A DNA stretch of 64,000 nucleotides from Streptosporangium carneum. Lineage in GTDB: Bacteria > Actinomycetota > Actinomycetes > Streptosporangiales > Streptosporangiaceae. The stretch spans positions 149,638 through 213,637 of the forward strand of contig NZ_BSEV01000001.1 of the NCBI RefSeq assembly GCF_027922005.1, written 5' to 3'. Positions 1 to 64,000 of the stretch are shown here, piece after piece. The position numbers were made by a program, and so were the translations under genes. The notes beneath the pieces are model-generated. The model searched no databases. It was not told where the DNA came from and saw nothing but the letters and a program-made list of their open reading frames with translations. Within the stretch, counting starts at the first letter, position 1, and every line of letters begins with the position of its first letter.

Positions 1-1
1 G

Positions 2-1171
2 TCAGGCGGCGGAGCGGTCGCCGGCCAGCAGCTCCTGCAGCAGGGGCCGGTGCGCGGCGAACACCTGGCCGTCGTAGGTGCGCGCCAGGTGGGCCGTCAG
101 GACGCGGTAGGTGTCGGCGCGCACCCACGCGGCCCGTTTGGCGTCGTCGGCACCCACCGGGACGGGGAAGTCTGTCCAGTGGCCGGTATCCAGGTGCGTC
201 CGGGCAGGCACGGTGACCATCCACGCCTCATCGCTGGCGCGGGGGTCGGGGACGTACCGGGCCGGAAGCGCCGTCCAGATCACCCCCTCCAGGACGAGGC
301 CGGTCTCCTCGGCCAGCTCCCGCACCGCCGCATCGGCCGGGCTCTCGCCGGGGTCGACCTCGCCGCCGGGCAGCGCCCAGCCGTGCCCGTCGGCCCGCTC
401 GACCATGACCAGCCACCGGGCGCCCTCCTCGTCGACGGCGGTCACGACGGCGTCGGCGCACAGCTGCTCACCCCAGTGGCCCAGCTCGCCGCGACCGCGC
501 CCGATACCGGTCTTCTCGCACGGGTTGAGCGGGCGGCCGTCGACGACCTGGAAGGGGATCGCGGCGGCGGCCTGCCGGGCGGGCCAGTCGATCACGGTCG
601 GGTCGGTTTCGGGGTCGGCCCAGCCGTCGCGGACGCCCTCGACCAGGACGGCGGGGTGCGTGTAGGTGTTCTTTCTGATCATGAGGGTTGGCTCCTTTCT
701 CTGGATGACGGGCTTGTCGAGGTCGCGGTGGGTGACGCTCGTGCTGACCTGTACGCGGCGCAGCAGGTCGGCCACGGCCTCGGCCAGGGCGACCGAGCGG
801 TGGCGGCCGCCGACGCAGCCGATGGCGATCTGGATGGGGCGGCCGCCGGGCCGGTCCAGCGCACCGCGCAGGCCCAGGGCGGCCGAGGCCAGGCCGCGCA
901 CGGCCTCGATGGCGCCGGGCGTGGCCAGCACGTGGGCGCGGACCGTGGCGTCCAGGCCGGTGCGGTACCGCATCGCCGGGTCTACGTGCGGGTCGCGAAG
1001 TGAGGTATGCACATCGAGGGTGACGTCGGCGGTGGGAGCCGGGGCGTGGCCGTAGCCGAAACTGGTGACCACCACCGTCGTGTGGTCGCCGTTCCGGTCA
1101 GTGCCGTACATCTCGGCGGCGGCCGTGGGCAACTGGGCAACGGCCTGCTGCAGGGCGTAGTCGGTGCTCAT
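2..1171 (-). CDS. RapZ-C-like domain fused to Nudix hydrolase
   Basis: The N-terminal ~160 residues carry the RapZ C-terminal signature (AIGCVGGRHRSVALAE), a nucleotide/RNA-binding module. The C-terminal ~225 residues are a Nudix hydrolase with a full Nudix box (GGEVDPGESPADAAVRELAE then ETGL), expected to cleave nucleoside-diphosphate derivatives. The start is ATG at 1171 with AAGGA about 9 nt upstream. No stop separates the halves, yet an ATG at 682 preceded by AAAGGAG would start a free-standing Nudix protein (MIRKNTYTH...), so both a fusion and a separate product could be made. Both modules occur as accessory genes of actinomycete conjugative elements (family knowledge), and this gene follows the peptidase gene in the transfer operon. 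The substrate cannot be predicted. The stop codon lies at the window edge. Confidence 0.8.
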   Translation of the reverse strand: MSTDYALQQAVAQLPTAAAEMYGTDRNGDHTTVVVTSFGYGHAPAPTADVTLDVHTSLRDPHVDPAMRYRTGLDATVRAHVLATPGAIEAVRGLASAALGLRGALDRPGGRPIQIAIGCVGGRHRSVALAEAVADLLRRVQVSTSVTHRDLDKPVIQRKEPTLMIRKNTYTHPAVLVEGVRDGWADPETDPTVIDWPARQAAAAIPFQVVDGRPLNPCEKTGIGRGRGELGHWGEQLCADAVVTAVDEEGARWLVMVERADGHGWALPGGEVDPGESPADAAVRELAEETGLVLEGVIWTALPARYVPDPRASDEAWMVTVPARTHLDTGHWTDFPVPVGADDAKRAAWVRADTYRVLTAHLARTYDGQVFAAHRPLLQELLAGDRSAA

Positions 1172-1215
1172 GAACTGTCCTTCTCTGGGTTGAAGGGTGA
1201 TAGGGCGGGTGCGGG

Positions 1216-1956
1216 TCAGGAGGCGGTGGCGACCGCGCGGCGGCGGGCACGCAGGGTGGGGTGGGTGCCGGTGATCCAGCCGCCGGCCCGGTACCACCAC
1301 GGGTCAGCCGGAGCTTCGGCCAGGGTGGTGGTGACGATGGAGTGGCCGGGCAGTCCGGCGCCGTCCAGCAGCCGCACCGAGTAGACGTCGGCGGCGATCT
1401 CCTCGCGCCGCTCGTCGCGGCGCTCCAGGAGGGTGAGCACCACTCCGGCGGCCAGGCCCAGCACCATCAGCCATCCCGGGGCACCGGCGAGCACGGCGCC
1501 CATGGTGAGGGCGATGACGATGCGGACGTCCCGGCCGCGGGCGGAGCCGTGGGTGTGGCCCAGGGCGTGGTGAGCGACCTCGTGGGCCAGCGCCCCGTGC
1601 AGCCGCGCCGCCGGCCCGTTCAACAGGCCGGTGCCCAGGCCGATGCGGCGCACCCCGGTGCAGGGGTCGGTGTAGCTGACGGCCGCGTCCTCAAGGCCGG
1701 GCTCGATGACGACCAGGACGTCGTCGACCGTGGCGGTCCGGGTGAGCATCCCGGTCAGCCGGGCGAGTTCGGCCGCCTCGGCCGACGCGGCGGGGATGGG
1801 CGTGGAGGCCTCGGCCTCTTCACCGTCGGCCGGAGCGTCCGTCCGCGGCGCCTGGCGATCGTCGAGCGGGTCGGGATCGACGGCGGGTGGGATCAGGTCG
1901 GGCCAGTCGGCGGCGGAGATGACGCGCCCCTGCAGCGGGGCGTCGGTGCGGTTCAT
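1216..1956 (-). CDS. M48-like membrane metallopeptidase
   Basis: A 246-residue protein with a zinc-peptidase HEVAH motif followed about 50 residues later by EEIAAD, the glutamate expected as third zinc ligand in M48/M56-like peptidases. Two hydrophobic helices lie between the motifs (VIALTMGAVLAGA and WLMVLGLAAGVVLTLL), so it is an integral membrane protease. The N-terminal ~70 residues are acidic and low in complexity and contain the peptide AADWPDL, which also recurs in the neighbouring FtsK-like protein. The start is ATG at 1956 with GGAAGGA about 8 nt upstream. Such peptidases sit in transfer operons of actinomycete elements; a role in remodelling the membrane or processing a transfer protein is inference. 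Confidence 0.75.
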   Translation of the reverse strand: MNRTDAPLQGRVISAADWPDLIPPAVDPDPLDDRQAPRTDAPADGEEAEASTPIPAASAEAAELARLTGMLTRTATVDDVLVVIEPGLEDAAVSYTDPCTGVRRIGLGTGLLNGPAARLHGALAHEVAHHALGHTHGSARGRDVRIVIALTMGAVLAGAPGWLMVLGLAAGVVLTLLERRDERREEIAADVYSVRLLDGAGLPGHSIVTTTLAEAPADPWWYRAGGWITGTHPTLRARRRAVATAS

Positions 1957-1973
1957 CGTGGTCCTTCCAGGCG

Positions 1974-2158
1974 GTGTACGGGGTGTGCGGGTGTACGGGT
2001 CCGGAGGGGGGTTCAGCAGGTTCGGAGATGTTCAGGAGGGGGGTCGTCATCCCCCGTACGCCCCGTACAGGTCCGGTGTTTTCGCTGCTCAGGTGGGTGT
2101 ACGGGGCTGTTCGGGAGGGGTGTGCGGGTGTACGGGGCAGACGTGCGGCCCGTACACC
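1974..2158. repeat. GTGTACGGGG repeat cluster, clt candidate
   Basis: The 213-bp gap between the FtsK-like and peptidase genes holds repeated copies of a G-rich core, GTGTACGGGG. Direct copies start at 1974, 1991 (one base shorter), 2097 and 2128; inverted copies CCCCGTAC start at 2052 and 2061, and CCCGTACAC at 2150. In Streptomyces plasmids the cis-acting transfer locus clt, bound by TraB through short direct repeats, lies beside traB. The position here fits that, but function is inferred. Confidence 0.5.
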
Positions 2159-2169
2159 GCGGCCCGTGG

Positions 2170-4365
2170 TCAGGCCGCGGGCCAGGCGGCCACCTGCGGC
2201 GGCACCTGGACTTCGCCGCGGTGGATGCGGTCGGCGGCCGCCAGGACATCGGCCAGGGCGTAGCCGCGCTTGTGCTTGCCCGACACCAGGAAGGCACGCG
2301 GCAGCGGCCGGATGCCCAGCGGCGCCAGCAGACCGGGTAAGTCGGCCTGCTCCAGACCGAGCAGCGCGGCCAGCGTTTCCGAATGCATCCGCTCGGCGGC
2401 ACCGAAGGCGGCGATGGTGCGGCGCACGATCTCCGGCAGCGGCTGCTCGACCGCCGGAGCCGACGGGGCAGTGACCGGCGCGCCAGACAAACCACTCGGG
2501 GTGGTGGGCAGGGCCATCAGGTCCGGCCAGTCGGCCGCCGTACCGGTGGCCGCCGGAGCGGCCGGAGGCTGGGCGGGGGTCGTCAGGTCGGGCCAGTCGG
2601 CGGCCGCCCCGCCGGACAGGACCTCGAAGCGGGGCCGCGGAACGACCGCCGCCGCGACCGGCGCGGCAGAACCGGTGCTCGGGCCGGAGGGCAGGCAGGC
2701 GACCGGCGCCGGACCGCCGCCGTCGACGTCACCGTCTTCGTCGTCGAAGTCGTCGGCCATCGCGGCGAAGACGGCGCGCATCCGCTCCAGCCGGGTGGCG
2801 TAGGCCGGTCCGGCCGCCTGCGCCGAGGCCTCGTCCAGATCCGGCCGTAGACCGGCGATCGCCAAGGCGGCGGCCTCGATCTGGCTGGGGGTGATGTTGT
2901 AGGCCCGGAACGGCCGCGGCTGGGCGCCGTCGACGCTGATGAACCCGGTGCCCTTGCCGGCGAGCTGGTCCATGGCGATGCCCAGGTGCCAGCCGAACAT
3001 GTGCCCCAGCTCGTCCTCATCGGGCCCGTACATCTGAATGCGCACGCCGGTCTGGCGGCGCATGTTCGTCGGCACCAGATCGCTGGTGGGCCGCAGCGAG
3101 GAGATGATCACGTTGACGGCCTCGTTACGGCCGATGTTCTGCAATTCCCCCAGCAGCGCCTCCAGCTGCCGGTCCTGCACGGCCTGGGCGCCCTCGTCGA
3201 CCACGATGGTGATCTGCGGCAGCTGTGGGCTGACCGGCAGCAGGCTGGTGTCGTGGGCGCGCTTGAGCTTGCGGTAGGAGGCCTTGCGGTGCTTGGCGAT
3301 CGTGATCCCTGAGGCCAGCATGAGCTTGCCCTCCTCGGCGTTGGGCGCGGCCCAGTCGATCGGGCACCGGGTGACCTTGCCGTCCAGCCACACGTCGATC
3401 CACGGCTGGGTCAGGCCACCGCCGTTGAGGTCCAGGTGCCACACCAGGTGATCGGCGCACCGGCCCAGAGCGACGGAGATGTCCTGCAACAGCGTGGTCT
3501 TGCCCGAGCCGCGTTTGCCGGAGACCAGCATCGACTCCTCGCGCACCACGGCGCCGACCAGGTCGGAGTTCGAGTACTCGCCGAAGACGACGGGCTCCAG
3601 CACGCTGCGCGGGCTGTGGTCGGCCGGGTAGGCGATGACCTGGGACAGGCGGTTGACGGTGTTGACCCGGGCGATGACCAGGCGGCGGTTGCCGCCGCCG
3701 ACGAACTCCACCCCGCAGCCTTCGGGCAGGCAGGCGTCGGTGGCCAGCGCCTCGGCGCGGTCCTGCAGGTGCTTGCGGGTCACCCCGCCGCCGGGCAGGG
3801 TCAGGTGCACGTCGTATCCGGCCCGGGTGGGCCAGACGATGACGTTGGTGACCTCGACGCGGACGCTGCACACCCGCTGGATGCGGGCCTCCCAGTCGGT
3901 GCCGATCGCCGCGACGTTGCGGGTGACCAGCGCCGTACCGGGCACCACGGCCGGAGTGCGGCGGCGGGCGGTGGCCCTGCCCAGCGGGGACAGCACCCCG
4001 GAGGCCAGGGCGCCGACGCCCAGGGCCGCCCAGACGGGCTGGGCCCACACCGTGGTGGCCAGCGTGTAGGTCCACCAGCTTCCCGCCCCGATCCAGCAGC
4101 CGACCCGGTAGAGCAGCGGGGCCGTGGAAAGGTCGCGGTGAGCACCGGCCACGACCGTCCCCACGGTGCCGACCGTGCCCGCGGCCACGCCGACCAGCGG
4201 GTCGAGGTGGGTCACGTCGCCGACCACACCGAGCGCGGCCAGCGCCAAGGCGCCCTGCACGGTCGCGCTGACCGGGCCGCGCGGAACCAGCGACCAGTCC
4301 ACGCGAGGTGCGTGGGCGGCGCGGTTTCGGGCGGTCCGAGGACGCGTTCTCGTGGTGGTGCTCAC
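2170..4365 (-). CDS. FtsK/SpoIIIE-type DNA translocase (TraB-like)
   Basis: A 731-residue protein starting at GTG 4365, with AAGGAG about 8 nt upstream; the longer upstream reading frame is a shadow of the preceding gene. Two or more hydrophobic helices lie in the first ~130 residues. The motor domain has a Walker A motif (SGKRGSGKTTLLQ) and a Walker B motif (ITIVVDEGAQ). The C-terminal ~220 residues are Ala/Pro-rich and repeat the peptide (A)ADWPDL three times, then end in a small helical domain that may be the DNA-recognition module. In actinomycete elements a single FtsK-like ATPase moves double-stranded DNA between hyphae (TraB family knowledge). It is the central conjugation gene here. 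The repeated WPDL peptides, shared with the peptidase N-terminus, might be a docking motif (inference). Confidence 0.88.
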   Translation of the reverse strand: MSTTTRTRPRTARNRAAHAPRVDWSLVPRGPVSATVQGALALAALGVVGDVTHLDPLVGVAAGTVGTVGTVVAGAHRDLSTAPLLYRVGCWIGAGSWWTYTLATTVWAQPVWAALGVGALASGVLSPLGRATARRRTPAVVPGTALVTRNVAAIGTDWEARIQRVCSVRVEVTNVIVWPTRAGYDVHLTLPGGGVTRKHLQDRAEALATDACLPEGCGVEFVGGGNRRLVIARVNTVNRLSQVIAYPADHSPRSVLEPVVFGEYSNSDLVGAVVREESMLVSGKRGSGKTTLLQDISVALGRCADHLVWHLDLNGGGLTQPWIDVWLDGKVTRCPIDWAAPNAEEGKLMLASGITIAKHRKASYRKLKRAHDTSLLPVSPQLPQITIVVDEGAQAVQDRQLEALLGELQNIGRNEAVNVIISSLRPTSDLVPTNMRRQTGVRIQMYGPDEDELGHMFGWHLGIAMDQLAGKGTGFISVDGAQPRPFRAYNITPSQIEAAALAIAGLRPDLDEASAQAAGPAYATRLERMRAVFAAMADDFDDEDGDVDGGGPAPVACLPSGPSTGSAAPVAAAVVPRPRFEVLSGGAAADWPDLTTPAQPPAAPAATGTAADWPDLMALPTTPSGLSGAPVTAPSAPAVEQPLPEIVRRTIAAFGAAERMHSETLAALLGLEQADLPGLLAPLGIRPLPRAFLVSGKHKRGYALADVLAAADRIHRGEVQVPPQVAAWPAA

Positions 4366-4424
4366 CGGAGTGTCTCCTTTCAGCGGTACTGCGAAGGCCA
4401 CGGTCAGAGCCGAGGCCGGGGCGG

Positions 4425-6311
4425 CTAGATGCGGCCGGCGTCCCAGAGCGTTTCGTTGGTGCGGGGAGCGTCGCCGCGCTTGAGGTCCTCGGCGTGAGCC
4501 CGCTTGAACAGCGGCGCGACCTCCTGGGCCAGGCTGATCAGGTGGCGGTGGGCGGCGTACAGCTCGGCGAGCTTGTCCACCACGGCCGGGTGAATGGGGT
4601 ATTCGGACTGCAGGCGGGCGGTGTAGGTGCGGATCGCCATCGCGACGTTGGCCGGGACCTCGGCCAGCTGGTCCATCTCCCGCGCCACGGTCCACATGTC
4701 CTCGGGGGCGTAGCGGGAAGCAGCGGCGTTGACGTCGGCCGCGGCAGCGGCGAGCGGGAAAGCCATCGGGCTCCTCCAGGTGGCAGGGCCGCCGGTGGGC
4801 GGCGTGTACGGATGACGGCGCCGGCGGGTGCCGGAGCCGGTGACGGCGGGCTCGACGTTCGCTCCGGTGGCCTCCGGACTCGGCGAGTCGCCGGGCCTGC
4901 TGGTGTCGGGCGCGCCGGCCGGGTCGGGTTTCTTGCCGGTCTCGGGGGTGTCGGCCTTCGTCTCTTCGGGCTGGGCCTCGGGGGCGGACGTGGCCTTGCG
5001 CGCCTTACGGGCCTGGTAGCGGTCGACCAGCAGGGCGAGCAGCGTCAGCAGGAACGCGGCGGCCTGGCCGTCCCAGCGCCACAGCAGCCCCGCCGCTCGA
5101 CGCCGCATCGCGCGGAACCCGCCACCGGCCCGGACGGCACGCCAGGCGGCCGAGACGCGCCGCCCGGTGCGCCGGTCGGCCCAGGCCGCGGCGCGGCGTG
5201 CCTGCCGGAGCGTGAAGCGTCCGGCGGCCCGCCCGGCCCGGGATCCGGCCCGTCCGGCGGTCCGGCCGAGGCGACGCCCGGCCCGACCGGCCCAGGCGAA
5301 CACGCGGCCGGCCCGGTGCCCGGTCTTGCGGTCGATCCACGCGGCGCCTTGGCGGGTACGGCGTGCGGCCGCACGGGCGCCTCGGCCAGCCAGGCGGCCG
5401 AACGCCCGCCCGGACCGCCCGACGCCCCGAGCCACGCCACCGACCGTCCGGACGGCTCCGGTAACCGCTCGGCTCGCCCGCCGGGTGACCCGGCCTGTCC
5501 CGGCGACCGCGCCGCCGATTCTGCGACCCGCGCGACCTGCCGCGGCCAGCGGACCCTGGCCACCCGAACGAGACGCCTTGGCGCCACCGGTAGCCGCGCC
5601 GCGACGGCCCGCACGGCCGGTGAACGCCGTACCACCGGACCGAGCTCCACCACCGGACCGCGACCCACCGGCCCGGCCGGCACCACCTGAGCGACTCGCG
5701 CCGCCCAGCAGCCCTGCGGACCGGCCGGAGCGACCGGACGAGAAGCCCAGGCCCCCGGTGCCGCGACGGCCACCGGACCCGGGCAAAAGGCCGGCGCCGG
5801 ATCCACGGCCGGAGCGGCCGGTCGACCGGCCTCCGCTGAACAGGGCACTCGTCACGCCACCGCGGCGCGACGTGCCCGCCCCGCTACCGGCTGAGCCGGT
5901 CGACCGGGACGCTCCGGAGTGGCGGCCGGAGTGGTCGCGCCGGGAGCCGCGGCGCAGGTAGGCCACGGCACCGCCACCGGCCAGCACCCCACCGCCGATC
6001 AGGCCCGGCAGGCCCAGCAGCTGGTACAGGCTGCCCAGCACCACCGCGGAGGCCGACAGACCACCTGCGGCCAGGTGCGCGGCAGGCACCCCGGCATGCT
6101 CCTCCGAGCCGTCCTCGTCGTCCTGGTCGATGTCACCGGCCGGGTCGGCGCTGGACTCGCCGGGAGGGCTCCATACCTGGTCAGCCGGGGTGTTCGGGGG
6201 GGACGTACGGGGGGTGTTCGGGGGTTGGGAAGCGACCGCCGGGGCCTCGACGGGCTCGGTGCCGACGGGGCCGGCCGAGTCGGTGCCGGTGGAGTTGGCC
6301 GTGGTGCTCAT
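4425..6311 (-). CDS. Gly/Arg/Ala-rich membrane transfer protein
   Basis: A 628-residue protein starting at ATG 6311 with a strong GGAGGTGA site, overlapping the end of the anti-sigma-like gene by ATGA. The N-terminus is acidic and Pro/Ser-rich. A hydrophobic segment (SASAVVLGSLYQLLGLPGLI and on) follows, then a very long Gly/Arg/Ser/Ala-rich low-complexity stretch of about 350 residues, a second helix (AAAFLLTLLALLVDRY), an acidic linker, and a folded-looking C-terminal ~110 residues beginning MAFPLAAAAADV. The basic middle could bind DNA. Proteins of this build lie beside the traB-type gene in actinomycete mobile elements. I do not recognise a named family; a structural role in the transfer pore is inference. 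Confidence 0.7.
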   Translation of the reverse strand: MSTTANSTGTDSAGPVGTEPVEAPAVASQPPNTPRTSPPNTPADQVWSPPGESSADPAGDIDQDDEDGSEEHAGVPAAHLAAGGLSASAVVLGSLYQLLGLPGLIGGGVLAGGGAVAYLRRGSRRDHSGRHSGASRSTGSAGSGAGTSRRGGVTSALFSGGRSTGRSGRGSGAGLLPGSGGRRGTGGLGFSSGRSGRSAGLLGGASRSGGAGRAGGSRSGGGARSGGTAFTGRAGRRGAATGGAKASRSGGQGPLAAAGRAGRRIGGAVAGTGRVTRRASRAVTGAVRTVGGVARGVGRSGRAFGRLAGRGARAAARRTRQGAAWIDRKTGHRAGRVFAWAGRAGRRLGRTAGRAGSRAGRAAGRFTLRQARRAAAWADRRTGRRVSAAWRAVRAGGGFRAMRRRAAGLLWRWDGQAAAFLLTLLALLVDRYQARKARKATSAPEAQPEETKADTPETGKKPDPAGAPDTSRPGDSPSPEATGANVEPAVTGSGTRRRRHPYTPPTGGPATWRSPMAFPLAAAAADVNAAASRYAPEDMWTVAREMDQLAEVPANVAMAIRTYTARLQSEYPIHPAVVDKLAELYAAHRHLISLAQEVAPLFKRAHAEDLKRGDAPRTNETLWDAGRI

Positions 6312-6700
6312 CGGGTCACCTCCGCCGTGCTGCTCCAGTCCAGGCGGCACCACGCCGTGCGCCCGGCCGGACCGGTCGTGGCCTCGTAGGCGTCGGCCAA
6401 GCGGGCCACGATGTCGGCCAGGCCCCAGCCGGAGGCACCCGCCTCGCGGCGGACCGGGACCGGACGCGGCCCCTGGTCGATCACACTGACCTCCACCGCG
6501 GCCGCGGTGACCTCCACCCGAACCGTGAACGCGCCACCAGGCGCACCGGACAAGCTGTGCAGCACGGCGTTGGTGATCAGTTCGGAGGTGACCAGGGCCA
6601 CGTCGGCGGTACGCGGACATCCGGCGGGCAAGCACTTCAGCGTCCACGCGCGAGCGGCGGGGACCTGCTCGGGCACCCCGGCGAAGGTGCGGGCCATCAT
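6308..6700 (-). CDS. Anti-sigma-type HATPase_c ATP-binding protein
   Basis: A 130-residue single-domain GHKL ATPase of the RsbW/SpoIIAB-like group. The N-box is clear (TSELITNAVLHS) and a G-box-like SGWGLADIV follows. Members bind ATP and either phosphorylate an anti-sigma antagonist or hold a sigma factor. Here no partner sigma factor or STAS protein is encoded nearby, so the target may be chromosomal. The start ATG at 6700 overlaps the stop of the SsgA-like gene (ATGA), and its own stop overlaps the next gene in the same way, placing it firmly in the transfer operon. Its Leu/Val-rich fold and length are typical of the short actinomycete versions. Confidence 0.82.
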   Translation of the reverse strand: MMARTFAGVPEQVPAARAWTLKCLPAGCPRTADVALVTSELITNAVLHSLSGAPGGAFTVRVEVTAAAVEVSVIDQGPRPVPVRREAGASGWGLADIVARLADAYEATTGPAGRTAWCRLDWSSTAEVTR

Positions 6701-7113
6701 GGCGCCACCTCCCGCAGCAGCGCGGTGATAGCGGCGTTGACGTCCAGGTGTTCATACTCGCGGCCCAGGGGCACCAGCCCGAACGCCCGATCCAGGAAGT
6801 CCTGGACGGCCTCGCGCTGGGCGTAGAGCGCGAAGGGGTAGCCGTGCTCGGGGGTGACGGTCAGGACGAGGTAGTCGTCGACCTCCTCGTGCGGGGCCAC
6901 GGTGACGTCGCCCTGCCCGGCCCGGTCGAGCAGGCCGGCGGCCAGCAGCATCCGGGCGAAGCCGTACACGACGGTCTCCTTGCGACCCTGCACGAAGGCC
7001 AGGCGCACGGCGTACGGATCGCTGACGCGGTAGGAGAGCACCGCCGCGAGCGGATAGTCCGGCCGGTCCGTCGGCCACAGTGTGATGCCCTTGGTGATCT
7101 CACGGTTGCTCAT
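6697..7113 (-). CDS. SsgA-like sporulation/cell-division regulator
   Basis: A 138-residue protein matching the SsgA-like (SALP) family: an all-beta N-terminus with LSYRVSDPYAVRLAF, then the typical FARMLLAAGLL segment and a C-terminal helix. SALPs guide septum placement and peptidoglycan processing in sporulating actinomycetes and usually have chromosomal genes (family knowledge). Finding one inside a conjugative operon, coupled by ATGA overlaps on both sides, suggests that the element influences septation or hyphal cross-walls during transfer (inference). Start ATG at 7113. Confidence 0.85.
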   Translation of the reverse strand: MSNREITKGITLWPTDRPDYPLAAVLSYRVSDPYAVRLAFVQGRKETVVYGFARMLLAAGLLDRAGQGDVTVAPHEEVDDYLVLTVTPEHGYPFALYAQREAVQDFLDRAFGLVPLGREYEHLDVNAAITALLREVAP

Positions 7114-8513
7114 GCCGCTGCCTCCTGGGCCAACTCCGCACGCAGCACGCGGGCGGTCTTGGGCGCGCAGCGCAGGGTGCGACGGATCTCCTCGACGGTG
7201 GTCTGCTGCGGGTCGATCGTCCCGGCGGTGATCGCGGCGTGCAGCGCGGCGCGGTGCTCTTCGATCGACCGGCGGGGGGTCGGTTCCTCGCCGTCATCGT
7301 CGATCGACCGAGGCGCCACCTGCTGGTCGATCGAGCGGCGAGGCGCGTCGATCGAGGCGAATCGATCGAGCGGCGCCATGCCCGCCTCGCCCGCCCGGGG
7401 AGCTGGGATCGACTGATGGTCGATCGACGGGCCCGGCTCGATCGAGGGGGAGGCGATCGACCCGGTGAACAGAATCGATCGGGCCACGTCGTCGCGGCGC
7501 TCAGCGAACGCCTTGAGCCTCGCCATGGCCTCCTCACCCGCCTCGATCGACTCGGCCGAGGTCGTGCCGGGGCGGACGATCGACCCGTCCACGATGACCA
7601 GACGGCCGTCTCTGGCAGCGGCTCGATCTGCCTTACGCTCGTACCTCACGATCGAGCGAGCCAGACGCCGGTCCCGGCGAGAAGCGGCCGGCCCGACCCC
7701 GTAACGGTCGATCCACGCCGCCGTCCACGCCTCCTCGGTCGAGCACTCCTCGCCGCGGGAGGCGCGGATCGAGGCTGCGGCCCAGGACAGGCGCGGGTAG
7801 CGCAGGCGCCGCCAGGCCGCCCGGCGAATCTCCGCCGCGGAGCGTTTGGCGGCGGTCTGCTGGGTCAGTGAGGCGGTCAGCTCCCACAGGGCGATGCCCA
7901 GCAGGGAGGCCAGCGCGAGGATCACCCCGACCTGCAGTCCGTCGCTCTTGCTGGCCGTGACGCCGTGCCAGAGGTTCATCGTGGCGGCGATGCCTGCCAG
8001 GCCCCAGGTCGCGGCCCGATAGCGGCCGATCGGCAGCTGGGCCGCGATGGCGCGGTGCACCAGGTAGGCGATGTACCAGACCCCACCCTCCAGCGCGATC
8101 GGCAGCGCCGGGGCCATGACGCCCAGGTGCATCACATCGCGGGCGAACTCCAGCTGCCCGCGCCAGGCGATCGCGATCGGCGCGCCCATCGCCACGGCGC
8201 CCACGATGACCGGCGCGCGGGTGACCACCACGGCGGCCAGGACTCCGACACCCCGGCGCACCGCAGTTCGACGGTCGACGCGAGAAGCAGCACGCTGGCG
8301 ACGACGCTCGGCGCGACGGGCGGCCTTACTGGCAGCCCGCTCGGCACGAGCCTGTTCGGCCTGGCGAACCTGCTCGGTCGCCATCTGCATGCGCGCCTGC
8401 TCCAACCGCAGGGAGGTTTCGGCGCGGGTTGCCTCGGCCTCGGCCCGGCGCGCATCAGCCTCGGCGCTGGCGACGACCCGCTCAGCGCGGGAGTCGTAGT
8501 AGGAGGCGGTCAT
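7110..8513 (-). CDS. DUF2637 membrane protein (Spd/transfer type)
   Basis: A roughly 467-residue protein. The first ~80 residues form an Ala/Arg/Glu-rich coiled coil, followed by four or more hydrophobic helices (about residues 90-240) that match DUF2637, a domain common in transfer and spread proteins of actinomycete plasmids. The C-terminal ~200 residues are soluble, rich in Arg and in the tripeptide Ser-Ile-Asp or Ser-Ile-Glu, and end in a helical segment that reads like an HTH (TVEEIRRTLRCAPKTARVL). The Ser-Ile-Asp repeats are encoded by the palindromic octamer cluster listed separately. The start is ATG 8513, overlapping the WhiB stop (TGATG); GTG 8516 is an alternative. A role in spreading the element along the mycelium is inference. 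Confidence 0.8.
   Translation of the reverse strand: MTASYYDSRAERVVASAEADARRAEAEATRAETSLRLEQARMQMATEQVRQAEQARAERAASKAARRAERRRQRAASRVDRRTAVRRGVGVLAAVVVTRAPVIVGAVAMGAPIAIAWRGQLEFARDVMHLGVMAPALPIALEGGVWYIAYLVHRAIAAQLPIGRYRAATWGLAGIAATMNLWHGVTASKSDGLQVGVILALASLLGIALWELTASLTQQTAAKRSAAEIRRAAWRRLRYPRLSWAAASIRASRGEECSTEEAWTAAWIDRYGVGPAASRRDRRLARSIVRYERKADRAAARDGRLVIVDGSIVRPGTTSAESIEAGEEAMARLKAFAERRDDVARSILFTGSIASPSIEPGPSIDHQSIPAPRAGEAGMAPLDRFASIDAPRRSIDQQVAPRSIDDDGEEPTPRRSIEEHRAALHAAITAGTIDPQQTTVEEIRRTLRCAPKTARVLRAELAQEAAA
7213..7655. repeat. TCGATCGA palindromic octamer cluster
   Basis: Eight exact TCGATCGA copies start at 7261, 7300, 7327, 7348, 7362, 7420, 7438 and 7543. One-base variants lie at 7213, 7453, 7475, 7577 and 7648. 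All fall in the 3' half of the DUF2637 gene, where they mostly encode Ser-Ile-Asp or Ser-Ile-Glu in one frame. An exact octamer is expected about once in 65 kb by chance. Confidence 0.8.
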
Positions 8514-8917
8514 CACGCCACCGCCCCGGAGTCCTCAGTGAGCTGACGGGCGGCCATACGGCGGGCCGTACGGCGCCGGTTGTAGACCATGCTCTGCCGC
8601 TTCCAGGGAGCGGTGCCGCCGCGAATGCCGTGGAACCAGGTGCGGGGCAGGTCGTACTCCTCGCGCAGCGCAAGCTCCAGGCACTCAGCCCGTACGGGAC
8701 AGTCACGACACAGCCGACGAGCGGTGGCCTCGTACTCGGCGCGACGCGCCATGACCGCTTCTGTCGGCTCACCGCCATTCGGGGAAGGCTCGGACGGAAA
8801 CCAGGCGTCGGGGTCAGCACTGCCGACGCATGCTCCGACGCCAAGAACACGACGGGACAGGGTGGGGGTGGACGCGGCCGTCACGGCCGTGATCAGGGGT
8901 GGAATGATGGACAGCAT
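8513..8917 (-). CDS. WhiB-family iron-sulfur regulator
   Basis: A 134-residue WhiB-like protein. Four cysteines, C30, C70, C73 and C79, fit the [4Fe-4S] ligands (GACVG and CRDCPVRAEC), followed by the WFHGIRGGTAPWKR turn and a basic C-terminus (YNRRRTARRMAARQL). Wbl proteins usually act through region 4 of the principal sigma factor. The ~28 residues before the first Cys are unusually hydrophobic, so a start slightly downstream is possible. It is the first gene of the leftward transfer operon and is preceded by a hairpin leader and a repressor operator, so it probably activates or tunes transfer once the repressor leaves (inference). Confidence 0.87.
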   Translation of the reverse strand: MLSIIPPLITAVTAASTPTLSRRVLGVGACVGSADPDAWFPSEPSPNGGEPTEAVMARRAEYEATARRLCRDCPVRAECLELALREEYDLPRTWFHGIRGGTAPWKRQSMVYNRRRTARRMAARQLTEDSGAVA

Positions 8918-8953
8918 CCGGGTGTGTCCTTTCCTGGGTGAACCCGGTTCTCG

Positions 8954-8981
8954 CGGCCCCGGTGTTGCACCACCGGGGCCG
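8954..8981 (-). terminator. 11-bp GC hairpin in the whiB leader
   Basis: CGGCCCCGGTG (8954-8964) pairs perfectly with CACCGGGGCCG (8971-8981) around a 6-nt loop. It lies between the operator and the whiB start, about 35 nt before the ATG, with no T-run. It could end readthrough from the repressor gene or attenuate the transfer operon. Confidence 0.6.
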
Positions 8982-9043
8982 TCTTCGCTGATCTGTCTGC
9001 CGCCCCTCTAAGAAGACGGCTACAGGCTCACCTGTAGATGCCT

Positions 9044-9090
9044 ACTCGACTAGAGGAGTTGCCTTCTCTTTATGACTCCTCTAGACGAGT
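9044..9090. promoter_or_regulatory. Paired operator for the GntR repressor
   Basis: ACTCGACTAGAGGAGT (9044-9059) and ACTCCTCTAGACGAGT (9075-9090) are reverse complements except for one base, with centres 31 bp apart (about three helical turns). The pair lies downstream of the GntR gene and upstream of the whiB-led operon. KorSA-type repressors bind such ACTCG...CGAGT sites (family knowledge). A smaller dyad, CTACAGG-CTCA-CCTGTAG, lies at 9020-9037. Confidence 0.7.
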
Positions 9091-9099
9091 TCGTCAAGG

Positions 9100-9885
9100 C
9101 TATCTGGCAGGCAATTCGTAGGAGAGCAGGTAAGCGTCGCTGGACATGACCGTGTCGCACACCTCAACGGGGCGGCCATCGACGGCGTAAGCCGTACGAA
9201 CCAGACGGAACACAGGAACACCGGGGGCAAGCTTCAGTGCACGCACCTCGTCGCGGAACGGCATCCGAGACTGGATCTCCTCGACGAAATGGTCGAGCTG
9301 GTAGCCCAGCTCCTCCAGCCGGGCGTAGATGCCACCGGGCCCGCTGTCCGGCTGCTCGATGCGGGTACCTCTCGCGATCTCAGCCGGAACGTAAGAGACA
9401 GCTGTTTCCACTGGCTGCCCATTGATCAGGTATCGCCGAGAACGGGAGATGACCGAGCTGTTCTCCCCAAGCCGAAGGAGCTCGGCGACCTCGACCGGCG
9501 CCTGAATCTCAGCGATCCTGATGGAGTCCACCGACGGCTTCCCACCGGCCCCCTCAGTCTCCGCGATGAACGCGGCCTTCCCCTGGTCACGATGCCGACG
9601 GGCGAACCGGTCGGAGGCCAGTCGCCGAACCGGCGGCCGCGACCGCACGAAGACCCCGCGGCCATGCTCGGCCACCGTGAGCCCCTCGCTCTGCAGGACC
9701 TGGAGAGCGTTCCGGATGGTCATCCGAGCGACACCGTAGTGCTGCATGAGCTGAGCCTCGGAGGGCAGCTTGTCACCCTCACGGAGAGTCTCACGGCCGA
9801 TCGCATCCCGGATGTGATCGGCTATCTGGCGGAACACAGCCCGGTCGCCGGCCGGGTCCAGCTCCGGCAGCGAGAGCTCCGCCAT
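9100..9885 (-). CDS. GntR/HutC-type repressor, KorSA-like
   Basis: A 261-residue regulator with an N-terminal winged helix-turn-helix (residues ~15-80, with LREGDKLPSEAQLMQHYGV) and a C-terminal UTRA effector domain (~105-255). This is the architecture of KorSA, the transfer repressor of pSAM2-type elements. The start is ATG 9885 with GAGGAG about 8 nt upstream. It is divergent from the Nudix gene, as korSA and pif are linked on such elements, and two matched operator palindromes lie just past its 3' end before the whiB operon. It most likely represses both its own promoter region and the transfer operon; the effector ligand is unknown. Confidence 0.87.
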   Translation of the reverse strand: MAELSLPELDPAGDRAVFRQIADHIRDAIGRETLREGDKLPSEAQLMQHYGVARMTIRNALQVLQSEGLTVAEHGRGVFVRSRPPVRRLASDRFARRHRDQGKAAFIAETEGAGGKPSVDSIRIAEIQAPVEVAELLRLGENSSVISRSRRYLINGQPVETAVSYVPAEIARGTRIEQPDSGPGGIYARLEELGYQLDHFVEEIQSRMPFRDEVRALKLAPGVPVFRLVRTAYAVDGRPVEVCDTVMSSDAYLLSYELPAR

Positions 9886-9957
9886 GCTCTAACTCCTCAA
9901 CTCGTACATACGTGTACCGTCGAGTCTAGTGACGGCCAGCGCGAAAGGTCTGTAGCC
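9886..9957. promoter_or_regulatory. Divergent promoter region, GntR/Nudix
   Basis: The 72-bp gap between divergent starts contains the near-palindrome GTACATACGTGTAC and, around it, ACTCG and CGAGT arms resembling those of the paired operator at 9044-9090. It probably holds both promoters and an autoregulatory site. No clear -35/-10 pair could be assigned by eye. Confidence 0.5.
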
Positions 9958-10407
9958 ATGGATCACGACAACATGCACTCCGTGAGCGTGGCTGGCGTGA
10001 TCCTCGACGAGTGCGGACGCGCGCTTCTCATCCAACGGCGCGACAACGGGCACTGGGAAGCACCAGGGGGGATCCTCGAACGGGACGAGGACATCACTTC
10101 GGGCCTGCTCCGCGAGGTACGCGAAGAGACCGGCCTCAAAGTCGAGCCCGTGGCTCTGACCGGCGTCTACAAGAACATGTCCCGCGGCATCGTCGCTCTG
10201 GTCTTCCGCTGTCACGCTGTTGGAGGCCAACTCACGGAAACCGACGAATCATGCGCCTTCCATTGGGCCACTGCCGATGAGATTCGAGCGCTAGCATCAG
10301 AGGCATTTGCTGTTCGAGTTCTGGACGCGATGAACATGGGCCATCCCCCCGCCGTCCGCCAGCACGACGGTACTCACCTCCTAGGTATGGCTCGTAGCTA
10401 CCTCTGA
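9958..10407 (+). CDS. Nudix hydrolase, Pif-like candidate
   Basis: A 149-residue Nudix protein with the full signature (GGILERDEDITSGLLREVREETGL). The start is ATG 9958 with AAAGG about 10 nt upstream; longer in-frame extensions run through the GntR gene and are shadows. On pSAM2 the Nudix protein Pif sits near korSA and blocks redundant transfer between element-bearing cells. The matching layout here suggests the same entry-exclusion role, but the sequence alone only shows a Nudix hydrolase. It is the rightmost gene clearly belonging to the element. Confidence 0.82.
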   Translation: MDHDNMHSVSVAGVILDECGRALLIQRRDNGHWEAPGGILERDEDITSGLLREVREETGLKVEPVALTGVYKNMSRGIVALVFRCHAVGGQLTETDESCAFHWATADEIRALASEAFAVRVLDAMNMGHPPAVRQHDGTHLLGMARSYL

Positions 10408-10540
10408 GAAATAGCAGCCGATGACCCACCTTTCATGAGGACGGGAAAATCAATACACATAATCGGCGCGACGAGGGCCGGCATTAGAACTACTATGGAG
10501 CCACGCCTACGTCGACCTGCACGATCTGTGCACGTCCGTC
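10408..10540. other. Gap after Nudix gene, nothing recognised
   Basis: About 130 bp with no ORF of coding character and no tRNA-like or attachment-site repeat visible. The composition becomes less GC-rich from here to about 14 kb, consistent with a junction between the element and an older, mixed region. Confidence 0.4.
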
Positions 10541-11013
10541 CCGCAATGAAGCCCGGCGATGAAGCCGGGGTGGAGCCCCGCACCAACCCCTGATACTGGC
10601 CAACCTCCTCCCCGCAATGAGGCCCGGCGATAGAGCCGAGGTGAAGCGTCGTAGCTGACCGCGCGAGCCCTGGTGCCAAGGTTCCTGCAATGAAGCTGGG
10701 CGATGGAGCCAGGATGAAACGCTCGCGGCGTTCCCGCATCGGTACGCCAGCTGTCCCCGAAAAGGCCCGGATATAGAGCCGGGTGGAGCATCTCGATCCG
10801 CTGAGACTCTTCAGAGACGTTGACGCCACCACAATAAGGCTCGGCGATGGAGCCGAGATGGAGCGTACTCACCCTCAGTAAAGTGACGTGCACCGATGCG
10901 ATTCCGCAACGAGGCCCGGCGATGGAGCCGGGACGGAGCTCTCCAACACCAGCGCCGGTCAGGTCGCGATCTTCTCTCCGCAATGAGGCCCGGCGGTAGA
11001 GCCGGGGTGAAGC
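10541..11013 (-). CRISPR. Degenerate CRISPR-like array, 7 repeats
   Basis: Seven imperfect ~36-nt repeats start at 10541, 10612, 10685, 10755 (35 nt), 10829, 10904 and 10978. Unit spacing is 70-75 nt, leaving unrelated spacers of about 34-39 nt. The plus-strand consensus begins CCGCAATGAG, has a central dyad CCCGGC-N6-GCCGGG and ends GTGGAGC or GTGAAGC. Unit 5 keeps the dyad through a paired change (CTCGGC/GCCGAG). The length, period and dyad are CRISPR-like, but each repeat differs from consensus at two or more positions, so the array is probably inactive. The minus orientation is tentative, based on a possible cas remnant upstream on that strand. Short ORFs across it are artefacts. Confidence 0.68.
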
Positions 11014-11224
11014 GGTTCGCAAGCTGGGAAGATAGCTGAAAGTATCCAATTGAGTGCGTTGAACTTGTCCGCTTTGCCTGCGAAACGGTTCGTTTGAGCT
11101 TAAGAACCTCCCCAGGAAAGCGGGTGCACTTGAGGTTCCAAACCCGCCCCGCTGGAGCTAGCAGGAAGAAGCAGCAGTGTGGTGTTGTCAAGGAGCAGCT
11201 GATCGGTGACTGCGGAGCAAAGGG
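11014..11224. other. Array-flanking gap, leader candidate
   Basis: About 210 bp with no coding signal. If the array is read leftward this would be the leader side. No promoter motif is obvious. Confidence 0.3.
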
Positions 11225-11690
11225 TCAGTCTGGCTCATCGGCGATGCGTAGGGGAACGAGGACGCCGGCGCTTTTGCCGCCTTCGATAGGCTGGCGTTCC
11301 GCTCCAAAGACGTCAAAGACGCCCAGAGGGAGAAGTCTCATGCGGTCGACCGTGACGGTCTCTGCCTGTCCCTTCGGAGAGGGCCTCAGGAAGGGGTGAT
11401 CAAGGAGGGCTTGGACGGCGTGGGCACCGAGGGCGGGTTTCCATAGGGGCCAGATCATTACGGTGCGTCGGTTGTGGCGGTGCCATAGGGCGGCAGAAAC
11501 GGTGTGGCCGTCGCCGGTGATGTGCAACAGGGGCAGGGCCTGGGTGGCCAGCCAGGTGGCACCGGGGACTCCGGCCGGGATGGATTTCCCTGAAGGGTGG
11601 TCGGCGGCGCTGCGTAGGACGCGGTGGTCGAGGTATTCGCCGGTGAAGCCGTCTACCCGACGCCATCCAGTCAGGGCTTCGGTGAGCCTG
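11225..11690 (-). pseudogene. Remnant, possible CRISPR-associated protein C-terminus
   Basis: One minus frame ending at 11225 is open back to about 11698 without a normal start: it reads ...DGFTGEYLDHRVLRS, then GVPGATWLATQALPLLHITG, then VMIWPLWKPALGAHAVQALL. Just upstream a different frame reads like protein (VIFSGQRYGRWGLALLESI followed by a stop), so the gene is frameshifted. The WPLWKPAL pattern reminds me of the C-terminal part of large type I-G/U cas subunits (Csx17/Csb3 group), and the CRISPR-like array lies immediately downstream. This family call is weak and should be tested by profile search; the pseudogene status is firmer. Confidence 0.35.
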
Positions 11691-11948
11691 GGCCAGTTCT
11701 GCCCGCACTACCTCCAGGAACTTATGGACTCCAGCAGCGCGAGCCCCCAACGGCCATAGCGCTGTCCGCTGAAGATTACCGCGAGCATCCAACACATCAC
11801 GCAAATTCAGAGGCCGGGCTTCCGTGAACGCCGAGCTTTGCATAGGACTACAGAAATCTGTGCAGAGGATTACGGAAATCGACATTCGGTGTTAATTCTG
11901 TCGCCGATCGCCATATAGCTTGCGTGATTATACGTCTTCAGAGACCAC

Positions 11949-11985
11949 AGGATCCCGCCCGGCCAAGATGATCAGGCGGGATCCT
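11949..11985 (-). terminator. 11-bp hairpin after immunity-like gene
   Basis: AGGATCCCGCC (11949-11959) pairs perfectly with GGCGGGATCCT (11975-11985). It lies about 110 bp past the stop of the leftward gene ending at 12096 and probably closes the Rhs/immunity transcription unit. There is no T-tract, as is usual in these genomes. Confidence 0.6.
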
Positions 11986-12095
11986 CGGTCAACATCCAGC
12001 AGCTTAACGGCCATGTCTCACAGGGCGACGGCGCCAGTCAATTCGGCTCTGTCGACCAATGAACTATTCAAGATTCTCTCTCAGACGATGCGGAC

Positions 12096-12530
12096 TCAAC
12101 GTCTGAATCTGACGTGCGAGGCGACTCGACCATGATCGTCGATCTCTACCCTTTCCAGATGATCCAGATCGCCACGTCGGGGCGTCCAGTCGCAGTACGG
12201 AAGATAGGACACTCGCCACATCCAGGATTCTCGGGACAGGAAGACATCTCGCTTTCGCATGGAGACCTTGGGTGCCATCAATGTTCCGACTACGCCGTAT
12301 GGCAGAGTTACGACGAGAAGGGCGAGAGCGATCGATGCTATTTCGCTACGAGTGGGATCCATCCGGATGATGGTGAGGGCGAGCGCGAACGGAATTGCGG
12401 CCATCCCTAGCCACAGCAATGATGCCATGATTCGGCGATCCCTTAGCGGGCGCGGAGGATGCTCGCCTGAAGACAGTGGTCTCTTCGGAAGATCATCCTT
12501 CCATCCTGTTGGCAGCGGTTCCCGTTTCAT
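12096..12530 (-). CDS. Small two-helix membrane protein, immunity candidate
   Basis: A 144-residue protein with a short cytosolic N-terminus, two transmembrane helices (about residues 35-53 and 64-85, the second containing ALALLVVTLPYGVVG) and a ~60-residue charged tail. Its ATG at 12530 overlaps the stop of the Rhs gene (ATGA), so it is translated directly after the toxin. In polymorphic toxin systems the gene immediately 3' of the toxin tip encodes the immunity protein, and membrane-anchored immunity suits a toxin tip that itself contains hydrophobic helices. Base composition is lower in GC than the surroundings, as is usual for exchanged toxin/immunity pairs. I recognise no named immunity family; the assignment rests on position. 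Confidence 0.65.
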   Translation of the reverse strand: MKREPLPTGWKDDLPKRPLSSGEHPPRPLRDRRIMASLLWLGMAAIPFALALTIIRMDPTRSEIASIALALLVVTLPYGVVGTLMAPKVSMRKRDVFLSRESWMWRVSYLPYCDWTPRRGDLDHLERVEIDDHGRVASHVRFRR

Positions 12531-15500
12531 AGCCCACGCTTCCAGCTGCTGTATTTAGTAGTCACCGTTACTCGAGTGAACCAGGGGCCGGTTTCTGTAA
12601 TCCGAGGCGCATTGAATTTTGGGATGATAACTGTGATTACCCGCCAGCGCGTGGTGACCGTAGTTACGGTCCTCGTCCGCCTCTCCTGGACTGAACGCTT
12701 CTTCCCCTTCCTCTTAATGAGATCCTCCATAGGAGTATCCCATATGAGAACCGTCCGGGTCTCCAAATAGACGTTGACCGTCGTCGTCGTAACGGTCTCG
12801 ACCGTCGTTTCGATGGATGAAACGGCGATCCCCGCTATAAGCCCGGCGGTACTGGCGACCCACCAGTTGGCCACGGGCTTGGTCGCGACCGTGACTATAG
12901 CTGCGAAGCCGACCTCAAGAAAATTGTCCGCGATCGTATCACGTTCTTTCTTCGACGAGGTGGTGGTACTGCTCCAGATAGGCTTCTCGCTCGTCCCGTC
13001 CACATCCAATTTGTTTACGGGGTCAGCGCTGCAGTAGTCGTAGGCATTAGCGCTACCGCTCGGGATCGGGTCGGTTTGGAGGAAGCGGCCGGTTTGGGGA
13101 TTGTAGAGGCGTGCGCCCATGAAAACGAGACCTCCGATGGCGTCGGAGGAGCGCTCGTGGGAACCGAGCCAGCCGTAGCGCCGGGAACTATCGCCAGTCT
13201 GCGCACGAGGGGTTCCGAACTCCGTTGTTTCGGAATAAGCATGAACCCCGGTGGCATCGGGCCTGTTGTCGCTTGTGGCGACGATGTCTCCGTGCAGGTT
13301 GATCAGTTGGAGGGTAGATGTGCCGTCACTGTTCTGGATCGCACCGAGTCCAGACAAGCCAGGGACGTTTCGAGTCCAGGTGCCATCTGCTTCGCTGATC
13401 CAGGTGGGGGAATCTTCGGTGCCCGAGTAGTGATGGGTGGTCGTGCCTGGCCGGGGACCACCAATGGTGGTCATGGTCTTAATCCGTCCACCGGGGTCGA
13501 GGATGAAGGTGCTTTGCACACTTCCTTGTGTCAGCGCGGACGCCTTGTCATTGACGAAGTACTCAATCTCGAGGTCAGCGCCTCCAGTTACCTGGGCGGA
13601 TGGCACTCGTGTCGTGCGGCCGAGGTTGTCGTAGGTGTAGCCGTCATCGGTGATGCGGTCAGCCGCGTCGTAATGATGCTGCTGGACGTTCGGAGTGGTC
13701 GTGGTGGAACAGGATCCAGCGTTGTCTGCGGGATAGCTGGTCAGACTCGTCCGGTTGGTGTTGCGGTCGAAGCCATAAATCCGGGTGGCACACGTCCCAC
13801 CATAAGTGTCTTGGACCTTGGTCAGGCGTCCAGCGCCGTCGTAGTCGAAGCGCTGGGCACTACCTGCCGATCCTTGCTGAGCGGCGATGCGTCCGTTGAG
13901 ATCATAGGCTGCAGTAAAGCTGAGCCACTCCGTGCCGTTTTTGGCATAGGACAGTCCGATCTGCTTGCCAGCGTTGTCGTAGCGGCTGGATGCCTCCAGC
14001 CCATTCGGGTAGCGCTGGAGAATGAGTCGTCCTGCGATGTCATACGCTCCTGCGAAGACACCCGCCCCGCCCGTATCGATCTTGGTGATCAGATTTCGGC
14101 GTTCTGCTCTTCCCTTCGCATCAATTCCACCGTAGGTGAAGGTGGTGACGCCCTTGCCGTCGTTGCTGGTAGCGATCTGCCCGTCGAGGTTGTATTCGGC
14201 CGTCGAGGTGACCCCGGTGGCGTCGGTCGTCGAATTCGCGCGACCAAAGGAGTCGTAGCCCATACTGATGGTGTCGCTGCCGATCGACTTGGTGGTCTGC
14301 AGACCGGTCGCCGGGTCGTAGGTGTACGTGGCCTCAGCGATGGGGGTGCTTGCGGAAGCCGGTTGTACGTCGATCTTCGACTTGATCGACCGTCCTGCGG
14401 CATCGTAAGTGAGCGTGGTCGTTCGCGTCACGGCACCGGAGGTCTCTGTGGTGGTGACTTCGTTTCCGTAGTACCCGTACGTGATGAGCTTGATCGAGAT
14501 CGGTGCACCTGGGGGTTGACTCTTGGGCGCCGTTCGGCACATCAAGCCAGCCCACTGCGGCTTGTTGCCGCACGCTGTAACCGTTGGATGGGCTGCAGCC
14601 GTGTAATAGCTCACTGCTGTGGTTCCGGCGTCCGCGCCGTTGGACTCGGCCATGCGGCGTTCGATCTGCCGTCCTGCGGCGTCGTATCGGGTGCGCTGTA
14701 CGATGTCGCTCTTTTGTGCCGACGAGCTCGTCGTCGGCTTGCGCAATGTCCAGCCGGATGGGTCACCCGACACCAGTGGGTCGTAGCCAGTTGTCACGGT
14801 CCGCTTGTCGTTCTCGTCAGCCACCCTGTCCAGCACCATGGGGGTGGTTGTCGTCGTGGTGACGAGGTGGTAGGTGATATCGGTCGTTGGCTTCCCTTCG
14901 TCGTAGACATTGGTGATGTTGTCGCGCACCGTAGCGAGCTCGCCCGAGGCGAGCGTCGCAAGGCGAGCCGGCCCTATCTCGGTAAGAATGTCGCTGTCCG
15001 CAGAGTATGTCGTGATGCGTGCGAGCAGATCGGCACGCTCCGCAGTATCCGGACGCGCTGCCACATAAGAGCTTGTGTCCGCGGTCGGCGTCAATGCCTG
15101 CGCCCGATTATCTGCCGACAGGTGCCAGACGGTGTTGCCCTTGTCGTCGTAGCGGCTTGAGGTGATCTGCCAGACTCCGGCGCCGTGGGCGGCGCTGTTG
15201 ACCAGGCGGCCGTTGACATCAGTGTAGATAAGCTGGCCGTACTCCCAGTCACCCGCTGCGGGCTGGTAGGCGCCAGTGCCGCCTCGGGGCGGCAGGTGGG
15301 AAGCGGGGAAGATCGCTGTTCCCGTCATAGGCAAGTCCGTGCTCTGGCCCCACTTGGCGGTCTCGGTGACTGTGAGGTTGATAGGGGCGTCGGTGCCGCC
15401 GATCGGCACGTTATAGGCCACTGCCCAGGTCGGATCGACCGCGCCAGCCTCGCGCTGTACGTGGGCCAGGCGGCCGGTGGTGTCATACTCCATCCGCCAC

Positions 15501-18500
15501 GGGGCCAGGCCGGGCGGGGTGAGCTGGGACAGGCGGCCCTCGGCGGTGTAGTAGTAGGTGGTGGCCAGGTTGGTGCGAGGGTCGGTGACCTGGCGCAGGT
15601 GGCCGGTGGAGTCATACAGGTAAGAGGCCAGTACGGTGGTCTTCATCGCATTGGTGGCCGGGTCGAAGGCGGTGAAGGAGACCTGCTTGACCTGCCCTGT
15701 GTAGTCACCCCAGCCCGAGGCGACCCCGGTGGCGGTGGTGGAGGAGGCGTAGCCGATCTCCAACGCCCGGCAGCCGGCTATCAGCGTCGCGCCGCACGTC
15801 ACACCGGTTGGGACCGGTGCTAGGACCCGGGTCACTCGCCCTTGCGCATCCCGATGGTAGGTGACCGCAGACTCGGCGGCTGCCGTCTCGGCGCGGGCGA
15901 CCACCCATTTGCCGTTCAGCCTCGTGTAGGTGGTCTTCGAGCCGCTGGCGTCGGTGACGGTCAGTTCCTCGGTGCCCACGGTGATCTGTGAGCCGTCGGC
16001 GGCGTCGTGCACGCCGGTGAACTTCTGGCCGTCGCGGACATAGTTCAGCGTTTCACCGCTGGGGCCGACAAACTGCAGTGAATCGGTCCCGGTGCTCGGA
16101 TAGAAGTCCGCGATACTGGACGGCACTGCGGGGAAGCCCGCCCGCCAGCCGGGGCCGAAGACCTTGTTCTCAGTGAGTTGCTCGTCGTCCCGGTCGGCGG
16201 TGGGGTCCAGGGTGGTCAGCGTACGGCCGACCTCGACGCCGAACAGGCCGGCGTCGGTGGCCTTGACGGAGAAATCGCCGGTCTGCAGCGCCACCTCACC
16301 GGGGCCGATCTGTGCGGTGGCGTAGGAGCCGCCGAAGGCCGAGCGGTCGAGAGTGACTTTGGCGGCTGGGGAACACTGCTGCCCGGGGCCAGAGCTCTTG
16401 CTGAAACAGGCGCGGACCTCGACCGAGCCGTCCTTCTTGCCGGCGTCACGCAGGGTCTTGGCCACGTCCCAGGTGAGATCGGCGAAGTTCTTGGAGGTGT
16501 CGGTGCGGGTCTGCGGCCAGGCGGTGATCGGGGTCGGCGATCCGGGAACGGTCACATCGGCCGCTGGGACGACGATCGTGTCGTCCCAGGGCAGGAAGAA
16601 GCCGGTGCGGTACTCGTAGCGGACCCGGTCGTAGTCCGGTGCGGCCGCGGCGGCCAGGGTGACCGCTTGTCCGGTGCGACTGTTGAACTGCGGGCTGGTC
16701 ACACCTCCGGCGCCGACGCCAAAGCTGTGCGTGGTGACCTGGGAAAGGTTGTGCGCCTTATCCCGGACTTTGACGTAGATGGTGTGCCAGCCGTCTACCG
16801 GGGCGATGGGAAAGTCCTTGACCATCTTGCCCTGGGACCAGCCCCAGCCGGTGGTGATCCGGTTCGGGGTGGACGGGTTGTCCAGCCCCCACCACAGCTC
16901 GACACCGGTATTTCCTGCGTTGAATTCGCTGGAGGTGGCCGCATCCGTTCCCAGCCAGCATTTGGCGTCCTGCTGCTGTGCGCTCCACTGGCCCGCAGGG
17001 TAAGTGCAGTCGAAGTAGGAGAGGGTGGGCGCGGTCACGTCAACGTTCAACGACTGCCATTGTGACCAGGCCGATGAGGAGGAGGCGTCGGAGGCACGGG
17101 CGCGCCAGCGGACCGTCCAGTTGTCGGCCAGCTTGCCCGCCGGAATCGTGATCTTCGCCTCAGTGTTGGCGGTCACATTGTCGACCTCACCCGACCAGAT
17201 GAGACCGCTCCCCTGGGTGGGGACCGACGGGTCGTGCTCGACCTGGAACTCGGCTTTCAGCACACCACCGTCGGCGTCGTTGACCTCGGCGGCCAGTGCG
17301 GGGGTGAGGGTGGTGACGTAGAACTTGTTATTGGCCGCAGTCGCCGGCACCGCGCGCAACCTGCCGGTCCACGGGGTGGAACCGTAGGTGATCACCAGCT
17401 TGGGAGGATTGGCGGTACTGCTGTCATCAAAGAACCAGCCGAAAGTGTTGGCGCGGTTCGGTTCATCGCTGGCTGCCAGGACGAGCCCGTGGCCCGCGGC
17501 GCCGGAGGCCCACGCCTGGGCGATCGTCGTAACGGAGACCGACCAGGGGACCCTCTCCGGGTAGGAGGTCGGTCCGCAGACCGTCGGCGGTGCCGAGAGC
17601 ACCTCACCGTCGCTCGTCGAGGAGGGCTGGTTGGACCAGAAGACGCCGGGGCCGTTCCACGGGTCCGGGTTCCAGCTGCTGGTGATGCGCCGGACACGGA
17701 GGCTCTGCCCGGTCGGGCACCTGACCAGGTCTCCGAGCAGGTCCAGGCGCGCGTCCACCACCTGCTGACCGGACAGGCTGGAGGTGTCGAAGTGGATCAG
17801 GGCGCGCTGAACGTTGGTGCCGCCCGACGTACAGGGCGTACTGTCACTGATGCCGGGTGTCAGCTCCAGGCCCATGCCGCCGCCTCCGCCGGTGGTGCAG
17901 GGGGAGTTGACGGTGAAGCCGTTCGGTGAGGTGAGCGTTGTGGTGGGGTCCACCGTCACCGGATACTTCGTGGTCGGGTCGGCCAGGAACTTCGGATCGG
18001 GCTTGAGCACCAGCGTCTGCTGCCCGTTGTCGTCCTTGACGACCTTCGTGTCGATGCCGGCTTCCGCCGACGCCGCGTTCGCTGGCTGGGCTGACTTGTC
18101 AGTGGAGGAGTCGTACATGAAAGGCTCGGGGGCGGCGGCGACGACCTTGCCCTTGGGGGTGATGAGCTCCAGTCCGCCCTGCTTGGTCGTGCCGAGCCGG
18201 AGTCCCTCGGTCTGCACCGGAAGCTTGAACTCCACCGGTCCGCTGGGGCGTTCCCGCAGCACCACGTCGTGGCGGAATCCGGTGGGCAGGGCGGTGACGA
18301 CGAGGTCGGCGCCGACGCCGGCGGCGTTGACGTAAGTGGCGGTGTTGCCCTTGATCGTAGGCTTCGGCAACGGGGCGGGCCACTTCAGTGCGAACGACCG
18401 CTTGTCGCCGTGTGACATCTTCGCCAGTGGCCGGTCCTGGCCTCCGGTGGAGAACTCGACGCCGGCTTTAGCCGCTCTCGGTCGGAGGACACCGTTGTCC

Positions 18501-18868
18501 TCGATCAGTGTCGTGTCCACCGCGACCCATTGTTCGCCCTGCTTCACGCGGACGATACCGCTAACCGTTTCGGTGGTGAAAGTGGAGTCGGGGTTGGCAT
18601 AGGTGAGATTCGATTCGGTCGTCTCATTGGTGATCAGCACCCGGCTGCCCTGGAGGCGGGCGGTCAGCGCGGCCGACACCCGGTCCGGGCGTTCGGTCAC
18701 CGTCTTGGCCTGCGGTGGCTTGAGTTTGGGCGGGGGAGTGGGGGCTGCTTGGGCTGGCTGTGTCGATGTCGCCATCAGGGCGACGGTGAGGCCCGCGGCC
18801 AGGAGTCGTTCGAGTGACGGACGTCGGCGTAACGGCGTGGCGGAGCGGACCATCAGGGGGGAGTGCAC
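12527..18868 (-). CDS. Secreted Rhs/YD-repeat polymorphic toxin
   Basis: A protein of about 2113 residues. The start is GTG 18868 with GGAGG just upstream (ATG 18853 is possible). A signal peptide (LAAGLTVALMATSTQPAQA) is followed by a DNRLRE-like domain (~320-500), Ig-like stretches (~500-850), many YD/RHS repeats (for example YDAAGRQIERR, YDSFGRANSTTD) over ~950-1850, and the RHS core (GARLYNPQTGRFLQTDPIP, then KLDVDG) near residue 1950. The repeats should form a shell enclosing the tip. The last ~155 residues are the variable tip: one strongly hydrophobic stretch (NWWVASTAGLIAGIAVSSI), then Thr/Val-alternating strands and basic patches, with no nuclease or deaminase motif I know. It overlaps the membrane protein at 12530. 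Confidence 0.88.
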   Translation of the reverse strand: MHSPLMVRSATPLRRRPSLERLLAAGLTVALMATSTQPAQAAPTPPPKLKPPQAKTVTERPDRVSAALTARLQGSRVLITNETTESNLTYANPDSTFTTETVSGIVRVKQGEQWVAVDTTLIEDNGVLRPRAAKAGVEFSTGGQDRPLAKMSHGDKRSFALKWPAPLPKPTIKGNTATYVNAAGVGADLVVTALPTGFRHDVVLRERPSGPVEFKLPVQTEGLRLGTTKQGGLELITPKGKVVAAAPEPFMYDSSTDKSAQPANAASAEAGIDTKVVKDDNGQQTLVLKPDPKFLADPTTKYPVTVDPTTTLTSPNGFTVNSPCTTGGGGGMGLELTPGISDSTPCTSGGTNVQRALIHFDTSSLSGQQVVDARLDLLGDLVRCPTGQSLRVRRITSSWNPDPWNGPGVFWSNQPSSTSDGEVLSAPPTVCGPTSYPERVPWSVSVTTIAQAWASGAAGHGLVLAASDEPNRANTFGWFFDDSSTANPPKLVITYGSTPWTGRLRAVPATAANNKFYVTTLTPALAAEVNDADGGVLKAEFQVEHDPSVPTQGSGLIWSGEVDNVTANTEAKITIPAGKLADNWTVRWRARASDASSSSAWSQWQSLNVDVTAPTLSYFDCTYPAGQWSAQQQDAKCWLGTDAATSSEFNAGNTGVELWWGLDNPSTPNRITTGWGWSQGKMVKDFPIAPVDGWHTIYVKVRDKAHNLSQVTTHSFGVGAGGVTSPQFNSRTGQAVTLAAAAAPDYDRVRYEYRTGFFLPWDDTIVVPAADVTVPGSPTPITAWPQTRTDTSKNFADLTWDVAKTLRDAGKKDGSVEVRACFSKSSGPGQQCSPAAKVTLDRSAFGGSYATAQIGPGEVALQTGDFSVKATDAGLFGVEVGRTLTTLDPTADRDDEQLTENKVFGPGWRAGFPAVPSSIADFYPSTGTDSLQFVGPSGETLNYVRDGQKFTGVHDAADGSQITVGTEELTVTDASGSKTTYTRLNGKWVVARAETAAAESAVTYHRDAQGRVTRVLAPVPTGVTCGATLIAGCRALEIGYASSTTATGVASGWGDYTGQVKQVSFTAFDPATNAMKTTVLASYLYDSTGHLRQVTDPRTNLATTYYYTAEGRLSQLTPPGLAPWRMEYDTTGRLAHVQREAGAVDPTWAVAYNVPIGGTDAPINLTVTETAKWGQSTDLPMTGTAIFPASHLPPRGGTGAYQPAAGDWEYGQLIYTDVNGRLVNSAAHGAGVWQITSSRYDDKGNTVWHLSADNRAQALTPTADTSSYVAARPDTAERADLLARITTYSADSDILTEIGPARLATLASGELATVRDNITNVYDEGKPTTDITYHLVTTTTTTPMVLDRVADENDKRTVTTGYDPLVSGDPSGWTLRKPTTSSSAQKSDIVQRTRYDAAGRQIERRMAESNGADAGTTAVSYYTAAAHPTVTACGNKPQWAGLMCRTAPKSQPPGAPISIKLITYGYYGNEVTTTETSGAVTRTTTLTYDAAGRSIKSKIDVQPASASTPIAEATYTYDPATGLQTTKSIGSDTISMGYDSFGRANSTTDATGVTSTAEYNLDGQIATSNDGKGVTTFTYGGIDAKGRAERRNLITKIDTGGAGVFAGAYDIAGRLILQRYPNGLEASSRYDNAGKQIGLSYAKNGTEWLSFTAAYDLNGRIAAQQGSAGSAQRFDYDGAGRLTKVQDTYGGTCATRIYGFDRNTNRTSLTSYPADNAGSCSTTTTPNVQQHHYDAADRITDDGYTYDNLGRTTRVPSAQVTGGADLEIEYFVNDKASALTQGSVQSTFILDPGGRIKTMTTIGGPRPGTTTHHYSGTEDSPTWISEADGTWTRNVPGLSGLGAIQNSDGTSTLQLINLHGDIVATSDNRPDATGVHAYSETTEFGTPRAQTGDSSRRYGWLGSHERSSDAIGGLVFMGARLYNPQTGRFLQTDPIPSGSANAYDYCSADPVNKLDVDGTSEKPIWSSTTTSSKKERDTIADNFLEVGFAAIVTVATKPVANWWVASTAGLIAGIAVSSIETTVETVTTTTVNVYLETRTVLIWDTPMEDLIKRKGKKRSVQERRTRTVTTVTTRWRVITVIIPKFNAPRITETGPWFTRVTVTTKYSSWKRGL

Positions 18869-18898
18869 CCACCCTCCATTCAGACAGAGGAAAGACAA

Positions 18899-19018
18899 GG
18901 CCGTCAGAACGTACGATGGAGATCAACGATCATGTAAGTGGCCATAAGGGATCAAAAGGATCACTCCAGGCGTATGCACCGCGAGGAAACGCCTCATGCG
19001 TCACAGGAGATAGGCATC
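18899..19018. other. Upstream region of the Rhs gene
   Basis: About 120 bp with lower GC just upstream of the toxin start; it presumably holds the promoter. No coding signal, and no operator could be recognised. Confidence 0.35.
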
Positions 19019-19195
19019 TCAGTCGAGGCCTAGCCAGGGAGTGTCCTGAGAGCTCAGCAGATGGGCGAAGGGTTGGGGTCGCCCCTCGGACACACGTGAT
19101 TCACCCATGAGGTGCTGGTCAGCTCCCAAGCCGACCAGCACTTTTCTTTTTCCCGGGTGATAGACGGGCCTCAACCCAAGGTTCGCGTAGATCTT
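19019..19195 (-). pseudogene. C-terminal scrap of a site-specific recombinase
   Basis: The minus frame reads KAKIYANLGLRPVYHPGKRK, then VLVGLGADQHLMGESRVSEG. This resembles the C-termini of actinomycete recombinases, which usually continue from RVSEG into an attachment-site-encoded tail. No upstream recombinase body remains. It probably marks the edge of a lost integrated element. Confidence 0.5.
19112..19151 (+). terminator. Intrinsic terminator
   Basis: GTGCTGGTC (19112-19120) pairs perfectly with GACCAGCAC (19133-19141) and is followed by TTTTCTTTTT, a textbook rightward terminator and rare in this genome. No convincing rightward gene ends before it. It overlaps the recombinase scrap on the other strand. 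Confidence 0.75.
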
Positions 19196-19360
19196 CGCCT
19201 TCGGGCCGGTCCCGCCTCGCCGGGATCCGCGCCGTCCCACCGAGGGCGTGCGCCATCTCGGCCGGCCGGCCGGGCCGGTGCGGCGGGCGCCCGTCCCCCG
19301 GCGAGCGCGGTTCTGACAGCCGGAGCCGGACGCCGGACCCGTGCCGGTGACAGCGGCCAG

Positions 19361-19735
19361 GCCGCGCCGAAGCGCCGGACCGGTTCGGGGATCTCCTGCC
19401 TCGACTCCCCGCCGCCACCTGAGGCCCGGCCCGTCGCCGGAGCGCCGGTCGCGCGCCCGCGAAGGCGGTGGTGGTTCATGGCGGTTCTTGGGTGGACCGG
19501 GCAACACCTGCGTCACTCCCTTGCGGCCGCGGATGTCAGCCCGGACAGTTTGTCAGGGGTGACATCCCGCTCCGGAGTCGAATGAGTTATCCACAGTTTC
19601 CACAGACTCGTACACAGGTTCGATCTCGTTAGGCGCAGGCTTGCGGAGCGCCAGGAAGGACCTGTTCGTCCCTCGGGGTCCGATTCCGCGATGCACGATC
19701 AGGCGACTGGCGGTGACCAGGTCGACGAGGACCCG
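19361..19735. repeat. Direct repeat copy 1
   Basis: About 375 bp visibly repeated, imperfectly, at 21015-21395 in the same orientation. Shared runs include GTTATCCACAGTTTCCACAG. The copy covers the 3' part of the HTH pseudogene and its downstream flank. Confidence 0.8.
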
Positions 19736-20009
19736 CCGCACCGAGCGGGGACTGATGTCGGCCTCGCGGGCGACGGTGGCCACCGCAGGCCGGCATCCGG
19801 TCCCCTCGTCACGTGAACAGGCGTCGGCCGGCGTCGACGGTCGCCGAAGACCTCGACGAGCCTTTCGGTCACCTGGTCGAGCGGCACGGCGTCGGCGGTC
19901 TCGGCGACCAGGTCGGCGACGTCCACCGCGTCGAGTTGGTCCAGCCGGGCCTGCGCCCGAGGAGCGGCACCGGACCCGGGGTGGGGGTGTTGGCAGTGGT
20001 GATGCGCAT
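19553..20009 (-). pseudogene. HTH protein pseudogene, copy 1
   Basis: The C-terminal part reads as a winged-helix protein: PAVATVAREADISPRSVRR, then VLVDLVTASRLIVHRGIGPR, ending YESVETVDNSFDSGAGCHP and a stop at 19553. The upstream part is coding-like in another frame (LDQLDAVDVADLVAETADAV, then TERLVEVFGD) from a candidate ATG at 20009, so one frameshift near 19800 breaks the gene. The DNA encoding YESVETVDN contains TTATCCACA and TTTCCACA, which resemble DnaA boxes. It may be a relic of a replication or regulatory gene from a mobile element. Copy 2 lies at 21205. Confidence 0.6.
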
Positions 20010-20234
20010 GATGGAAGTACCGCTTTGATCTGAGTGGATCGATGGGTTGCGGGCACGCCCGGTGTGGGCTGTCTTGGCGGATGACCACGCTGGTACGCGC
20101 CCGTGGGCGGGTCAGATGGCGGGGCGGTCGCCGGCGAGCAGGTCCGCCTCGGCCGTGGCCGAGGCGACCGAGCTTTTCCGGACCGAGGACTCGTCGATGC
20201 GCTTCGTCGGCGCGTGGTGATAGCGATTGGCCGC

Positions 20235-20792
20235 ATGAACACTGATCACGCCGCTCCCGCCGACCTCGCCGCGCTTCGTACCGCCTTCGACGTCGGAGCA
20301 TGTGAGCCACCCCTGGGTTGGGACGCTGTGCACGTTTTCGAGGCAGAGCACGGGGTCGTCCTGCCGGAGCCGTATCGAACGTTCGTCGCGGAGATCTGCG
20401 ACGGGTCCTGTTCGGGCCCGCCTGACCACGGACTGGTGCCGTTGGCTGATCTGCCCGACGACTGGGGAGACGGTCGACCGCAGCGGGTCTTGGCCAGTCC
20501 CTTTCCATTGACGGAAATGTGGTCATGGGAGGAGGATCCGCGCCCCCAGGAGGAAGTCGATCTCCTTCTCAACCCGGTCTTCGACCATGGCTCGATCGTT
20601 CTGGGCACCGACGGGTGCGGCATGTACTGGCATCTCATCGTCAGCGGACCGCACCGGGGGCACGTCTGGCAGATCAGCGGCGAGGGCGCGGGCCCCTTCG
20701 GCGCCGAGTTCGGCTTCACCACGGGGGATCCGGGCTTCGCCGGATGGGTGAAGCACTGGGCTGCAGGCAAACCCTGGTTCGATGCCGCTTGA
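20235..20792 (+). CDS. SMI1/KNR4 (SUKH) family immunity-type protein
   Basis: A 185-residue protein of the SUKH superfamily. It shows the conserved pattern around residues 28-50 (WDAVHVFEAEHGVVLPEPYR, then TFVAEICDG), the central acidic Trp segment (MWSWEEDP) and a late GFAGWVKHWAAGKPW helix. SUKH proteins are frequent immunity proteins of bacterial polymorphic toxins (family knowledge). There is no toxin gene beside it; the nearest is the Rhs gene 1.4 kb to the left, which already has a coupled partner, so this may be an orphan immunity gene kept for protection from kin toxins (inference). It is bracketed by two copies of a decayed HTH gene. Start ATG 20235; the ribosome site is weak. Confidence 0.82.
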   Translation: MNTDHAAPADLAALRTAFDVGACEPPLGWDAVHVFEAEHGVVLPEPYRTFVAEICDGSCSGPPDHGLVPLADLPDDWGDGRPQRVLASPFPLTEMWSWEEDPRPQEEVDLLLNPVFDHGSIVLGTDGCGMYWHLIVSGPHRGHVWQISGEGAGPFGAEFGFTTGDPGFAGWVKHWAAGKPWFDAA

Positions 20793-21014
20793 GGCGAGGA
20801 TCACGACGCCCTCCCGATCAAAGCCACGACGGAGGTGGGTGCGAAGGCGTGCGATCTCGACGTCGCAGCCGCGGATGCGAATGCGTTGACCAAGGATTTC
20901 AACGGGACCAGCTGAACGACACCGGTCGCCGTCCCCGCCCAGCACTCGGTGGGCAGGGCGGTGGCCGGTGAGGCGACATGCGCCGATCAAGGCCCAGGAC
21001 AGACGGCGTCGAGC
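20793..21014. other. Gap after SUKH gene, no gene seen
   Basis: About 220 bp without coding signal. Short coding-like stretches in mixed frames suggest eroded sequence. Confidence 0.35.
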
Positions 21015-21395
21015 GCGGCGCCGAAGCGCCGGACCGGTTCGGGGATCTCCTGCCTCGGCTCACCGCCGTCGCCTGGAGTCCGGTTCGTCGGGGCACCGGT
21101 CGTGCGCGCCCGCGTAGGCGGTGCTGGTTCCCGGCGGCTCCTCGGTGGATCAGGTGACGCCTGCGTCACTCCCTGCGGTCACCTGTGTCAGCCTGGACAG
21201 ATGGTCAGGGGTGACGTCCCGCCGTGAGGTCGAACGGGTTATCCACAGTTTCCACAGACTCGTACACAGGTTCGATCTCACCATGCACAGGCCTGTGGAG
21301 TACGAGGGAGTACCCGTTCGTCCCTCGGGGTCTGATTCCGCGATGCACGATCAGGTGACCGGCGGCGGCCAGGGCGACAAGAACCCGCCGCTCAG
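21015..21395. repeat. Direct repeat copy 2
   Basis: The second copy of the ~375-bp segment seen at 19361-19735. It retains the same TTATCCACAGTTTCCACAG run, at 21240-21258. Confidence 0.8.
21205..21395 (-). pseudogene. HTH protein remnant, copy 2
   Basis: Only the C-terminus of the HTH gene remains. It reads RRVLVALAAAGHLIVHRGIR and ends YESVETVDNPFDLTAGRHP with a stop at 21205. At its upstream end it joins directly to the tail of an unrelated PLP-enzyme gene, so it is a truncated duplicate of the copy at 19553. Confidence 0.6.
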
Positions 21396-21720
21396 CGGTT
21401 CGCCTCGGCCACCCCAGGGACCTTGAGGGAGGACCCAGCGGCGACAGTCGTCCAGGTCGACGTTGCCGCCGCAGATGATGGTGACCATGCGGCGGCCGAC
21501 GAAGCGGTCGGGGTCTTCCAGGACGGCGGCGACACCGAGGGGCGCCGGGGGCTCGACGACCAGGCCCGCATGCTCCAGAAGCGTCCGCATGCCCGCGACG
21601 ATGGACGTCTCTCGGACCAGGACGGCGTCATCGGCCACCTTCAGGAGGTCGTCCAGCACGGCGGGGATGGGGTATCGAACGGCGACGCCGTCCCGCTCAC
21701 CGAAATCAAGGACGGTGACC
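21396..21720 (-). pseudogene. Threonine-dehydratase-like (PLP fold II) tail
   Basis: The minus frame reads VRYPIPAVLDDLLKVADDAV, then LLEHAGLVVEPPAPLGVAAV and MVTIICGGNVDLDDCRRWVL. This is the C-terminal end of a serine/threonine dehydratase-type enzyme (GGNVD is the family's late motif). The N-terminal ~220 residues with the PLP lysine are missing. The break coincides with the start of the KAS III relic on the other strand, near 21720. Confidence 0.6.
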
Positions 21721-22246
21721 CCGAGCAGGTCCAGATCTTCACCAAGCTCGGCCTGCGTCATTATCGAAAGAGCCCACTCAGCCTGCCCGAGCTCTGCAAT
21801 CGTTCGGTCGGCGAAACCGTGCGGACGAGCGGCGTGGCTCCGACCGACGTCGGTGCGGTACTGCTGGCGACGACGGTCAACTCGATCCACGCCGTGGGGC
21901 TCGACTATCCCGAGGTGGCGCAGATCCTCGGCGACCATGGCCTCATCGACACCAAGCTGTGCTGTGGCGAGCCATCCCGCCGGACCACCCGCAGGAACGG
22001 ATGGAAAAGGTCTTCTGCGGAAACTACAACATGCTGATCCAGCGCAGCCTGATGCGGGAGCTCGGCGTCGGCGAGAGGGCGTTCTATCTGGAGAACCTTC
22101 AACGACTGGGCCACGTGTTCTCCTGTGACGTATTGATCAACCTCAGCGACTACGCGGCCTCGACGTCCGTCGCGCCAGCCACGACCTTCACCTGCCTGAC
22201 GGTGGGCTACTTCCGGTGGGGTTGTTTCGTCTTGCAGAAGACCTGA
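21715..22246 (+). pseudogene. KAS III-like pseudogene, internal deletion
   Basis: The plus strand first reads a KAS III N-terminal piece (EQVQIFTKLGLRHYRKSP, then VGETVRTSGVAPTDVGAVLL) to about 21955. It then shifts frame to a C-terminal piece (VFCGNYNMLIQRSLMREL, then LQRLGHVFSCDVLINLSDYA and YFRWGCFVLQKT, stop at 22246). The middle, including the catalytic Cys region, is absent (roughly 120-150 codons). Its LGH...LSDY segment resembles that of the intact KAS III-like gene at 50061. It probably once supplied a chain-starting or acyl-transfer step for cluster 1. Confidence 0.72.
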
Positions 22247-22265
22247 CGACGCCGGTCGCCGGCCG

Positions 22266-23423
22266 TCACAGCTCGGTCTCGGCGATGATCTCCCTCATGA
22301 TCTCGCTGGTTCCACCCGCGATCGTGCCGAGTCGCGTGTCCCTGAAGACGCGGGAGATCGGCGCCTCCGAGAGATATCCATGACCGCCGAAGATCTGTAG
22401 GCACTGCCCCGCCACCTCGACGGCGAGCTCGGTGGCCCGCAGCTTCGCCATGGCGCATTGAGACACCGCCGACTTCCCTTGACTGTGCAGCCAGGCCGCA
22501 TGGTAGGTGAGCTGGCGCGCCGCCTCCGTGTGGCTCATCAGCTCGGCCAGGCGATGGCGTATCACCTGGTGACCTGCGATCGTCTTGCCGAAGACCTCGC
22601 GCTCGTTCGCGTATCGTCGGGCCAGCTCGAGCGCGTAGTCGATCTCCCCCAGCGCCAGGAGGGCCGCCGCAATCCGCTCGAGCTGAAACGCCTTCATGAT
22701 CCAGAAAAACCCGGTGTTCCTCCGGCCGAGAAGCTGGCCGGTCTCGACCACGACGTCCTCGAATTGCACGCTCGCGGTGTCGGAGCAGTGCCACCCCACC
22801 TTTTCCACCGGGGTCCTCGTCACCCCCGGCGCTCGGGCGTCGACCACGAACAGGCAGATGTCGCCGGAGCCGGTGCTCGCCGCCGAGCCATCGCTCATCC
22901 TCACCGCCGTGACCATGAAGTCCGCATTCAGACCGTTGGTCACGAAGGCCTTGCTGCCTCGGATGGAGTATCGATCACCCACCGACATGGCCCGTGCTTC
23001 ACAGCGGATGCTCGACACATCGGATCCGGCCTGGGGCTCCGTGATCGCCAGCGCAGCGATCTTGTCGCCCTGGATGGCCGGCTTCAGATACTCGAGCTTC
23101 TGATGATGGTCGCCCGCCAGCTGCAGGTAGGTCGTCGCCATGTAGCTGTGGACGGACATCGCGCCGCGAAAGCCGCTGTGGCCGAGCCGGCCCAGCTCCT
23201 CCAGGTAGGCGACCGAGTGAAAGAACGGGAGCTCGCGGCCGCCGTATGCGCTGGGGTAGTGCAGTCCCAGCAGCCCCTCCTCCGCGAGCAGCTTCCACGC
23301 GTCGCGTGGAATCCGGCGCTCCGATTCCCACGCCTCCAGATGCGGGGCGATGCGCTCGCACAGGAACCGCCGCGTTCGCACGCGGAACGCATCCGTCTCA
23401 GGAGAAAAGTAGATCGAGTTCAC
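22266..23423 (-). CDS. Acyl-CoA dehydrogenase family flavoenzyme
   Basis: A 385-residue acyl-CoA dehydrogenase with an N-terminal helical domain (1-115), a middle beta domain with the FAD/substrate signature ALAITEPQAGSDVSS (~125-140), and a C-terminal helical domain with QIFGGHGY and TIAGGTSEIMREII. The usual MCAD catalytic Glu position is Gly here (AGGTSE); a Glu in QLERIAA fits the alternative base of isovaleryl-type enzymes. In natural-product clusters such enzymes often desaturate carrier-bound acyl or aminoacyl groups, which fits the ACP gene at 24723 on the same strand. It appears intact, unlike several neighbours. Start MNSIYF at 23423. Confidence 0.88.
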   Translation of the reverse strand: MNSIYFSPETDAFRVRTRRFLCERIAPHLEAWESERRIPRDAWKLLAEEGLLGLHYPSAYGGRELPFFHSVAYLEELGRLGHSGFRGAMSVHSYMATTYLQLAGDHHQKLEYLKPAIQGDKIAALAITEPQAGSDVSSIRCEARAMSVGDRYSIRGSKAFVTNGLNADFMVTAVRMSDGSAASTGSGDICLFVVDARAPGVTRTPVEKVGWHCSDTASVQFEDVVVETGQLLGRRNTGFFWIMKAFQLERIAAALLALGEIDYALELARRYANEREVFGKTIAGHQVIRHRLAELMSHTEAARQLTYHAAWLHSQGKSAVSQCAMAKLRATELAVEVAGQCLQIFGGHGYLSEAPISRVFRDTRLGTIAGGTSEIMREIIAETEL

Positions 23424-23472
23424 ACCGTTGTCCTTGACCTGCTGGGGGCTTTCTCGCCGACGCGAGGGAGTG

Positions 23473-24102
23473 TCATCTGGCGCTGGCGCCGTAAAGGAAC
23501 GTGCGCGCGTTCAGCTCGAACAGCCCGGCCTGCTCCCCGGGCGTCAAGCGGCTCCGCATCTCCTCGAGCTTCGCTCCTGGGTTTCCTGAGAGGTCATAGA
23601 GCGGTGCGTCGGATCCGAAGATGACCTGGTCGGGTGCCTTCGCGCAACCCTCCAGCACCATCTCCAGGCCATGATCCGAGAGCAGCTGAAAGGATGAGAT
23701 GTCCGAGTAGAGGTTCCTGGGGTGCCGCTCGAGCAGCTCGATGGTCCCCTCCAGGTCCCAGACCATGCCGTGCGCCGGCGCGATCGGCACGTCAGGGAAC
23801 CGCCGCATGACCTCCTCAAGGCTCTGCGGATACCGTTGCTCTCGGCCGAGCGTCGGCAGAGAGGCCCCCTCGCCGAGCGCCGGACCGAAGTCGGCGATCA
23901 GCAGGATCGACTCGACGATGGCGTGGGTGTCCGTCTGCGACAAGAGCCGCCGGGCGTTTCGGTCCGAGAGGTGGAGGCGTACGGCGCGCTCGACATTCCC
24001 GCCGCCGGACTGACCGCCGTCGAACATTGAGCCTGCGACGCCCGCGATGAATCCAGGTGAGATGCAGCGTGCGTCCGCCGGGTGGACATGGATGTCAATC
24101 AT
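23473..24102 (-). CDS. Amidohydrolase_2-type protein, probably shortened
   Basis: A 209-residue protein beginning MIDIHVHPADAR, with the HxH metal site of the amidohydrolase superfamily. The C-terminal half is family-like: FPDVPIAPAHGMVWDLEGTI, LYSDISSFQLL and IFGSDAPLYD with the metal-binding Asp. The family is normally about 270-300 residues. The central strands that usually carry a substrate-channel HTG-type motif appear to be missing between GPALGE and LPTLGREQ, so the gene is likely an in-frame deletion product. Start ATG 24102 is preferred over the upstream TTG. It lies between the acyl-CoA dehydrogenase and ACP genes and probably shared their operon. Confidence 0.65.
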   Translation of the reverse strand: MIDIHVHPADARCISPGFIAGVAGSMFDGGQSGGGNVERAVRLHLSDRNARRLLSQTDTHAIVESILLIADFGPALGEGASLPTLGREQRYPQSLEEVMRRFPDVPIAPAHGMVWDLEGTIELLERHPRNLYSDISSFQLLSDHGLEMVLEGCAKAPDQVIFGSDAPLYDLSGNPGAKLEEMRSRLTPGEQAGLFELNARTFLYGASAR

Positions 24103-24149
24103 GGATGCCAATCAAGGACGCCAGTCATGGAGTCATGGAGATCCCAGTC

Positions 24150-24450
24150 CCCATGTCTAATCATCTGCCACGACGCGATGAAGCGTCGGGAAGATCTCGG
24201 GATCGCTGTAGCCAGGGAAGCCGTCCACCGCCTTTCGGCAGATGAGGTCATGGGAGTGCTGGAAAACCGGCTTCTCCTTGCTCATGAAATTCAGGTTGCG
24301 ATAGCGATTCTCTCCGTCCTGCAGGTGGACCGACAGGGCGCGCCGCAGCGAGTCAATGGAACCCGGTGACTCTCTCGTTCTCGGCGGACTCGCGCGCGGG
24401 CGGCTTGTAGATGAGCTGGTCCTTCCAGTGCCTGATCTCCTTGGCGCCGA
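24150..24450 (-). pseudogene. Eroded coding remnants of unknown family
   Basis: Two protein-like stretches in different minus frames: AAALIGAKEIRHWKDQLIYK, ending TGFH and a stop near 24353, and further on NRYRNLNFMSKEKPVFQHSH, then CRKAVDGFPGYSDPEIFPTL, ending at a stop near 24160. They look like the C-terminal end of one or two genes broken by frameshifts. I do not recognise the family. Confidence 0.4.
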
Positions 24451-24723
24451 TCAGGGCGGCCGCGATCGCCGAGATGATCGGCGGCCGGGATCGCCGACTG
24501 TGGAGATCTTGGAGAGCTCGATGTGCTCGGTGACCTCGTCGAGCTCTTTGCCGATGAGGTCCTCCAGGCTCAGCAGCAGGTTGATGTACTGCCTCGAGTC
24601 CAAGCCCGGCGACTGGAGCGGCGTGGACGGGGACAGGTCGGCCTGACGAACCGTCCCGTCCTGGCTGAGCATCGCGACCAGCACTCGGCACACTTCGCCA
24701 TATGGGCTTACCTGAGTCGACAT
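24451..24723 (-). CDS. Acyl carrier protein, C-terminus altered
   Basis: A 90-residue carrier-like protein from ATG 24723 (MSTQVSPYGEVCRVLVAML). The helix-II region SPGLDSRQYINLLLSLEDLI holds the presumed phosphopantetheine Ser (Asp-Ser-Arg rather than the usual Asp-Ser-Leu), followed by the ELDEV...ISTVGD segment expected of an ACP. After residue ~78 it turns into Arg-rich nonsense (GRRSSRRSRPP), suggesting fusion to the eroded DNA beyond. It could carry the acyl chain activated by the fatty-acyl-AMP ligase whose fragment lies at 32705 (inference). Function may be retained since helices I-III are present. Confidence 0.62.
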   Translation of the reverse strand: MSTQVSPYGEVCRVLVAMLSQDGTVRQADLSPSTPLQSPGLDSRQYINLLLSLEDLIGKELDEVTEHIELSKISTVGDPGRRSSRRSRPP

Positions 24724-24833
24724 TGGCACTCTCCACTGGGCGTTCAAGGCGAGAACGGCTTGGACGGTCACCCGGACGGATCTGCGGTCAAGAATGGAGA
24801 AATGGTCACCGAGCAACAGGGGCTGCCATTGAG

Positions 24834-25077
24834 CTTCTCCATTTCATGGCACCGAACCAGCCTGCTGTCCTCGAAGAGTGCGACGCCGCCGTCGTGAATC
24901 GACACTTGATGGTCAGAGAGGTCAATCGTTGATTGCGCGCGTCCCGGCTTCGTTGTTCAAGCTTTGTCGTCGGGCGCCACGCTACCCTCAAGATCTTTCC
25001 GTTTCAAGGTTCGACGGTGGAGTGGCAGTTTCGGTCCGTTTCGATTTTGATTGTCGCCGAGAGACGCGACCTGGCGG
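24834..25077. repeat. Inverted repeat, left arm
   Basis: About 240 bp that matches, inverted and imperfectly, 25828-26067. It is a copy of the carbamoyltransferase upstream region plus its first ~35 codons, facing left. The start ATG has become GCG (frame reads ARNQRLTSL) and the frame then breaks, so this copy is dead. Confidence 0.75.
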
Positions 25078-25827
25078 TGTGTTCTCCGCGCACTGGGTGT
25101 CGCGCGCGAGAGCCTGCCGTGGCGGCAACCGGCCATGGACATCGGGGTTTCCGCCTCGACGATCTCGCGCACGGCCAACGGCCTGAAACCGATGTGACGG
25201 CAGAGGAAGTCATCGCTGCCGCCAGGCTCTTCCGCGTCGAACGTGACGCTGAGGGCCGCTGAACGGACTGGCCCCAGTACGTCACCGGCAAGCCGGCCTC
25301 GCTCGCCGCCCGCGTCGAAATCGACTAGGTCTGGGCAGTGCCGCGCGCACGCTAAAAGGCGGATCCAGCTCAAACGCGACCCCACAACGGACAGGACCGG
25401 CGCTTTCTCAAATGGCGAGATGAATGGCGAGTGACCTACGACAGGGCCCGGGTCGGCGACGCCGCACCGACACCGTGACCGGCAAGACCACCATCACCGC
25501 CGTGTCGGCCTATTGTCAACTCTCCTCTTCGAGGATTGCGTCGAAGACCCCCAGGGCGTACTCCTGAAGTCGGTCTCGCGTCGCTTGTTCTCCAGGCTGA
25601 TCCAGGAAGCCTGGAGAATACGCACTCGCGACGGTCACCACTACTCCCGACCCTCGGGACACACGTCCGTCGGCGCGTCCGAAACCGCGCGGCGCCCATC
25701 GGTCGAGTTCCTGTTCGAGGTAGCTCCGTCGACTCGTCACAGCATCGAGAGTCCGCGGCGATTCGCGGTGTGACCAGCACTCCTTCGATCCGATTTTCAC
25801 CTACGACGCGGTAACGGAGAACGCTCC
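25078..25827. other. Spacer between inverted arms, eroded
   Basis: About 750 bp. A minus ORF at 25516-25800 (94 codons, with RSYLEQELDRWAPRGFG and RLQEYALGVFDAILEEES) looks mildly coding but I recognise no family. The rest reads as scraps with stops in all frames. Confidence 0.35.
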
Positions 25828-26067
25828 GCCAGGTCGCACCTCTCGGCGATAATCAAAATTGAGTCGGACCGAAACTACCGCTCCACCGTCGAACCTTGAA
25901 ACGGAAATATCTCGAGGGTAGCGTGGCGCCCGACAACAAAGCTTGGACAACGAAGCTGGGAAATGCGTAATCAACGACTGACCTCTCTGGGCATCAAGTT
26001 GAGCCACGACGGCAGCGTCGCCCTCTTCGAGGACAACAAGCTGGTTCAGTGTCATGAAATGGAGAAG
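25828..26067. repeat. Inverted repeat, right arm
   Basis: The intact counterpart of 24834-25077. It covers the upstream region and first ~35 codons of the carbamoyltransferase gene and therefore contains its promoter. Confidence 0.75.
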
Positions 26068-27280
26068 CTTAATAACAACCCTCGTTACTCCGAGTACAGA
26101 CTTACGGGGAGTGAGCTGTCCGACCTGCTCCGTGACATTGGATATGAGTGGAGCGAAGTGGACGCGCTCGTCATCGACGGCTGGCACACGACCCCGTTCG
26201 AGGTGACCCTGGGCGGGGAGACCGTGCCATTCGAGGTGGCGGACTATGGCCATCCCTACGACGTCCGCGCGAGTCCGCCGGCGAAGAAGCCCGCGTTCAG
26301 CCCCTATTTCGAGCGGGATTGCACGAGCTACCATCATATTGCCGGGCACATCTTCTCCGCCTATTGCAGCAGCCCCATGGCCCAACGAGGCGAGACCTCG
26401 TTCGTGTTCGCCTGGGATGGCATGTCGTTCCCCCAGCTCTTTCACTATGACCGGGGCGGCCAGCTCGAGTGCCTGGGCTACCTGTTTCTCATGAGCGGGT
26501 TCATCCACACGTACTTCGCCGCGAATTTCGCTCCGTACAAGGAGTGCCGGCCGAATGACCTCTCGCTTGCCGGCAAGCACATGGCCTACATCGCGAAGGG
26601 GCAGAAGCAGCCGTCCCTCATCGAGGGCTTTCACTCAATCTTCGGGAAGCCGGTCGCCAAGACCGGGAGCGTCACGACCCACGACCAGATGCTCGAGTTC
26701 GAGCAAGCACTGCTGTTGAAGCCCGTCTTCCGGGCCAAGGCCAGCCGCTTCAGCGACGACGACATCCTCACCGCCTTTCACCACTTCATCGAATTCATCG
26801 AAGAGGTGCTGGTCCGGACGCTGGCCGCGAGGCTGAACGAGTTCGACGCAGGAGCCCGGAACCTGTGCCACGCCGACGGGTGCGCGCCGAACATCAAGTG
26901 GAACAGCGCGATCCGGCGCTCCTGCGACCTGAAGGAGCTGTGGATTCCGCCGTTTCCCGACGACACCGGTGCCGCCATCGGCATCGTCTGCTGCGAGCTC
27001 GTCGCCAAGCACGGCTACGAGTCGATCGACTGGGATGTCTACAGCGGTCTTCCAGACCGAGGGCCCGCTGCAGACGGTCAACGAGCGAGAGAATCCGGAG
27101 ATATACGCGCTGCTCAAGCACTACTCGGAGTACAGCGGGCTGCCGATCCTTTGCAACACCAGCGCGAACGACCTCGGTTCCGGGTTCTCTCCTGATGTCC
27201 AGAGCGTCGCCGAATGGGGCCATGTGAATTACATACGGAGCGACGGAACGCTTTACACGCGGACGACAGAGGTCGAGTGA
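25963..27280 (+). pseudogene. Carbamoyltransferase, frameshift and deletion
   Basis: Frame 1 from ATG 25963 encodes a NodU/CmcH-type carbamoyltransferase N-terminus (LGIKLSHDGSVALFEDNKLV, then YHHIAGHIFSAYCSSP and FAWDGMSF) to DWDVYSGLP near 27050. The tail continues in another frame as VFQTEGPLQTVNERENPEIY, then SGLPILCNTSANDLGSGF, ending at 27280. Between them the conserved GPRALGNRS-type segment is absent, about 110 codons. Intact members transfer carbamoyl phosphate-derived carbamoyl groups to hydroxyls of natural products. The gene starts the rightward half of cluster 1 and stops about 30 nt before the NRPS gene. Loss of activity is very likely unless the frameshift is a sequencing error. 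Confidence 0.75.
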
Positions 27281-27309
27281 TCAGTAATTCACAGCGGCGA
27301 GAGGAACGG

Positions 27310-29145
27310 ATGTCAACCAGTGCGGACGCCCCTCACGAATTCCGGGGTGGGCTTCATGAGGTCTTCCGCCAGCGGGCGAAAGAGCTGCCTTCGCGGACCG
27401 CGGTCGAGTTCGGCGGCGAGAGCCTGACCTACCAGGAGCTCGACGGCTCCTCCGATCGGCTCGCCGGCTGGCTTACCTCTCGGGGCGTGAAGACCGGCGA
27501 TGTGATCGGTCTGTGCTTCCCGCGGGGAATCGACATGGTCGTCGCCGTGCTCAGCATCCTCAAGGCGGGGGCGGCCTACCTGCCCATCGATCCGGACCAT
27601 CCGTCGCCCCGCACTCACCACATCGTCGAACACAGTCGAGTGAGCCTCGTCGTCGCCCCTCCGGAACTCGCGGGCTTGTTCGACCGACCCGATCTCACGC
27701 TCGTCGCGTACGAGCGCAGCGCGTTCGCCGACACCGCCCCGCCCGACTGGACCCCGGTGGCGGTGCCCGAAGACGCGTCGGCCTACGTCATCTACACCTC
27801 GGGAACGACCGGCAAGCCCCACGGCGTCATCGTCCGGCACGGGAACGTCGACAGACTGTTTCGTGAGACGGAGCGCTGGTTCGGGTTCTCCCAGGCCGAC
27901 GTCTGGACCCTGTTCCACTCGATCGCGTTCGATTTCTCCGTATGGGAACTCTGGGGTGCGCTGCTGTACGGCGGCAAGGTGGTCATCGTGCCGTACGTGA
28001 CCACCCGCACGCCCGAACGCTTCTACCAACTGGTCGTCGACAAGGGGGGCACGGTCCTGAGTCAGACGCCGACCGCGTTCCGCTCCTTTGACGCGGTCGA
28101 CGCTCACCGCAGCGCCGACCTCTCTCTCCGGCACATCGTCCTGGGCGGTGAGCCGATCGACAAGGACGTCGCCGCGGCGTGGCTGGCGCGTCGCGGCGAG
28201 TCCCGCCCGCGGCTGGTGAACATGTACGGGATCACGGAGACGACCGTGCACGTGACGTACCGGCCGCTGACGCCGGACATACTCGAGGCGTCCGAGCACT
28301 CGCCCATCGGCGTGCCGATTCCCGACCTGACCATCCGGCTTCTGGACGACGCCGGGCAGCCGGTCGCGCACGGCGAGATCGGGGAGATCCACGTGGGCGG
28401 CGCCGGCGTCGCCGCCGGCTACCTGCACGACGCGGATCTCACGGCCTCTCGGTTCCCGCACCTGGACGCCGGCGACGCCAGGCCGGAGCGGATCTACCGC
28501 ACGGGCGACCTCGGCGTCACCTACGACGGCCTCGAGCACTTCTTCGTCGGGCGCGCGGACACCCAGATCAAGCTGCACGGCTACCGGATCGATCCGCGGG
28601 AGATCGAGGCCGTCGCGGACGCGCAGCCGGGCCTCTCCGGCTCCGTCGTGCTGAAGGTGTCGCGCTCCGACGGCGACGCCCACCTCGTGCTGTTCTCCCT
28701 GTGTGGTCGGGGGACCACGCCTGCTCAGCGCGACGCCGCCCGCGAGGCGGTGATGACGCGCATCCGCGAGTCGCTCCCCGCGTACATGTGCCCCGTCCAG
28801 TGCATCCTGCTCGAGGAGCACCCAAGGAACCACAACGGCAAGGTCGACCACGACTCGCTGCGGGCGGTGTACCACGCGCAAGACCCGTCGCTGCGGCTGG
28901 ACACGATCGACGGCTACTCCGAGAAGGTCCGGGCCATCTGGGAGCAGGTCCTGAGGAAGCCCGTCGTCTCGTCGGACATGGACTTCTTCGAGGGCGGCGG
29001 CACTTCGCTCGATCTCATCCGCATCATGGCGGAGACGAAGAACCAGTTCTCCGTGGAGGTCGACCTGGGTGTCTTCGCCGAGGGTCTGTCTCTCGACCTC
29101 TACGTCGAACAGGTCGGCAAGCAGCTCGCGTCCGAAGCCGATTGA
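27310..29145 (+). CDS. Adenylation-carrier protein for Thr (SyrB1-like)
   Basis: A 611-residue A-T didomain NRPS protein. Core motifs are YTSGTTGKPHGV (A3), FDFSVWELWG (A4), NMYGITET (A5), YRTGDLG (A7), GYRIDPREIE (A8) and NHNGKVD (A10). The carrier domain has FFEGGGTSLD with the phosphopantetheine Ser. By eye alignment to GrsA the pocket code is D-F-W-S-V-G-M-V-H(-K), one of the threonine codes. No condensation or thioesterase domain is present, so Thr is loaded for modification in trans, as by SyrB1 in syringomycin biosynthesis. Start ATG 27310 with GAGGA just upstream. The halogenase gene follows 39 bp later. Confidence 0.9.
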   Translation: MSTSADAPHEFRGGLHEVFRQRAKELPSRTAVEFGGESLTYQELDGSSDRLAGWLTSRGVKTGDVIGLCFPRGIDMVVAVLSILKAGAAYLPIDPDHPSPRTHHIVEHSRVSLVVAPPELAGLFDRPDLTLVAYERSAFADTAPPDWTPVAVPEDASAYVIYTSGTTGKPHGVIVRHGNVDRLFRETERWFGFSQADVWTLFHSIAFDFSVWELWGALLYGGKVVIVPYVTTRTPERFYQLVVDKGGTVLSQTPTAFRSFDAVDAHRSADLSLRHIVLGGEPIDKDVAAAWLARRGESRPRLVNMYGITETTVHVTYRPLTPDILEASEHSPIGVPIPDLTIRLLDDAGQPVAHGEIGEIHVGGAGVAAGYLHDADLTASRFPHLDAGDARPERIYRTGDLGVTYDGLEHFFVGRADTQIKLHGYRIDPREIEAVADAQPGLSGSVVLKVSRSDGDAHLVLFSLCGRGTTPAQRDAAREAVMTRIRESLPAYMCPVQCILLEEHPRNHNGKVDHDSLRAVYHAQDPSLRLDTIDGYSEKVRAIWEQVLRKPVVSSDMDFFEGGGTSLDLIRIMAETKNQFSVEVDLGVFAEGLSLDLYVEQVGKQLASEAD

Positions 29146-29184
29146 CCGCCGGTCTGTTAGCCCCAGATCTCGGGAGTTGATGTC

Positions 29185-30120
29185 ATGAGTCAGTTCAAGC
29201 TCACGCCCACCGAGCTCGGCGAATTCCAGCGGAACGGCTACGCCGGGCCGTTCACGCTCTATGAGCCGTCGGAGATGGCCGACCGCTGGCGGAAGGAGCG
29301 GCTGAGGCTGCTCGATCGGAGCCAGTCCGTCTATCAGGACACGGAGGCGATCTCGCAAGGAACCAACATCTCCAACTACGACCGCCACCTCGACAACGGC
29401 TTCCTGGCCGAGCACATCGCGCGGCCCGAGATCGTCCAGCGCGTGACGAGCATCCTCGGCGACGACGTCATCTGCTGGCGATCCGAGTTCTTCCCGAAGT
29501 ACCCCGGTGACGAGGGCACCGACTGGCATCAGGCGGACACGTTCGCCAACGCGGGAGGAGAACCCCAGATCGTCTGGGCCGAGGACAAGGAGTACGGCGG
29601 CACGATCACGGTGTGGACGGCTTTCACCGAGGCCACCGTCGAGACCGCCTGCCTGCAGTTCATCCCGGGCACCCACCGGCAGATGTTCTACGACGAGAGC
29701 CTGGGGATGCACTACGACCCCGAGGTGAACCGCAACAAGAACAAGAACGGCGTGAACCGGGGCTTCTTCGGCTACGACTATCGCCAGCTGCAGATCGATC
29801 CGGACTGGTCTCCGGACGAGAGCAAGGCAGTGTCGATGGAGCTGAAGCCGGGGCAGTTCATCATCTTCTGGTCGACGCTGATGCACGCCTCCCACAGCCA
29901 CGCCGGGCGGACGCAGGAGATGCGCCTCGGCTTCGTCAGCCGCTACGTTCCGGCGTCGGTATACGTCTATCCGGACCTTGACGAGATCCGCGAGTACGGC
30001 GGGCGCATCTCGCTCGACCGCTTCGGGTGCGTGCTGGTGTCGGGTGAGGACCGGTACCGGCGAAACCGGCTCCTGACCCACACGACGACCGGCATCCCGT
30101 TTCGCAGGAACGGCACATGA
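29185..30120 (+). CDS. Fe(II)/2-oxoglutarate halogenase (SyrB2-like)
   Basis: A 311-residue PhyH-superfamily protein. The iron-binding motif is H115-Q-A117 (TDWHQADTF): Ala replaces the usual carboxylate ligand, which opens a chloride site and marks the halogenases. The distal His is H234 ([10 protein letters not shown]) and the 2-oxoglutarate Arg is R253 (FVSRYVP). Many stretches match SyrB2 as I know it ([39 protein letters not shown]). SyrB2 chlorinates C4 of Thr held on SyrB1, and the preceding gene encodes exactly such a Thr-carrier. Predicted product: 4-chloro-L-threonyl-carrier. The stop overlaps the next start (ATGA), so halogenase and aminoacyltransferase are coupled. Confidence 0.93.
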
Positions 30121-31298
30121 GTGGGCCCAAGGAGTGGGCGGCGCACGCCGTCGAGGTCTTCGGCCAGGTCAAGCCGCTGGCCGATCGGCTGCCGCAGGAC
30201 CGCTTCGAGGTGGTCGTGGAGGACCTCGAGCGTCTCGGCGAGGCTTCCCAGCGCCTGTTCGACCGCCTCGCGCACGAGGTCGGCCTGCGCCAGGCGATTC
30301 ATGTCTGCTCCGCGCCGCAACAGGCCCCCAGCTCGTTCGGGCTCGCGATCGAGCGCCGGATCGGCGGCTTGCTCCGGGACGTCGAACCGCTCGAGGAGTG
30401 GGCCCGGGGCACCGGGGACGCGCTGCTCGAGCGCGCCGCGGCCAGGGCTCGCGACCAGGCGCCCCGGGTGGTGCGGATCAACACGCGCGACGGCCTGACG
30501 CTCGACGCGTTCACGGCCGGTGATCGGACGCGTCCCGCGGTGATGCTGGTCCCTCCCTGCGGCATGCCCGTCGAGCTGTCGCAGCGGTGGCTGCGAGCGC
30601 TCGGCGAGGAGCACTTCGTCATGACTTGGCAGACGCGCGGCCTGTTCTCCCCGCGTGATCCCGAGGCTGACATGGCGAGCGACGTGGCCACTCAGGCCGG
30701 CGATCTGCTGGCGGTCATGGACGCGCTCGACGTGCCGACCTGTCACGTGATGGGCCTCTGCGGCGGCGCGGTGATCGCGCTCGAGGCGGTCCACCGACGC
30801 CCCGAGCGCTTCCGGTCAATGAGCTTGTGGCACGGAGACTACGACTTCGGGGCCCACTCGACGAAGACCGATCACCAGCGGGACGTCCAGGCGCTGATGG
30901 AGATGGGAGCGGACAGCCAGGCGAAGGCGACCTCCTACCAGAAGCTCATGCGTCGCCCCGCCGCCCTGGCGACGATCCCCGAGCGGGTCGCACCGCTGGT
31001 GATCTATCCCTACGCCACGCCGACCCTGTTCCATCACTATTGTCGGCTGAACCTCGCGATCATGTCCTTCGACGTCACGGATCTGCTCGGCCGCGTTCCC
31101 CACCCGACGCTGGTCGTGACGAGCCGGACCGACACGACCGCACACCCGGAGGGTTCGCATCGCGTGGCGCGCGAGCTCGCCCGTGCCCGTCTCGTCAAGG
31201 AGCCCAGCGGGGATCATCTCTCCGTCTTTGACGCTTCGCCCCGATTGACCAAACTGGCCGTCGACTTCATGGCGGCGCAGCATTCGACCTACGTCTGA
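30117..31298 (+). CDS. Alpha/beta-hydrolase aminoacyltransferase (SyrC-like)
   Basis: A 393-residue alpha/beta-hydrolase-fold protein with a ~115-residue helical N-terminal extension. The nucleophile elbow is GLCGG with Cys215 in place of Ser; the acid is likely in SRTD and the base His in SGDHLSVF. This Cys version is the hallmark of SyrC, which shuttles Thr or 4-chloro-Thr between the SyrB1 carrier and an NRPS carrier. The gene follows the halogenase with an ATGA overlap and precedes a carrier-protein gene, an obvious acceptor. The acceptor partner itself is inferred, since no full NRPS lies in the window. Confidence 0.88.
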
Positions 31299-31304
31299 AG
31301 GACA

Positions 31305-32708
31305 ATGATCAACACCGCATCCCTCGAAATCGAGAAACTCAATCGTGACCTCGGCGAACTCGCCGAGGAATGCGTCCTCGTGCGGGACAGGACAGGGGAC
31401 CGGCGGGTCGTCGCGGTCTTCGTCGTACCGGGCGAGGCCGCCCCCGCGGTCCTGCGGGCAACGGCCCTCTGCGAGGAGGCCGACGCGGACGGCGAACTCT
31501 CCCTGTTCGAGCCCGACGACGACCTGATGATCTTCCACCGCAACCGGCGGGAGGCCGACTTCATCTTTCGCGAGGTGTTCCGGGACAACGAATACCTGCG
31601 CAACGGAGTGAGGTTGCCGGATCGCCCGACCGTGATCGACGTCGGCGCGAACATCGGCGGGGCCTCGGTGCTGTTCGGAAAGGCGCGCCCGGACGCCCGG
31701 ATCTTCGCAATCGAGCCCGTCCCTCACCTCTGCCGGGCCATCGAGCTGAACGCCAGGCTGCACGACATCGACGTCGTGGTCATTCCCTGCGCGGTGGGCG
31801 ACACGCGCCGGCAGACGGTGGTCACCTACTATCCGAAGAACACGGCGATGTCCGGTCTCCTCGCCGACCAGGCGGACCGGGAGGTCCTCAAGGCCTATCT
31901 CGTGGGCCATGAGGAAGCCGCCTCCGAGGCCGGGCTCGACGCCATGGTCGCCGAGCTGCTCGTCGGCGAGTCCATCGAGTGCAGCGTGAAGACGCTGGGG
32001 CAGGCGCTGGAGGGCCATCCCATCGACCGCGTCGATCTCTTGAAGATCGACGTCGAGAAGGCGGAGTGGCAGGTCCTGCACGGCATCAACGACGAGCTGT
32101 GGCAGCGAATCGATCAGGTGGTCATGGAGGTCCACGACATCGACGGCCGGGTCGCCGACTGCGTCTCCCTGTTGGAGAGCAAGGGCTTCAACCTGCTGGT
32201 CGATCGAAACCAGGACCTGTTGAACACGAACATGTACGGCGTCTACGGCCGACGGGGACCCGTGGGACCGGATCTCTCCTCCCCGCCCTGGCGCCGGCCG
32301 CTCTCGACGCGCCGGGCGCTGGCCGGAGCCATCCGTGACGAGCTCGCCGGCGAGCTCGCCGACCTGGCGGTGGAACGGTTCCAGTTCGCCACGGCCCTGC
32401 CGAGGGACGCCCACGGCGAGATCGACGCGGCCGCGCTCATCGCCCGGCTCTCGGAAGGACCCGCTGAGGGGGGCCCGCTGTCCGAGATCGAGGAGAAGCT
32501 CGCCTCCATCTGGCGCAGGATCTTAAAGGTTGAGGACATCTCGGCGTCCGACGACTTCTTCGCCCTGGGCGGGACGTCGCTGAAATCGGTGCGAATGGTG
32601 CTCGAGGTGGACGAGGTTTTCGGCGAGAACGTGCTGCCGCCGGATCAGCTGTTCGGCGGCAGCCGTTTCAACGAGATCGCGGCGATCATCCGCAGGAACA
32701 TGAGATGA
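31305..32708 (+). CDS. FkbM methyltransferase within A-domain remnant, plus carrier
   Basis: A 467-residue protein. Residues ~1-45 (EIEKLNRDLGELAEECVLVR, then RRVVAVFVVPG) resemble the stretch right after motif A8 of adenylation domains. Residues ~75-330 are a FkbM-type SAM methyltransferase (TVIDVGANIGGASVLFG, then DLLKIDVEKAEW). Residues ~365-385 resemble motif A10 (ATALPRDAHGEIDAAAL) but with Glu for the catalytic Lys. The C-terminus is a carrier domain (FFALGGTSLKSVRMV). So only the small adenylation subdomain, interrupted by a methyltransferase, survives beside the carrier; it cannot adenylate alone. It likely methylates a carrier-bound substrate and may accept chlorothreonine from the SyrC-like enzyme. 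It overlaps the next ORF by ATGA. Confidence 0.82.
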   Translation: MINTASLEIEKLNRDLGELAEECVLVRDRTGDRRVVAVFVVPGEAAPAVLRATALCEEADADGELSLFEPDDDLMIFHRNRREADFIFREVFRDNEYLRNGVRLPDRPTVIDVGANIGGASVLFGKARPDARIFAIEPVPHLCRAIELNARLHDIDVVVIPCAVGDTRRQTVVTYYPKNTAMSGLLADQADREVLKAYLVGHEEAASEAGLDAMVAELLVGESIECSVKTLGQALEGHPIDRVDLLKIDVEKAEWQVLHGINDELWQRIDQVVMEVHDIDGRVADCVSLLESKGFNLLVDRNQDLLNTNMYGVYGRRGPVGPDLSSPPWRRPLSTRRALAGAIRDELAGELADLAVERFQFATALPRDAHGEIDAAALIARLSEGPAEGGPLSEIEEKLASIWRRILKVEDISASDDFFALGGTSLKSVRMVLEVDEVFGENVLPPDQLFGGSRFNEIAAIIRRNMR

Positions 32709-32990
32709 AGAGGTCGGCCCGGCCCCTGCTGCTCTATCCCCACGGGCTGGAGTTCATCCGCGCGTTCCGGGCCTGTCTCCTTTCCGGGGTCGCGCCCGTG
32801 CCCTGCCACCCGCCGAGGAACATGCGCACGGTAGAGCGTCTCCTTGCCGTCGCCCAGAACGCAGGCCTCCGTCGTCCTGACCGATGAGACGATTCGAAGC
32901 CGTGCGGGTGAGAGTCTCGCGGAGGCCGACAGCGCCGACGAAGGTCACGAGTGCGTGTGCGACCGGTCGGGCTCGGCCGCGACCGCGTTG
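32705..32990 (+). pseudogene. Fatty-acyl-AMP ligase N-terminal fragment
   Basis: The ATG at 32705 overlaps the preceding stop and starts PLLLYPHGLEFIRAFRACLL, then SGVAPVPCHPPRNMRTVERL, a typical fatty-acyl-AMP ligase N-terminus. After about 55 codons the frame slips, and VVLTDETIRSRAGESLAEAD continues in another frame to about 32990, where homology ends. The rest (about 450 codons) is missing. An intact ligase would have loaded a fatty acid on an ACP to start the product. Confidence 0.72.
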
Positions 32991-33218
32991 ATCGCAACCC
33001 ACTCGCTCGGGTGACCCGGTCGCACTTCGGCGACCGTCCGGACCGCTCGTCCGCGCAGCTCGGCTTCGAGCCCCCCGAATCGCTCGGTTCTTCTGGAATC
33101 CGGACGAGGGTGCGATATGAAGGAAGCGGCGACACAACGCTCGATTCGCACACTAAAGTGATCTTGAGTGTGCGGCCGTGACATCACGGCAGGAGCAAGC
33201 GGAAGGCAGTGGTCAGAG

Positions 33219-34025
33219 ATGTCAGACGCCCCCCAGGACCGGGTCGCCGCAGTCGACCTGCAGACCAACCGGCCGCACTCGGCGCGGGTCTACGACTACA
33301 TCATGGGCGGCAAGGACAATTTCGCCGCTGACCGGGACACCGCGGCCAAGGTGCTGACCGACTGGCCCGGGCTGCGCACCTCGATGCTGGCCAACCGGGC
33401 CTGCATGCACCGGATGGCCCGCCATCTCACCGGCCTGGGGGTGCGGCAGTTCATCGATGTCGGCACCGGCATTCCCTCGTCGCCGAACCTGCACGAGGTG
33501 GTCCAGGAGACCGCGCCCGACGCGCACGTCGTCTACGTCGACAACGACCCCATCGTGCTGGCGCACGCGCGCGCCCTGCTGACCGGCACGCCCCAGGGGC
33601 ACATCGCCTACATCCAGGCCGACATGCGCGCCCCCGAGACGCTTCTCGGCGACTCCACGCTCCACCAGGTGATCGACTTCTCCCAGCCGGTCGCGCTCAC
33701 CGTGATAGCGATGCTCCAGTTCGTGGAGGACGCCCAGGGAATGGTGCAATCGCTCCTCGAACCGCTCCCCTCGGGCAGCCACTTCGCCGTCACCATCCCG
33801 ACCGACGAGCTCGCCCCCGAGTCGGAGCGTCTCGCCCGCGAGTACACCGACAGAGGCATCCCCATGTACCTGCGCGGCCGCGCCGAGGTGGAACGCCTGT
33901 TCACCGGCCTGGAGCTGCTCGACCCGGGGATCGTCCCGATGCCCCGCTGGCACCCCGGCCCCGACGACGAGCCTCTCCCGGACACCGCCACCAACATGTA
34001 CGCCGCGGTGGGCCGTAAACCGTAG
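33219..34025 (+). CDS. DUF574 SAM-dependent methyltransferase
   Basis: A 268-residue protein of the actinomycete DUF574/Methyltransf_19 family. It has the opening RPHSARVYDYIMGGKDNF, the SAM-binding motif FIDVGTGIPSSPN and the following acidic VVYVDNDPIV. Dozens of paralogs occur per genome in this order, with unclear substrates. Start ATG 33219. It stands alone after the truncated cluster 1 and probably belongs to the neighbouring chromosome. Confidence 0.9.
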   Translation: MSDAPQDRVAAVDLQTNRPHSARVYDYIMGGKDNFAADRDTAAKVLTDWPGLRTSMLANRACMHRMARHLTGLGVRQFIDVGTGIPSSPNLHEVVQETAPDAHVVYVDNDPIVLAHARALLTGTPQGHIAYIQADMRAPETLLGDSTLHQVIDFSQPVALTVIAMLQFVEDAQGMVQSLLEPLPSGSHFAVTIPTDELAPESERLAREYTDRGIPMYLRGRAEVERLFTGLELLDPGIVPMPRWHPGPDDEPLPDTATNMYAAVGRKP

Positions 34026-34167
34026 GGAGGTCGACGACGGCGTCGCACCGAGACCGGCCGCAGGCGAGCCCGTCGAGCCGCCGCCTCCAACCTGGGGGAC
34101 GCCCGCCCTCCCTGAGATCGCCGACCGCACCGCCCCCTTCTCAGGGCTCGGCATGGCAAGCGGATCG

Positions 34168-34827
34168 CTACACGAAGGCGACGACGGCATATCGCTCGTC
34201 CTGGACGGGCCGCCCCCACAAAGCGGCATCAAGCAGTGGCTCGACGCGCAACGTCCTGACCAGCGGGCGCAGTGCCTGGACAAGCCGCTCGGCCTCGACT
34301 CCGCCCATCCACGGCATCACCTCGGACCCGACCGCATAGGACTGGTCCTCGTCCGGTTCGGCAGACGCCCAGCGCCCCTCGACGAGCACCAGACGCCCTC
34401 CAGGGCGCAACAGGCCGATCCATCGGCGCAACGCCTCCTGCGGGTCGGGCAGGGTCCACAGCAGGTGACGGGAGAGGATCGCGTCGAAGGACGTCCCTGC
34501 CCGCGCGGGCGGGTCGCTCGCGTCGCCCACCGTCATCACGGCCTCGAAGCCGGCCTCCGTGAGCTTTCGCCGAGCCTGTTCGATCATCAGCGGCGCCAGG
34601 TCCACTCCGACCGGCCGGTGACCCTGCTCGGCGAGCACCAAGGACAACGAGCCGGTGCCGCACCCCAGGTCCAAGACATCGGCAGGCGAAGAAGGCATCC
34701 ACGAGCGCAGGCGCTCTTCCCACACGGCCTTGACGCCGGGATCGCGAAGGCCGTGGTCGGCTTCCTCGTCGAAGGACGCGGCGAGAGCATCCCAGAAGGC
34801 CGCGACCGAAGCACTGATTTCCGGCAT
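34168..34827 (-). CDS. Class I SAM-dependent methyltransferase
   Basis: A 219-residue methyltransferase with motif I VLDLGCGTGSLSLVLAEQG and post-I VGVDLAPLMIEQAR; motif IV/VI read ILSRHLLWTLPDP and LRPGGRLVLVEG. It resembles the UbiE/Methyltransf_11 group of small-molecule methyltransferases. The product is unknown. It converges with the DUF574 gene, with about 140 bp between the stops. Confidence 0.87.
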   Translation of the reverse strand: MPEISASVAAFWDALAASFDEEADHGLRDPGVKAVWEERLRSWMPSSPADVLDLGCGTGSLSLVLAEQGHRPVGVDLAPLMIEQARRKLTEAGFEAVMTVGDASDPPARAGTSFDAILSRHLLWTLPDPQEALRRWIGLLRPGGRLVLVEGRWASAEPDEDQSYAVGSEVMPWMGGVEAERLVQALRPLVRTLRVEPLLDAALWGRPVQDERYAVVAFV

Positions 34828-34839
34828 CGGCCGATCATG

Positions 34840-35112
34840 TCACCCGCCGCCGACAAGAGCGCGGGTCAGGCCGAGGTCCTCCTGCACCGGGCTGTCGCCG
34901 TCCATGATCGCCTGAGACCATCGGCGCGCGTCGTGGCGGCCGACACTGCGAAAGCCGAGCATTTCGCGGAGGCAGTCGGCGGCGAACGGGCCGGAGGAGG
35001 TTTCGACCAGGTCCGCGCCGGGACCGGCGTCACGCGACGCGGCGGGATACTTCCGCGTATTCGCCTCGAACACGCGACTCCAGTCCCGGGGAATCGCCTT
35101 CGGCTTGAGCAC
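34840..35112 (-). CDS. Small hypothetical protein
   Basis: A 90-codon leftward ORF from GTG 35112 (MLKPKAIPRDWSRVFEANTR), ending 12 bp before the methyltransferase start. The third-position GC bias is moderate and no family is recognised. A downstream partner position and near-adjacent start argue weakly for a real gene. Confidence 0.4.
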   Translation of the reverse strand: MLKPKAIPRDWSRVFEANTRKYPAASRDAGPGADLVETSSGPFAADCLREMLGFRSVGRHDARRWSQAIMDGDSPVQEDLGLTRALVGGG

Positions 35113-35271
35113 GTCGCCGGATGTCCTCCGTTCGGCCGTGTGTTCGGGATCGTCCTTGTCGGCACGTTGGCACTCCCTGCTTTTTCCTCCCTGCGCCGAC
35201 GATTCCGACAGCTGGATTTCTTCTCACAAACCGCATATATCAAGGCATGTTTTCCTACCGAAACGACGAAC

Positions 35272-35301
35272 GGGCCGCGCCCCACAAGTGAGGCGCGGCC
35301 C
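35272..35301 (-). terminator. 10-bp perfect hairpin terminator
   Basis: GGGCCGCGCC (35272-35281) pairs with GGCGCGGCCC (35292-35301) around a 10-nt loop, about 50 bp past the stop of the leftward secreted protein gene. Confidence 0.7.
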
Positions 35302-35348
35302 TGCCGATCGGGTGGCCGCCCGGATCGGTCGCGATCAGACCGTCCGGC

Positions 35349-36971
35349 TCAGCCGACCTGGTTGCTGGTCCAGCGCTGGGTGGGGGCGGAGGAGTTGCAG
35401 GTGGCGAGGACCAGGCCGGTGCCGCCGCTGGTGCCGCCGCCGCTCGCCTGGACGCACTGGTTGGTGCCGACGCTCGCCTTGATCTGGTAGGTGACCCCGG
35501 AGATCGAGGGGAACGTCCACTGCTGCGCGGTGGCCCCGGTGCAGGTGACCTGGACCACGGCCGTCCCGGCGGTGCCGCTGCCGCCCAGCGGGGTCAGGCA
35601 CTTGCCGCTGTGCGCGCTGGCGATCGTGTACGCGCCGCCGCCGACCGCGTCCAGCAGCCACTGCTGGTTCTTCAGGTAGTTCAGCGGCCACTGCACGATG
35701 GAGGCGTTCTCCGAGGTGTCGAAGGCGTACAGGTCCATGGCCATGCTCGGTCCTGAGGAGTCGAAGACGTCGTTGGTGAAGACCGTGGTGATCCCGTCCG
35801 CCACGCCGCCGGCGGGGTCGCTGCTCGTGCTGGTCAGGACGATCAGCTGGTCGGACTCCGCCGAGGTACGGGTGACCCCGCTCTGGGTGACCCGCTCCCG
35901 GAGCCTGTAGCCCGCGCTGGTGTTGGACGGCAGGCCCGTCACCCGGATCGTCTTCTGCCAGGACGGGACGGTGGCGACAACCGTGCCGTTCCGCAGGAGC
36001 TGCACCTCATGGGTGACGCCGGTGCCGTAGACCTTGGTGCTCGGCGCGTACTTGAAGGCGATCTCGGTGCCCTCCACGTCCACTCCGGTGAGGAGTTGGG
36101 CCGGTAGCGGCGGGATCGTGGTCATGGCCGGAACCGAGGAGCCGTGCTCCAGGTAGAGGCTGTGGTTGGCGGCGTTCCAGGAGGTGGACAGGTAGGTGCC
36201 GACCGGGGTGACGCCGAAGTAGTCGTCCCTGCCGCAGTCCATCAGCCGGACCGCGAGCGGGTCGGGGCAGGCCACGGTGGCGCCGCCCTGGCAGAGCGTC
36301 TCGTTGGAGTCGCTGCAGTGGTAGCCGGGGATGTGGTTGGGGGCGTTCGTCAGAATCCCGCCCAGCGCGTGCGCGAGCTCGTGGGTCATCTCGTGCCCGG
36401 TGGCGCAGCCCGGTGAGAGGGCGACCCAGGTGGCGTACGAGTTGTGGCGGTTGCCGGTCCCGGACGAGTCGTCGTTGGCGATCGGACCGTCACCGATCGT
36501 GTCGCCACAGCCGTTGCGGCCCTCGACGTAGGCGATGTAGATGTGGTCGGTGTCGGTGTAACCGAGGTCCTGCAGCGACTCCATCCACTCGTCGTTGGCC
36601 TCGCCCGTGGGGATCTGGACGGAGTCGATGTCCAGGTCGCAGCCGGTGGAGCCGGTGGTCTCCCAGCGGATCCAGCGCTCGGCGCCGTCCCGGCGCGCGC
36701 TGTCGTTCACGTTCTCCTGCGTGACCCACGCGGCCTGCCGGATCAGCGGCTCCTTCTCGGTGAAGTGGTCGGAGCCTGATTCGTACGCGTAGATCAGTTT
36801 GACGCGATGGCCGCTGACGCCGTCGCCGACGCAGTGCACCTGCGGAACGACGATGGCACCGCCGGTGGCGGCGGCGGGCGTGGCGGGCGTCAGGCCGAGC
36901 AGAACGAGGACGGGCACCGCGACGGCGAGCACCCGCGCCCGGAAACCTCGTTTCACACTCATCGATGGCAT
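35349..36971 (-). CDS. Secreted HExxH protein with ricin-B lectin domain
   Basis: A 540-residue protein with a signal peptide (VLAVAVPVLVLLGLTPATPAAA). The catalytic-like domain (~40-270) carries THELAHALGG, a zinc-peptidase HExxH motif, amid many paired Cys. An Fn3-like segment (~290-375) follows, then a C-terminal beta-trefoil with QxW-type repeats (NQQWLLDAV, AQQWTFPS, TQRWTSNQ). The lectin part should bind polysaccharide; the peptidase-like part fits secreted actinomycete proteases, though no third zinc ligand was pinned down. AGGAGAGG lies about 10 nt before ATG 36971; ATG 36962 is an alternative. Confidence 0.82.
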   Translation of the reverse strand: MPSMSVKRGFRARVLAVAVPVLVLLGLTPATPAAATGGAIVVPQVHCVGDGVSGHRVKLIYAYESGSDHFTEKEPLIRQAAWVTQENVNDSARRDGAERWIRWETTGSTGCDLDIDSVQIPTGEANDEWMESLQDLGYTDTDHIYIAYVEGRNGCGDTIGDGPIANDDSSGTGNRHNSYATWVALSPGCATGHEMTHELAHALGGILTNAPNHIPGYHCSDSNETLCQGGATVACPDPLAVRLMDCGRDDYFGVTPVGTYLSTSWNAANHSLYLEHGSSVPAMTTIPPLPAQLLTGVDVEGTEIAFKYAPSTKVYGTGVTHEVQLLRNGTVVATVPSWQKTIRVTGLPSNTSAGYRLRERVTQSGVTRTSAESDQLIVLTSTSSDPAGGVADGITTVFTNDVFDSSGPSMAMDLYAFDTSENASIVQWPLNYLKNQQWLLDAVGGGAYTIASAHSGKCLTPLGGSGTAGTAVVQVTCTGATAQQWTFPSISGVTYQIKASVGTNQCVQASGGGTSGGTGLVLATCNSSAPTQRWTSNQVG

Positions 36972-37811
36972 CAGAAATTAACCTCTCCTGCGACGTCCAG
37001 CAGTTTTCGCGCACGCCGAATACGCCCGTGCAGCCTCATGTTGAAACGCATCGATGCCCGGTCGACGTGGAAGTCGTGCCAGAGTTACCGGTCGCGATCC
37101 GTGGTGGCGGATTTAACCCCGTTGGCTTGATCGATTCCATACGATAACCGCCGCCGAATCGCCCGGGAACCGTCTGACGGTAACAGAAAAGAAACTTTAC
37201 AGATGTGAAAATTGTGACACATGTTAAAACAATCCCGTTCACGTGCGCTCGGACTTGTCAAGGAAATTGATTCCGAACGGGTGGCGAATGCCCGCCTCCG
37301 AGGCATTCGATCGGGATCCGCACCTGGTGAAAAGGTGTCGGCGGCAGGCCACGGCGCACGACGAGGCAACGGGATTCCCGGCCCCGGTCGTTTCACACGG
37401 ACGTCCTCACCCGCCAAGGCGACGTCTCCGGCCAAGACGGCATCGGCCGAGTCCCCTTGACGCCCGCGGAAAGCGTGTCGATTTCCGGGAAAGCTCGGAG
37501 GTGCCGACATTGTCGTGGAAACGCGTCGACCGAGATCCGGCGAAGGAGCGTTCCAAGGGGGCAGGAAACGGGCGAAAGGGCGCGCCCCTCGGGCACATCT
37601 GCGACCCACGAAGTCCCACTCACGCGCGGAGGCGACCTTTTCCCGGGAGACGGCACGAGTTTCCGGGAGACGTGCGAACCCTCCCGAAGGACGCGCGAGC
37701 CGGAGCCCGAGGTTCGGGTGGATCCTCACCTCGGACCGGAGTCGTCCGGTCGGGACCGTCAGGGGCGAGGCGGCGCAGGGCAGGGCGGCGCAGGGCGGGG
37801 CGGCGGCTCCG
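36972..37811. other. 840-bp region with no supported gene
   Basis: The part next to the secreted protein gene (to about 37300) is relatively AT-rich and probably holds its promoter. ORFs across 37085-37900 have Arg/Pro/Ser-rich translations without family features and poor codon bias. I see no RNA gene. Confidence 0.5.
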
Positions 37812-38051
37812 TCAGTCGTCGCGGAGGGCGAGCCCCTGCTCCGCGAGGGCGACGCGCAGCATGCCCAGCGCCTTCGGGCCCATGCCGTGCAGGGTGAGGA
37901 GCTCGGCCGCGGTGACGCCGGGGAGTTGCTCCATCCGGGTGTAGCCCGCGTTGATCAGGGCGCGGCGCGCCGGTGCGCTCAGCCGGGGCAGGTCGCTCTC
38001 GCCGTCCACGCTCTTGTCTCCATCCCTGTGTCCGTCTTGCTCTGTGTTCAC
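37812..38051 (-). CDS. Small helix-hairpin-helix DNA-binding protein
   Basis: A 79-residue protein from GTG 38051. The core LSAPARRALINAGYTRMEQL, then TLHGMGPKALGMLRVALAEQ, is a helix-hairpin-helix/RNAP-alpha-CTD-like fold that often binds DNA non-specifically. Such stand-alone proteins are common in actinomycetes and of unknown role. It lies alone, followed by low-complexity DNA. Confidence 0.75.
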   Translation of the reverse strand: MNTEQDGHRDGDKSVDGESDLPRLSAPARRALINAGYTRMEQLPGVTAAELLTLHGMGPKALGMLRVALAEQGLALRDD

Positions 38052-38222
38052 CTTGCGGTGGTGAGGGTACGGCCCGGGGCCGACAGTTTCTCCGCGACTC
38101 GGGTGGCGTCCGCCGCTCCAGTGATGACTGTGTCACCTTCTGTGGACGCGGAGATCCTCGGTGGACCCGAAGACCCTCAGACGGATCATGAGGGGCGTCC
38201 CTCCTCCAGGGCCGACCGAGTT

Positions 38223-38283
38223 ATCCACAGGGCGTTCGGGCAATTGAGCCACTTATCCACAGATTTCGAGATGTTGTGCACAG
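38223..38283. promoter_or_regulatory. DnaA-box-like cluster
   Basis: TTATCCACA occurs at about 38221 and again about 30 bp later, and TTGTGCACA lies near 38274. All face the same way in the gap between the HhH and lipoprotein genes. They match strong DnaA boxes. No dnaA/dnaN or larger box array is near, so this is not oriC; it might titrate DnaA. Confidence 0.5.
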
Positions 38284-38434
38284 ACTTCCGAACAGTTCGA
38301 GGCGAGCGACAGATCTCCGTCCTGCCTCCGCAGCCCCTTCAGGCCCGCTCAGGAAGGCCGCCGGAACGGGCCCAGGCGACCGCCGGAGTCCACCGGGAAC
38401 CCGCGTCCGTGGGCGGAACGGCGTCAGGGCCGCC

Positions 38435-39316
38435 TCAGGCCCCGTACTCCGCCTCGACCTGCCGCACGATCTCCGCGTTCCTGGGCCGGAAGGCGGGGTA
38501 GAACTCCCTGCCGCACTCGAGGTCCTCAAGGGCCACCTTGATCTCCCTGTCCAGGAGGGGGCGGGCCCGCGCGGGGGTGAGGCGGGGCAGGTAGTAGTGC
38601 CCCTTGGGCAGGTCGGTTTCGGGAGTGTCGTCCTTGCTGGCGATCTCGTCCCGCTCCGCGGTGAACAGCCGCCACCCCCAGACGTTCATGGCCGTCGGCT
38701 TGGTCGAGGTCAACCGGTACCCCTTGCCCGTGAGGCAGTCGGCCATGGCGGAGGCGAGTTCGACGAGCTTCGGATCGCCGTCGAGTTCGCGGCCCGTGCG
38801 CTGGTCGATGAGCGCGTTGGTCTGCGCCGACCAGTCGTCCATGGACTTCACGACCTTGCCGGTGATCTGCTTGTACGCCTGCGCGTCGCAGGCCTCCGAC
38901 ATCTCGTCGTAGGCGTCCTGCTGGGCGGGCGAGAGGTCGTTCTTGATGGCGAAGTTGGGGTTGACGGGCGCGTCGGCGGGCCTGGCCGCCGGGTTTCCCA
39001 TCTCCCTGGGGTAGACGAACCAGGAGAAGATCTCGAAGCCGTACTTCGAGCGACGGGCCTTCATCGCCGCGTAGTCGCCGGAGTAGTCCTTCTCCTGCTC
39101 GTCGGTCCCCTTCATGGCGGACACGTACGGGACGTATCTGAAGCCCTTGCGCTTCATGCAGTCCGCTTTGATCGCCTGGAACCGGTGCCTGTTGTCCTGC
39201 TTCCCGGTGGGCGTGGCGGGTTGCCGCACGGCCCCGCCCCCGTCGGTGGCGGTGGCGGTGCCGCATCCGGCGAGCACGACGAGAACGGCGACAACCAGAA
39301 ATGATCTCTTGGGCAT
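38435..39316 (-). CDS. Lipoprotein of unknown function
   Basis: A roughly 293-residue lipoprotein with a lipobox (VVLAGCGTA) after a short signal sequence beginning MPKRSFLVVAVLVVL. The mature part is mainly helical and charged, with three conserved-looking Cys (ADCMKRKGF, SEACDAQAY, MADCLTGKGY), suggesting a repeated Cys-containing unit. No enzymatic motif is seen. ATG 39328 is an alternative start, closer to the only GGAG. Confidence 0.75.
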   Translation of the reverse strand: MPKRSFLVVAVLVVLAGCGTATATDGGGAVRQPATPTGKQDNRHRFQAIKADCMKRKGFRYVPYVSAMKGTDEQEKDYSGDYAAMKARRSKYGFEIFSWFVYPREMGNPAARPADAPVNPNFAIKNDLSPAQQDAYDEMSEACDAQAYKQITGKVVKSMDDWSAQTNALIDQRTGRELDGDPKLVELASAMADCLTGKGYRLTSTKPTAMNVWGWRLFTAERDEIASKDDTPETDLPKGHYYLPRLTPARARPLLDREIKVALEDLECGREFYPAFRPRNAEIVRQVEAEYGA

Positions 39317-39349
39317 GCCGAGGACCATACTCCGTTCAACGAAGTATGG

Positions 39350-40234
39350 TCAATCGGGAACGCGGCGGCGGTGACCGTACGGGACGAGGGCCGTCAGGGC
39401 GGTCAGGAAGACCAGCAGGCCCCAGTAGGCCAGGTGCTGGCGCGTCAGCTCGGCGAGGTGCTCGCCGAGCTGTACGGAGACCGCCAGGAGATAGACCACC
39501 GCCGCCAGCGCCCAACGGAGATCACGCGCCGTCCTGGCCGCCCACACGGCCAGGCAGAGCACGGCCAGTTCGAGGACCGTCCGGCTGAGGCTCAGCGGAA
39601 GGGGCGTGCCCTCCGGCATCCACCCGGGGCCTGTCCACGCGGCGAACGGCACCGCGGCCGCCCACCGCCAGGACCTGGTCCGCGGCGGTCCGCTCCCGGC
39701 CGCCAGCGCCAGCAGGCCGCAGCAGACGAACCCGTAGCCGAGCGCCACGGTGACCGGAGCACTCGCCGCGAACAACGGCTCGGCGGTGAGGAAACCCGGA
39801 TAGACGGGAAGCAGCGTCACGTCGACCGGCTGCCAGGCGGTCGCGACCGCCATCGCCTTGGCCCCGGTGAGCGATACGAGCGGCAGCGCGAGCCGTACCC
39901 TGCCGCGCAGAACGGCCAGCAGCGCGAGCGCGGACAGCGCGACCCACCCGGGGATCGACCCGGCGTACGGCAGCAGCACCGCCAGCTGCGCGGTCATCAC
40001 GACGGTCACGCCCAGGTGCAGACCGTCCCGCCACGCGTCACCACGCGCCGCCTGCCTGACCCGCTCACGCAGCCCGCCGGTGACGAGCCCGACCGCCTCC
40101 CGCACCTCGGGGGTCGTGCGCCCCGGGGCGGCGCAGTCGAGCAGCACGCCGAGGAGCTCCTGACCGTGCGCGGCGCGGTAGCCGGGCGGGTAGGCGAACA
40201 ACAGCCACCGGTAGCGGCGTTCGAGCGGCGTCAC
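39350..40234 (-). CDS. Multi-pass membrane protein, PadR-linked
   Basis: A 294-residue protein from GTG 40234 (TPLERRYRWLLFAYPPGYRA). The N-terminus matches the YRWLL..YP..YR motif of small actinomycete membrane proteins that travel with PadR regulators; about seven hydrophobic helices follow. It lies 23 bp after the PadR stop and forms an operon with it. The function is unknown, possibly permease-like. A much longer upstream extension of the frame is a shadow of the PadR gene. Confidence 0.78.
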   Translation of the reverse strand: MTPLERRYRWLLFAYPPGYRAAHGQELLGVLLDCAAPGRTTPEVREAVGLVTGGLRERVRQAARGDAWRDGLHLGVTVVMTAQLAVLLPYAGSIPGWVALSALALLAVLRGRVRLALPLVSLTGAKAMAVATAWQPVDVTLLPVYPGFLTAEPLFAASAPVTVALGYGFVCCGLLALAAGSGPPRTRSWRWAAAVPFAAWTGPGWMPEGTPLPLSLSRTVLELAVLCLAVWAARTARDLRWALAAVVYLLAVSVQLGEHLAELTRQHLAYWGLLVFLTALTALVPYGHRRRVPD

Positions 40235-40257
40235 GCGCGGGCGGCCTCCGGGCCGCC

Positions 40258-40596
40258 TCACGCGTAGCTGGTGCGGTTGATGACCAGGGACGCGGCCTGC
40301 TGCATGCGCCTCGCCTCCGCCTCGAGCACCGTCCGCCCCGACTCCAGGACACGGAAGTAACGGCGGACCCGGCCGTTGACCGTCTCCTCCCGGTCGACCG
40401 TGATCAGCCCCCGGTCGCCGAGCCGCTCCAGGATGCCGTAGAGGGTGCCGACCGAGGGTTTCACCCGGCCGCCGGAGAGCTCCCCGACGACCTTCATGAT
40501 CGCGTGCCCGTGCAGCGGCCCGTCCAGCAGCGCGGTGAGCACGTAGTACATGGGTTCGCTGACCTCGTCCGTACCCCTGGGCATGCCGCCGAACAT
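40258..40596 (-). CDS. PadR-family transcriptional regulator
   Basis: A 112-residue winged-helix PadR protein: YYVLTALLDGPLHGHAIMKV, then VKPSVGTLYGILERLGDRGL, the standard PadR signature. Such short PadR proteins repress an adjacent transporter or membrane-protein gene, here the one at 39350-40234. Start ATG 40596; the ATG at 40584 is an alternative with a better GGCGG spacing. Confidence 0.88.
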   Translation of the reverse strand: MFGGMPRGTDEVSEPMYYVLTALLDGPLHGHAIMKVVGELSGGRVKPSVGTLYGILERLGDRGLITVDREETVNGRVRRYFRVLESGRTVLEAEARRMQQAASLVINRTSYA

Positions 40597-40815
40597 AACA
40601 CGCGTGACGGCCGAACCGCCCCCGACGACGTGGCACCGCGAACCGGCCGACGGCCTTCCCTCGCCCCTGTCCCCCGCCGCTGATCCCGGCGCACGCCTCA
40701 GAATCGTCCGCTCCGGCTGGCCTGCTCGGGGCGCGGTCCGAGTGTGATGCGCGCGGAGCGCGGAGGGGTGGCGAGGTCCGTCCGTGCGCGGACCGTGCTC
40801 AGTGTTCGGTGAGAC

Positions 40816-41727
40816 CTAATGGTCGGTGAGGGGGTTCTCGTTGGCGGCGACGTGGTCGAGGGCGGCCTGGGTGAAGGCGCGGACGCGGCTGGTCTCCGCC
40901 GTGGTCCGCCACAGCAGCCGCCACTCGAAGGGCGATCCGTCGGGGATGGGGACGTAGGCGACGTCCGGCCGCGCGTCGTAGCGGGCGGCGTGGGTGGGGA
41001 CCGGGAAGACGCCCTTGCCCGCGCCGACGAGGGCGAACATCTCCTGGACGGTGCCGAAGGCGGGCCCGCGCTCGATGGGCTCGCCGTTGGGGGTCCTGCG
41101 GGGAACGAGGGCCTCGTCGATGTGTTCCGGGATCGAGCGGGGGCGCAGGACCCTGTCGCGGGCGAGGTCGTCGAGCGAGACCGAGGCGCGACGGGCGAAG
41201 GGGTGCCGGGCCGAGACCGCGAGCATGGGGTCCTCGCGGAACAGGACCGGGCTCGCGGTGAGGCCGGAGTCGCGCGGGGGCTGGACGACGGCCAGCAGGA
41301 CGTCGATCTCGTCGGCGTCGAGCGGGGTGGTGCCGTCGCTGTACGGGCTCTCCCTGATCTGGACCTGACAGGTGGGATGGCGGGCACGGAAGACGTCCGC
41401 CACCTCGAGGACGAACCTGCCGACGGCCGTGCCGACGAATCCGACCCGCAGCACGCCGTCGACGCCCCGGCCCGCGGCGACCGCCCTGTCGACGCCTTCG
41501 CGGATCTGCCGGTAAGCGGGATCCAGGTCGTCGTACAGCCGTCGGCCGATCGGCGTCAGCGCCACCCTGCGACTGGTCCGCTCGAACAGCGGGGCGCCGA
41601 TGCGGCGCTCCAGCTTCTTGATCGTCTGGCTGACCCTGGCCGTGGACACGTGAAGGTTCTCCGCGGCGCGTCCGAAATGCAGTTCCCTGCCGAGCTCCAG
41701 GAAGATCTCGATATCGCGCCGCTCCAC
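40816..41727 (-). CDS. LysR-family transcriptional regulator
   Basis: A 303-residue LysR regulator: HTH at the N-terminus (IEIFLELGRELHFGRAAENL, then HVSTARVSQTIKKLERRIGA) and a periplasmic-binding-like effector domain (~90-295). The start is GTG 41727, immediately matching the family N-terminus. The in-frame ATG at 41781 would add 18 residues overlapping the operator palindrome and is less likely. It is divergent from the DUF1772 gene and probably controls it. Confidence 0.87.
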   Translation of the reverse strand: MERRDIEIFLELGRELHFGRAAENLHVSTARVSQTIKKLERRIGAPLFERTSRRVALTPIGRRLYDDLDPAYRQIREGVDRAVAAGRGVDGVLRVGFVGTAVGRFVLEVADVFRARHPTCQVQIRESPYSDGTTPLDADEIDVLLAVVQPPRDSGLTASPVLFREDPMLAVSARHPFARRASVSLDDLARDRVLRPRSIPEHIDEALVPRRTPNGEPIERGPAFGTVQEMFALVGAGKGVFPVPTHAARYDARPDVAYVPIPDGSPFEWRLLWRTTAETSRVRAFTQAALDHVAANENPLTDH

Positions 41728-41754
41728 CGTGAACCCCCGTTCGTGAACCTCCAG

Positions 41755-41774
41755 GTTAACGAACGTTGCGTAAC
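41755..41774. promoter_or_regulatory. LysR operator candidate
   Basis: GTTAACGAACGTTGCGTAAC is a 20-bp near-perfect dyad centred on AACGTT, just upstream of the GTG start of the LysR gene in the 175-bp divergent region. It fits an autoregulatory LysR site. Confidence 0.5.
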
Positions 41775-41902
41775 CGATCATTGTTTCCGGTTCCGGCCTG
41801 GATGATCCTTGAGGAGGCGGGCTGGGACGGTGGTCCCGTGACTTCGCCGACCACGCCTGTGAAACCGCCGCAACCGGCATCTGGAACCTGGGAAAGCGCA
41901 CC

Positions 41903-42532
41903 ATGATCAAAATCCTCCAGACGGTCTCCCTGCTCGCCGCGACCGTCACCGCCGGACTCATGGCCGGACTGTTCGCCGCCTTCGCCTACGCGGTGATGCC
42001 CGGCCTCGGGCGCTCGCACGACCGCACCTTCGTCGAGGCGATGCAGCGGATCAACGTGGCCATCGTCAACGGCTGGTTCATGTTCTGCTTCCTGGGCGGG
42101 CTGCTGTTCACCGTCCTCGCCCTGGTGCTGCACCTGGGGTCGGGCCGGGAGGTCCTGCCGTGGATCGTCGCCGCGCTCGTCCTGTACGGGGTGATGTTCG
42201 TCGTCACCGCCGCCGTCAACGTGCCCCTCAACGACCAGCTGGCCAGGGCGGGCAGTCCCGGCGACATCGCGGACCTGGCCGAGGTGCGGCGGCTCTTCGA
42301 GTCCAGGTGGGTCACCTGGAACCTCGTCAGGGCGGTCGCGAACGTCGTCGCCTTCGCCGTCCTCGCCTGGGCCCTCGTCCTGCACGGCCGCGCCACCGCG
42401 ACGGCCGCCCCCCGGCCGGACGCCGGACAGGTGGGGCACGGCGTGACCGCCGTCGCGACCCGTCTGTCCGTGCCTCATCTGTCCGGCCCGCCCTCCCGGT
42501 ACGGCGACAGGCCCGCTTCCCAGGCGCGGTGA
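41903..42532 (+). CDS. DUF1772 membrane protein
   Basis: A 209-residue protein with four hydrophobic helices and the DUF1772 features (FAYAVMPGLGRSHDRTFVEAMQ is split by helix 1; TAAVNVPLNDQLARA; FESRWVTWNLVRAVAN). This family includes anthrone-oxygenase-like proteins and uncharacterised membrane proteins. The last ~40 residues are low in complexity. ATG 41903 has GGGAAAG about 9 nt upstream. It is divergent from the LysR gene, which is its likely regulator. Confidence 0.85.
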   Translation: MIKILQTVSLLAATVTAGLMAGLFAAFAYAVMPGLGRSHDRTFVEAMQRINVAIVNGWFMFCFLGGLLFTVLALVLHLGSGREVLPWIVAALVLYGVMFVVTAAVNVPLNDQLARAGSPGDIADLAEVRRLFESRWVTWNLVRAVANVVAFAVLAWALVLHGRATATAAPRPDAGQVGHGVTAVATRLSVPHLSGPPSRYGDRPASQAR

Positions 42533-42705
42533 CCGGGAACGTTCACCGGGTCGCGCACCGTTCGAAGGCACCGGGCAGGTCCGTGTCGGCACTCGCCGTA
42601 CCGGCGCCCGGGAGAGACACCATGAACCCGGTGAGGGCATGCGGTCGCCGCACCGGCCTCCCCTACAGGGCACCGGACCCTTTCAGAGGCACCGCACCGG
42701 GCCCC

Positions 42706-43827
42706 TCAGCTGAGGGTCTGGAAGAACTCGCGGACGTCCTCGACGAGGAGGTCGGGCTGCTCAAGGGAGAGGAAGTTGCCGCCGCGCTCGAACTCCGTCC
42801 ACCGGACGACGTCGAGCTCGCGCTCGGCGAAGCGGCGGACGGCGACGTCCGTCGTCAGGGCCACGGCCACGGCCACGGGGACGTCGCCGCGCTCCTTGGG
42901 GGCCCAGGCCGCGGGGTCGTGGGCCATCTCGTAGTAGAGGTTGGCCGAGGAGCCCGCCGTGCCGGTGAACCAGTAGACGCTGACGTTGGTCAGCAGGTGG
43001 TCACGGCCCACGGCGTCCTCGGGCAGGTCGGCGGCGGCGTCGGTCCACTCCTTGAACTTCTCGGTGATCCAGGCCAGCTGCCCCACCGGTGAGTCGTGCA
43101 GGCCGTAGGCGAGGGTCTGCGGGCGGGTGGACTGGATGACGTTGAAACCCATCATGTCGTCGCGGAAGTTCTGCAGCCGGGCCAGCCGCTCCTGCTCGCC
43201 CTCCGTCAGGCCCGCGAAGTCGGCCGGGTCGTCGGAGGGGAAGGTCACCAGGCCGTTGAGGTGGACGCCGACGACGCGGTCGGACGCCTGGCGGCTCATC
43301 TCGGCGGCGATCCAGGCGCCTCCGCCGCCGCCCTGGACCCCGTAGCGGTCGTATCCCAGCCGGGCCATCAGCTCGACGAACGCGCCCGCGATGCGGCCGG
43401 TGTTCCAGCCGGGGCCGCTGAGCGGCCCGGAGAAGCCGACCCCGGGGGTGGAGGTGACGATCACGTGGAAGTCCCGCGACAGCGGTTCGACCACCTCGGT
43501 GAACTGGGTGAAGGAGCCCGGCCAGTCGTGCAGGAGCAGCAGCGGCGTGGCGTCCTCCCTGGCGGAGCGGACGTGTACGAAGTGGATGTTCTGCCCGTCG
43601 ATCTCGGTGGTGAACTGCGGGAACTCGTTCAGCCTCGCCTCGGCCCCGCGCCAGTCGTAGCCGTCGGCCCAGTAGTCGGCCAGGCCCTTCAGGTAGTCCA
43701 CCGGCACGCCCCTGCTCCATCCCGCGCCGGGGACCTCGCCGCTCCAGCGGGTACGGCGGAGCCGGTCGCGCAGCTCCGACAGGTCGGCGTCTGAGATGTC
43801 GATGCGGAAGGGCTTGATCTCGGTCAC
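42706..43827 (-). CDS. Epoxide-hydrolase-fold protein lacking catalytic Asp and His
   Basis: A 373-residue protein with an EHN N-terminal domain (FRIDISDADLSELRDRLRRT) and an alpha/beta-hydrolase core (LLLLHDWPGSFTQFTEV, the oxyanion HDWPG motif). In working members the nucleophile elbow is QGGDWG; here it is QGGGGGAW, so Asp is Gly. The late base in GGHF is GGNF here (His to Asn). The cap tyrosine region (VYWFTGTAGSSANLYYEM) is kept. The fold looks intact but the classical mechanism is lost, so it may bind rather than hydrolyse. GTG 43827 has AGAAAGG upstream. It follows the cluster 2 exporter by 147 bp on the same strand and may belong to that cluster. Confidence 0.8.
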   Translation of the reverse strand: MTEIKPFRIDISDADLSELRDRLRRTRWSGEVPGAGWSRGVPVDYLKGLADYWADGYDWRGAEARLNEFPQFTTEIDGQNIHFVHVRSAREDATPLLLLHDWPGSFTQFTEVVEPLSRDFHVIVTSTPGVGFSGPLSGPGWNTGRIAGAFVELMARLGYDRYGVQGGGGGAWIAAEMSRQASDRVVGVHLNGLVTFPSDDPADFAGLTEGEQERLARLQNFRDDMMGFNVIQSTRPQTLAYGLHDSPVGQLAWITEKFKEWTDAAADLPEDAVGRDHLLTNVSVYWFTGTAGSSANLYYEMAHDPAAWAPKERGDVPVAVAVALTTDVAVRRFAERELDVVRWTEFERGGNFLSLEQPDLLVEDVREFFQTLS

Positions 43828-43974
43828 GGCGACGCCTTTCTGAACCGTCGGGAAGCGGGGACTGAGCGTCTCCCGCCTCCCAAGCGAAGCGGAATGTTCT
43901 GTTCCAGAATAGCAGAACAAATCATTCCGTTCCACTTACACGTCGCCTTCGACGCCGCCCCGGCGTCCCCGTGC

Positions 43975-45327
43975 TCAGCCCGCCTTCCCCGAAACGCCCG
44001 CCGCCTCGGGGTCCGCGCTCGGCGGCGCCTCGATCACCGACGGCCAGCGCAGGAGTGCGGGCAGCGTGAACAGGGTCACGGTCAGGTGGACCACGCCGCC
44101 GATCACCCACGGCGCCGTCAGGCCGTACGCGGCGGCCACGAGACCGCCCGCGAGGGCGCCGAACGGGAGCGCGCCGAAGGCGACCATCCTGGTGGCGCTG
44201 CCGACCCTGCCCATCAGCTCGTTGGGGATCAGCCGCTGGCTGAGCGACTGGGCCATCACGTTCCAGACGGACAGGCCCGCCGACCAGACGCCGAACAGCG
44301 CGACCACGACGACGGGCTGCCTGCCGAACAGGCCGATCGCCACCAGGCTCAGCGCGCTGGCCACCGAGACCCCGATGACCACGGAACGGGTGCCGAAGCG
44401 GTTGACGACACGACGGCTGACCAGACCGCCGGCGACTCCGCCGATCGCCATCGCGGCCACCAGGATCCCGTAGCCCGCGTCCCCGACGCCCAGGACGTCC
44501 TTGGCGAAGAGCACGGTCACCGACTGCGCCATGAAGACGCTGAAGTTGCTGGTCGCGGCCAGCAGGACGGTGACGCGCAGCACCCGGTGCCCGGCCAGCC
44601 AGCGCAGGCCCTCCATCATCTCGGCCAGCACGCCGCGACGCTCCGCCGCCCGCGCCCCGTCCGCCGTGCCGGTCCGCCGCCGGTCCGGGGCCACCGTGCG
44701 GATCGCCCTGAAGTGGCCCGCCTCGCTGCGGATCCGGGCGATCAGCAGGAGCGACAGGAGGTAGGTCGCGGCGTTCACCCACAGCGGCAGCGGGACCAGG
44801 AGCACGAACAGCGCCGAGCCGAGGGCCGGGCCGAGGAACATCCGGCCCAGCGTCTCGGCCGTCACGTTCCGCCCGTTCGCGGTCTCCAGGTCGGCGCTCC
44901 GGACGATCGTGGGGATCAGCGCCCTGCTGGAGCCCATGAAGATGATGTCTCCCGCGCACAGGCCGAACGCCAGGATGTAGATCATCCAGATCTGGGTGCC
45001 GCCGAAGGTCACGACCAGCGCGACGGCGACGAGCAGGAACGTCTGCGCCGCCTGGGCTCCGATCATCAGCAGGCGCCGGTCGTACCGGTCGACGATCACA
45101 CCGCCGACCAGGGCCAGCAGCAGCCAGGGCAGCTCGGTGGCCAGCGGCACCCAGGAGATCAGCCTCGGGTCGCTGGTGAGCTTGCTCGCCAGCAGCGGCA
45201 GGGCGGCGATCACGACGCCCTCGCCGAGCGTCTGGATCGAGTAGGCCGACAGGAGGTAGTGGTAGTTGCGGCCGAGACCGGAGGCCTTCCCGCCGGTTCG
45301 GGGCACGGCGGCGCCGTCGGTCACCAT
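43975..45327 (-). CDS. MFS exporter, cluster 2
   Basis: A 450-residue major facilitator with about 12 helices of the MFS_3/enterobactin-exporter-like group: IQTLGEGVVIAALPLLASKL in helix 1, VDRYDRRLLM in the loop 2-3 signature, and RVVNRFGTRSVVIG mid-protein. It begins ATG 45327, overlapping the upstream gene's stop by a few bases, so it is translated with the biosynthetic genes and probably exports their product. Confidence 0.87.
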   Translation of the reverse strand: MVTDGAAVPRTGGKASGLGRNYHYLLSAYSIQTLGEGVVIAALPLLASKLTSDPRLISWVPLATELPWLLLALVGGVIVDRYDRRLLMIGAQAAQTFLLVAVALVVTFGGTQIWMIYILAFGLCAGDIIFMGSSRALIPTIVRSADLETANGRNVTAETLGRMFLGPALGSALFVLLVPLPLWVNAATYLLSLLLIARIRSEAGHFRAIRTVAPDRRRTGTADGARAAERRGVLAEMMEGLRWLAGHRVLRVTVLLAATSNFSVFMAQSVTVLFAKDVLGVGDAGYGILVAAMAIGGVAGGLVSRRVVNRFGTRSVVIGVSVASALSLVAIGLFGRQPVVVVALFGVWSAGLSVWNVMAQSLSQRLIPNELMGRVGSATRMVAFGALPFGALAGGLVAAAYGLTAPWVIGGVVHLTVTLFTLPALLRWPSVIEAPPSADPEAAGVSGKAG

Positions 45328-46862
45328 CGGGGCGCGCCCTCGCCCGCACCGGTCACGCCGCCGTCCGGCACGGCCACGCCGCCCGCCGTACCGGGACGGT
45401 CGGCGGTGTCCGGAGCCGTGTCCAGAGCTGTGTCGAGAGCTGTGTCCAGAGCTGTGTCCAGAGCTGTGTCCAGAGCCGTGTCCAGAGCTGTGCCGAGAGA
45501 GGCGCCGGGATGTGCGTCGGGATAGAAGAAGACGCCCGCCACCCGGGCCTGCGAGCCCGGCCCCAGGGCGGTGACATCGACCTGGCCGATCCTCTGGAGC
45601 CTGCAGCCGCCGCCCGCGTAGCCTCCCGCGGGCGTGTAGTACAGCCCCCAGCACGCCTCCCACTCCTCGGTATGGCCGGTCTCCAGGTCGACCACCGGCT
45701 CCGCGCGCGGGACGACCCTTTCCTGCACGACGGCGCCGGCCTCGGCCCCGTCCCGCAGAGCCTGCCACCACTCACGGTCGCCGACCTCCCAGCCGGCCGT
45801 GATCCCCCGCCCGCTGTAGGCGCTGTTCGGCTTGAGGATCAGATGCTCCCTCCGCTCCCTGCAGTGCTCGACCAGTTCCCTGTCCTTCAGCGCGGACTCG
45901 CCGGTCAGGGAGCGCGTCCAGGGCAGCATGCGGTCGACGAGCAGCCGCTCGTCCTCGGAGAGCCGCGTCCGCAGCCCAGGGTCGGACAGGAACGTCATGC
46001 ACCCCTTCTGCCGGTGGATCTCCGTCTCGAGCGGGGTCCAGATCACCACGCGTCCCTCCTCGTGCGCGGTGAAGAGCTGCTCGGTGAGCCGGAGGCCCTC
46101 CGGGTGGTCGATGACCTGGTCGACCTCGAAGACGCGGTAGACCAGGTCGACCGGGGCGTCGCCGAACAGGACCCTGCCGTTCCTGACGCGCAGGTCGGTG
46201 ATCTCGCCGAGATGGCATTCGAGGCCGAAGCCCCGCAGGAGTCTCTGCAGGGGACGCCAGGCCTCGCCGAACGCGGCCAGGCCGCCCTCCCCCTCGATCA
46301 CGGCGACCACCGGGTCCCGGCCTCCGGTGACGGCCGAGCTCGCCTGGCGCAGGGCCTCGGCGACCATCTTCGGCGCGTCCGTGTAACGGAGCTCGTGCCG
46401 GTCGGCGAACGCGCGGAACGCGTCGAAGTCGAGCATGGCCTTCGTCGCGGGACCGACCCATTCGAGGCCGCCGGTCTCGCTGGTGGCGTTGAACTCCAGG
46501 ATCTTGAACGACTCGCCGTCGTGGTAGGCGTCGACCCGGCCGAAGCGGGGCGGTCTCACCCCGCCGAGACGGCGCATGAGCCGTGCCCGGGGCGGGCTGA
46601 TTCCCAGGGCCTCGCAGAACCGGCCGAGGTCTCCGTCGAAGAGCCGTTCGGGGAGCGAGGTGAGGATGTCGACGGTGCGGACCGTGTCGTCCGCGAACCG
46701 GTTCAGCTCGCTCTCGCCGATGAAGACGGGGCGGGTCAGGTACTTGCGGTCGAGGGTCGCCAGGTAGGGGAACCGTTCCTCGTCGTGCAGGTCGATCTCC
46801 GTCAGGAGGCTGTCTCCGCTGAGCAGCTCCTTGTTGAACAGCTCCGTGATGCGATTGGTCAT
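45321..46862 (-). CDS. ATP-grasp-like ligase with ALDT repeat tail
   Basis: A roughly 513-residue protein with circularly-permuted-type ATP-grasp character: FKILEFNATSETGGLEWVG resembles an ATP-grasp metal-binding stretch (ExN), and HLILKPNSAYSGRGITAGWE resembles the lysine/glycine-loop strand. It is expected to form an amide or ester through an acyl phosphate. The C-terminus ends in ALDT repeated six times plus one variant, encoded by a 12-bp tandem repeat, and a Gly-rich tail. ATG 46862 is preferred; GTG 46883 is possible. It is in operon with the PaaK-like gene upstream and the exporter downstream. Confidence 0.7.
   Translation of the reverse strand: MTNRITELFNKELLSGDSLLTEIDLHDEERFPYLATLDRKYLTRPVFIGESELNRFADDTVRTVDILTSLPERLFDGDLGRFCEALGISPPRARLMRRLGGVRPPRFGRVDAYHDGESFKILEFNATSETGGLEWVGPATKAMLDFDAFRAFADRHELRYTDAPKMVAEALRQASSAVTGGRDPVVAVIEGEGGLAAFGEAWRPLQRLLRGFGLECHLGEITDLRVRNGRVLFGDAPVDLVYRVFEVDQVIDHPEGLRLTEQLFTAHEEGRVVIWTPLETEIHRQKGCMTFLSDPGLRTRLSEDERLLVDRMLPWTRSLTGESALKDRELVEHCRERREHLILKPNSAYSGRGITAGWEVGDREWWQALRDGAEAGAVVQERVVPRAEPVVDLETGHTEEWEACWGLYYTPAGGYAGGGCRLQRIGQVDVTALGPGSQARVAGVFFYPDAHPGASLGTALDTALDTALDTALDTALDTALDTAPDTADRPGTAGGVAVPDGGVTGAGEGAPRW
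45409..45492. repeat. 12-bp tandem repeat, seven units
   Basis: Seven head-to-tail copies of TCCAGAGCTGTG, with one or two substitutions in some, fill 84 bp and encode Ala-Leu-Asp-Thr in the ligase tail. In-frame unit length makes copy-number change tolerable. Confidence 0.92.
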
Positions 46863-46912
46863 GAGTCCGATCCCGTTCTCCACCGGTCCGCCAGATCAGG
46901 TCCTGCCGGGCA

Positions 46913-48781
46913 CTACTCCAGACGCCGGTCGATCACCGGTTTGATCTTGCCGCTCACCGCGTTCCTCGGCAGGGCGCCCTCGCCGTGGCACTCGACGACC
47001 AGCCTGAACACCTCGAGGCCGTCGCCGAACGCGTGGCGGTCGCTGAGCGCCTCGAACTCACCGCTCAGCAGGTGGCGCACCTTCTCCGGGTCGAGGTCGA
47101 GCGGCGACTCGGTGCGGACGATCACGGTGTCCGTGCCGTCGCTCGAGGTGATCTCGACCTGCAGCCGCGACACCTGGAAGACGGAGAGCGCGGCGAGGAT
47201 CTCGTTGTACAGCACCGTGCGGGCCTTGACCTTGATCAGGCCGTCGGACCTGCCGAGATACTCGAGGACCCGTCCCGAGACGCCGCAGCCGCAGTCGCGG
47301 ACGGTGATCCTGCCGACGTCGCCTATCCGGTAGCGGATCAGCGGGCCCTCGAACTTCTGCAGGCTGGTGACGAGCAGCTCACCGGCCTCGCCGTCCGCCA
47401 GCGGCCTGCCGTCGTCGTCGACCACCTCGATCAGGTTGTAGTCGTCGCAGAGGTGGTGCAGCGTCCCGTCCAGCTCGCGGCACTGGTAGCCGAGCTGGGC
47501 GCCGTCGTTGGCCGCGACGATGCTGGAGATCACCCGGACTCCGAGGTGCTCGCGCAGCCACGCCTTGTCGGTCTCGGTCATCGCGGTGCCGCCGTAGACG
47601 ACCTTCTCCAGACGAAGGCCCGCGTCGCGCGCCTTCGCCTCGCGCAACATCGGGAGGATGAGCGCGGGCTGGCCGACGACGGCGTTCACTGAGAAGCTCC
47701 GCACCAGCGTCAGCAGGTCGTCGACCGTGATGTGCTGACCTGTCGTGTAGCACTCGATCGGCATCTGCGAGAACTCGCAGCTGCTGGTGATCAGGCCGCC
47801 GTAGAGGCTCCCGCCGAACAGGGCGTTGATCAGTCGGTCGCCCTTCTCCAGGCCGACGCCGTACAGGACGGGGACGGCCTCCCGCACCATGTTCGACCAG
47901 TCGGCGAGGGAGTAGACGATGTAGCGCGGCCCGCCGGTCGTCGCCCCGCTGCGCAGCACCTCTCCGCTCGGCGGCGCGTCACTGGACATGTCCCTGCTGA
48001 CCGGCAGCGTGTGGGCGTCGAGCTCCGCCTTGTCCAGGACGGGCAGCAGCGTCAGGTCCGACCGGTCGGCGACCCTGGGGAGGTCCCGGTAGTACGGCGT
48101 GCGGCGGGCCCGCTCGACCAGGTAGCGCAGCTTGGCCCCGACGCGCCCCGCGTCCTGTTCCGCGTCGCGGCTGCGGGCGACCGCGAGGCGGGTGCCCACC
48201 AGGTAGTCGCGGTTGAACAGCCGCCCGACCCACTCCGCCCTGCAGTCGGCGGCGAGGACGGCCGCCGCCCGCCCGGCCCGCGCCCCGGCCGCCGCGTCGA
48301 TCCGGACGCGCGGTTCGGGGACGTCGACGAGCAGGCCGTCCGCCGTGTCGTCGTCCCCGTCCACGCCGTCCTTCCGCGGGCCCCTCACCGAGGCGTCCGG
48401 CAGGGGGAAGCCCGCCTGCCGGAGAAGACCGGTCACGGCCTGCCAGAGATCCCGCCGTCCGGTGCGGATGACGACCTCGTTGCCGGTCGCCCAGCCGAGC
48501 AGCAGCCCGCGCAGGGTGCGGGAGGGCACGTCGTCGTCCAGCAGGACCGTGCCGACCGGGGAGAACTCCTCGACGTCGTCGCTGCCGGACAGCGACCGCC
48601 AGGGGTACTGGCCGAGGCCGCCGAACAGCTCGTCGAGCCCCTCGGTCAGCGTCGTGCCGTCGAACAGGCCGGTCAGGTCGTGCGCGGCCAGCAGCCTCGC
48701 GGCCTCGGAGTCCGGCTCGGCCGCCACCAGCCGTTCGACGTGCTCGACCGCCAGCAGCAGGTCGGTCGGGTAGTGCCTCAC
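46913..48781 (-). CDS. PaaK/LuxE-like AMP-forming ligase with N-terminal extension
   Basis: A 622-residue protein. The C-terminal ~430 residues are a phenylacetate-CoA-ligase/LuxE-type adenylating enzyme: SGATTGGPRYIVYS nucleotide loop, VVYGGTAMTETDKAWLREHL, IRYRIGDVGRI and a C-terminal small domain (GRVLEYLGRSDGLIKVKART). The N-terminal ~190 residues contain LLGWATGNEVVIRTGRRDLW, which recalls the cofactor half of LuxC-like reductases, but I see no catalytic Cys, so that link is tentative. GTG 48781 overlaps the preceding stop (GTGA). It probably activates an aryl or acyl acid for transfer to the KAS III or a ligase. Confidence 0.78.
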   Translation of the reverse strand: MRHYPTDLLLAVEHVERLVAAEPDSEAARLLAAHDLTGLFDGTTLTEGLDELFGGLGQYPWRSLSGSDDVEEFSPVGTVLLDDDVPSRTLRGLLLGWATGNEVVIRTGRRDLWQAVTGLLRQAGFPLPDASVRGPRKDGVDGDDDTADGLLVDVPEPRVRIDAAAGARAGRAAAVLAADCRAEWVGRLFNRDYLVGTRLAVARSRDAEQDAGRVGAKLRYLVERARRTPYYRDLPRVADRSDLTLLPVLDKAELDAHTLPVSRDMSSDAPPSGEVLRSGATTGGPRYIVYSLADWSNMVREAVPVLYGVGLEKGDRLINALFGGSLYGGLITSSCEFSQMPIECYTTGQHITVDDLLTLVRSFSVNAVVGQPALILPMLREAKARDAGLRLEKVVYGGTAMTETDKAWLREHLGVRVISSIVAANDGAQLGYQCRELDGTLHHLCDDYNLIEVVDDDGRPLADGEAGELLVTSLQKFEGPLIRYRIGDVGRITVRDCGCGVSGRVLEYLGRSDGLIKVKARTVLYNEILAALSVFQVSRLQVEITSSDGTDTVIVRTESPLDLDPEKVRHLLSGEFEALSDRHAFGDGLEVFRLVVECHGEGALPRNAVSGKIKPVIDRRLE

Positions 48782-50064
48782 CGCGGGCTCCCCGTACGGA
48801 CGAGGGGCGCCAGGACGAACTCCCCGAGCAGTTGCCTGAGCACCCCGGGGTCGGGGTGCGACGCCTCGATGAAGACCGGTATCTCCCACTCCTGGTAGGT
48901 GATGTGGTCGGGCAGGGGCTGCGTCCCGTCCAGCGTGTGCACCCTGTCCACCCACGGGTGGTGGCGTATGTGATCCGGCACGTCGACCTCGTAGCCCTCC
49001 TCCGGGTTCAGGTGGTGCCCGGGGAAGATCGCGAAGCCGTGGTAGCGCCCGGTGACGGGTTCCGGCTCCGGCCTGGGCCAGCCGAGGCGGATGGCGATCT
49101 CGTGCGAGGGCAGGTGCACTCCCGTGTGGCGCAGGTGGGAGGTCACGATGCCCGCGCCGCCGAGGCGGTTGGCGATCTCGAGGAAGACGAGCTCCTGCTC
49201 CTTGGTCTCGAAGAACTCGAGGTGCACGCAGCCGGTGTCGATCTCCAGGGCCCTGAGGACCTGTTCGACGAAGGCGCGGTGGCGCTCGTCGTGCTGGATC
49301 TGGTGGGAGGCGATCGGCGTTCCCCGCGCGAAGTCCACCGGCGTCCTGACACATCTGCTGAACACGACGTTGACCAGTTCGCCGTTCTGGACCAGCCCGT
49401 CGGCGTGCAGGACGTCGCCGTCGACGTATTCCTCGAGCTCGAAGTCGCCGGGGTTGGCGAGCCTGCGGTAGGCGGCCAGCGCCTCGCCGGTCGTCTCGTG
49501 GATGACGACCTCCTTGCTCGAGGCCCCCTGCCGGGGCTTGAGGACGGTCCTGCCGGTCCAGGGCAGTGAGCCGTCCCGTGACGGGCCGGCGGCCGCGTCC
49601 CCGGCGTCGCCCGTCACGGGCAGGTCCGTCACGGGCAGGTCCGTCACGGGCAGGTCCGTGACAGGCGGATCCGCGACGGGCAGGTCCGCGACGAAGCGCG
49701 GGTAGCGCACGCCCGACCCCTCGAGCGCCTCCTTCATGGCGACCTTGTCGCGGACCCGCCGCAGCCGCTCCAGCGACGGGCCCTCGATCCCGAGGTGGCG
49801 CCGTACCCGCCAGGCCAGCAGGACACCGTCCTCCGACAGCGACAGGACCTGCTCGAACCCCTCGTCGGGAGAGATGTTCTCGACGATCCATCCCGCCAGG
49901 TCGTCGTGCGGGCCGACCGCGAAGCGGTGGCAGCGCAGCCATTCCGGCAGCTCGGCCATCCGCTCGGCGCGGCCGACGTAGGTGACGTCGTGCAGCTCGT
50001 GGTCGATGCCGAGGTGGTAGTCGATCTTGCGGTACGGAACCTGGTGGATGACCAGAATCTTCAT
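48778..50064 (-). CDS. ATP-grasp ligase, cluster 2
   Basis: A 428-residue ATP-grasp enzyme. The central domain reads GRTVLKPRQGASSKEVVI, FELEEYVDGDVLHADGLV and FLEIANRLGGAG, with the lysine, Glu and Asn/Arg residues typical of carboxylate-amine ligases. It should condense an amino acid with an acyl phosphate intermediate. Between the N-domain and the ATP-grasp core is an in-frame 15-bp tandem repeat encoding DLPVT units. ATG 50064 overlaps the KAS III stop (ATGA). It is probably the amide-forming step for the cluster product (inference). Confidence 0.85.
   Translation of the reverse strand: MKILVIHQVPYRKIDYHLGIDHELHDVTYVGRAERMAELPEWLRCHRFAVGPHDDLAGWIVENISPDEGFEQVLSLSEDGVLLAWRVRRHLGIEGPSLERLRRVRDKVAMKEALEGSGVRYPRFVADLPVADPPVTDLPVTDLPVTDLPVTGDAGDAAAGPSRDGSLPWTGRTVLKPRQGASSKEVVIHETTGEALAAYRRLANPGDFELEEYVDGDVLHADGLVQNGELVNVVFSRCVRTPVDFARGTPIASHQIQHDERHRAFVEQVLRALEIDTGCVHLEFFETKEQELVFLEIANRLGGAGIVTSHLRHTGVHLPSHEIAIRLGWPRPEPEPVTGRYHGFAIFPGHHLNPEEGYEVDVPDHIRHHPWVDRVHTLDGTQPLPDHITYQEWEIPVFIEASHPDPGVLRQLLGEFVLAPLVRTGSPR
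49611..49685. repeat. 15-bp tandem repeat, five units
   Basis: Five units of CCGTCACGGGCAGGT, the last two diverged, encode Asp-Leu-Pro-Val-Thr repeats inside the ATP-grasp protein. Confidence 0.9.
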
Positions 50065-51020
50065 CTCGCGCACTCCAATGCGGTGACGCCCCAGCTGAAG
50101 CCCATGGCGCTGGTGGCCAGGAGGATCAGGTCCCCGTGTCGCAGCGCTCCCCGCGTCTGGAGGTCGCGCAGCGCGATCAGGGTGTCGGCCCCGCCCATGT
50201 GGCCCAGCCGGTGGTAGTTGAAGACGCTCCTGGACTCCGGTATCCCGACGGTCCGCAGCAGCCGCTCGTGCATCCTCCGGTCGCCCTGGTTGATCAGGAA
50301 GTACGAGACGTCGTCCTTCTTGCCCCCGACCGCGGCCAGGGTCTCGTCGATCAGCCGGGTGAAGTTGTCCACGTACGCGTCGGCCAGCCCGGAGCGGTGC
50401 TCGCCCCGCCGGATGGTCAGGCGCTCCCGCCGGTGTTCGCCGAAGTAGTAGTCGGACCAGCTCGGATCCGTGCGCGCCGTCGAGTGGAGCACCTCGAAGG
50501 AGAGGCCCTCACCCGCCACCAGAACGGCCGCCGCCGCGTCGCCGAAGTTGAACAGTTCCTTGGAGCCGGGGTCGTCGTAGTCGACCATCTTGCTCAGCCG
50601 GTCGCCGACGAGCACCAGCGCGTGCCCGGTTCCGCCCGCCGCGATCCTGTCGAGGGCGATCTGGATCGCGGTCGTGCCCGCGTTGCAGAAGTTCGTCACC
50701 TCGAAGCAGTGCGCGCGGTCGGCACCGAGCGCCGCGGCCACCTTCGCCGCAGGCGACCAGAACGGGGTGTCCCACTCGCCGGACCCCGCGAAGATCACCT
50801 GCCGGATGTCCTCGGGGCGCGTCCCCGTGCGGTCGAGGAGCGCCGCGGCCGCCTCGAGGGCGAGCTCCCACGACAGCTCGTCCTCGCCCAGGGCGGGGAT
50901 CTCCTCGCAGTGCGTGATCTCCCTGATGGCCTCGGCGGGCACGCCGGACGCCGCGTGCATCCGCGCCACGCTGACGCTCGACCGCGGGAGGCGGATCTCG
51001 AAGTCGACGATCCCGCCCAT
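50061..51020 (-). CDS. KAS III-like enzyme with altered catalytic triad
   Basis: A 319-residue thiolase-fold protein. The catalytic Cys is kept (EVTNFCNAGTTAIQIAL). The position of the usual His in HQAN is Asn (FLINQGDRRM), and the position of the usual Asn in GNT is His (HRLGHMGGADTLIAL), so the triad reads Cys-Asn-His instead of Cys-His-Asn. Such divergent KAS III proteins can act as acyltransferases rather than decarboxylating condensing enzymes (family knowledge). It starts at ATG 51020, overlapping the dioxygenase stop (TGATG), and overlaps the ATP-grasp gene downstream. It shares the GH-containing C-terminal pattern with the KAS III relic at 21715. Confidence 0.85.
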   Translation of the reverse strand: MGGIVDFEIRLPRSSVSVARMHAASGVPAEAIREITHCEEIPALGEDELSWELALEAAAALLDRTGTRPEDIRQVIFAGSGEWDTPFWSPAAKVAAALGADRAHCFEVTNFCNAGTTAIQIALDRIAAGGTGHALVLVGDRLSKMVDYDDPGSKELFNFGDAAAAVLVAGEGLSFEVLHSTARTDPSWSDYYFGEHRRERLTIRRGEHRSGLADAYVDNFTRLIDETLAAVGGKKDDVSYFLINQGDRRMHERLLRTVGIPESRSVFNYHRLGHMGGADTLIALRDLQTRGALRHGDLILLATSAMGFSWGVTALECAR

Positions 51021-51862
51021 CACTCGCCGGATTCGATGCTGATGCGGTGCACGGTCCGTGACACGCCCGGCTCGACCTCGGTGGCGCAGTGGTAGGTCGT
51101 CGCGGTCTTCCAGATGACCAGGTCGTTGGGCGTCCAGCGGTGGGTGTAGACGTGGTCGGGGTCCTGGACCAGCTCGTCGACCAGCGCGAAGAACGCCTCG
51201 TTCTCGTTGGCGTCGAAGCCGACCACCGAGTCGAGGTACTCCGGCGCGCCGTACAGGTAGGGACGTCCCGTGTGGGGGTCCTCCCTGACCAGGGGGTGCT
51301 CCACCTTGGGGTGCTCGATGTCGATCAGCGCGCGGAACTCCGCGACCGAAAGGCCGATGTGCTCGCTGCGGATCCGCAGGCGCTTGCTGACGGTGGCCAG
51401 CGCGGTCCGGCCCGCGACCTTCCGCTTCCACTCCTCCGGCAGGCGTTCGTAGACGTCGGCCGCGTTGGCGTACAGGGTGTGGCCGCTGGTGGAGGGCACG
51501 TTCACGCCGTGCAGCATGGTGTAGGGCGCCGGGTTCGCGACGAAGGTGGAGTCCTGGTGCCAGAAGTTCCCGACCCTGGCCACGCCGATCGGCTTGTTGT
51601 CCCTGATCTCGTTCGAAGAGATCATGATCTCCTCGAACTCGGGGTGACGGTACTTCTCGAGGACGAAGGGAACCGGCTTCCCGAGGCGCGTCGCCAGCTT
51701 GATCTGCTGGTGGGGCGTCAGCTCCAGGCCTCGCACGACCACCAGTTCGCGCTGCCGCAGGCTCTCGACGAGCTGGTCGAAGACCTCGCGCCGCTCGAAG
51801 TCCTCGTAGGTGACGTCGGACAGCTCGGCGCCGATGAACGGGGTTATCTCACTGACCTTCAT
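51020..51862 (-). CDS. TauD/TfdA-type Fe/2-oxoglutarate dioxygenase
   Basis: A 280-residue TauD-family oxygenase with iron ligands in FWHQDSTF (H-x-D) and TTYHCATE (distal His), and the 2-oxoglutarate Arg in GVSRTVHRIS. It resembles clavaminate-synthase/TauD-like amino-acid or acyl-amide oxygenases. Unlike the halogenase of cluster 1 it keeps the Asp ligand, so hydroxylation or desaturation is expected. It is coupled to the KAS III gene and separated from the ALAS-like gene by a 187-bp leader with three hairpins. Confidence 0.88.
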   Translation of the reverse strand: MKVSEITPFIGAELSDVTYEDFERREVFDQLVESLRQRELVVVRGLELTPHQQIKLATRLGKPVPFVLEKYRHPEFEEIMISSNEIRDNKPIGVARVGNFWHQDSTFVANPAPYTMLHGVNVPSTSGHTLYANAADVYERLPEEWKRKVAGRTALATVSKRLRIRSEHIGLSVAEFRALIDIEHPKVEHPLVREDPHTGRPYLYGAPEYLDSVVGFDANENEAFFALVDELVQDPDHVYTHRWTPNDLVIWKTATTYHCATEVEPGVSRTVHRISIESGE

Positions 51863-51935
51863 GTTGCCCTTCTCATCTGTTCGTGGACGAGTCTGTTCGT
51901 GGACGAGGCGGTCGTCCTGCCGCGTCCGTCTGTGC

Positions 51936-52029
51936 GCGAGGCCTTCCTGGTCCGGCCTCGCCGGCAGCGGGCGAGGCCTCCTCGACGGCCTCGCCGGTCG
52001 GAGGCGAGGCCTTCTCGTACGGCCTCGCC
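51936..52029 (-). promoter_or_regulatory. Three tandem GC hairpins between cluster 2 genes
   Basis: GCGAGGCC and its complement GGCCTCGC form perfect 8-bp stems three times in a row: 51936-51943/51954-51961, 51971-51978/51987-51994, and 52004-52011/52021-52028. The period is 33-35 bp. They lie between the ALAS-like stop and the dioxygenase start. They may end, attenuate or protect the transcript. Confidence 0.75.
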
Positions 52030-52049
52030 GGTCGGGGGTGAGAGCCCGG

Positions 52050-53255
52050 CTACTCGGGAGCGAGACTCTTCCGCAGCGCGGCGACGAAGTCGTCGATCTG
52101 CTCCGGCGTCCTGTACGGCGGGACCGTGACGCGGAAGCGCTCCGTTCCCCTGGGGACGGAGGGGAAGTTGATCGGGGTGACGTAGATCCCGTGCTCCTCG
52201 AGCAGGCGTCGTGACACGCGCCGTACGCGTTCCGCGCCGGGCACCATGACCGGCACGAGATGGCTTTCCGCGTCGATGAAGTCGATGCCCGCGGCGCGCA
52301 GCGCGCCCTTCAGGTACCGCACGTTGTCCATCAGTCTCCGCCTGAGGGCGTCGCCTTCCTGGACGAGGTCCAGGCCCTTGAGCGTCGCGTCCATGCTGGA
52401 CTGCGGCAGGGCGGTGGTGAAGATGAATCCGGGGGCGTGGGAGCGGACGTAGTCGAGGGCGCCGTCGGGACCGGCGACGTATCCGCCGACGGTGCCGACG
52501 GCCTTGCCGAACACGCCCTGGACGAAGGTGGGGCGGTGTTCGCCGAGTTCCTCGCACACTCCCGCGCCCGTCGGGCCGATGGTGCCTATGGCGTGCGTCT
52601 CGTCGACGAACGTCAGCGCGTTGTACCTGTCCGCGAGGTCGCAGATGGCGCCGACCGGCGACACGTCCCCGTCCATCGAGTACACCGACTCGAAGACGAT
52701 CAGCTTGGGGTGATCGTCGCCGTACTCGGCGAGCGCCCGCTCAAGCGCGTCGAGGTCGTTGTGCGGGAAGACGTGTTTCCTGCAGCCCGTGCGGAGGATT
52801 CCCTCGATCAGCGACCTGTGGTTGCGGGCGTCGGAGAACACCACGATGTCGGGAATCGCCGAGATGAGGGTGCTCAGCGTCTCGAAGTTGGCGACGTATC
52901 CGCTCGAGAAGATCAGCGCGCGTTCCTTGCCGTGCCAGGCCGCGAGTCTGGTCTCCAGTTCGACGTGGGTCGCGCTGGTCCCCGCGATGTTGCGCGATCC
53001 GCCGCTTCCCGTGCCGTGTTCGACGGTCGACTCGATCTGCGCCCGGACGAGTTCGGGGTGCTGGCTCAGCCCGAGGTAGTCGTTGCTGCACCAGACCTGG
53101 ACCTTCTCCGCGCCGTGCGTCGCGTGACCGCGCTCGGCGGCCAGGTGGGAGCAGGGGAAGAAGCTGCGATAGAGGCCGTTCCGTCTGAGCTCCTCAAGCT
53201 TCCTCGGAAACACCTCCAATAACGTGTTCGGCTGTTCCGTCAACGCTTGCGTCAT
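52050..53255 (-). CDS. 5-aminolevulinate-synthase-like oxoamine synthase
   Basis: A 401-residue PLP enzyme of the alpha-oxoamine synthase family, closest by eye to 5-aminolevulinate synthase: VWCSNDYLGLSQHPELVRAQ, SGGSRNIAGTS, FVDETHAIGTIGPTGAGV and the PLP lysine in VFGKAVGTVGGY. It condenses an acyl-CoA or acyl-carrier with an amino acid with loss of CO2; glycine plus succinyl-CoA gives 5-aminolevulinate. In secondary metabolism a second ALAS often feeds C5N-unit formation, but the matching amide synthetase of that pathway is not seen here. Start ATG 53255. It is the first gene of cluster 2. Confidence 0.9.
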   Translation of the reverse strand: MTQALTEQPNTLLEVFPRKLEELRRNGLYRSFFPCSHLAAERGHATHGAEKVQVWCSNDYLGLSQHPELVRAQIESTVEHGTGSGGSRNIAGTSATHVELETRLAAWHGKERALIFSSGYVANFETLSTLISAIPDIVVFSDARNHRSLIEGILRTGCRKHVFPHNDLDALERALAEYGDDHPKLIVFESVYSMDGDVSPVGAICDLADRYNALTFVDETHAIGTIGPTGAGVCEELGEHRPTFVQGVFGKAVGTVGGYVAGPDGALDYVRSHAPGFIFTTALPQSSMDATLKGLDLVQEGDALRRRLMDNVRYLKGALRAAGIDFIDAESHLVPVMVPGAERVRRVSRRLLEEHGIYVTPINFPSVPRGTERFRVTVPPYRTPEQIDDFVAALRKSLAPE

Positions 53256-53780
53256 GAATCGACCCCGGTTCCTTGAGAATTCCACATGGCCTGCGGCCGG
53301 TAGAGACGGCGCTCGAAAGGAAAACGCGAGAAACAACGACCCCGACCCCGGGCACGCGACGGGGGAGACGAAAACGAAATCATGCGTGCCGATCCACGTG
53401 AACGACGTTCGTGACGTTCTTCCGGACCTGACGTGCGACCGCCTCGTCCGGTCCGGGAACACGGGCCCGGTGAACCCCGGATTCCCTGTCCGAATCCCGG
53501 CTATGTGGTCATGGGCCTGTTCCCGTCGAGGAACCGGTCAGCTCTCGTTCTTGCCATGGATCTCATCGCCCCTATCGAGAGACTGGCCACAGGGAGTGCT
53601 GTTCTGTGTGCGAAGCCGAATCCCGGCTGGATACCCGCACATTTTCCTCTATTACCTACAGGGATGGTAGGTAAGTGAAGAATAAGTGTCAAGGATGGAA
53701 TTGCGGTGTAGCTCCGTCCGATTTGTGTCACACGCCGGGCACCGAACGTCATTCCGCCCTTCCGGCGGAAAGGGCGTCGA
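53256..53780. other. 525-bp upstream region of cluster 2
   Basis: No ORF with coding character. It should hold the promoter of the leftward cluster 2 operon and the 3' flank of the reductase gene. A lower-GC stretch lies at about 53640-53700. No operator was recognised. Confidence 0.5.
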
Positions 53781-54644
53781 TCAGGCGTGCCGCCGCTCGC
53801 GGACCAGTTCCACGATCGCGGCGATGTCGGAGTCGCCCCAGCCGTGCTCGGCCGCCTCCTCGTAGAGCCGCTGGACCAGTCGGGCGATCGGCAGGTCGAG
53901 GCCCAGCGACTCCGCGAGTTCGGCGGCGAGCCGTACGTCCTTGGCGCCGAGCCGTGTCGTGAACCAGCCGTGGTGGTCCCCGCCGATGACGTCGTCGAGC
54001 CGGTTGTGCAGTGCGGGGGCGACGGTCGGCCACTGGAAGAGGAAGTCGCGCAGCATCGACTCGTCGAGCCTCGCCGCCTGACCCGCCGCCACCGCCTCGG
54101 AGACGACGGCGAGGCCGGCCAGGAGCAGGTAGTTGTTCAGGAGCTTGTACGTCAGCGCGCTTCCCGGGTCGTCCCCGCAGTACCGCTGGACCGTGAACAC
54201 GTCCCGCCAGACGGGGTCCAGCCTGCGCACGTGCTCCCGTTCGCCCCCCAGGAGTCCCATGGCCTGACCCTGCGCGACGGTGGCCGGCCCTCCGACGATC
54301 GGCGCGGCGACGAACCTGCGTCCCGGCGCCGTCTCCCGCAGCTCGCGGGAGGTGGCGGGGGAGACGGTGCTCATGTCGGCGATGATCGGGGTCTCGTTCG
54401 CGCCGAGACCGGTCAGCCGCGCCATGACGTCCCTGCTCGCCCGGTCGTCCGCGAGCGACATCAGCACACCCTCGACGTCGTACGCGGCGTCCATCGGCGA
54501 GGACGCCTCGACGGCGCCCGCCTCGACGACCTCGGCGGCTTTGCCCGGCGTGCGGTTCCAGACCCTCACCGTGTGGCCGCGCGCGAGCAGCCGCCGAGCC
54601 AGCGCCCTGCCCATCCCGCCCATACCGAGCACCGCCATCCGCAT
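53781..54644 (-). CDS. 6-phosphogluconate/3-hydroxyisobutyrate dehydrogenase family reductase
   Basis: A 287-residue NAD(P)-dependent oxidoreductase with an N-terminal Rossmann fold (MAVLGMGGMGRALARRLLAR, then VRVWNRTPGKA) and a C-terminal helical domain with the catalytic Lys in TYKLLNNYLLLAG. Members reduce or oxidise beta-hydroxyacids, and many actinomycete versions resemble imine reductases. It is a single gene between cluster 2 and the divergent MFS gene. ATG 54644. Confidence 0.88.
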   Translation of the reverse strand: MRMAVLGMGGMGRALARRLLARGHTVRVWNRTPGKAAEVVEAGAVEASSPMDAAYDVEGVLMSLADDRASRDVMARLTGLGANETPIIADMSTVSPATSRELRETAPGRRFVAAPIVGGPATVAQGQAMGLLGGEREHVRRLDPVWRDVFTVQRYCGDDPGSALTYKLLNNYLLLAGLAVVSEAVAAGQAARLDESMLRDFLFQWPTVAPALHNRLDDVIGGDHHGWFTTRLGAKDVRLAAELAESLGLDLPIARLVQRLYEEAAEHGWGDSDIAAIVELVRERRHA

Positions 54645-54871
54645 GTGCCCTCCCCCTTTTGCCCCGCTTCACGAAGAATTCCCGGATTCGCGGAACGACA
54701 ACCACAAGGGGTGACAGCCGGTTGACCATGAGCCGACATCCCCTTCGACGCGCCTGAGCGCGGGGCGTCAGCGCCTCCGGCCGGAACCGTCGGCGTTCGG
54801 TCACCCGGCTCCGGCCGGGACCGTCAGCGTTCGGTCAGCGGCCCGTCAACGCCGCCGCCGAGGCTTCGGGC

Positions 54872-56527
54872 ATGACCTCCTCCTCCGAGACCCCGGAAAC
54901 CCCCAAGATCCCCGATCCCACCGACCCCGCCGGTCCCGTCGCCCCCTCCGGTTCCTCCGGCTCCCGGAAGTGGGGCACGCTGGCGATCGCCTGCCTCGCC
55001 ATGCTGCTTCTCTCCATAGACCTCACGGTGCTCCACCTGGCCGCGCCCAAGCTGGTCGAGGACATGCGCCCCTCCGCCACCCAGTTCCTGTGGATCGTCG
55101 ACGTGTACGGCTTCGCGCTGGCCGGACTCCTGGTCACCATGGGCAACGTCGGCGACCGGATCGGCCGCAAGCGGCTGCTGCTCACCGGCATGGTCGCCTT
55201 CGGGGGCGCGTCGGCGCTGACCGCGTACGCCGTGACCCCCGAGTGGCTGATCGCCGCCAGGGCGTTGCTCGGCGTCGCGGGCGCGACCGTCATGCCGTCG
55301 ACCCTGTCGATGATCCGGAACGTCTTCACCGACCCCGGGGAGCGGACGACCGCGGTCGGTGTCTGGAGCAGCGTCTCCGCGCTCGGCTTCGCCGTCGGCC
55401 CCCTGGTCGGCGGGGTGTTGCTCGACGGCTTCTGGTGGGGGTCGGTCTTCCTCGTCAACGTCCCGGTCGCCGTGCTGATCGTCGCCGTCGGCGCGGTCGT
55501 GCTCCCCGAGTCGCGCAACCCGCGCCCCGGACGCCTCGACGTGGTGAGCGTGCCGCTGTCGATCGTCGGCGTCATCGCGGTGATCTACGCGCTGAAGACC
55601 GCCGCCCACGACGGGATCTCCGGAACCGGCGTCTGGGTCGCGGCCGCGGTCGGCGCCCTCTCGCTCGTCCTGTTCACCCGGCGGCAGACCCGGCTGGCCG
55701 AACCCCTCATCGACGTGCGTCTCTTCCGGCACCGCGCCTTCTCCGGCGCGGTGGGCGCCAACGTCGTCTGCATCTTCTCGATGCTCGCCGCCTCGCTCGC
55801 CTTCGCGCAGTACTTCCAGCTCGTCCTGGGCTGGTCGCCGCTCGTCTCGGGGCTGGCGAGCCTGCCCGGCGGGCTGGCCGCGGCGGTGGGCGGGAGTCTC
55901 GCCGCCCCACTGGTCGCCGCCGTCGGCAGGGCACGGGTCGTCGCGCTCGGGCTGGTCGTGAGCGCTGTGGGGTTCGTGCTGTACAGCCGGTTCGGAACGG
56001 ACACGGGCTACGTGTACATGCTGGTCGCCATGGTCCTCACCGCCGTCGGCAACGGGTTCACCTTCGCCGTGACCAACGACACCGTCCTCGCCTCGGTCCC
56101 CAGGGAGCGCGCGGGCGCGGCGTCCGCGATCGCGGAGACCGGTCAGGAGATGGGAGGGGCGCTGGGCATCGCCGTGCTGGGGACCGTGCTCAACAGCGCC
56201 TACCGGGCCAACCTGCGGCTGCCCTCCGAGGTGCCCGCGCCCGCGGCGGACCAGATCGGGGAGTCGCTCGGCGGGGCGCTGCAGACCGCGGCCGCGCTGC
56301 CGGACCAGGTGGCGGGGGCCGTCGTGCGGGCCGCCAGGCAGGCGTTCGTCGAGGGCATGCAGACGACCCTGGTGACGGGGGCCGTGCTGCTCGCCGTTCT
56401 GGCGGCGGCCGTGCTGGTCGCGCTGCGCGGTGTTCCCAAGGTGATCCCCGAGGTGATCCTCGACGGTGAGGGCAGGGTCCAGGACGGGCCCGTCCCCGCC
56501 ACGCAGAGCACGCGACGCTCACTGTGA
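54872..56527 (+). CDS. DHA2-type (14-helix) MFS drug exporter
   Basis: A 551-residue transporter with 14 predicted helices. It has a long Pro/Ser-rich N-terminus, motif A (GNVGDRIGRKRLLLTG), the DHA2 motif C region (GFAVGPLVGGVLLDGFWWGS, then VFLVNVPVAV) and a typical late loop (ETGQEMGGALGIAVLGTVL). EmrB/QacA-like members use the proton gradient to export drugs or metabolites. It is divergent from the reductase and not overlapping other genes; a link to either cluster is possible but unproven. Confidence 0.9.
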   Translation: MTSSSETPETPKIPDPTDPAGPVAPSGSSGSRKWGTLAIACLAMLLLSIDLTVLHLAAPKLVEDMRPSATQFLWIVDVYGFALAGLLVTMGNVGDRIGRKRLLLTGMVAFGGASALTAYAVTPEWLIAARALLGVAGATVMPSTLSMIRNVFTDPGERTTAVGVWSSVSALGFAVGPLVGGVLLDGFWWGSVFLVNVPVAVLIVAVGAVVLPESRNPRPGRLDVVSVPLSIVGVIAVIYALKTAAHDGISGTGVWVAAAVGALSLVLFTRRQTRLAEPLIDVRLFRHRAFSGAVGANVVCIFSMLAASLAFAQYFQLVLGWSPLVSGLASLPGGLAAAVGGSLAAPLVAAVGRARVVALGLVVSAVGFVLYSRFGTDTGYVYMLVAMVLTAVGNGFTFAVTNDTVLASVPRERAGAASAIAETGQEMGGALGIAVLGTVLNSAYRANLRLPSEVPAPAADQIGESLGGALQTAAALPDQVAGAVVRAARQAFVEGMQTTLVTGAVLLAVLAAAVLVALRGVPKVIPEVILDGEGRVQDGPVPATQSTRRSL

Positions 56528-56974
56528 GCATTCGCGACCCCCAAAAGGGTCAGACCCTAATTGCCCGGCCGACGCGCCTGATCGGGCGGCCCGAACACGT
56601 GAAAACCATTCGGATCGGACCCCGGGGAGGGCGGACGGCAATCCGCGCGTGGAAACGATTTCATACCCGTCGCCCACGGTGCGTAACCCGGCACAGGAAA
56701 CCGGAAAAACAACGCAGGACCAACGGAAACCCCGCTTCAGGGAAATAGCGGATCAACAGTAAACGTCACAGACCAGCACAAACCATCAGATGTGCGGTTC
56801 TCCAGAGAAGCCCGACCCGACCCGTGGAGCACTCAACCGCAGGTCACCGCAGGGAGGGTTTCGGACATCCCATAATTGGCATTAGGTGTTATTTATAACC
56901 TAATAACCATAAGTGCCGATTACCATCTCCCTTTACCTTCCCAATAGATCACGGTCAGTCTAATATTTGGACCT
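56528..56974. promoter_or_regulatory. Intergenic region with AT-rich dyad
   Basis: About 450 bp without genes. Near 56882-56903 there is an AT-rich dyad, TTAGGTGTTATTTATAACC, in which GTTAT-TT-ATAAC is a perfect palindrome. It stands out in this GC-rich DNA and lies about 70 bp upstream of the next operon, so it is a good promoter/operator candidate. Confidence 0.5.
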
Positions 56975-58369
56975 ATGTCATGGCGCGCATCAGATTTCCC
57001 AGACGAGGAAGCCTGGCCTCCCGGTCGTGGCGGCGCTTCCGTCGGAGACGAATCTGATGACGAGTCCGACTGGCACCCCGAGCGGCTTCCGACATTCAAC
57101 TGGCGGAAGGTCATTCTGTTCGGGGCGTTCTCCGTGATCATTGGCGGAGCGGGCATCTGGTTGGTCAGGCAGAACGCGTCGGAACAGCAGACGCTGGTCG
57201 CCGACCCCTCTCCCCAGATCTTCACCGACTCCTCCCCCAAGCTCCCGGGAGCGGGCGACGATCCCGGGCTCTTCGGGACGGGCGGGAGCACTCCGCCGCC
57301 GAGCCCCTCATTGAGCCCCTCACTGAGCCCCTCATTGAGCCCCCCGCCGAGCACAGCCTCCCAGGGCGCGACCGACAGGCAGCCGATCCCCTCCGCCTCC
57401 GCCCAGGCGGGCCGGGGCGACGACGAGAAGGCGAAGTCCTCCACCGCCCCGACCGCCCCGGAGAAGGCGCGGATCGAGAGCTCCTCCCCGCCGCCCGGCG
57501 ACGCCTCCCAGCTCACCATCCGGCAGGCGTACCGCATCCACGGCCGCTACCAGAAGGAGCTGTCGGCGGTCCAGGGGAAGCTGGACGAGGCCGCCATGGG
57601 AAAGCTCGAGGCCGGGCTCGCGGTGGAGCTGACCCGGGCGAGCTTCAAGACCGCCCGCATGCAGGGTGAGTCGGTGGCGTCCGGCACCTGGCCGAACCCG
57701 CAGGTGTGGGTGGCACGGCACGTCGAGGGCAGCCCCGACTGGTTCGTCGCGGTCTCCCACGAGCAGGGCATCGCCCGGGTCGTCGACCTGATGACCGAGA
57801 CCTCCGCGGGCTGGCGTCTGGTGGCCTCCGGCGCCGACACGCGCGCCACCCCTCCGGACTTCCCCAGGATCGCGACGGACGCCGAGGGATACGCCACGAG
57901 CCTGCCGGAGAACGCGACCGGCCTGGTCGCGACGCCGCGCCAGATCGCCGCCGCGCACCTGGCGAGCCTGGAGAGCGCCAAGCCCGACCCGAGGTTCGAG
58001 GACGGACCGTGGACCAGCGAGACCGTGCGGTTCTGGCAGCAGGAACGCGCCCAGCTCGAGGAGGCGGGGTGGATTCTCAGCCTGTCGTACCGGCCTGAGG
58101 GGCCGGTACGAGCGCTGCGGACCGGGGACGGGGGCGCCCTGGTCTGGTACGCGGCACGCTCGACCGACTCCCGTATGGCCGAGCGGGTGGGGGCGAAGGT
58201 CACCCTGAAGGGGTCGGCCGCCGTCCGCACCAAGAAGAAGGCGTTCGCCCACTCGGCGAGCGCGACCTACGGACGGATGTACGTGACCTATGTCCCCCCC
58301 GCCGGCTCCACCGAGCCCGTCCGCGTGCTGGGCGAGTGGAGTGATGTCTTGGAGAGCCACGGCGACTGA
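56975..58369 (+). CDS. Membrane-anchored protein, envelope locus gene 1
   Basis: A 464-residue protein: an acidic cytosolic ~45 residues (GDESDDESDWHPERLP), a single transmembrane helix (VILFGAFSVIIGGAGIWLV), a Pro/Ser-rich linker with a PSLS repeat (~100-190), and an extracellular C-terminal ~280 residues. The outer domain shows a pattern like HGRYQKELSAVQGKLDEAAM and WFVAVSHEQGIARVVDLM, suggesting a beta-rich domain; no known family. It is the first gene of a rightward locus and lies 29 bp before the next gene. Confidence 0.75.
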   Translation: MSWRASDFPDEEAWPPGRGGASVGDESDDESDWHPERLPTFNWRKVILFGAFSVIIGGAGIWLVRQNASEQQTLVADPSPQIFTDSSPKLPGAGDDPGLFGTGGSTPPPSPSLSPSLSPSLSPPPSTASQGATDRQPIPSASAQAGRGDDEKAKSSTAPTAPEKARIESSSPPPGDASQLTIRQAYRIHGRYQKELSAVQGKLDEAAMGKLEAGLAVELTRASFKTARMQGESVASGTWPNPQVWVARHVEGSPDWFVAVSHEQGIARVVDLMTETSAGWRLVASGADTRATPPDFPRIATDAEGYATSLPENATGLVATPRQIAAAHLASLESAKPDPRFEDGPWTSETVRFWQQERAQLEEAGWILSLSYRPEGPVRALRTGDGGALVWYAARSTDSRMAERVGAKVTLKGSAAVRTKKKAFAHSASATYGRMYVTYVPPAGSTEPVRVLGEWSDVLESHGD

Positions 58370-58398
58370 CATCCCACTGGAAGAAGAGGAACACCCAT

Positions 58399-60126
58399 AT
58401 GACACCTTCACGTAAGCCCTCACGCGCGACGGTGATCACTGCGAGTATCGCGATCGGCGTGTTCGGGGCCGGCGCCGGGCTGGGAACCGTCATCGCCGCC
58501 CGTTCCGAGCAGCCTGTCAAGGGCGAGGTCATTCGCCTGGCCGCCGGCACCTACACCCTGAACGACGGGGCGCAGGCGTGGACGTCCCAGAAGGCCGGGG
58601 GCGACCCCGCTCCGCCCGCCGGCTCCAACGCGGGCGGCGCGATCACCGACAAGGGGGCGGCCAAGACGTCGATGAACGCGAAGATCTGCCTGACCGCGAC
58701 CATCGACGGGCACGCCGTCTCCGGCGGCGGAGGAGGGTGTCAAAACCTTCCCGTCCTGGCGAGCGCCCACGCCCCCCTGCAGCGTCCCGGCAACCCCAAG
58801 AGCGTGACGACCAAGGAGGCCGCGCCGCCGAAGACGGCGACCAACCCGCCCGCGGTCAAGCCCGTCAAGAACTCCACGCCCCAGGAGAACGGCGGCGGCG
58901 GTGGAGGCGGCGGAGGCAACGGCGGCGGTGGAGGCGGTGGAGGCACGCAGAAGGCCCCCGACCCCGCGCCGATCCAGCCGCCGAAGGCGACGACCAAGCC
59001 CGCTCCCGCCCCCGCGCCGACGAAGAAGGTCAGCGGCAACATCTCCGACAGCGGCAGCACGATCGACAAGCCCTCCCAGAATCTCGCCGAGAAGCCGAAG
59101 CTCAACATCGGGGCCTCGGCGGGACCGAAGAGCGCCGACGACCGGGAGGAGAAGAAGCAGCAGGAGCCTCCCGCTCCCAAGCAGGCCAAGCCGACGGGCA
59201 CCCTCAAGCCCGCCCTGCCGAACAGCACCCAGAAGCCGAAGTCCCAAGGTACGTCCAAGCCGACGTCCCCCACCGCGGCTCCCAAGCCGTCCGGACCGCT
59301 CAAGCCCGCCCACCCCACCTCCGAGCCACTGGTCACGAACGGTCCCGCCGAGCCCGACCGGCCCGCGCAGGAAGCGCAGCTTCCCACCCCCGACTCCCAG
59401 CAGGAGCCCGACGGGAGCGTGCTGAGGCCCGCGGACCCGTCGCAGGAGGGCGGCGCCTCCGACGGCTCCGACTCCCTTCCGGTCTTCAAGGACCCCGAGC
59501 TCCTCAGGCGGGCCCAGGAGGCCCTGGGGCTCGACAAGAACATGCGCTACACCGACGAGAACGGCGTGTGGGACCTCAACATCGCTCCGCCTGGCACTCC
59601 GCCGTGCCGTGACTACTCCCCCGAGGAGCTTCAGGGGCTGGGCGCCGACCAGGAGGGCGCGGTCATCCCGCGCGACTCGTGCCAGTGGCCCGCCTTCGTC
59701 CGCTGGCTCTACGCCGAGCCCGCGCCGGGTGAGGTCAGCAACTGGACCAAGTTCACCGGCCTGCCCGAGCGGAACCTGGAGTTCGTGGTGACGAACCAGG
59801 CTCCGGAGCAGCCCGACCAGCAGAACCAGCAGGGCGAGCAGGGCCAGTCGGACCAGCAGGAGCCCGGCAACGAGCCCGGCCAGCTCCTGCCCGACCAGCC
59901 CGGCCAGCTCGACCCCGCGCAGCCCGACCAGCAGAACCAGCAGAACCAGCAGAACCAGTCCGATCCCGCGCAGCCCTCGGGGCCGGAGCAGCACTCCAGC
60001 CGGTTCGACCGGTCGGGCGGAGTCGACCCGGCGCAGCCTCCCCAGCACGACCGTCGTGGCTCCGGCCATGTCAAGTCCGGTCCCGGTCAGGTCGAGCCGT
60101 ACCAGGACGGGTACACCGGCCCATGA
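58399..60126 (+). CDS. Pro/Gly/Gln-rich exported protein, envelope locus gene 2
   Basis: A 575-residue protein with an N-terminal membrane anchor or signal (VITASIAIGVFGAGAGLGTVI). A small domain with two Cys follows (CLTATIDGHAVSGGGGGC), then poly-Gly runs, Pro/Lys-rich spacers, a short folded-looking segment near residue 370-460 with two Cys (PGTPPCRDYSPEELQG, then PRDSCQWPAFVRWLYAEP), and Gln/Asn/Pro repeats (QPDQQNQQ) at the end. It looks like a wall-spanning or matrix protein. The stop overlaps the next start (ATGA). Confidence 0.75.
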   Translation: MTPSRKPSRATVITASIAIGVFGAGAGLGTVIAARSEQPVKGEVIRLAAGTYTLNDGAQAWTSQKAGGDPAPPAGSNAGGAITDKGAAKTSMNAKICLTATIDGHAVSGGGGGCQNLPVLASAHAPLQRPGNPKSVTTKEAAPPKTATNPPAVKPVKNSTPQENGGGGGGGGGNGGGGGGGGTQKAPDPAPIQPPKATTKPAPAPAPTKKVSGNISDSGSTIDKPSQNLAEKPKLNIGASAGPKSADDREEKKQQEPPAPKQAKPTGTLKPALPNSTQKPKSQGTSKPTSPTAAPKPSGPLKPAHPTSEPLVTNGPAEPDRPAQEAQLPTPDSQQEPDGSVLRPADPSQEGGASDGSDSLPVFKDPELLRRAQEALGLDKNMRYTDENGVWDLNIAPPGTPPCRDYSPEELQGLGADQEGAVIPRDSCQWPAFVRWLYAEPAPGEVSNWTKFTGLPERNLEFVVTNQAPEQPDQQNQQGEQGQSDQQEPGNEPGQLLPDQPGQLDPAQPDQQNQQNQQNQSDPAQPSGPEQHSSRFDRSGGVDPAQPPQHDRRGSGHVKSGPGQVEPYQDGYTGP

Positions 60127-62405
60127 GCACGTCCACCGGCGCCGGGCGTGACACGCCCGGCGCCGGCCAGGGGGCGGCATGGGTGAGCGAGCACGGCGCG
60201 CACCTGATGGACTACGCCGCCTCCCACCTCGCCTCCGACCGGGTGCTGCCCGCGGTGGCCTCCGCGCTGGCCGCGTGCCTGGCCGAGCCCCCTGCGCAGA
60301 ACGTCGGCGTCAGAGGACGGCTGTTCGCCGTCCTCCGGCGTGACTGCCTGACCGCCCCGGGTCACCGGGAACGGTACGTCCCCGACACGGGACCCGGCAT
60401 GCCGGACGAGGAGGTGACCGAGCGCGTCTGGTCGCTCGTCGAACCGCTGGGCACCGAGACGCTCAGGCTGATGTACCGTCACGGGCTCGCCACGGAGGAC
60501 CTCTCCCACGTGCTGGCGATGCCCGTCGAGGACGTCACCAGGCTCGCCACCCGCACCCAGGACCTGATCGAGATCCTGGCGAGCGGACTGGACGCGCTCG
60601 CCAACAGGCGTCGTGGCTGCCAGGAACTCGAGCCCCTGGTCGAGACGCTCTTCCCCGAGGAGGAGTGGACGGCGTCACGGCTCGACCAGGACGCGCGGGC
60701 GAGCCTGCTGTCCCACATGGTCAAGTGCCCCGTGTGCGCGCGACCGATCAACATCCGCTACACGGTCCCGCAGATGGTCTCCCATCCGCGGATCCGCGCC
60801 CTGACCGCCCAGACCAGACGGCGACTGCTGGAGTCCCTGCCGCCCGCGGCGGACCAGCCCGCGCCCGCCCGCGGCGGCGCGCCCTCCGCGCCCGGACGCG
60901 GCACCTCGCCCTCCGTGCTCGCGGCGCCCACCGCGCCCCCTGCGGCCACCACGCCCGCCGAGGCGCCCGGACGCCCCAGGCCCGCCGCCTCCTCCTCGTC
61001 CGGGTCCTCCTCGACGGCCGGAGTTCCTCCAGCCGCGGGAACGCCCAAGGCGACCAGGCCCGCCAAGTCCTCCGCGCCCACCAGGGCCGCCAAGGCGACC
61101 GGGTCCTCCGCGCAGGCAAGGCCCCCCAAGGCGTCCGGCTCCCCGGCGCAGGGCAGGTCTCCTTCCCCCGACGGACCCTCCGGGGCGACCGGGTCGCCCG
61201 CCCCCGGCGCAACCACCAGGACCGGAGAGGCCTCCAGGACCGGAGGGGATCGCCGGTCCGCCGCGGGGGAGGCGACGGCCGCCCAGGGACCGACCGCCGA
61301 CGCCAGGCAGGAGGCCGAGTCCGCACCGCCCCGAACGGCCAGGCAGGACCGCTCCAGGCTCCCCTACCACCCCGTTCACCCCGACCGCGCGGACCGTTCC
61401 GACAGCTCCGGCCATTCCGAACGCCCTGACCTGCGGGAGCAGCAGGAGTCCCAGGAGCGGCCCGGCCGCCAGGGCCGTCAGGACCGCTCCAGGATCCCGT
61501 ACGGCCCCGCCCTGCGGGACCGCGCCGCCCACCAGGACCGCCCCACGCTGCCGTCCATGCCCGCCCTGCCCTCGGGCCCGTCGGGCACGGCGGGGCCGCC
61601 CCTCGCGCCGCCGGTCCCGGGGCAGGACACGCCGCTCTACGACGCGCTCTTCACCCAGGCGTGGGCACGCGGCGGCGACGCGACCACCACCATGCCGTCC
61701 ATGCCGTCGGTGCCGTCCGCCGCGACCGGCCGCCCCTCCGGCGACGCCCGCGCGTCCGCGGCGAAGAAGTACCGCGACGTGGAGGAGGAGGAAAGCTTCG
61801 GCGGCGCCGGAGTCCGTTTCCTCGAGGCGATGTCGTGGGCGGGGGAACGGATCAGGACCACCACCGTCAAGATCATGATCATCGTGGTCGCGGGAGGAGC
61901 GGGCACCCTGACGGGGATGAACCTCCTGGCGCCCGCGATCACCCCGGAGGACGGCTCCCTGCGGGCGACCACCGCGCAGGAGCCCGCGCCCCGTGGGACC
62001 GCGCCCCTCGAGACGCCTCCCGAGACGCCCGCCGGAACCGCCCCCGCCGAGACGCCCTCCGAGGCGGCGCCCTCCGAGGCGGCGCCCTCGGGGAACACGC
62101 CCGCCGACCGGAACGGACTCGCCGCACGGGTGCGGATCCCGCCCCTGGTGACGCTCGACGAGTTCGGTCAGGGAAACATGCTCCTCACCGTGACGGGACC
62201 CGCCATGCGGTGGCGGATATCGGCTCCCGGGCTGGTCGTGAGCCCCTCCAGCGGCACCTCGAGACCGGGACATCCGGACGTGATCACCCTGCGCGCCCTC
62301 CGGATCCGCCACTGGTGCGGCACGCCCTTCTCCGCGACCGCCCCGCTGACCGTCCACGGCCCCGACGACTCGATCACCACGACGGTGCGCTGGCAGACGT
62401 GCTGA
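60123..62405 (+). CDS. Sigma-region-like/zinc-ribbon transmembrane protein
   Basis: A 760-residue protein. The N-terminal ~230 residues resemble an RNA-polymerase sigma/anti-sigma module: helices with a region-4-like EPLGTETLRLMYRHGLATED, then LSHVLAMPVEDVTRLATRTQ, and a CPVCARPINIRY Cys pair. A long Pro/Ser/Arg-rich linker (~235-550) leads to a single transmembrane helix (IMIIVVAGGAGTLTGMNLL). The extracellular end has a BACON/Ig-like look (VTGPAMRWRISAPGLVVSPS, ending in a Cys pair). It could pass an outside signal to transcription (inference). The start ATG overlaps the preceding stop. Confidence 0.75.
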   Translation: MSTSTGAGRDTPGAGQGAAWVSEHGAHLMDYAASHLASDRVLPAVASALAACLAEPPAQNVGVRGRLFAVLRRDCLTAPGHRERYVPDTGPGMPDEEVTERVWSLVEPLGTETLRLMYRHGLATEDLSHVLAMPVEDVTRLATRTQDLIEILASGLDALANRRRGCQELEPLVETLFPEEEWTASRLDQDARASLLSHMVKCPVCARPINIRYTVPQMVSHPRIRALTAQTRRRLLESLPPAADQPAPARGGAPSAPGRGTSPSVLAAPTAPPAATTPAEAPGRPRPAASSSSGSSSTAGVPPAAGTPKATRPAKSSAPTRAAKATGSSAQARPPKASGSPAQGRSPSPDGPSGATGSPAPGATTRTGEASRTGGDRRSAAGEATAAQGPTADARQEAESAPPRTARQDRSRLPYHPVHPDRADRSDSSGHSERPDLREQQESQERPGRQGRQDRSRIPYGPALRDRAAHQDRPTLPSMPALPSGPSGTAGPPLAPPVPGQDTPLYDALFTQAWARGGDATTTMPSMPSVPSAATGRPSGDARASAAKKYRDVEEEESFGGAGVRFLEAMSWAGERIRTTTVKIMIIVVAGGAGTLTGMNLLAPAITPEDGSLRATTAQEPAPRGTAPLETPPETPAGTAPAETPSEAAPSEAAPSGNTPADRNGLAARVRIPPLVTLDEFGQGNMLLTVTGPAMRWRISAPGLVVSPSSGTSRPGHPDVITLRALRIRHWCGTPFSATAPLTVHGPDDSITTTVRWQTC

Positions 62406-62457
62406 CCACCCCCTCCCTCCCGATCTTCGCAAAGCTCTCTGTGAAAGGACCTTGGCC

Positions 62458-63450
62458 ATGACGGAGACGTCCCCCCAGATCCAGTCCTCGCCGCCCCCGC
62501 AGGGCGAGCAGTTCCAGGAGACGGTCCCCCTCACCGCCGAACACCTGCTCATCAACCGGCGTCCGGAACCGGCCGGTGGATGGCGTCGCCTCGTGTGGCA
62601 GCTCTCCGGCGGGAGGATCATCCCCGCGGAGTCGGCGGCGGAGCTGGAACGCCGCACGCTGATAGCCCAGGCCCAGACTCCCGTGGCGAGCGGGCACCAC
62701 CGGATCGCGGTGATGAGCCTCAAGGGCGGGGTCGGCAAGACCACGACGACCGTCGCCCTCGGCAACACCCTGGCCTCCCTGCGGGGCGACCGGGTGATCG
62801 CCATCGACGCCAACCCCGACCGGGGAACCCTCGGCATCAAGGTCAAGTCGGAGACCGCGGCGACCATCCGCACCATGCTCGCCGAGGCTCCCCACATCCT
62901 CCGCTACGCGGACGCGCGCGCCTTCACCTCCCAGTCGCCCGCACGGCTCGAGGTCCTCGCCTCGGACACCGACCCCGCGGTGAGCGAGGCGTTCAACGCC
63001 GAGGACTACCGCACGGTCGCCGGGCTCATCGAGCGCTACTACTCGATCTGCATCACCGACTGCGGGACCGGGCTCCTGCACGGGGCCATGGGGGCGACGT
63101 TGGAGTTGGCCGACCAGATCGTGCTGGTCAGCCTGGTGGCGGTGGACGGGGCGAGTTCGGCCGCCGCGACGCTGGACTGGCTGACCGCCCACGGGCACGC
63201 GGACCTGGTCAAGAACGCCATCGTCGTGCTGAACGCCGTCGAACCGAAGTCCGACGTGGACGTGGAGCTGCTGGAACGCCACTTCGGCTCCCGCTGCCGC
63301 GCCGTGATCCGCGTGCCGTACGACCCGCACCTCAAGGAGGGCGCCGAGGTGGACCTGGTCCGCCTGCGGCCGACCACCAGGGGCGCCTACCTTCGCCTGG
63401 CCGCAGCCGCGGGCCAGGCGTTCGGCCAGCGACAGGACCGGAGCCGTTAG
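62458..63450 (+). CDS. ParA/MinD-family ATPase
   Basis: A 330-residue ATPase with the deviant Walker A KGGVGKTT (SLKGGVGKTTTTVALGNTL), a following VIAIDANPDRGTLG and ITDCGTGLLHG (Walker B-like). A ~80-residue N-terminal extension contains LLINRRPEPAGGWRRLVWQL, a feature of actinomycete MinD-like proteins that sit with envelope or secretion loci. ATG 62458 has AAAGGA about 10 nt upstream. Its stop overlaps the next GTG (TAGTG). It probably positions the membrane complex formed by neighbouring proteins. Confidence 0.86.
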   Translation: MTETSPQIQSSPPPQGEQFQETVPLTAEHLLINRRPEPAGGWRRLVWQLSGGRIIPAESAAELERRTLIAQAQTPVASGHHRIAVMSLKGGVGKTTTTVALGNTLASLRGDRVIAIDANPDRGTLGIKVKSETAATIRTMLAEAPHILRYADARAFTSQSPARLEVLASDTDPAVSEAFNAEDYRTVAGLIERYYSICITDCGTGLLHGAMGATLELADQIVLVSLVAVDGASSAAATLDWLTAHGHADLVKNAIVVLNAVEPKSDVDVELLERHFGSRCRAVIRVPYDPHLKEGAEVDLVRLRPTTRGAYLRLAAAAGQAFGQRQDRSR

Positions 63451-64000
63451 TGCGACCACCGATCTCCGAGGACCGCGACCTCGACTGGGATCTGGGGCCT
63501 CCCCCGCGTAACAACCGCCGGATGGTCATCGTGGTGATCTCGATGGTGGGGGCGATCCTGCTGGCGGTCGGGGTCTGGCGCCTCATGGGATCCGGGTCGG
63601 ACGATCCCCGGTCGGTCTCCACCGCGCAGGTCGCCGACACGAGAGTCGCGCTCGCCCCTCCCTCGGGCTACGAGAGCGAGGCGGGCTACCCGGTCGGGTT
63701 TCCCCGCACGGAGCTGGGGGCGGCCTCGGCCGCCGCGGCCGCGCTGGAGGCCGCCTGGACGCTGGACGTCGCCCAGGCCGAGCACGCGGCGGTCCTGTAC
63801 GCCCCGCCCGACCAGCGGGAGGTGGCCCGGGCAGGCGCGCGGGCCTCGGTCGCCGGATGGCGGGAGACCCTCGGGCTTCCCAAGACCGGGGCGCTTCCCC
63901 CCGGGGCCGCCATGCGGACCAAGACGATCGGGATCCAGTGGCGACCCCGTTCCAAGGACCTGGTCCAGGTCTCCGTCCTGGTCCAGGTCACCGCGACGAA
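63450..64000 (+). CDS. Single-span membrane protein, partial at window end
   Basis: From GTG 63450 the frame stays open to the window edge (183 codons seen). An acidic-basic N-terminus (SEDRDLDWDLGPPPRNNRR) precedes one transmembrane helix (MVIVVISMVGAILLAVGVWRL) and an extracellular domain (LDVAQAEHAAVLYAPPDQRE, then WRETLGLPKTGAL). The build resembles the membrane-anchored assembly factors of secretion complexes, but no family is certain. It is translationally coupled to the ATPase. Confidence 0.75.
   Translation, partial: MRPPISEDRDLDWDLGPPPRNNRRMVIVVISMVGAILLAVGVWRLMGSGSDDPRSVSTAQVADTRVALAPPSGYESEAGYPVGFPRTELGAASAAAAALEAAWTLDVAQAEHAAVLYAPPDQREVARAGARASVAGWRETLGLPKTGALPPGAAMRTKTIGIQWRPRSKDLVQVSVLVQVTAT

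Follow-up and report, generated by a model that had tools for sequence, protein, structure and literature searches.

In kutzneride biosynthesis the substrate is Ile and KtzA has its role in cyclopropane formation. For syringomycin, the section of a review that deals with SyrE describes its terminal acceptor as an A-less C / T-TE arrangement. In the coronamic acid pathway, according to the portion of PMC8748450 that treats this step, CmaE transfers to a second carrier, where further processing takes place. Among actinomycetes, Streptomyces sp. OH-5093 has been studied for Thr3 (Fullone 2012) and Thr1 (Scaglione 2017), and is named in the titles of these studies as a 4-chlorothreonine strain.

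We have analysed a stretch of 64,000 nucleotides (hereafter the window) from Streptosporangium carneum, in which genes of this kind stand among damaged neighbours (Table 1). We think it probable that they are the retained core of a deleted lipopeptide cluster and form an intact unit for tailoring Thr on a carrier, working by the pathway proposed below.

Table 1. Features of the locus, with positions counted from the first letter of the window
Feature	Positions	Strand	Remarks
Ketosynthase-III-like gene fragments	21684..22246	+	two blastn pieces vs L002 3036-3901
Halogenase-linked acyl-CoA-dehydrogenase-like flavoprotein (ACAD)	22266..23423	-	full length, intact
Amidohydrolase, in-frame internal deletion of ~84 codons	23473..24111	-	Pfam profiles and comparison with relatives
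Amidohydrolase start; end of a second, mostly lost PhyH dioxygenase	23869..24354	-	blastn vs L002 252-710
Small carrier-protein-like ORF	24451..24816	-	68% across 97 residues to the equivalent Actinomadura place
Carbamoyltransferase, C-terminal part lost	25963..27195	+	deletion near 27046; Carbam_trans_N only
SyrB1/Thr1-type stand-alone adenylation-carrier (A-T)	27310..29145	+	Thr code DFWSVGMVHK; ATG 27310, stop ends 29145
SyrB2-type Fe(II)/2-oxoglutarate halogenase	29185..30120	+	WHQA replacing HxD; TIGR01762 3.4e-136
SyrC/CmaE-type alpha/beta-hydrolase aminoacyl shuttle	30117..31298	+	Cys215 with Asp339, His367
FkbM methyltransferase with carrier, split A-subdomain, no adenylation core (FkbM-T)	31305..32708	+	intact; probable acceptor of the shuttle
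54-residue remnant of the FAAL opening the deleted NRPS	32702..32863	+	70% identity to S. phaeoluteigriseus FAAL residues 85-138

A preliminary description of this DNA had proposed a Thr adenylation-carrier with the pocket D-F-W-S-V-G-M-V-H, a PhyH-type halogenase with HQA for HxD, and an alpha/beta-hydrolase with Cys215 as nucleophile, and the domain matches, code reading and alignments bear out all three. Pfam profiles find AMP-binding (1.1e-85) and PP-binding (1.7e-08) domains in the first protein, and the pocket was read as proposed, together with the A10 Lys; the adenylation core, A10 Lys, carrier and Thr code of a SyrB1/Thr1-type didomain are thus all present. The code could be read in 69 rows, window counted, taken from the window and the best 80 of 228 related loci (A-T match of at least 36% identity), and 34 other rows have the same code, including Pseudomonas loci such as L035. 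For the pocket region the best PDB match is 5n9w, an entry named 'Adenylation domain' which we take to be Thr1 and whose aligned pocket reads DFWNVGMVH. The preliminary description had also pointed out the occurrence in an actinomycete. As a novelty this cannot be maintained: Thr1 and Thr3 of the Streptomyces strain are published, 50 of the best 80 of 228 loci are actinomycete (taxon taken from the title of the sequence record), and with the 5n9w pocket added we reject the idea that this is a first cassette for actinomycetes.

The halogenase, which is the sole TIGR01762 match in its own genome, scores 453 bits (curated cut-off 226) and has the HxA of that family. Its alignment with SyrB2 (477 bits over 304 residues) places WHQA on the WHQA of SyrB2 and keeps the distal His of MHAS and the Arg of SRYVP; the score against CytC3 is 388 bits. 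All 81 aligned halogenase rows have WHQA, a count that is biased because one of the search patterns for the loci contained WHQ. In the genus, 3 of 16 genomes (own included) have a match at E 1e-60, the other two at 44%. The halogenase tree leaves the deep order without resolution, and in it the window trio does not fall among the compact actinomycete cassettes described below. That this enzyme would chlorinate Thr on the carrier is well supported by these likenesses.

In the third protein, Cys215, Asp339 and His367 are shared by every one of the 65 rows of the SyrC alignment, window counted (inclusion at 25% identity and at least 150 residues), and the Abhydrolase_1 match is weak, slightly below cut-off. 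The product thus has the features of the SyrC/CmaE type, an alpha/beta hydrolase whose nucleophile is Cys, with Asp and His as partners; for Asp339 and His367 these roles are suggested by conservation. Carrier-to-carrier transfer by this protein is, like chlorination, well supported as a prediction.

The three genes were originally described as a coupled run, and their tight spacing stands (39 bp between A-T and halogenase, an overlap of 4 bp between halogenase and SyrC-like gene), but the gene for FkbM-T, which had been missed, begins 6 bp past the SyrC-like gene, so that the run comprises four genes and not three. In FkbM-T the halves of an A-subdomain flank the methyltransferase, as in interrupted adenylation domains: the C-terminal half and the carrier align to the A-sub/T of NRPSs, while we read the N-terminal half from the sequence and from the strands in a model. 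No AMP-binding match was found in the Pfam search, the protein beginning at the A-subdomain, and with the adenylation core missing we reject an ordinary piece of an NRPS module. The best Foldseek match is 7en2, a pyochelin synthetase that carries a domain inserted in A. Nor is a protein of this type frequent in the strain's family: of 297 genomes, eight (own included) match at E 1e-60, and the eight matches in the other seven (L107-L114) are at most 41% identical, with an adenylation core upstream in six. We consider the carrier of FkbM-T the most likely acceptor of the shuttle in this strain.

The preliminary description saw in this locus the full logic of syringomycin. The enzyme identities stand, and so, as far as sequence can tell, do Thr chlorination and shuttling, but both FkbM-T and the ACAD had escaped notice; with these two linked to the set, a further processed Thr derivative becomes a serious alternative to 4-chloro-Thr. 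In the ACAD tree, 26 halogenase-linked ACADs form one clade (support 100/99) apart from an outgroup made up of eight paralogues from this genome alone, the place of the window trio within the clade being without resolution. Members of the clade come from both Thr-coded and DAFFLG(V/M)TFK-coded sets, and the window ACAD falls in the lineage that partners SyrB2-type halogenases. Among Pseudonocardiaceae, 24 of 390 genomes have a close halogenase. Stretches from four of the 24 were examined: in G522, G362 and G309 the halogenase occurs along with an A domain and an ACAD, G522 being kutzneride-like by its gene content, and in the fourth (L153, G433) the halogenase is present but gave no ACAD match beside it.

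What the ACAD does is a matter of inference. We take the Glu at the QLER position to be the base of isovaleryl-CoA-dehydrogenase type; it is kept in 22 of 22 aligned rows (QLER itself in 19), so that ordinary dehydrogenation is possible. ACAD domains throughout the protein and the presence of prolyl-carrier dehydrogenases among its relatives would likewise suit an enzyme that desaturates the chlorinated (methoxylated) aminoacyl carrier to a dehydroamino acid, with no ring closure. We nevertheless think this quite unlikely, since the ACAD shares its clade with ACADs that stand beside halogenase sets with A domains of the DAFFLGVTFK type, a gene set familiar from the kutzneride cyclopropane. The cyclopropane step itself rests on gene association.

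That neighbouring genes have decayed, as was proposed at the outset, is confirmed by truncations, deletions and fragments when the window is set beside fuller relatives. The same genes are found in a lipopeptide-type cluster with FAAL and NRPS in Actinomadura sp. KC216 and in S. phaeoluteigriseus, and the deletion was mapped by synteny against these two. On this comparison the window locus is a relic, a retained core from which FAAL, NRPS and ligase have been deleted. The Actinomadura cluster spans two contigs, and their joining is inferred because both break inside the FAAL gene. Its last NRPS module consists of a C domain at the end of one protein, then T-TE, without A domain: the syringomycin-type A-less C-T-TE acceptor is therefore present in this relative, and is deleted from the window. 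The original statement that the cluster is without the syringomycin NRPS is thus correct for the window, but the absence is the result of deletion. At the sensitivity of our searches we reject the idea that the missing NRPS lies elsewhere in the genome: when the NRPS of the relative was searched for, the ten best matches had 34-40% identity (short pieces at most 52%), and apart from the 54-residue remnant, itself matched by blastn at 32715-32921, the identity to the FAAL protein is at most 43%. The carbamoyltransferase lacks ~360 bp present in L001 and L002. For the second PhyH dioxygenase, the PhyH match of L002 runs from base 3 and a full-length relative lies in L092 (15927-16847), which also has a relative of the ketosynthase-III-like gene (18940-19851, partial ACP_syn_III match). 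The small ORF has no Pfam match, and calling it a carrier is our reading of an LDS-type motif.

Such losses raise the possibility that the locus in its entirety is a dead pseudogene remnant, with a core that no mutation has broken so far. NRPS, FAAL and ligase are gone and flanking genes are truncated, and the core might have survived by chance over a short time; the retained piece of the damaged amidohydrolase is not accelerated either (6 of 37 substitutions window-specific), so that some of the decay may have come too late for a test of selection to register it. Against this, the five core genes remain open over ~6.6 kb, and their window-branch omega of 0.12-0.39, in each at most that of the other two branches, points to genes without relaxation (dN/dS by NG86, which is biased in GC-rich genes; the FkbM-T of L002, one of 18 rows, is frameshifted, was excluded from alignment A1 with its 17 rows, and entered dN/dS over residues 1-422 only). 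Window-specific substitutions amount to 113 of 489 in the pooled core genes; the truncated carbamoyltransferase has 40 of 92 and is accelerated (Fisher p 9.5e-05). A dead locus is for us possible but rather unlikely.

The set also recurs elsewhere. Among the best 80 of 228 loci, 64 have a SyrC-like gene and 17 an FkbM-T match, with an ACAD in the same locus in 16 of the 17; in the remaining one, L001, the ACAD sits on a second contig of its genome. In 15 further loci, distant and including two from Sorangium, the positional order is A-T, halogenase, SyrC, FkbM-T, ACAD; 12 of them also have TEII and five have BenE. A C-domain match at 55% coverage is absent from 12 of the 15 within the sequence covered, and some of these 12 (L012, L021, L029) have extra A-domain-type ORFs; absences in loci such as L007, L014, L022, L027 and L072 mean little, because contig ends cut these loci. 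Unlike these 15 compact loci, the window has its ACAD apart from the core operon and divergent from it, and it gave no TEII or BenE match better than E 0.29, so it is not itself a compact cassette. In the open-licence PMC literature we found no description of a cassette with FkbM-T and ACAD, which is weak evidence.

This recurrence bears on the simplest reading, that of a plain SyrB1/SyrB2/SyrC cassette in which the chlorine is kept and 4-chloro-Thr is released or given to an NRPS, FkbM-T and ACAD serving other steps of the lost lipopeptide. The A code is that of Pseudomonas SyrB1-type loci, an acceptor is at hand in the terminal module of the Actinomadura relative, and the naming of OH-5093 as a 4-chlorothreonine strain points the same way; but FkbM-T and ACAD accompany the three genes in 15 distant loci, 12 of them without the C-domain match, and we therefore hold this reading to be unlikely. 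The alternatives considered here are not mutually exclusive and our confidences in them overlap.

In the pathway that we prefer, and if the remnant is expressed, the A-T protein would load Thr, the halogenase would form 4-chloro-Thr on the A-T carrier, and the SyrC-type Cys enzyme would pass the aminoacyl group to another carrier, most likely that of FkbM-T, which would O-methylate the 3-OH. The ACAD would then act on the carrier-bound product, most plausibly by cyclopropane closure with loss of chloride in the manner of KtzA, so that the chlorine might serve as a transient handle without being part of the final product. Chlorination and shuttling are the well-supported steps; the order of events, the acceptor, the site of methylation, and ring closure are conjectured. 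In relatives with a fuller cluster, the A-less terminal C / T-TE of the NRPS would receive what the unit makes, and in this strain unrelated NRPSs of the genome could be the real acceptor. A bolder version, which we regard as rather unlikely, is that of a widespread undescribed pathway from Thr to free or NRPS-bound 1-amino-2-methoxy(or hydroxy)cyclopropane-1-carboxylate, with cryptic chlorination, a shuttle to the core-less FkbM carrier, O-methylation, ring closure by the ACAD, release by TEII and export of BenE type, the window being a lipopeptide-type cluster shrunk to this building-block unit.

If the further steps hold, Thr halogenation outside syringomycin-type systems would be a hidden step towards an alkoxy-cyclopropane amino acid in many bacteria. 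The product would resemble the plant ethylene precursor ACC, and the compact seven-gene unit could be cloned whole from the Sorangium locus L005. It would also be an example from nature of a methyltransferase-carrier that is loaded by a shuttle and no longer has an adenylation core of its own. Even with the chlorine kept, one would predict from the KC216 and S. phaeoluteigriseus relatives a lipopeptide that contains a residue derived from Thr, chlorinated or once chlorinated, and that may also bear a carbamoyl group.

The window shares with SyrB1/SyrB2/SyrC of Pseudomonas syringae the Thr-coded A-T protein, the WHQA halogenase and the Cys acyltransferase, and with its Actinomadura relative counted also the A-less acceptor, but adds FkbM-T, a linked ACAD, carbamoyltransferase and FAAL, its NRPS being deleted. 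Thr1/Thr3 likewise combine a Thr A domain and a halogenase in an actinomycete, but Thr1 is not a close copy of the window A domain (367 bits over 511 residues) and has N in the pocket where the window has S. The coronamic acid set (CmaA/CmaB/CmaC/CmaD/CmaE) resembles it in A-T loading, in a CmaE shuttle to a second carrier and in processing there, but has an Ile-type substrate and no FkbM; its cyclase CmaC is, to our knowledge, not an ACAD. KtzA/KtzB/KtzC/KtzD of kutzneride pair a SyrB2-type halogenase with an ACAD-like flavoprotein, and we know of no SyrC or FkbM-T in that set. Finally, interrupted adenylation domains have an FkbM inserted in the A-subdomain and a carrier after it, as here, but the window protein stands alone and has lost both the adenylation core and the A10 Lys.

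The preliminary description claimed an actinomycete 4-chlorothreonine cassette amid decayed neighbours, and the cassette itself is confirmed. An RBS-like stretch precedes the ATG of its first ORF (A-T); a longer mechanical ORF from 27214 runs into the preceding frame. The pocket code of A-T, DFWSVGMVHK, occurs in 35 of the 69 rows read, including the window's own and those of Pseudomonas loci (L035, for example), and DFWNVGMVHK in 22; the top PDB match for the pocket region is 5n9w, titled "Adenylation domain" (which we take to be Thr1 of Streptomyces sp. OH-5093), with aligned pocket DFWNVGMVH. The halogenase scores 453 bits with TIGR01762 (cut-off 226), 477 bits against SyrB2 and 388 against CytC3, and keeps WHQA, the distal His and the SRYVP Arg; no second gene of the TIGR01762 kind was found in the rest of the 9.8-Mb genome. 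Cys215, Asp339 and His367 of the SyrC-like protein are invariant (65/65 rows). Domains, code, family scores and residues therefore show that the coordinates and residues first reported are right (ORFs, A code, WHQA and Cys215 all agree). The interpretation is supported in part, and its claim to novelty has to be toned down, since the trio is of a known kind already known in actinomycetes. What makes the locus interesting, in our view, is the wider unit that includes FkbM-T (the fourth gene) and an acyl-CoA-dehydrogenase-like gene (ACAD), together with the survival of this unit in a cluster stripped of its assembly line.

Coordinates of features (window positions unless a locus is named)
Feature	Position	Strand	Content
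RHS frame	12527-18922	-	2131 aa, RHS repeat
SUKH (SMI1/KNR4) domain protein	20085-20792	+	opposite strand, ~1.2 kb from RHS frame
ACAD	22266-23423	-
Short inverted copy of region near 25932	24831-24964	-	~135 bp, resembles 5' region of L001 (Actinomadura) carbamoyltransferase gene (6348-6480)
Cassette	27310-31298		A-T, halogenase, SyrC-like
A-T ORF	starts ATG 27310		AMP-binding, PP-binding
FkbM-T	31305-32708		FkbM methyltransferase, carrier
TauD-type dioxygenase adjoining class I/II aminotransferase	51020-53537	-
Compact DAFFLGVTFK set	L074 10001-14872		halogenase, A, TEII, ACAD
Compact DAFFLGVTFK set	L079 9971-16100		halogenase, A, TEII, ACAD
Lipopeptide-type NRPS, Actinomadura sp. KC216	L092 3-14356		three A domains, A-less C / T-TE end

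Among the best 80 of 228 related loci, the nearest halogenases are those of Actinomadura sp. KC216 and S. phaeoluteigriseus (91% and 85%; others at most 70%), and the window aligns to both, with gaps, from 21432 to 32928. Both have the order carbamoyltransferase, A-T, halogenase, SyrC, FkbM-T, acyl ligase, FAAL. Upstream, S. phaeoluteigriseus has a PhyH dioxygenase, amidohydrolase, ACAD, ketosynthase III and BenE transporter, and the reading frames of its NRPS, which follows the FAAL, are broken; these breaks (G002 C56 154192-164524) and a frameshift in its FkbM-T (L002 13380) reflect either errors of sequencing or a second copy in decay. The Actinomadura FAAL gene is interrupted by a contig end, and a second contig, which we infer to be its neighbour, opens within a FAAL and continues with T-C-A-T-C, an N-terminal stretch without domain assignment plus A-T-C-A-T-C, and T-TE, then a LysE exporter, PhyH, amidohydrolase, ACAD and ketosynthase III.

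The surroundings of the window cassette are a relic. Compared with the relatives, the carbamoyltransferase lacks ~0.36 kb and ~1.8 kb including the ligase is gone; the FAAL and NRPS are gone save one short piece, ~84 codons are missing in frame from the amidohydrolase, and the PhyH and ketosynthase genes survive only in pieces. The rest of the genome yielded no close copy of the NRPS, and the window no TEII or BenE. As judged from their codons, the five kept genes are without relaxation: three-taxon NG86 estimates give window-branch omegas of 0.20 (ACAD), 0.39 (A-T), 0.12 (halogenase), 0.24 (SyrC) and 0.36 (FkbM-T, 418 codons), never above the other two branches. For the truncated carbamoyltransferase the window branch has 0.26 versus 0.24 and 0.15, and window-specific amino-acid changes number 40/92 there versus 113/489 in the five kept genes pooled (Fisher p 9.5e-05). 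The amidohydrolase piece has 6/37 such changes and an omega of 0.16, so acceleration is not found in every damaged gene, and the selection test has little power over recent damage.

FkbM-T (coverage at least 55%) is present in 17 of the best 80 of 228 loci. ACAD lies inside 16 of these and, for the seventeenth (L001, Actinomadura), on the second contig, versus 5 of the 63 loci lacking FkbM-T; these loci are related, so a Fisher value for this comparison is no tally of independent events. The 15 FkbM-T loci beyond the two close relatives share the positional order A-T, halogenase, SyrC, FkbM-T, BenE (5/15), TEII (12/15), ACAD (15/15), with C domains matched in three; extra A-domain-type ORFs are present in loci L012, L021 and L029. 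All seven genes occur in Sorangium (L005), flanked by what we read, without family search, as Obg- and QueD-like genes.

Loci L074, L075, L078 and L079 combine a halogenase, TEII and ACAD with an A domain coded DAFFLGVTFK, an Ile/Val-type code, and two have BenE; the compact set of L079 also has a separate carrier and BenE, and neither it nor that of L074 has a match to SyrC or FkbM-T. Of four Pseudonocardiaceae stretches read, three hold a similar set and one has no ACAD. The 26 halogenase-linked ACADs gathered all group in a single clade, apart from the eight other ACADs found in the window's own genome (support 100/99). Loci L031, L034 and L067 have halogenase and SyrC-like genes, and their top A-domain match is encoded on the other strand and reads DIWQSTADDK, not the Thr code; either the substrate differs or there is no A-T partner in the locus DNA examined.

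Elsewhere in the window, the RHS frame and SUKH gene resemble a protein of the polymorphic-toxin type and its possible immunity gene, and the TauD-type dioxygenase and aminotransferase may form a further small biosynthetic operon.

With CmaA to CmaE (PMC8748450) and SyrC (PMC8949500) as models, Thr would be loaded on A-T and very probably chlorinated there, and the Cys enzyme would pass it on to a second carrier. The FkbM-T carrier is the only further one found among the seven Sorangium genes and is therefore the natural acceptor; transfer to it seems somewhat favoured. FkbM would methylate the 3-OH of the carrier-bound group, and ring closure, a rather doubtful step, might yield a 2-methoxy-ACC carrier with loss of chlorine. 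KtzA of the kutzneride pathway is ACAD-like. Kutzneride cyclopropane formation was reportedly treated by Neumann and Walsh in 2008. The pairing of a gamma-chloro aminoacyl carrier with an ACAD is the kutzneride set-up for this reaction, as far as a scheme legend gives it (PMC8407142). The Actinomadura relative, for its part, has the same arrangement as syringomycin, with a final C followed by T-TE without an A domain.
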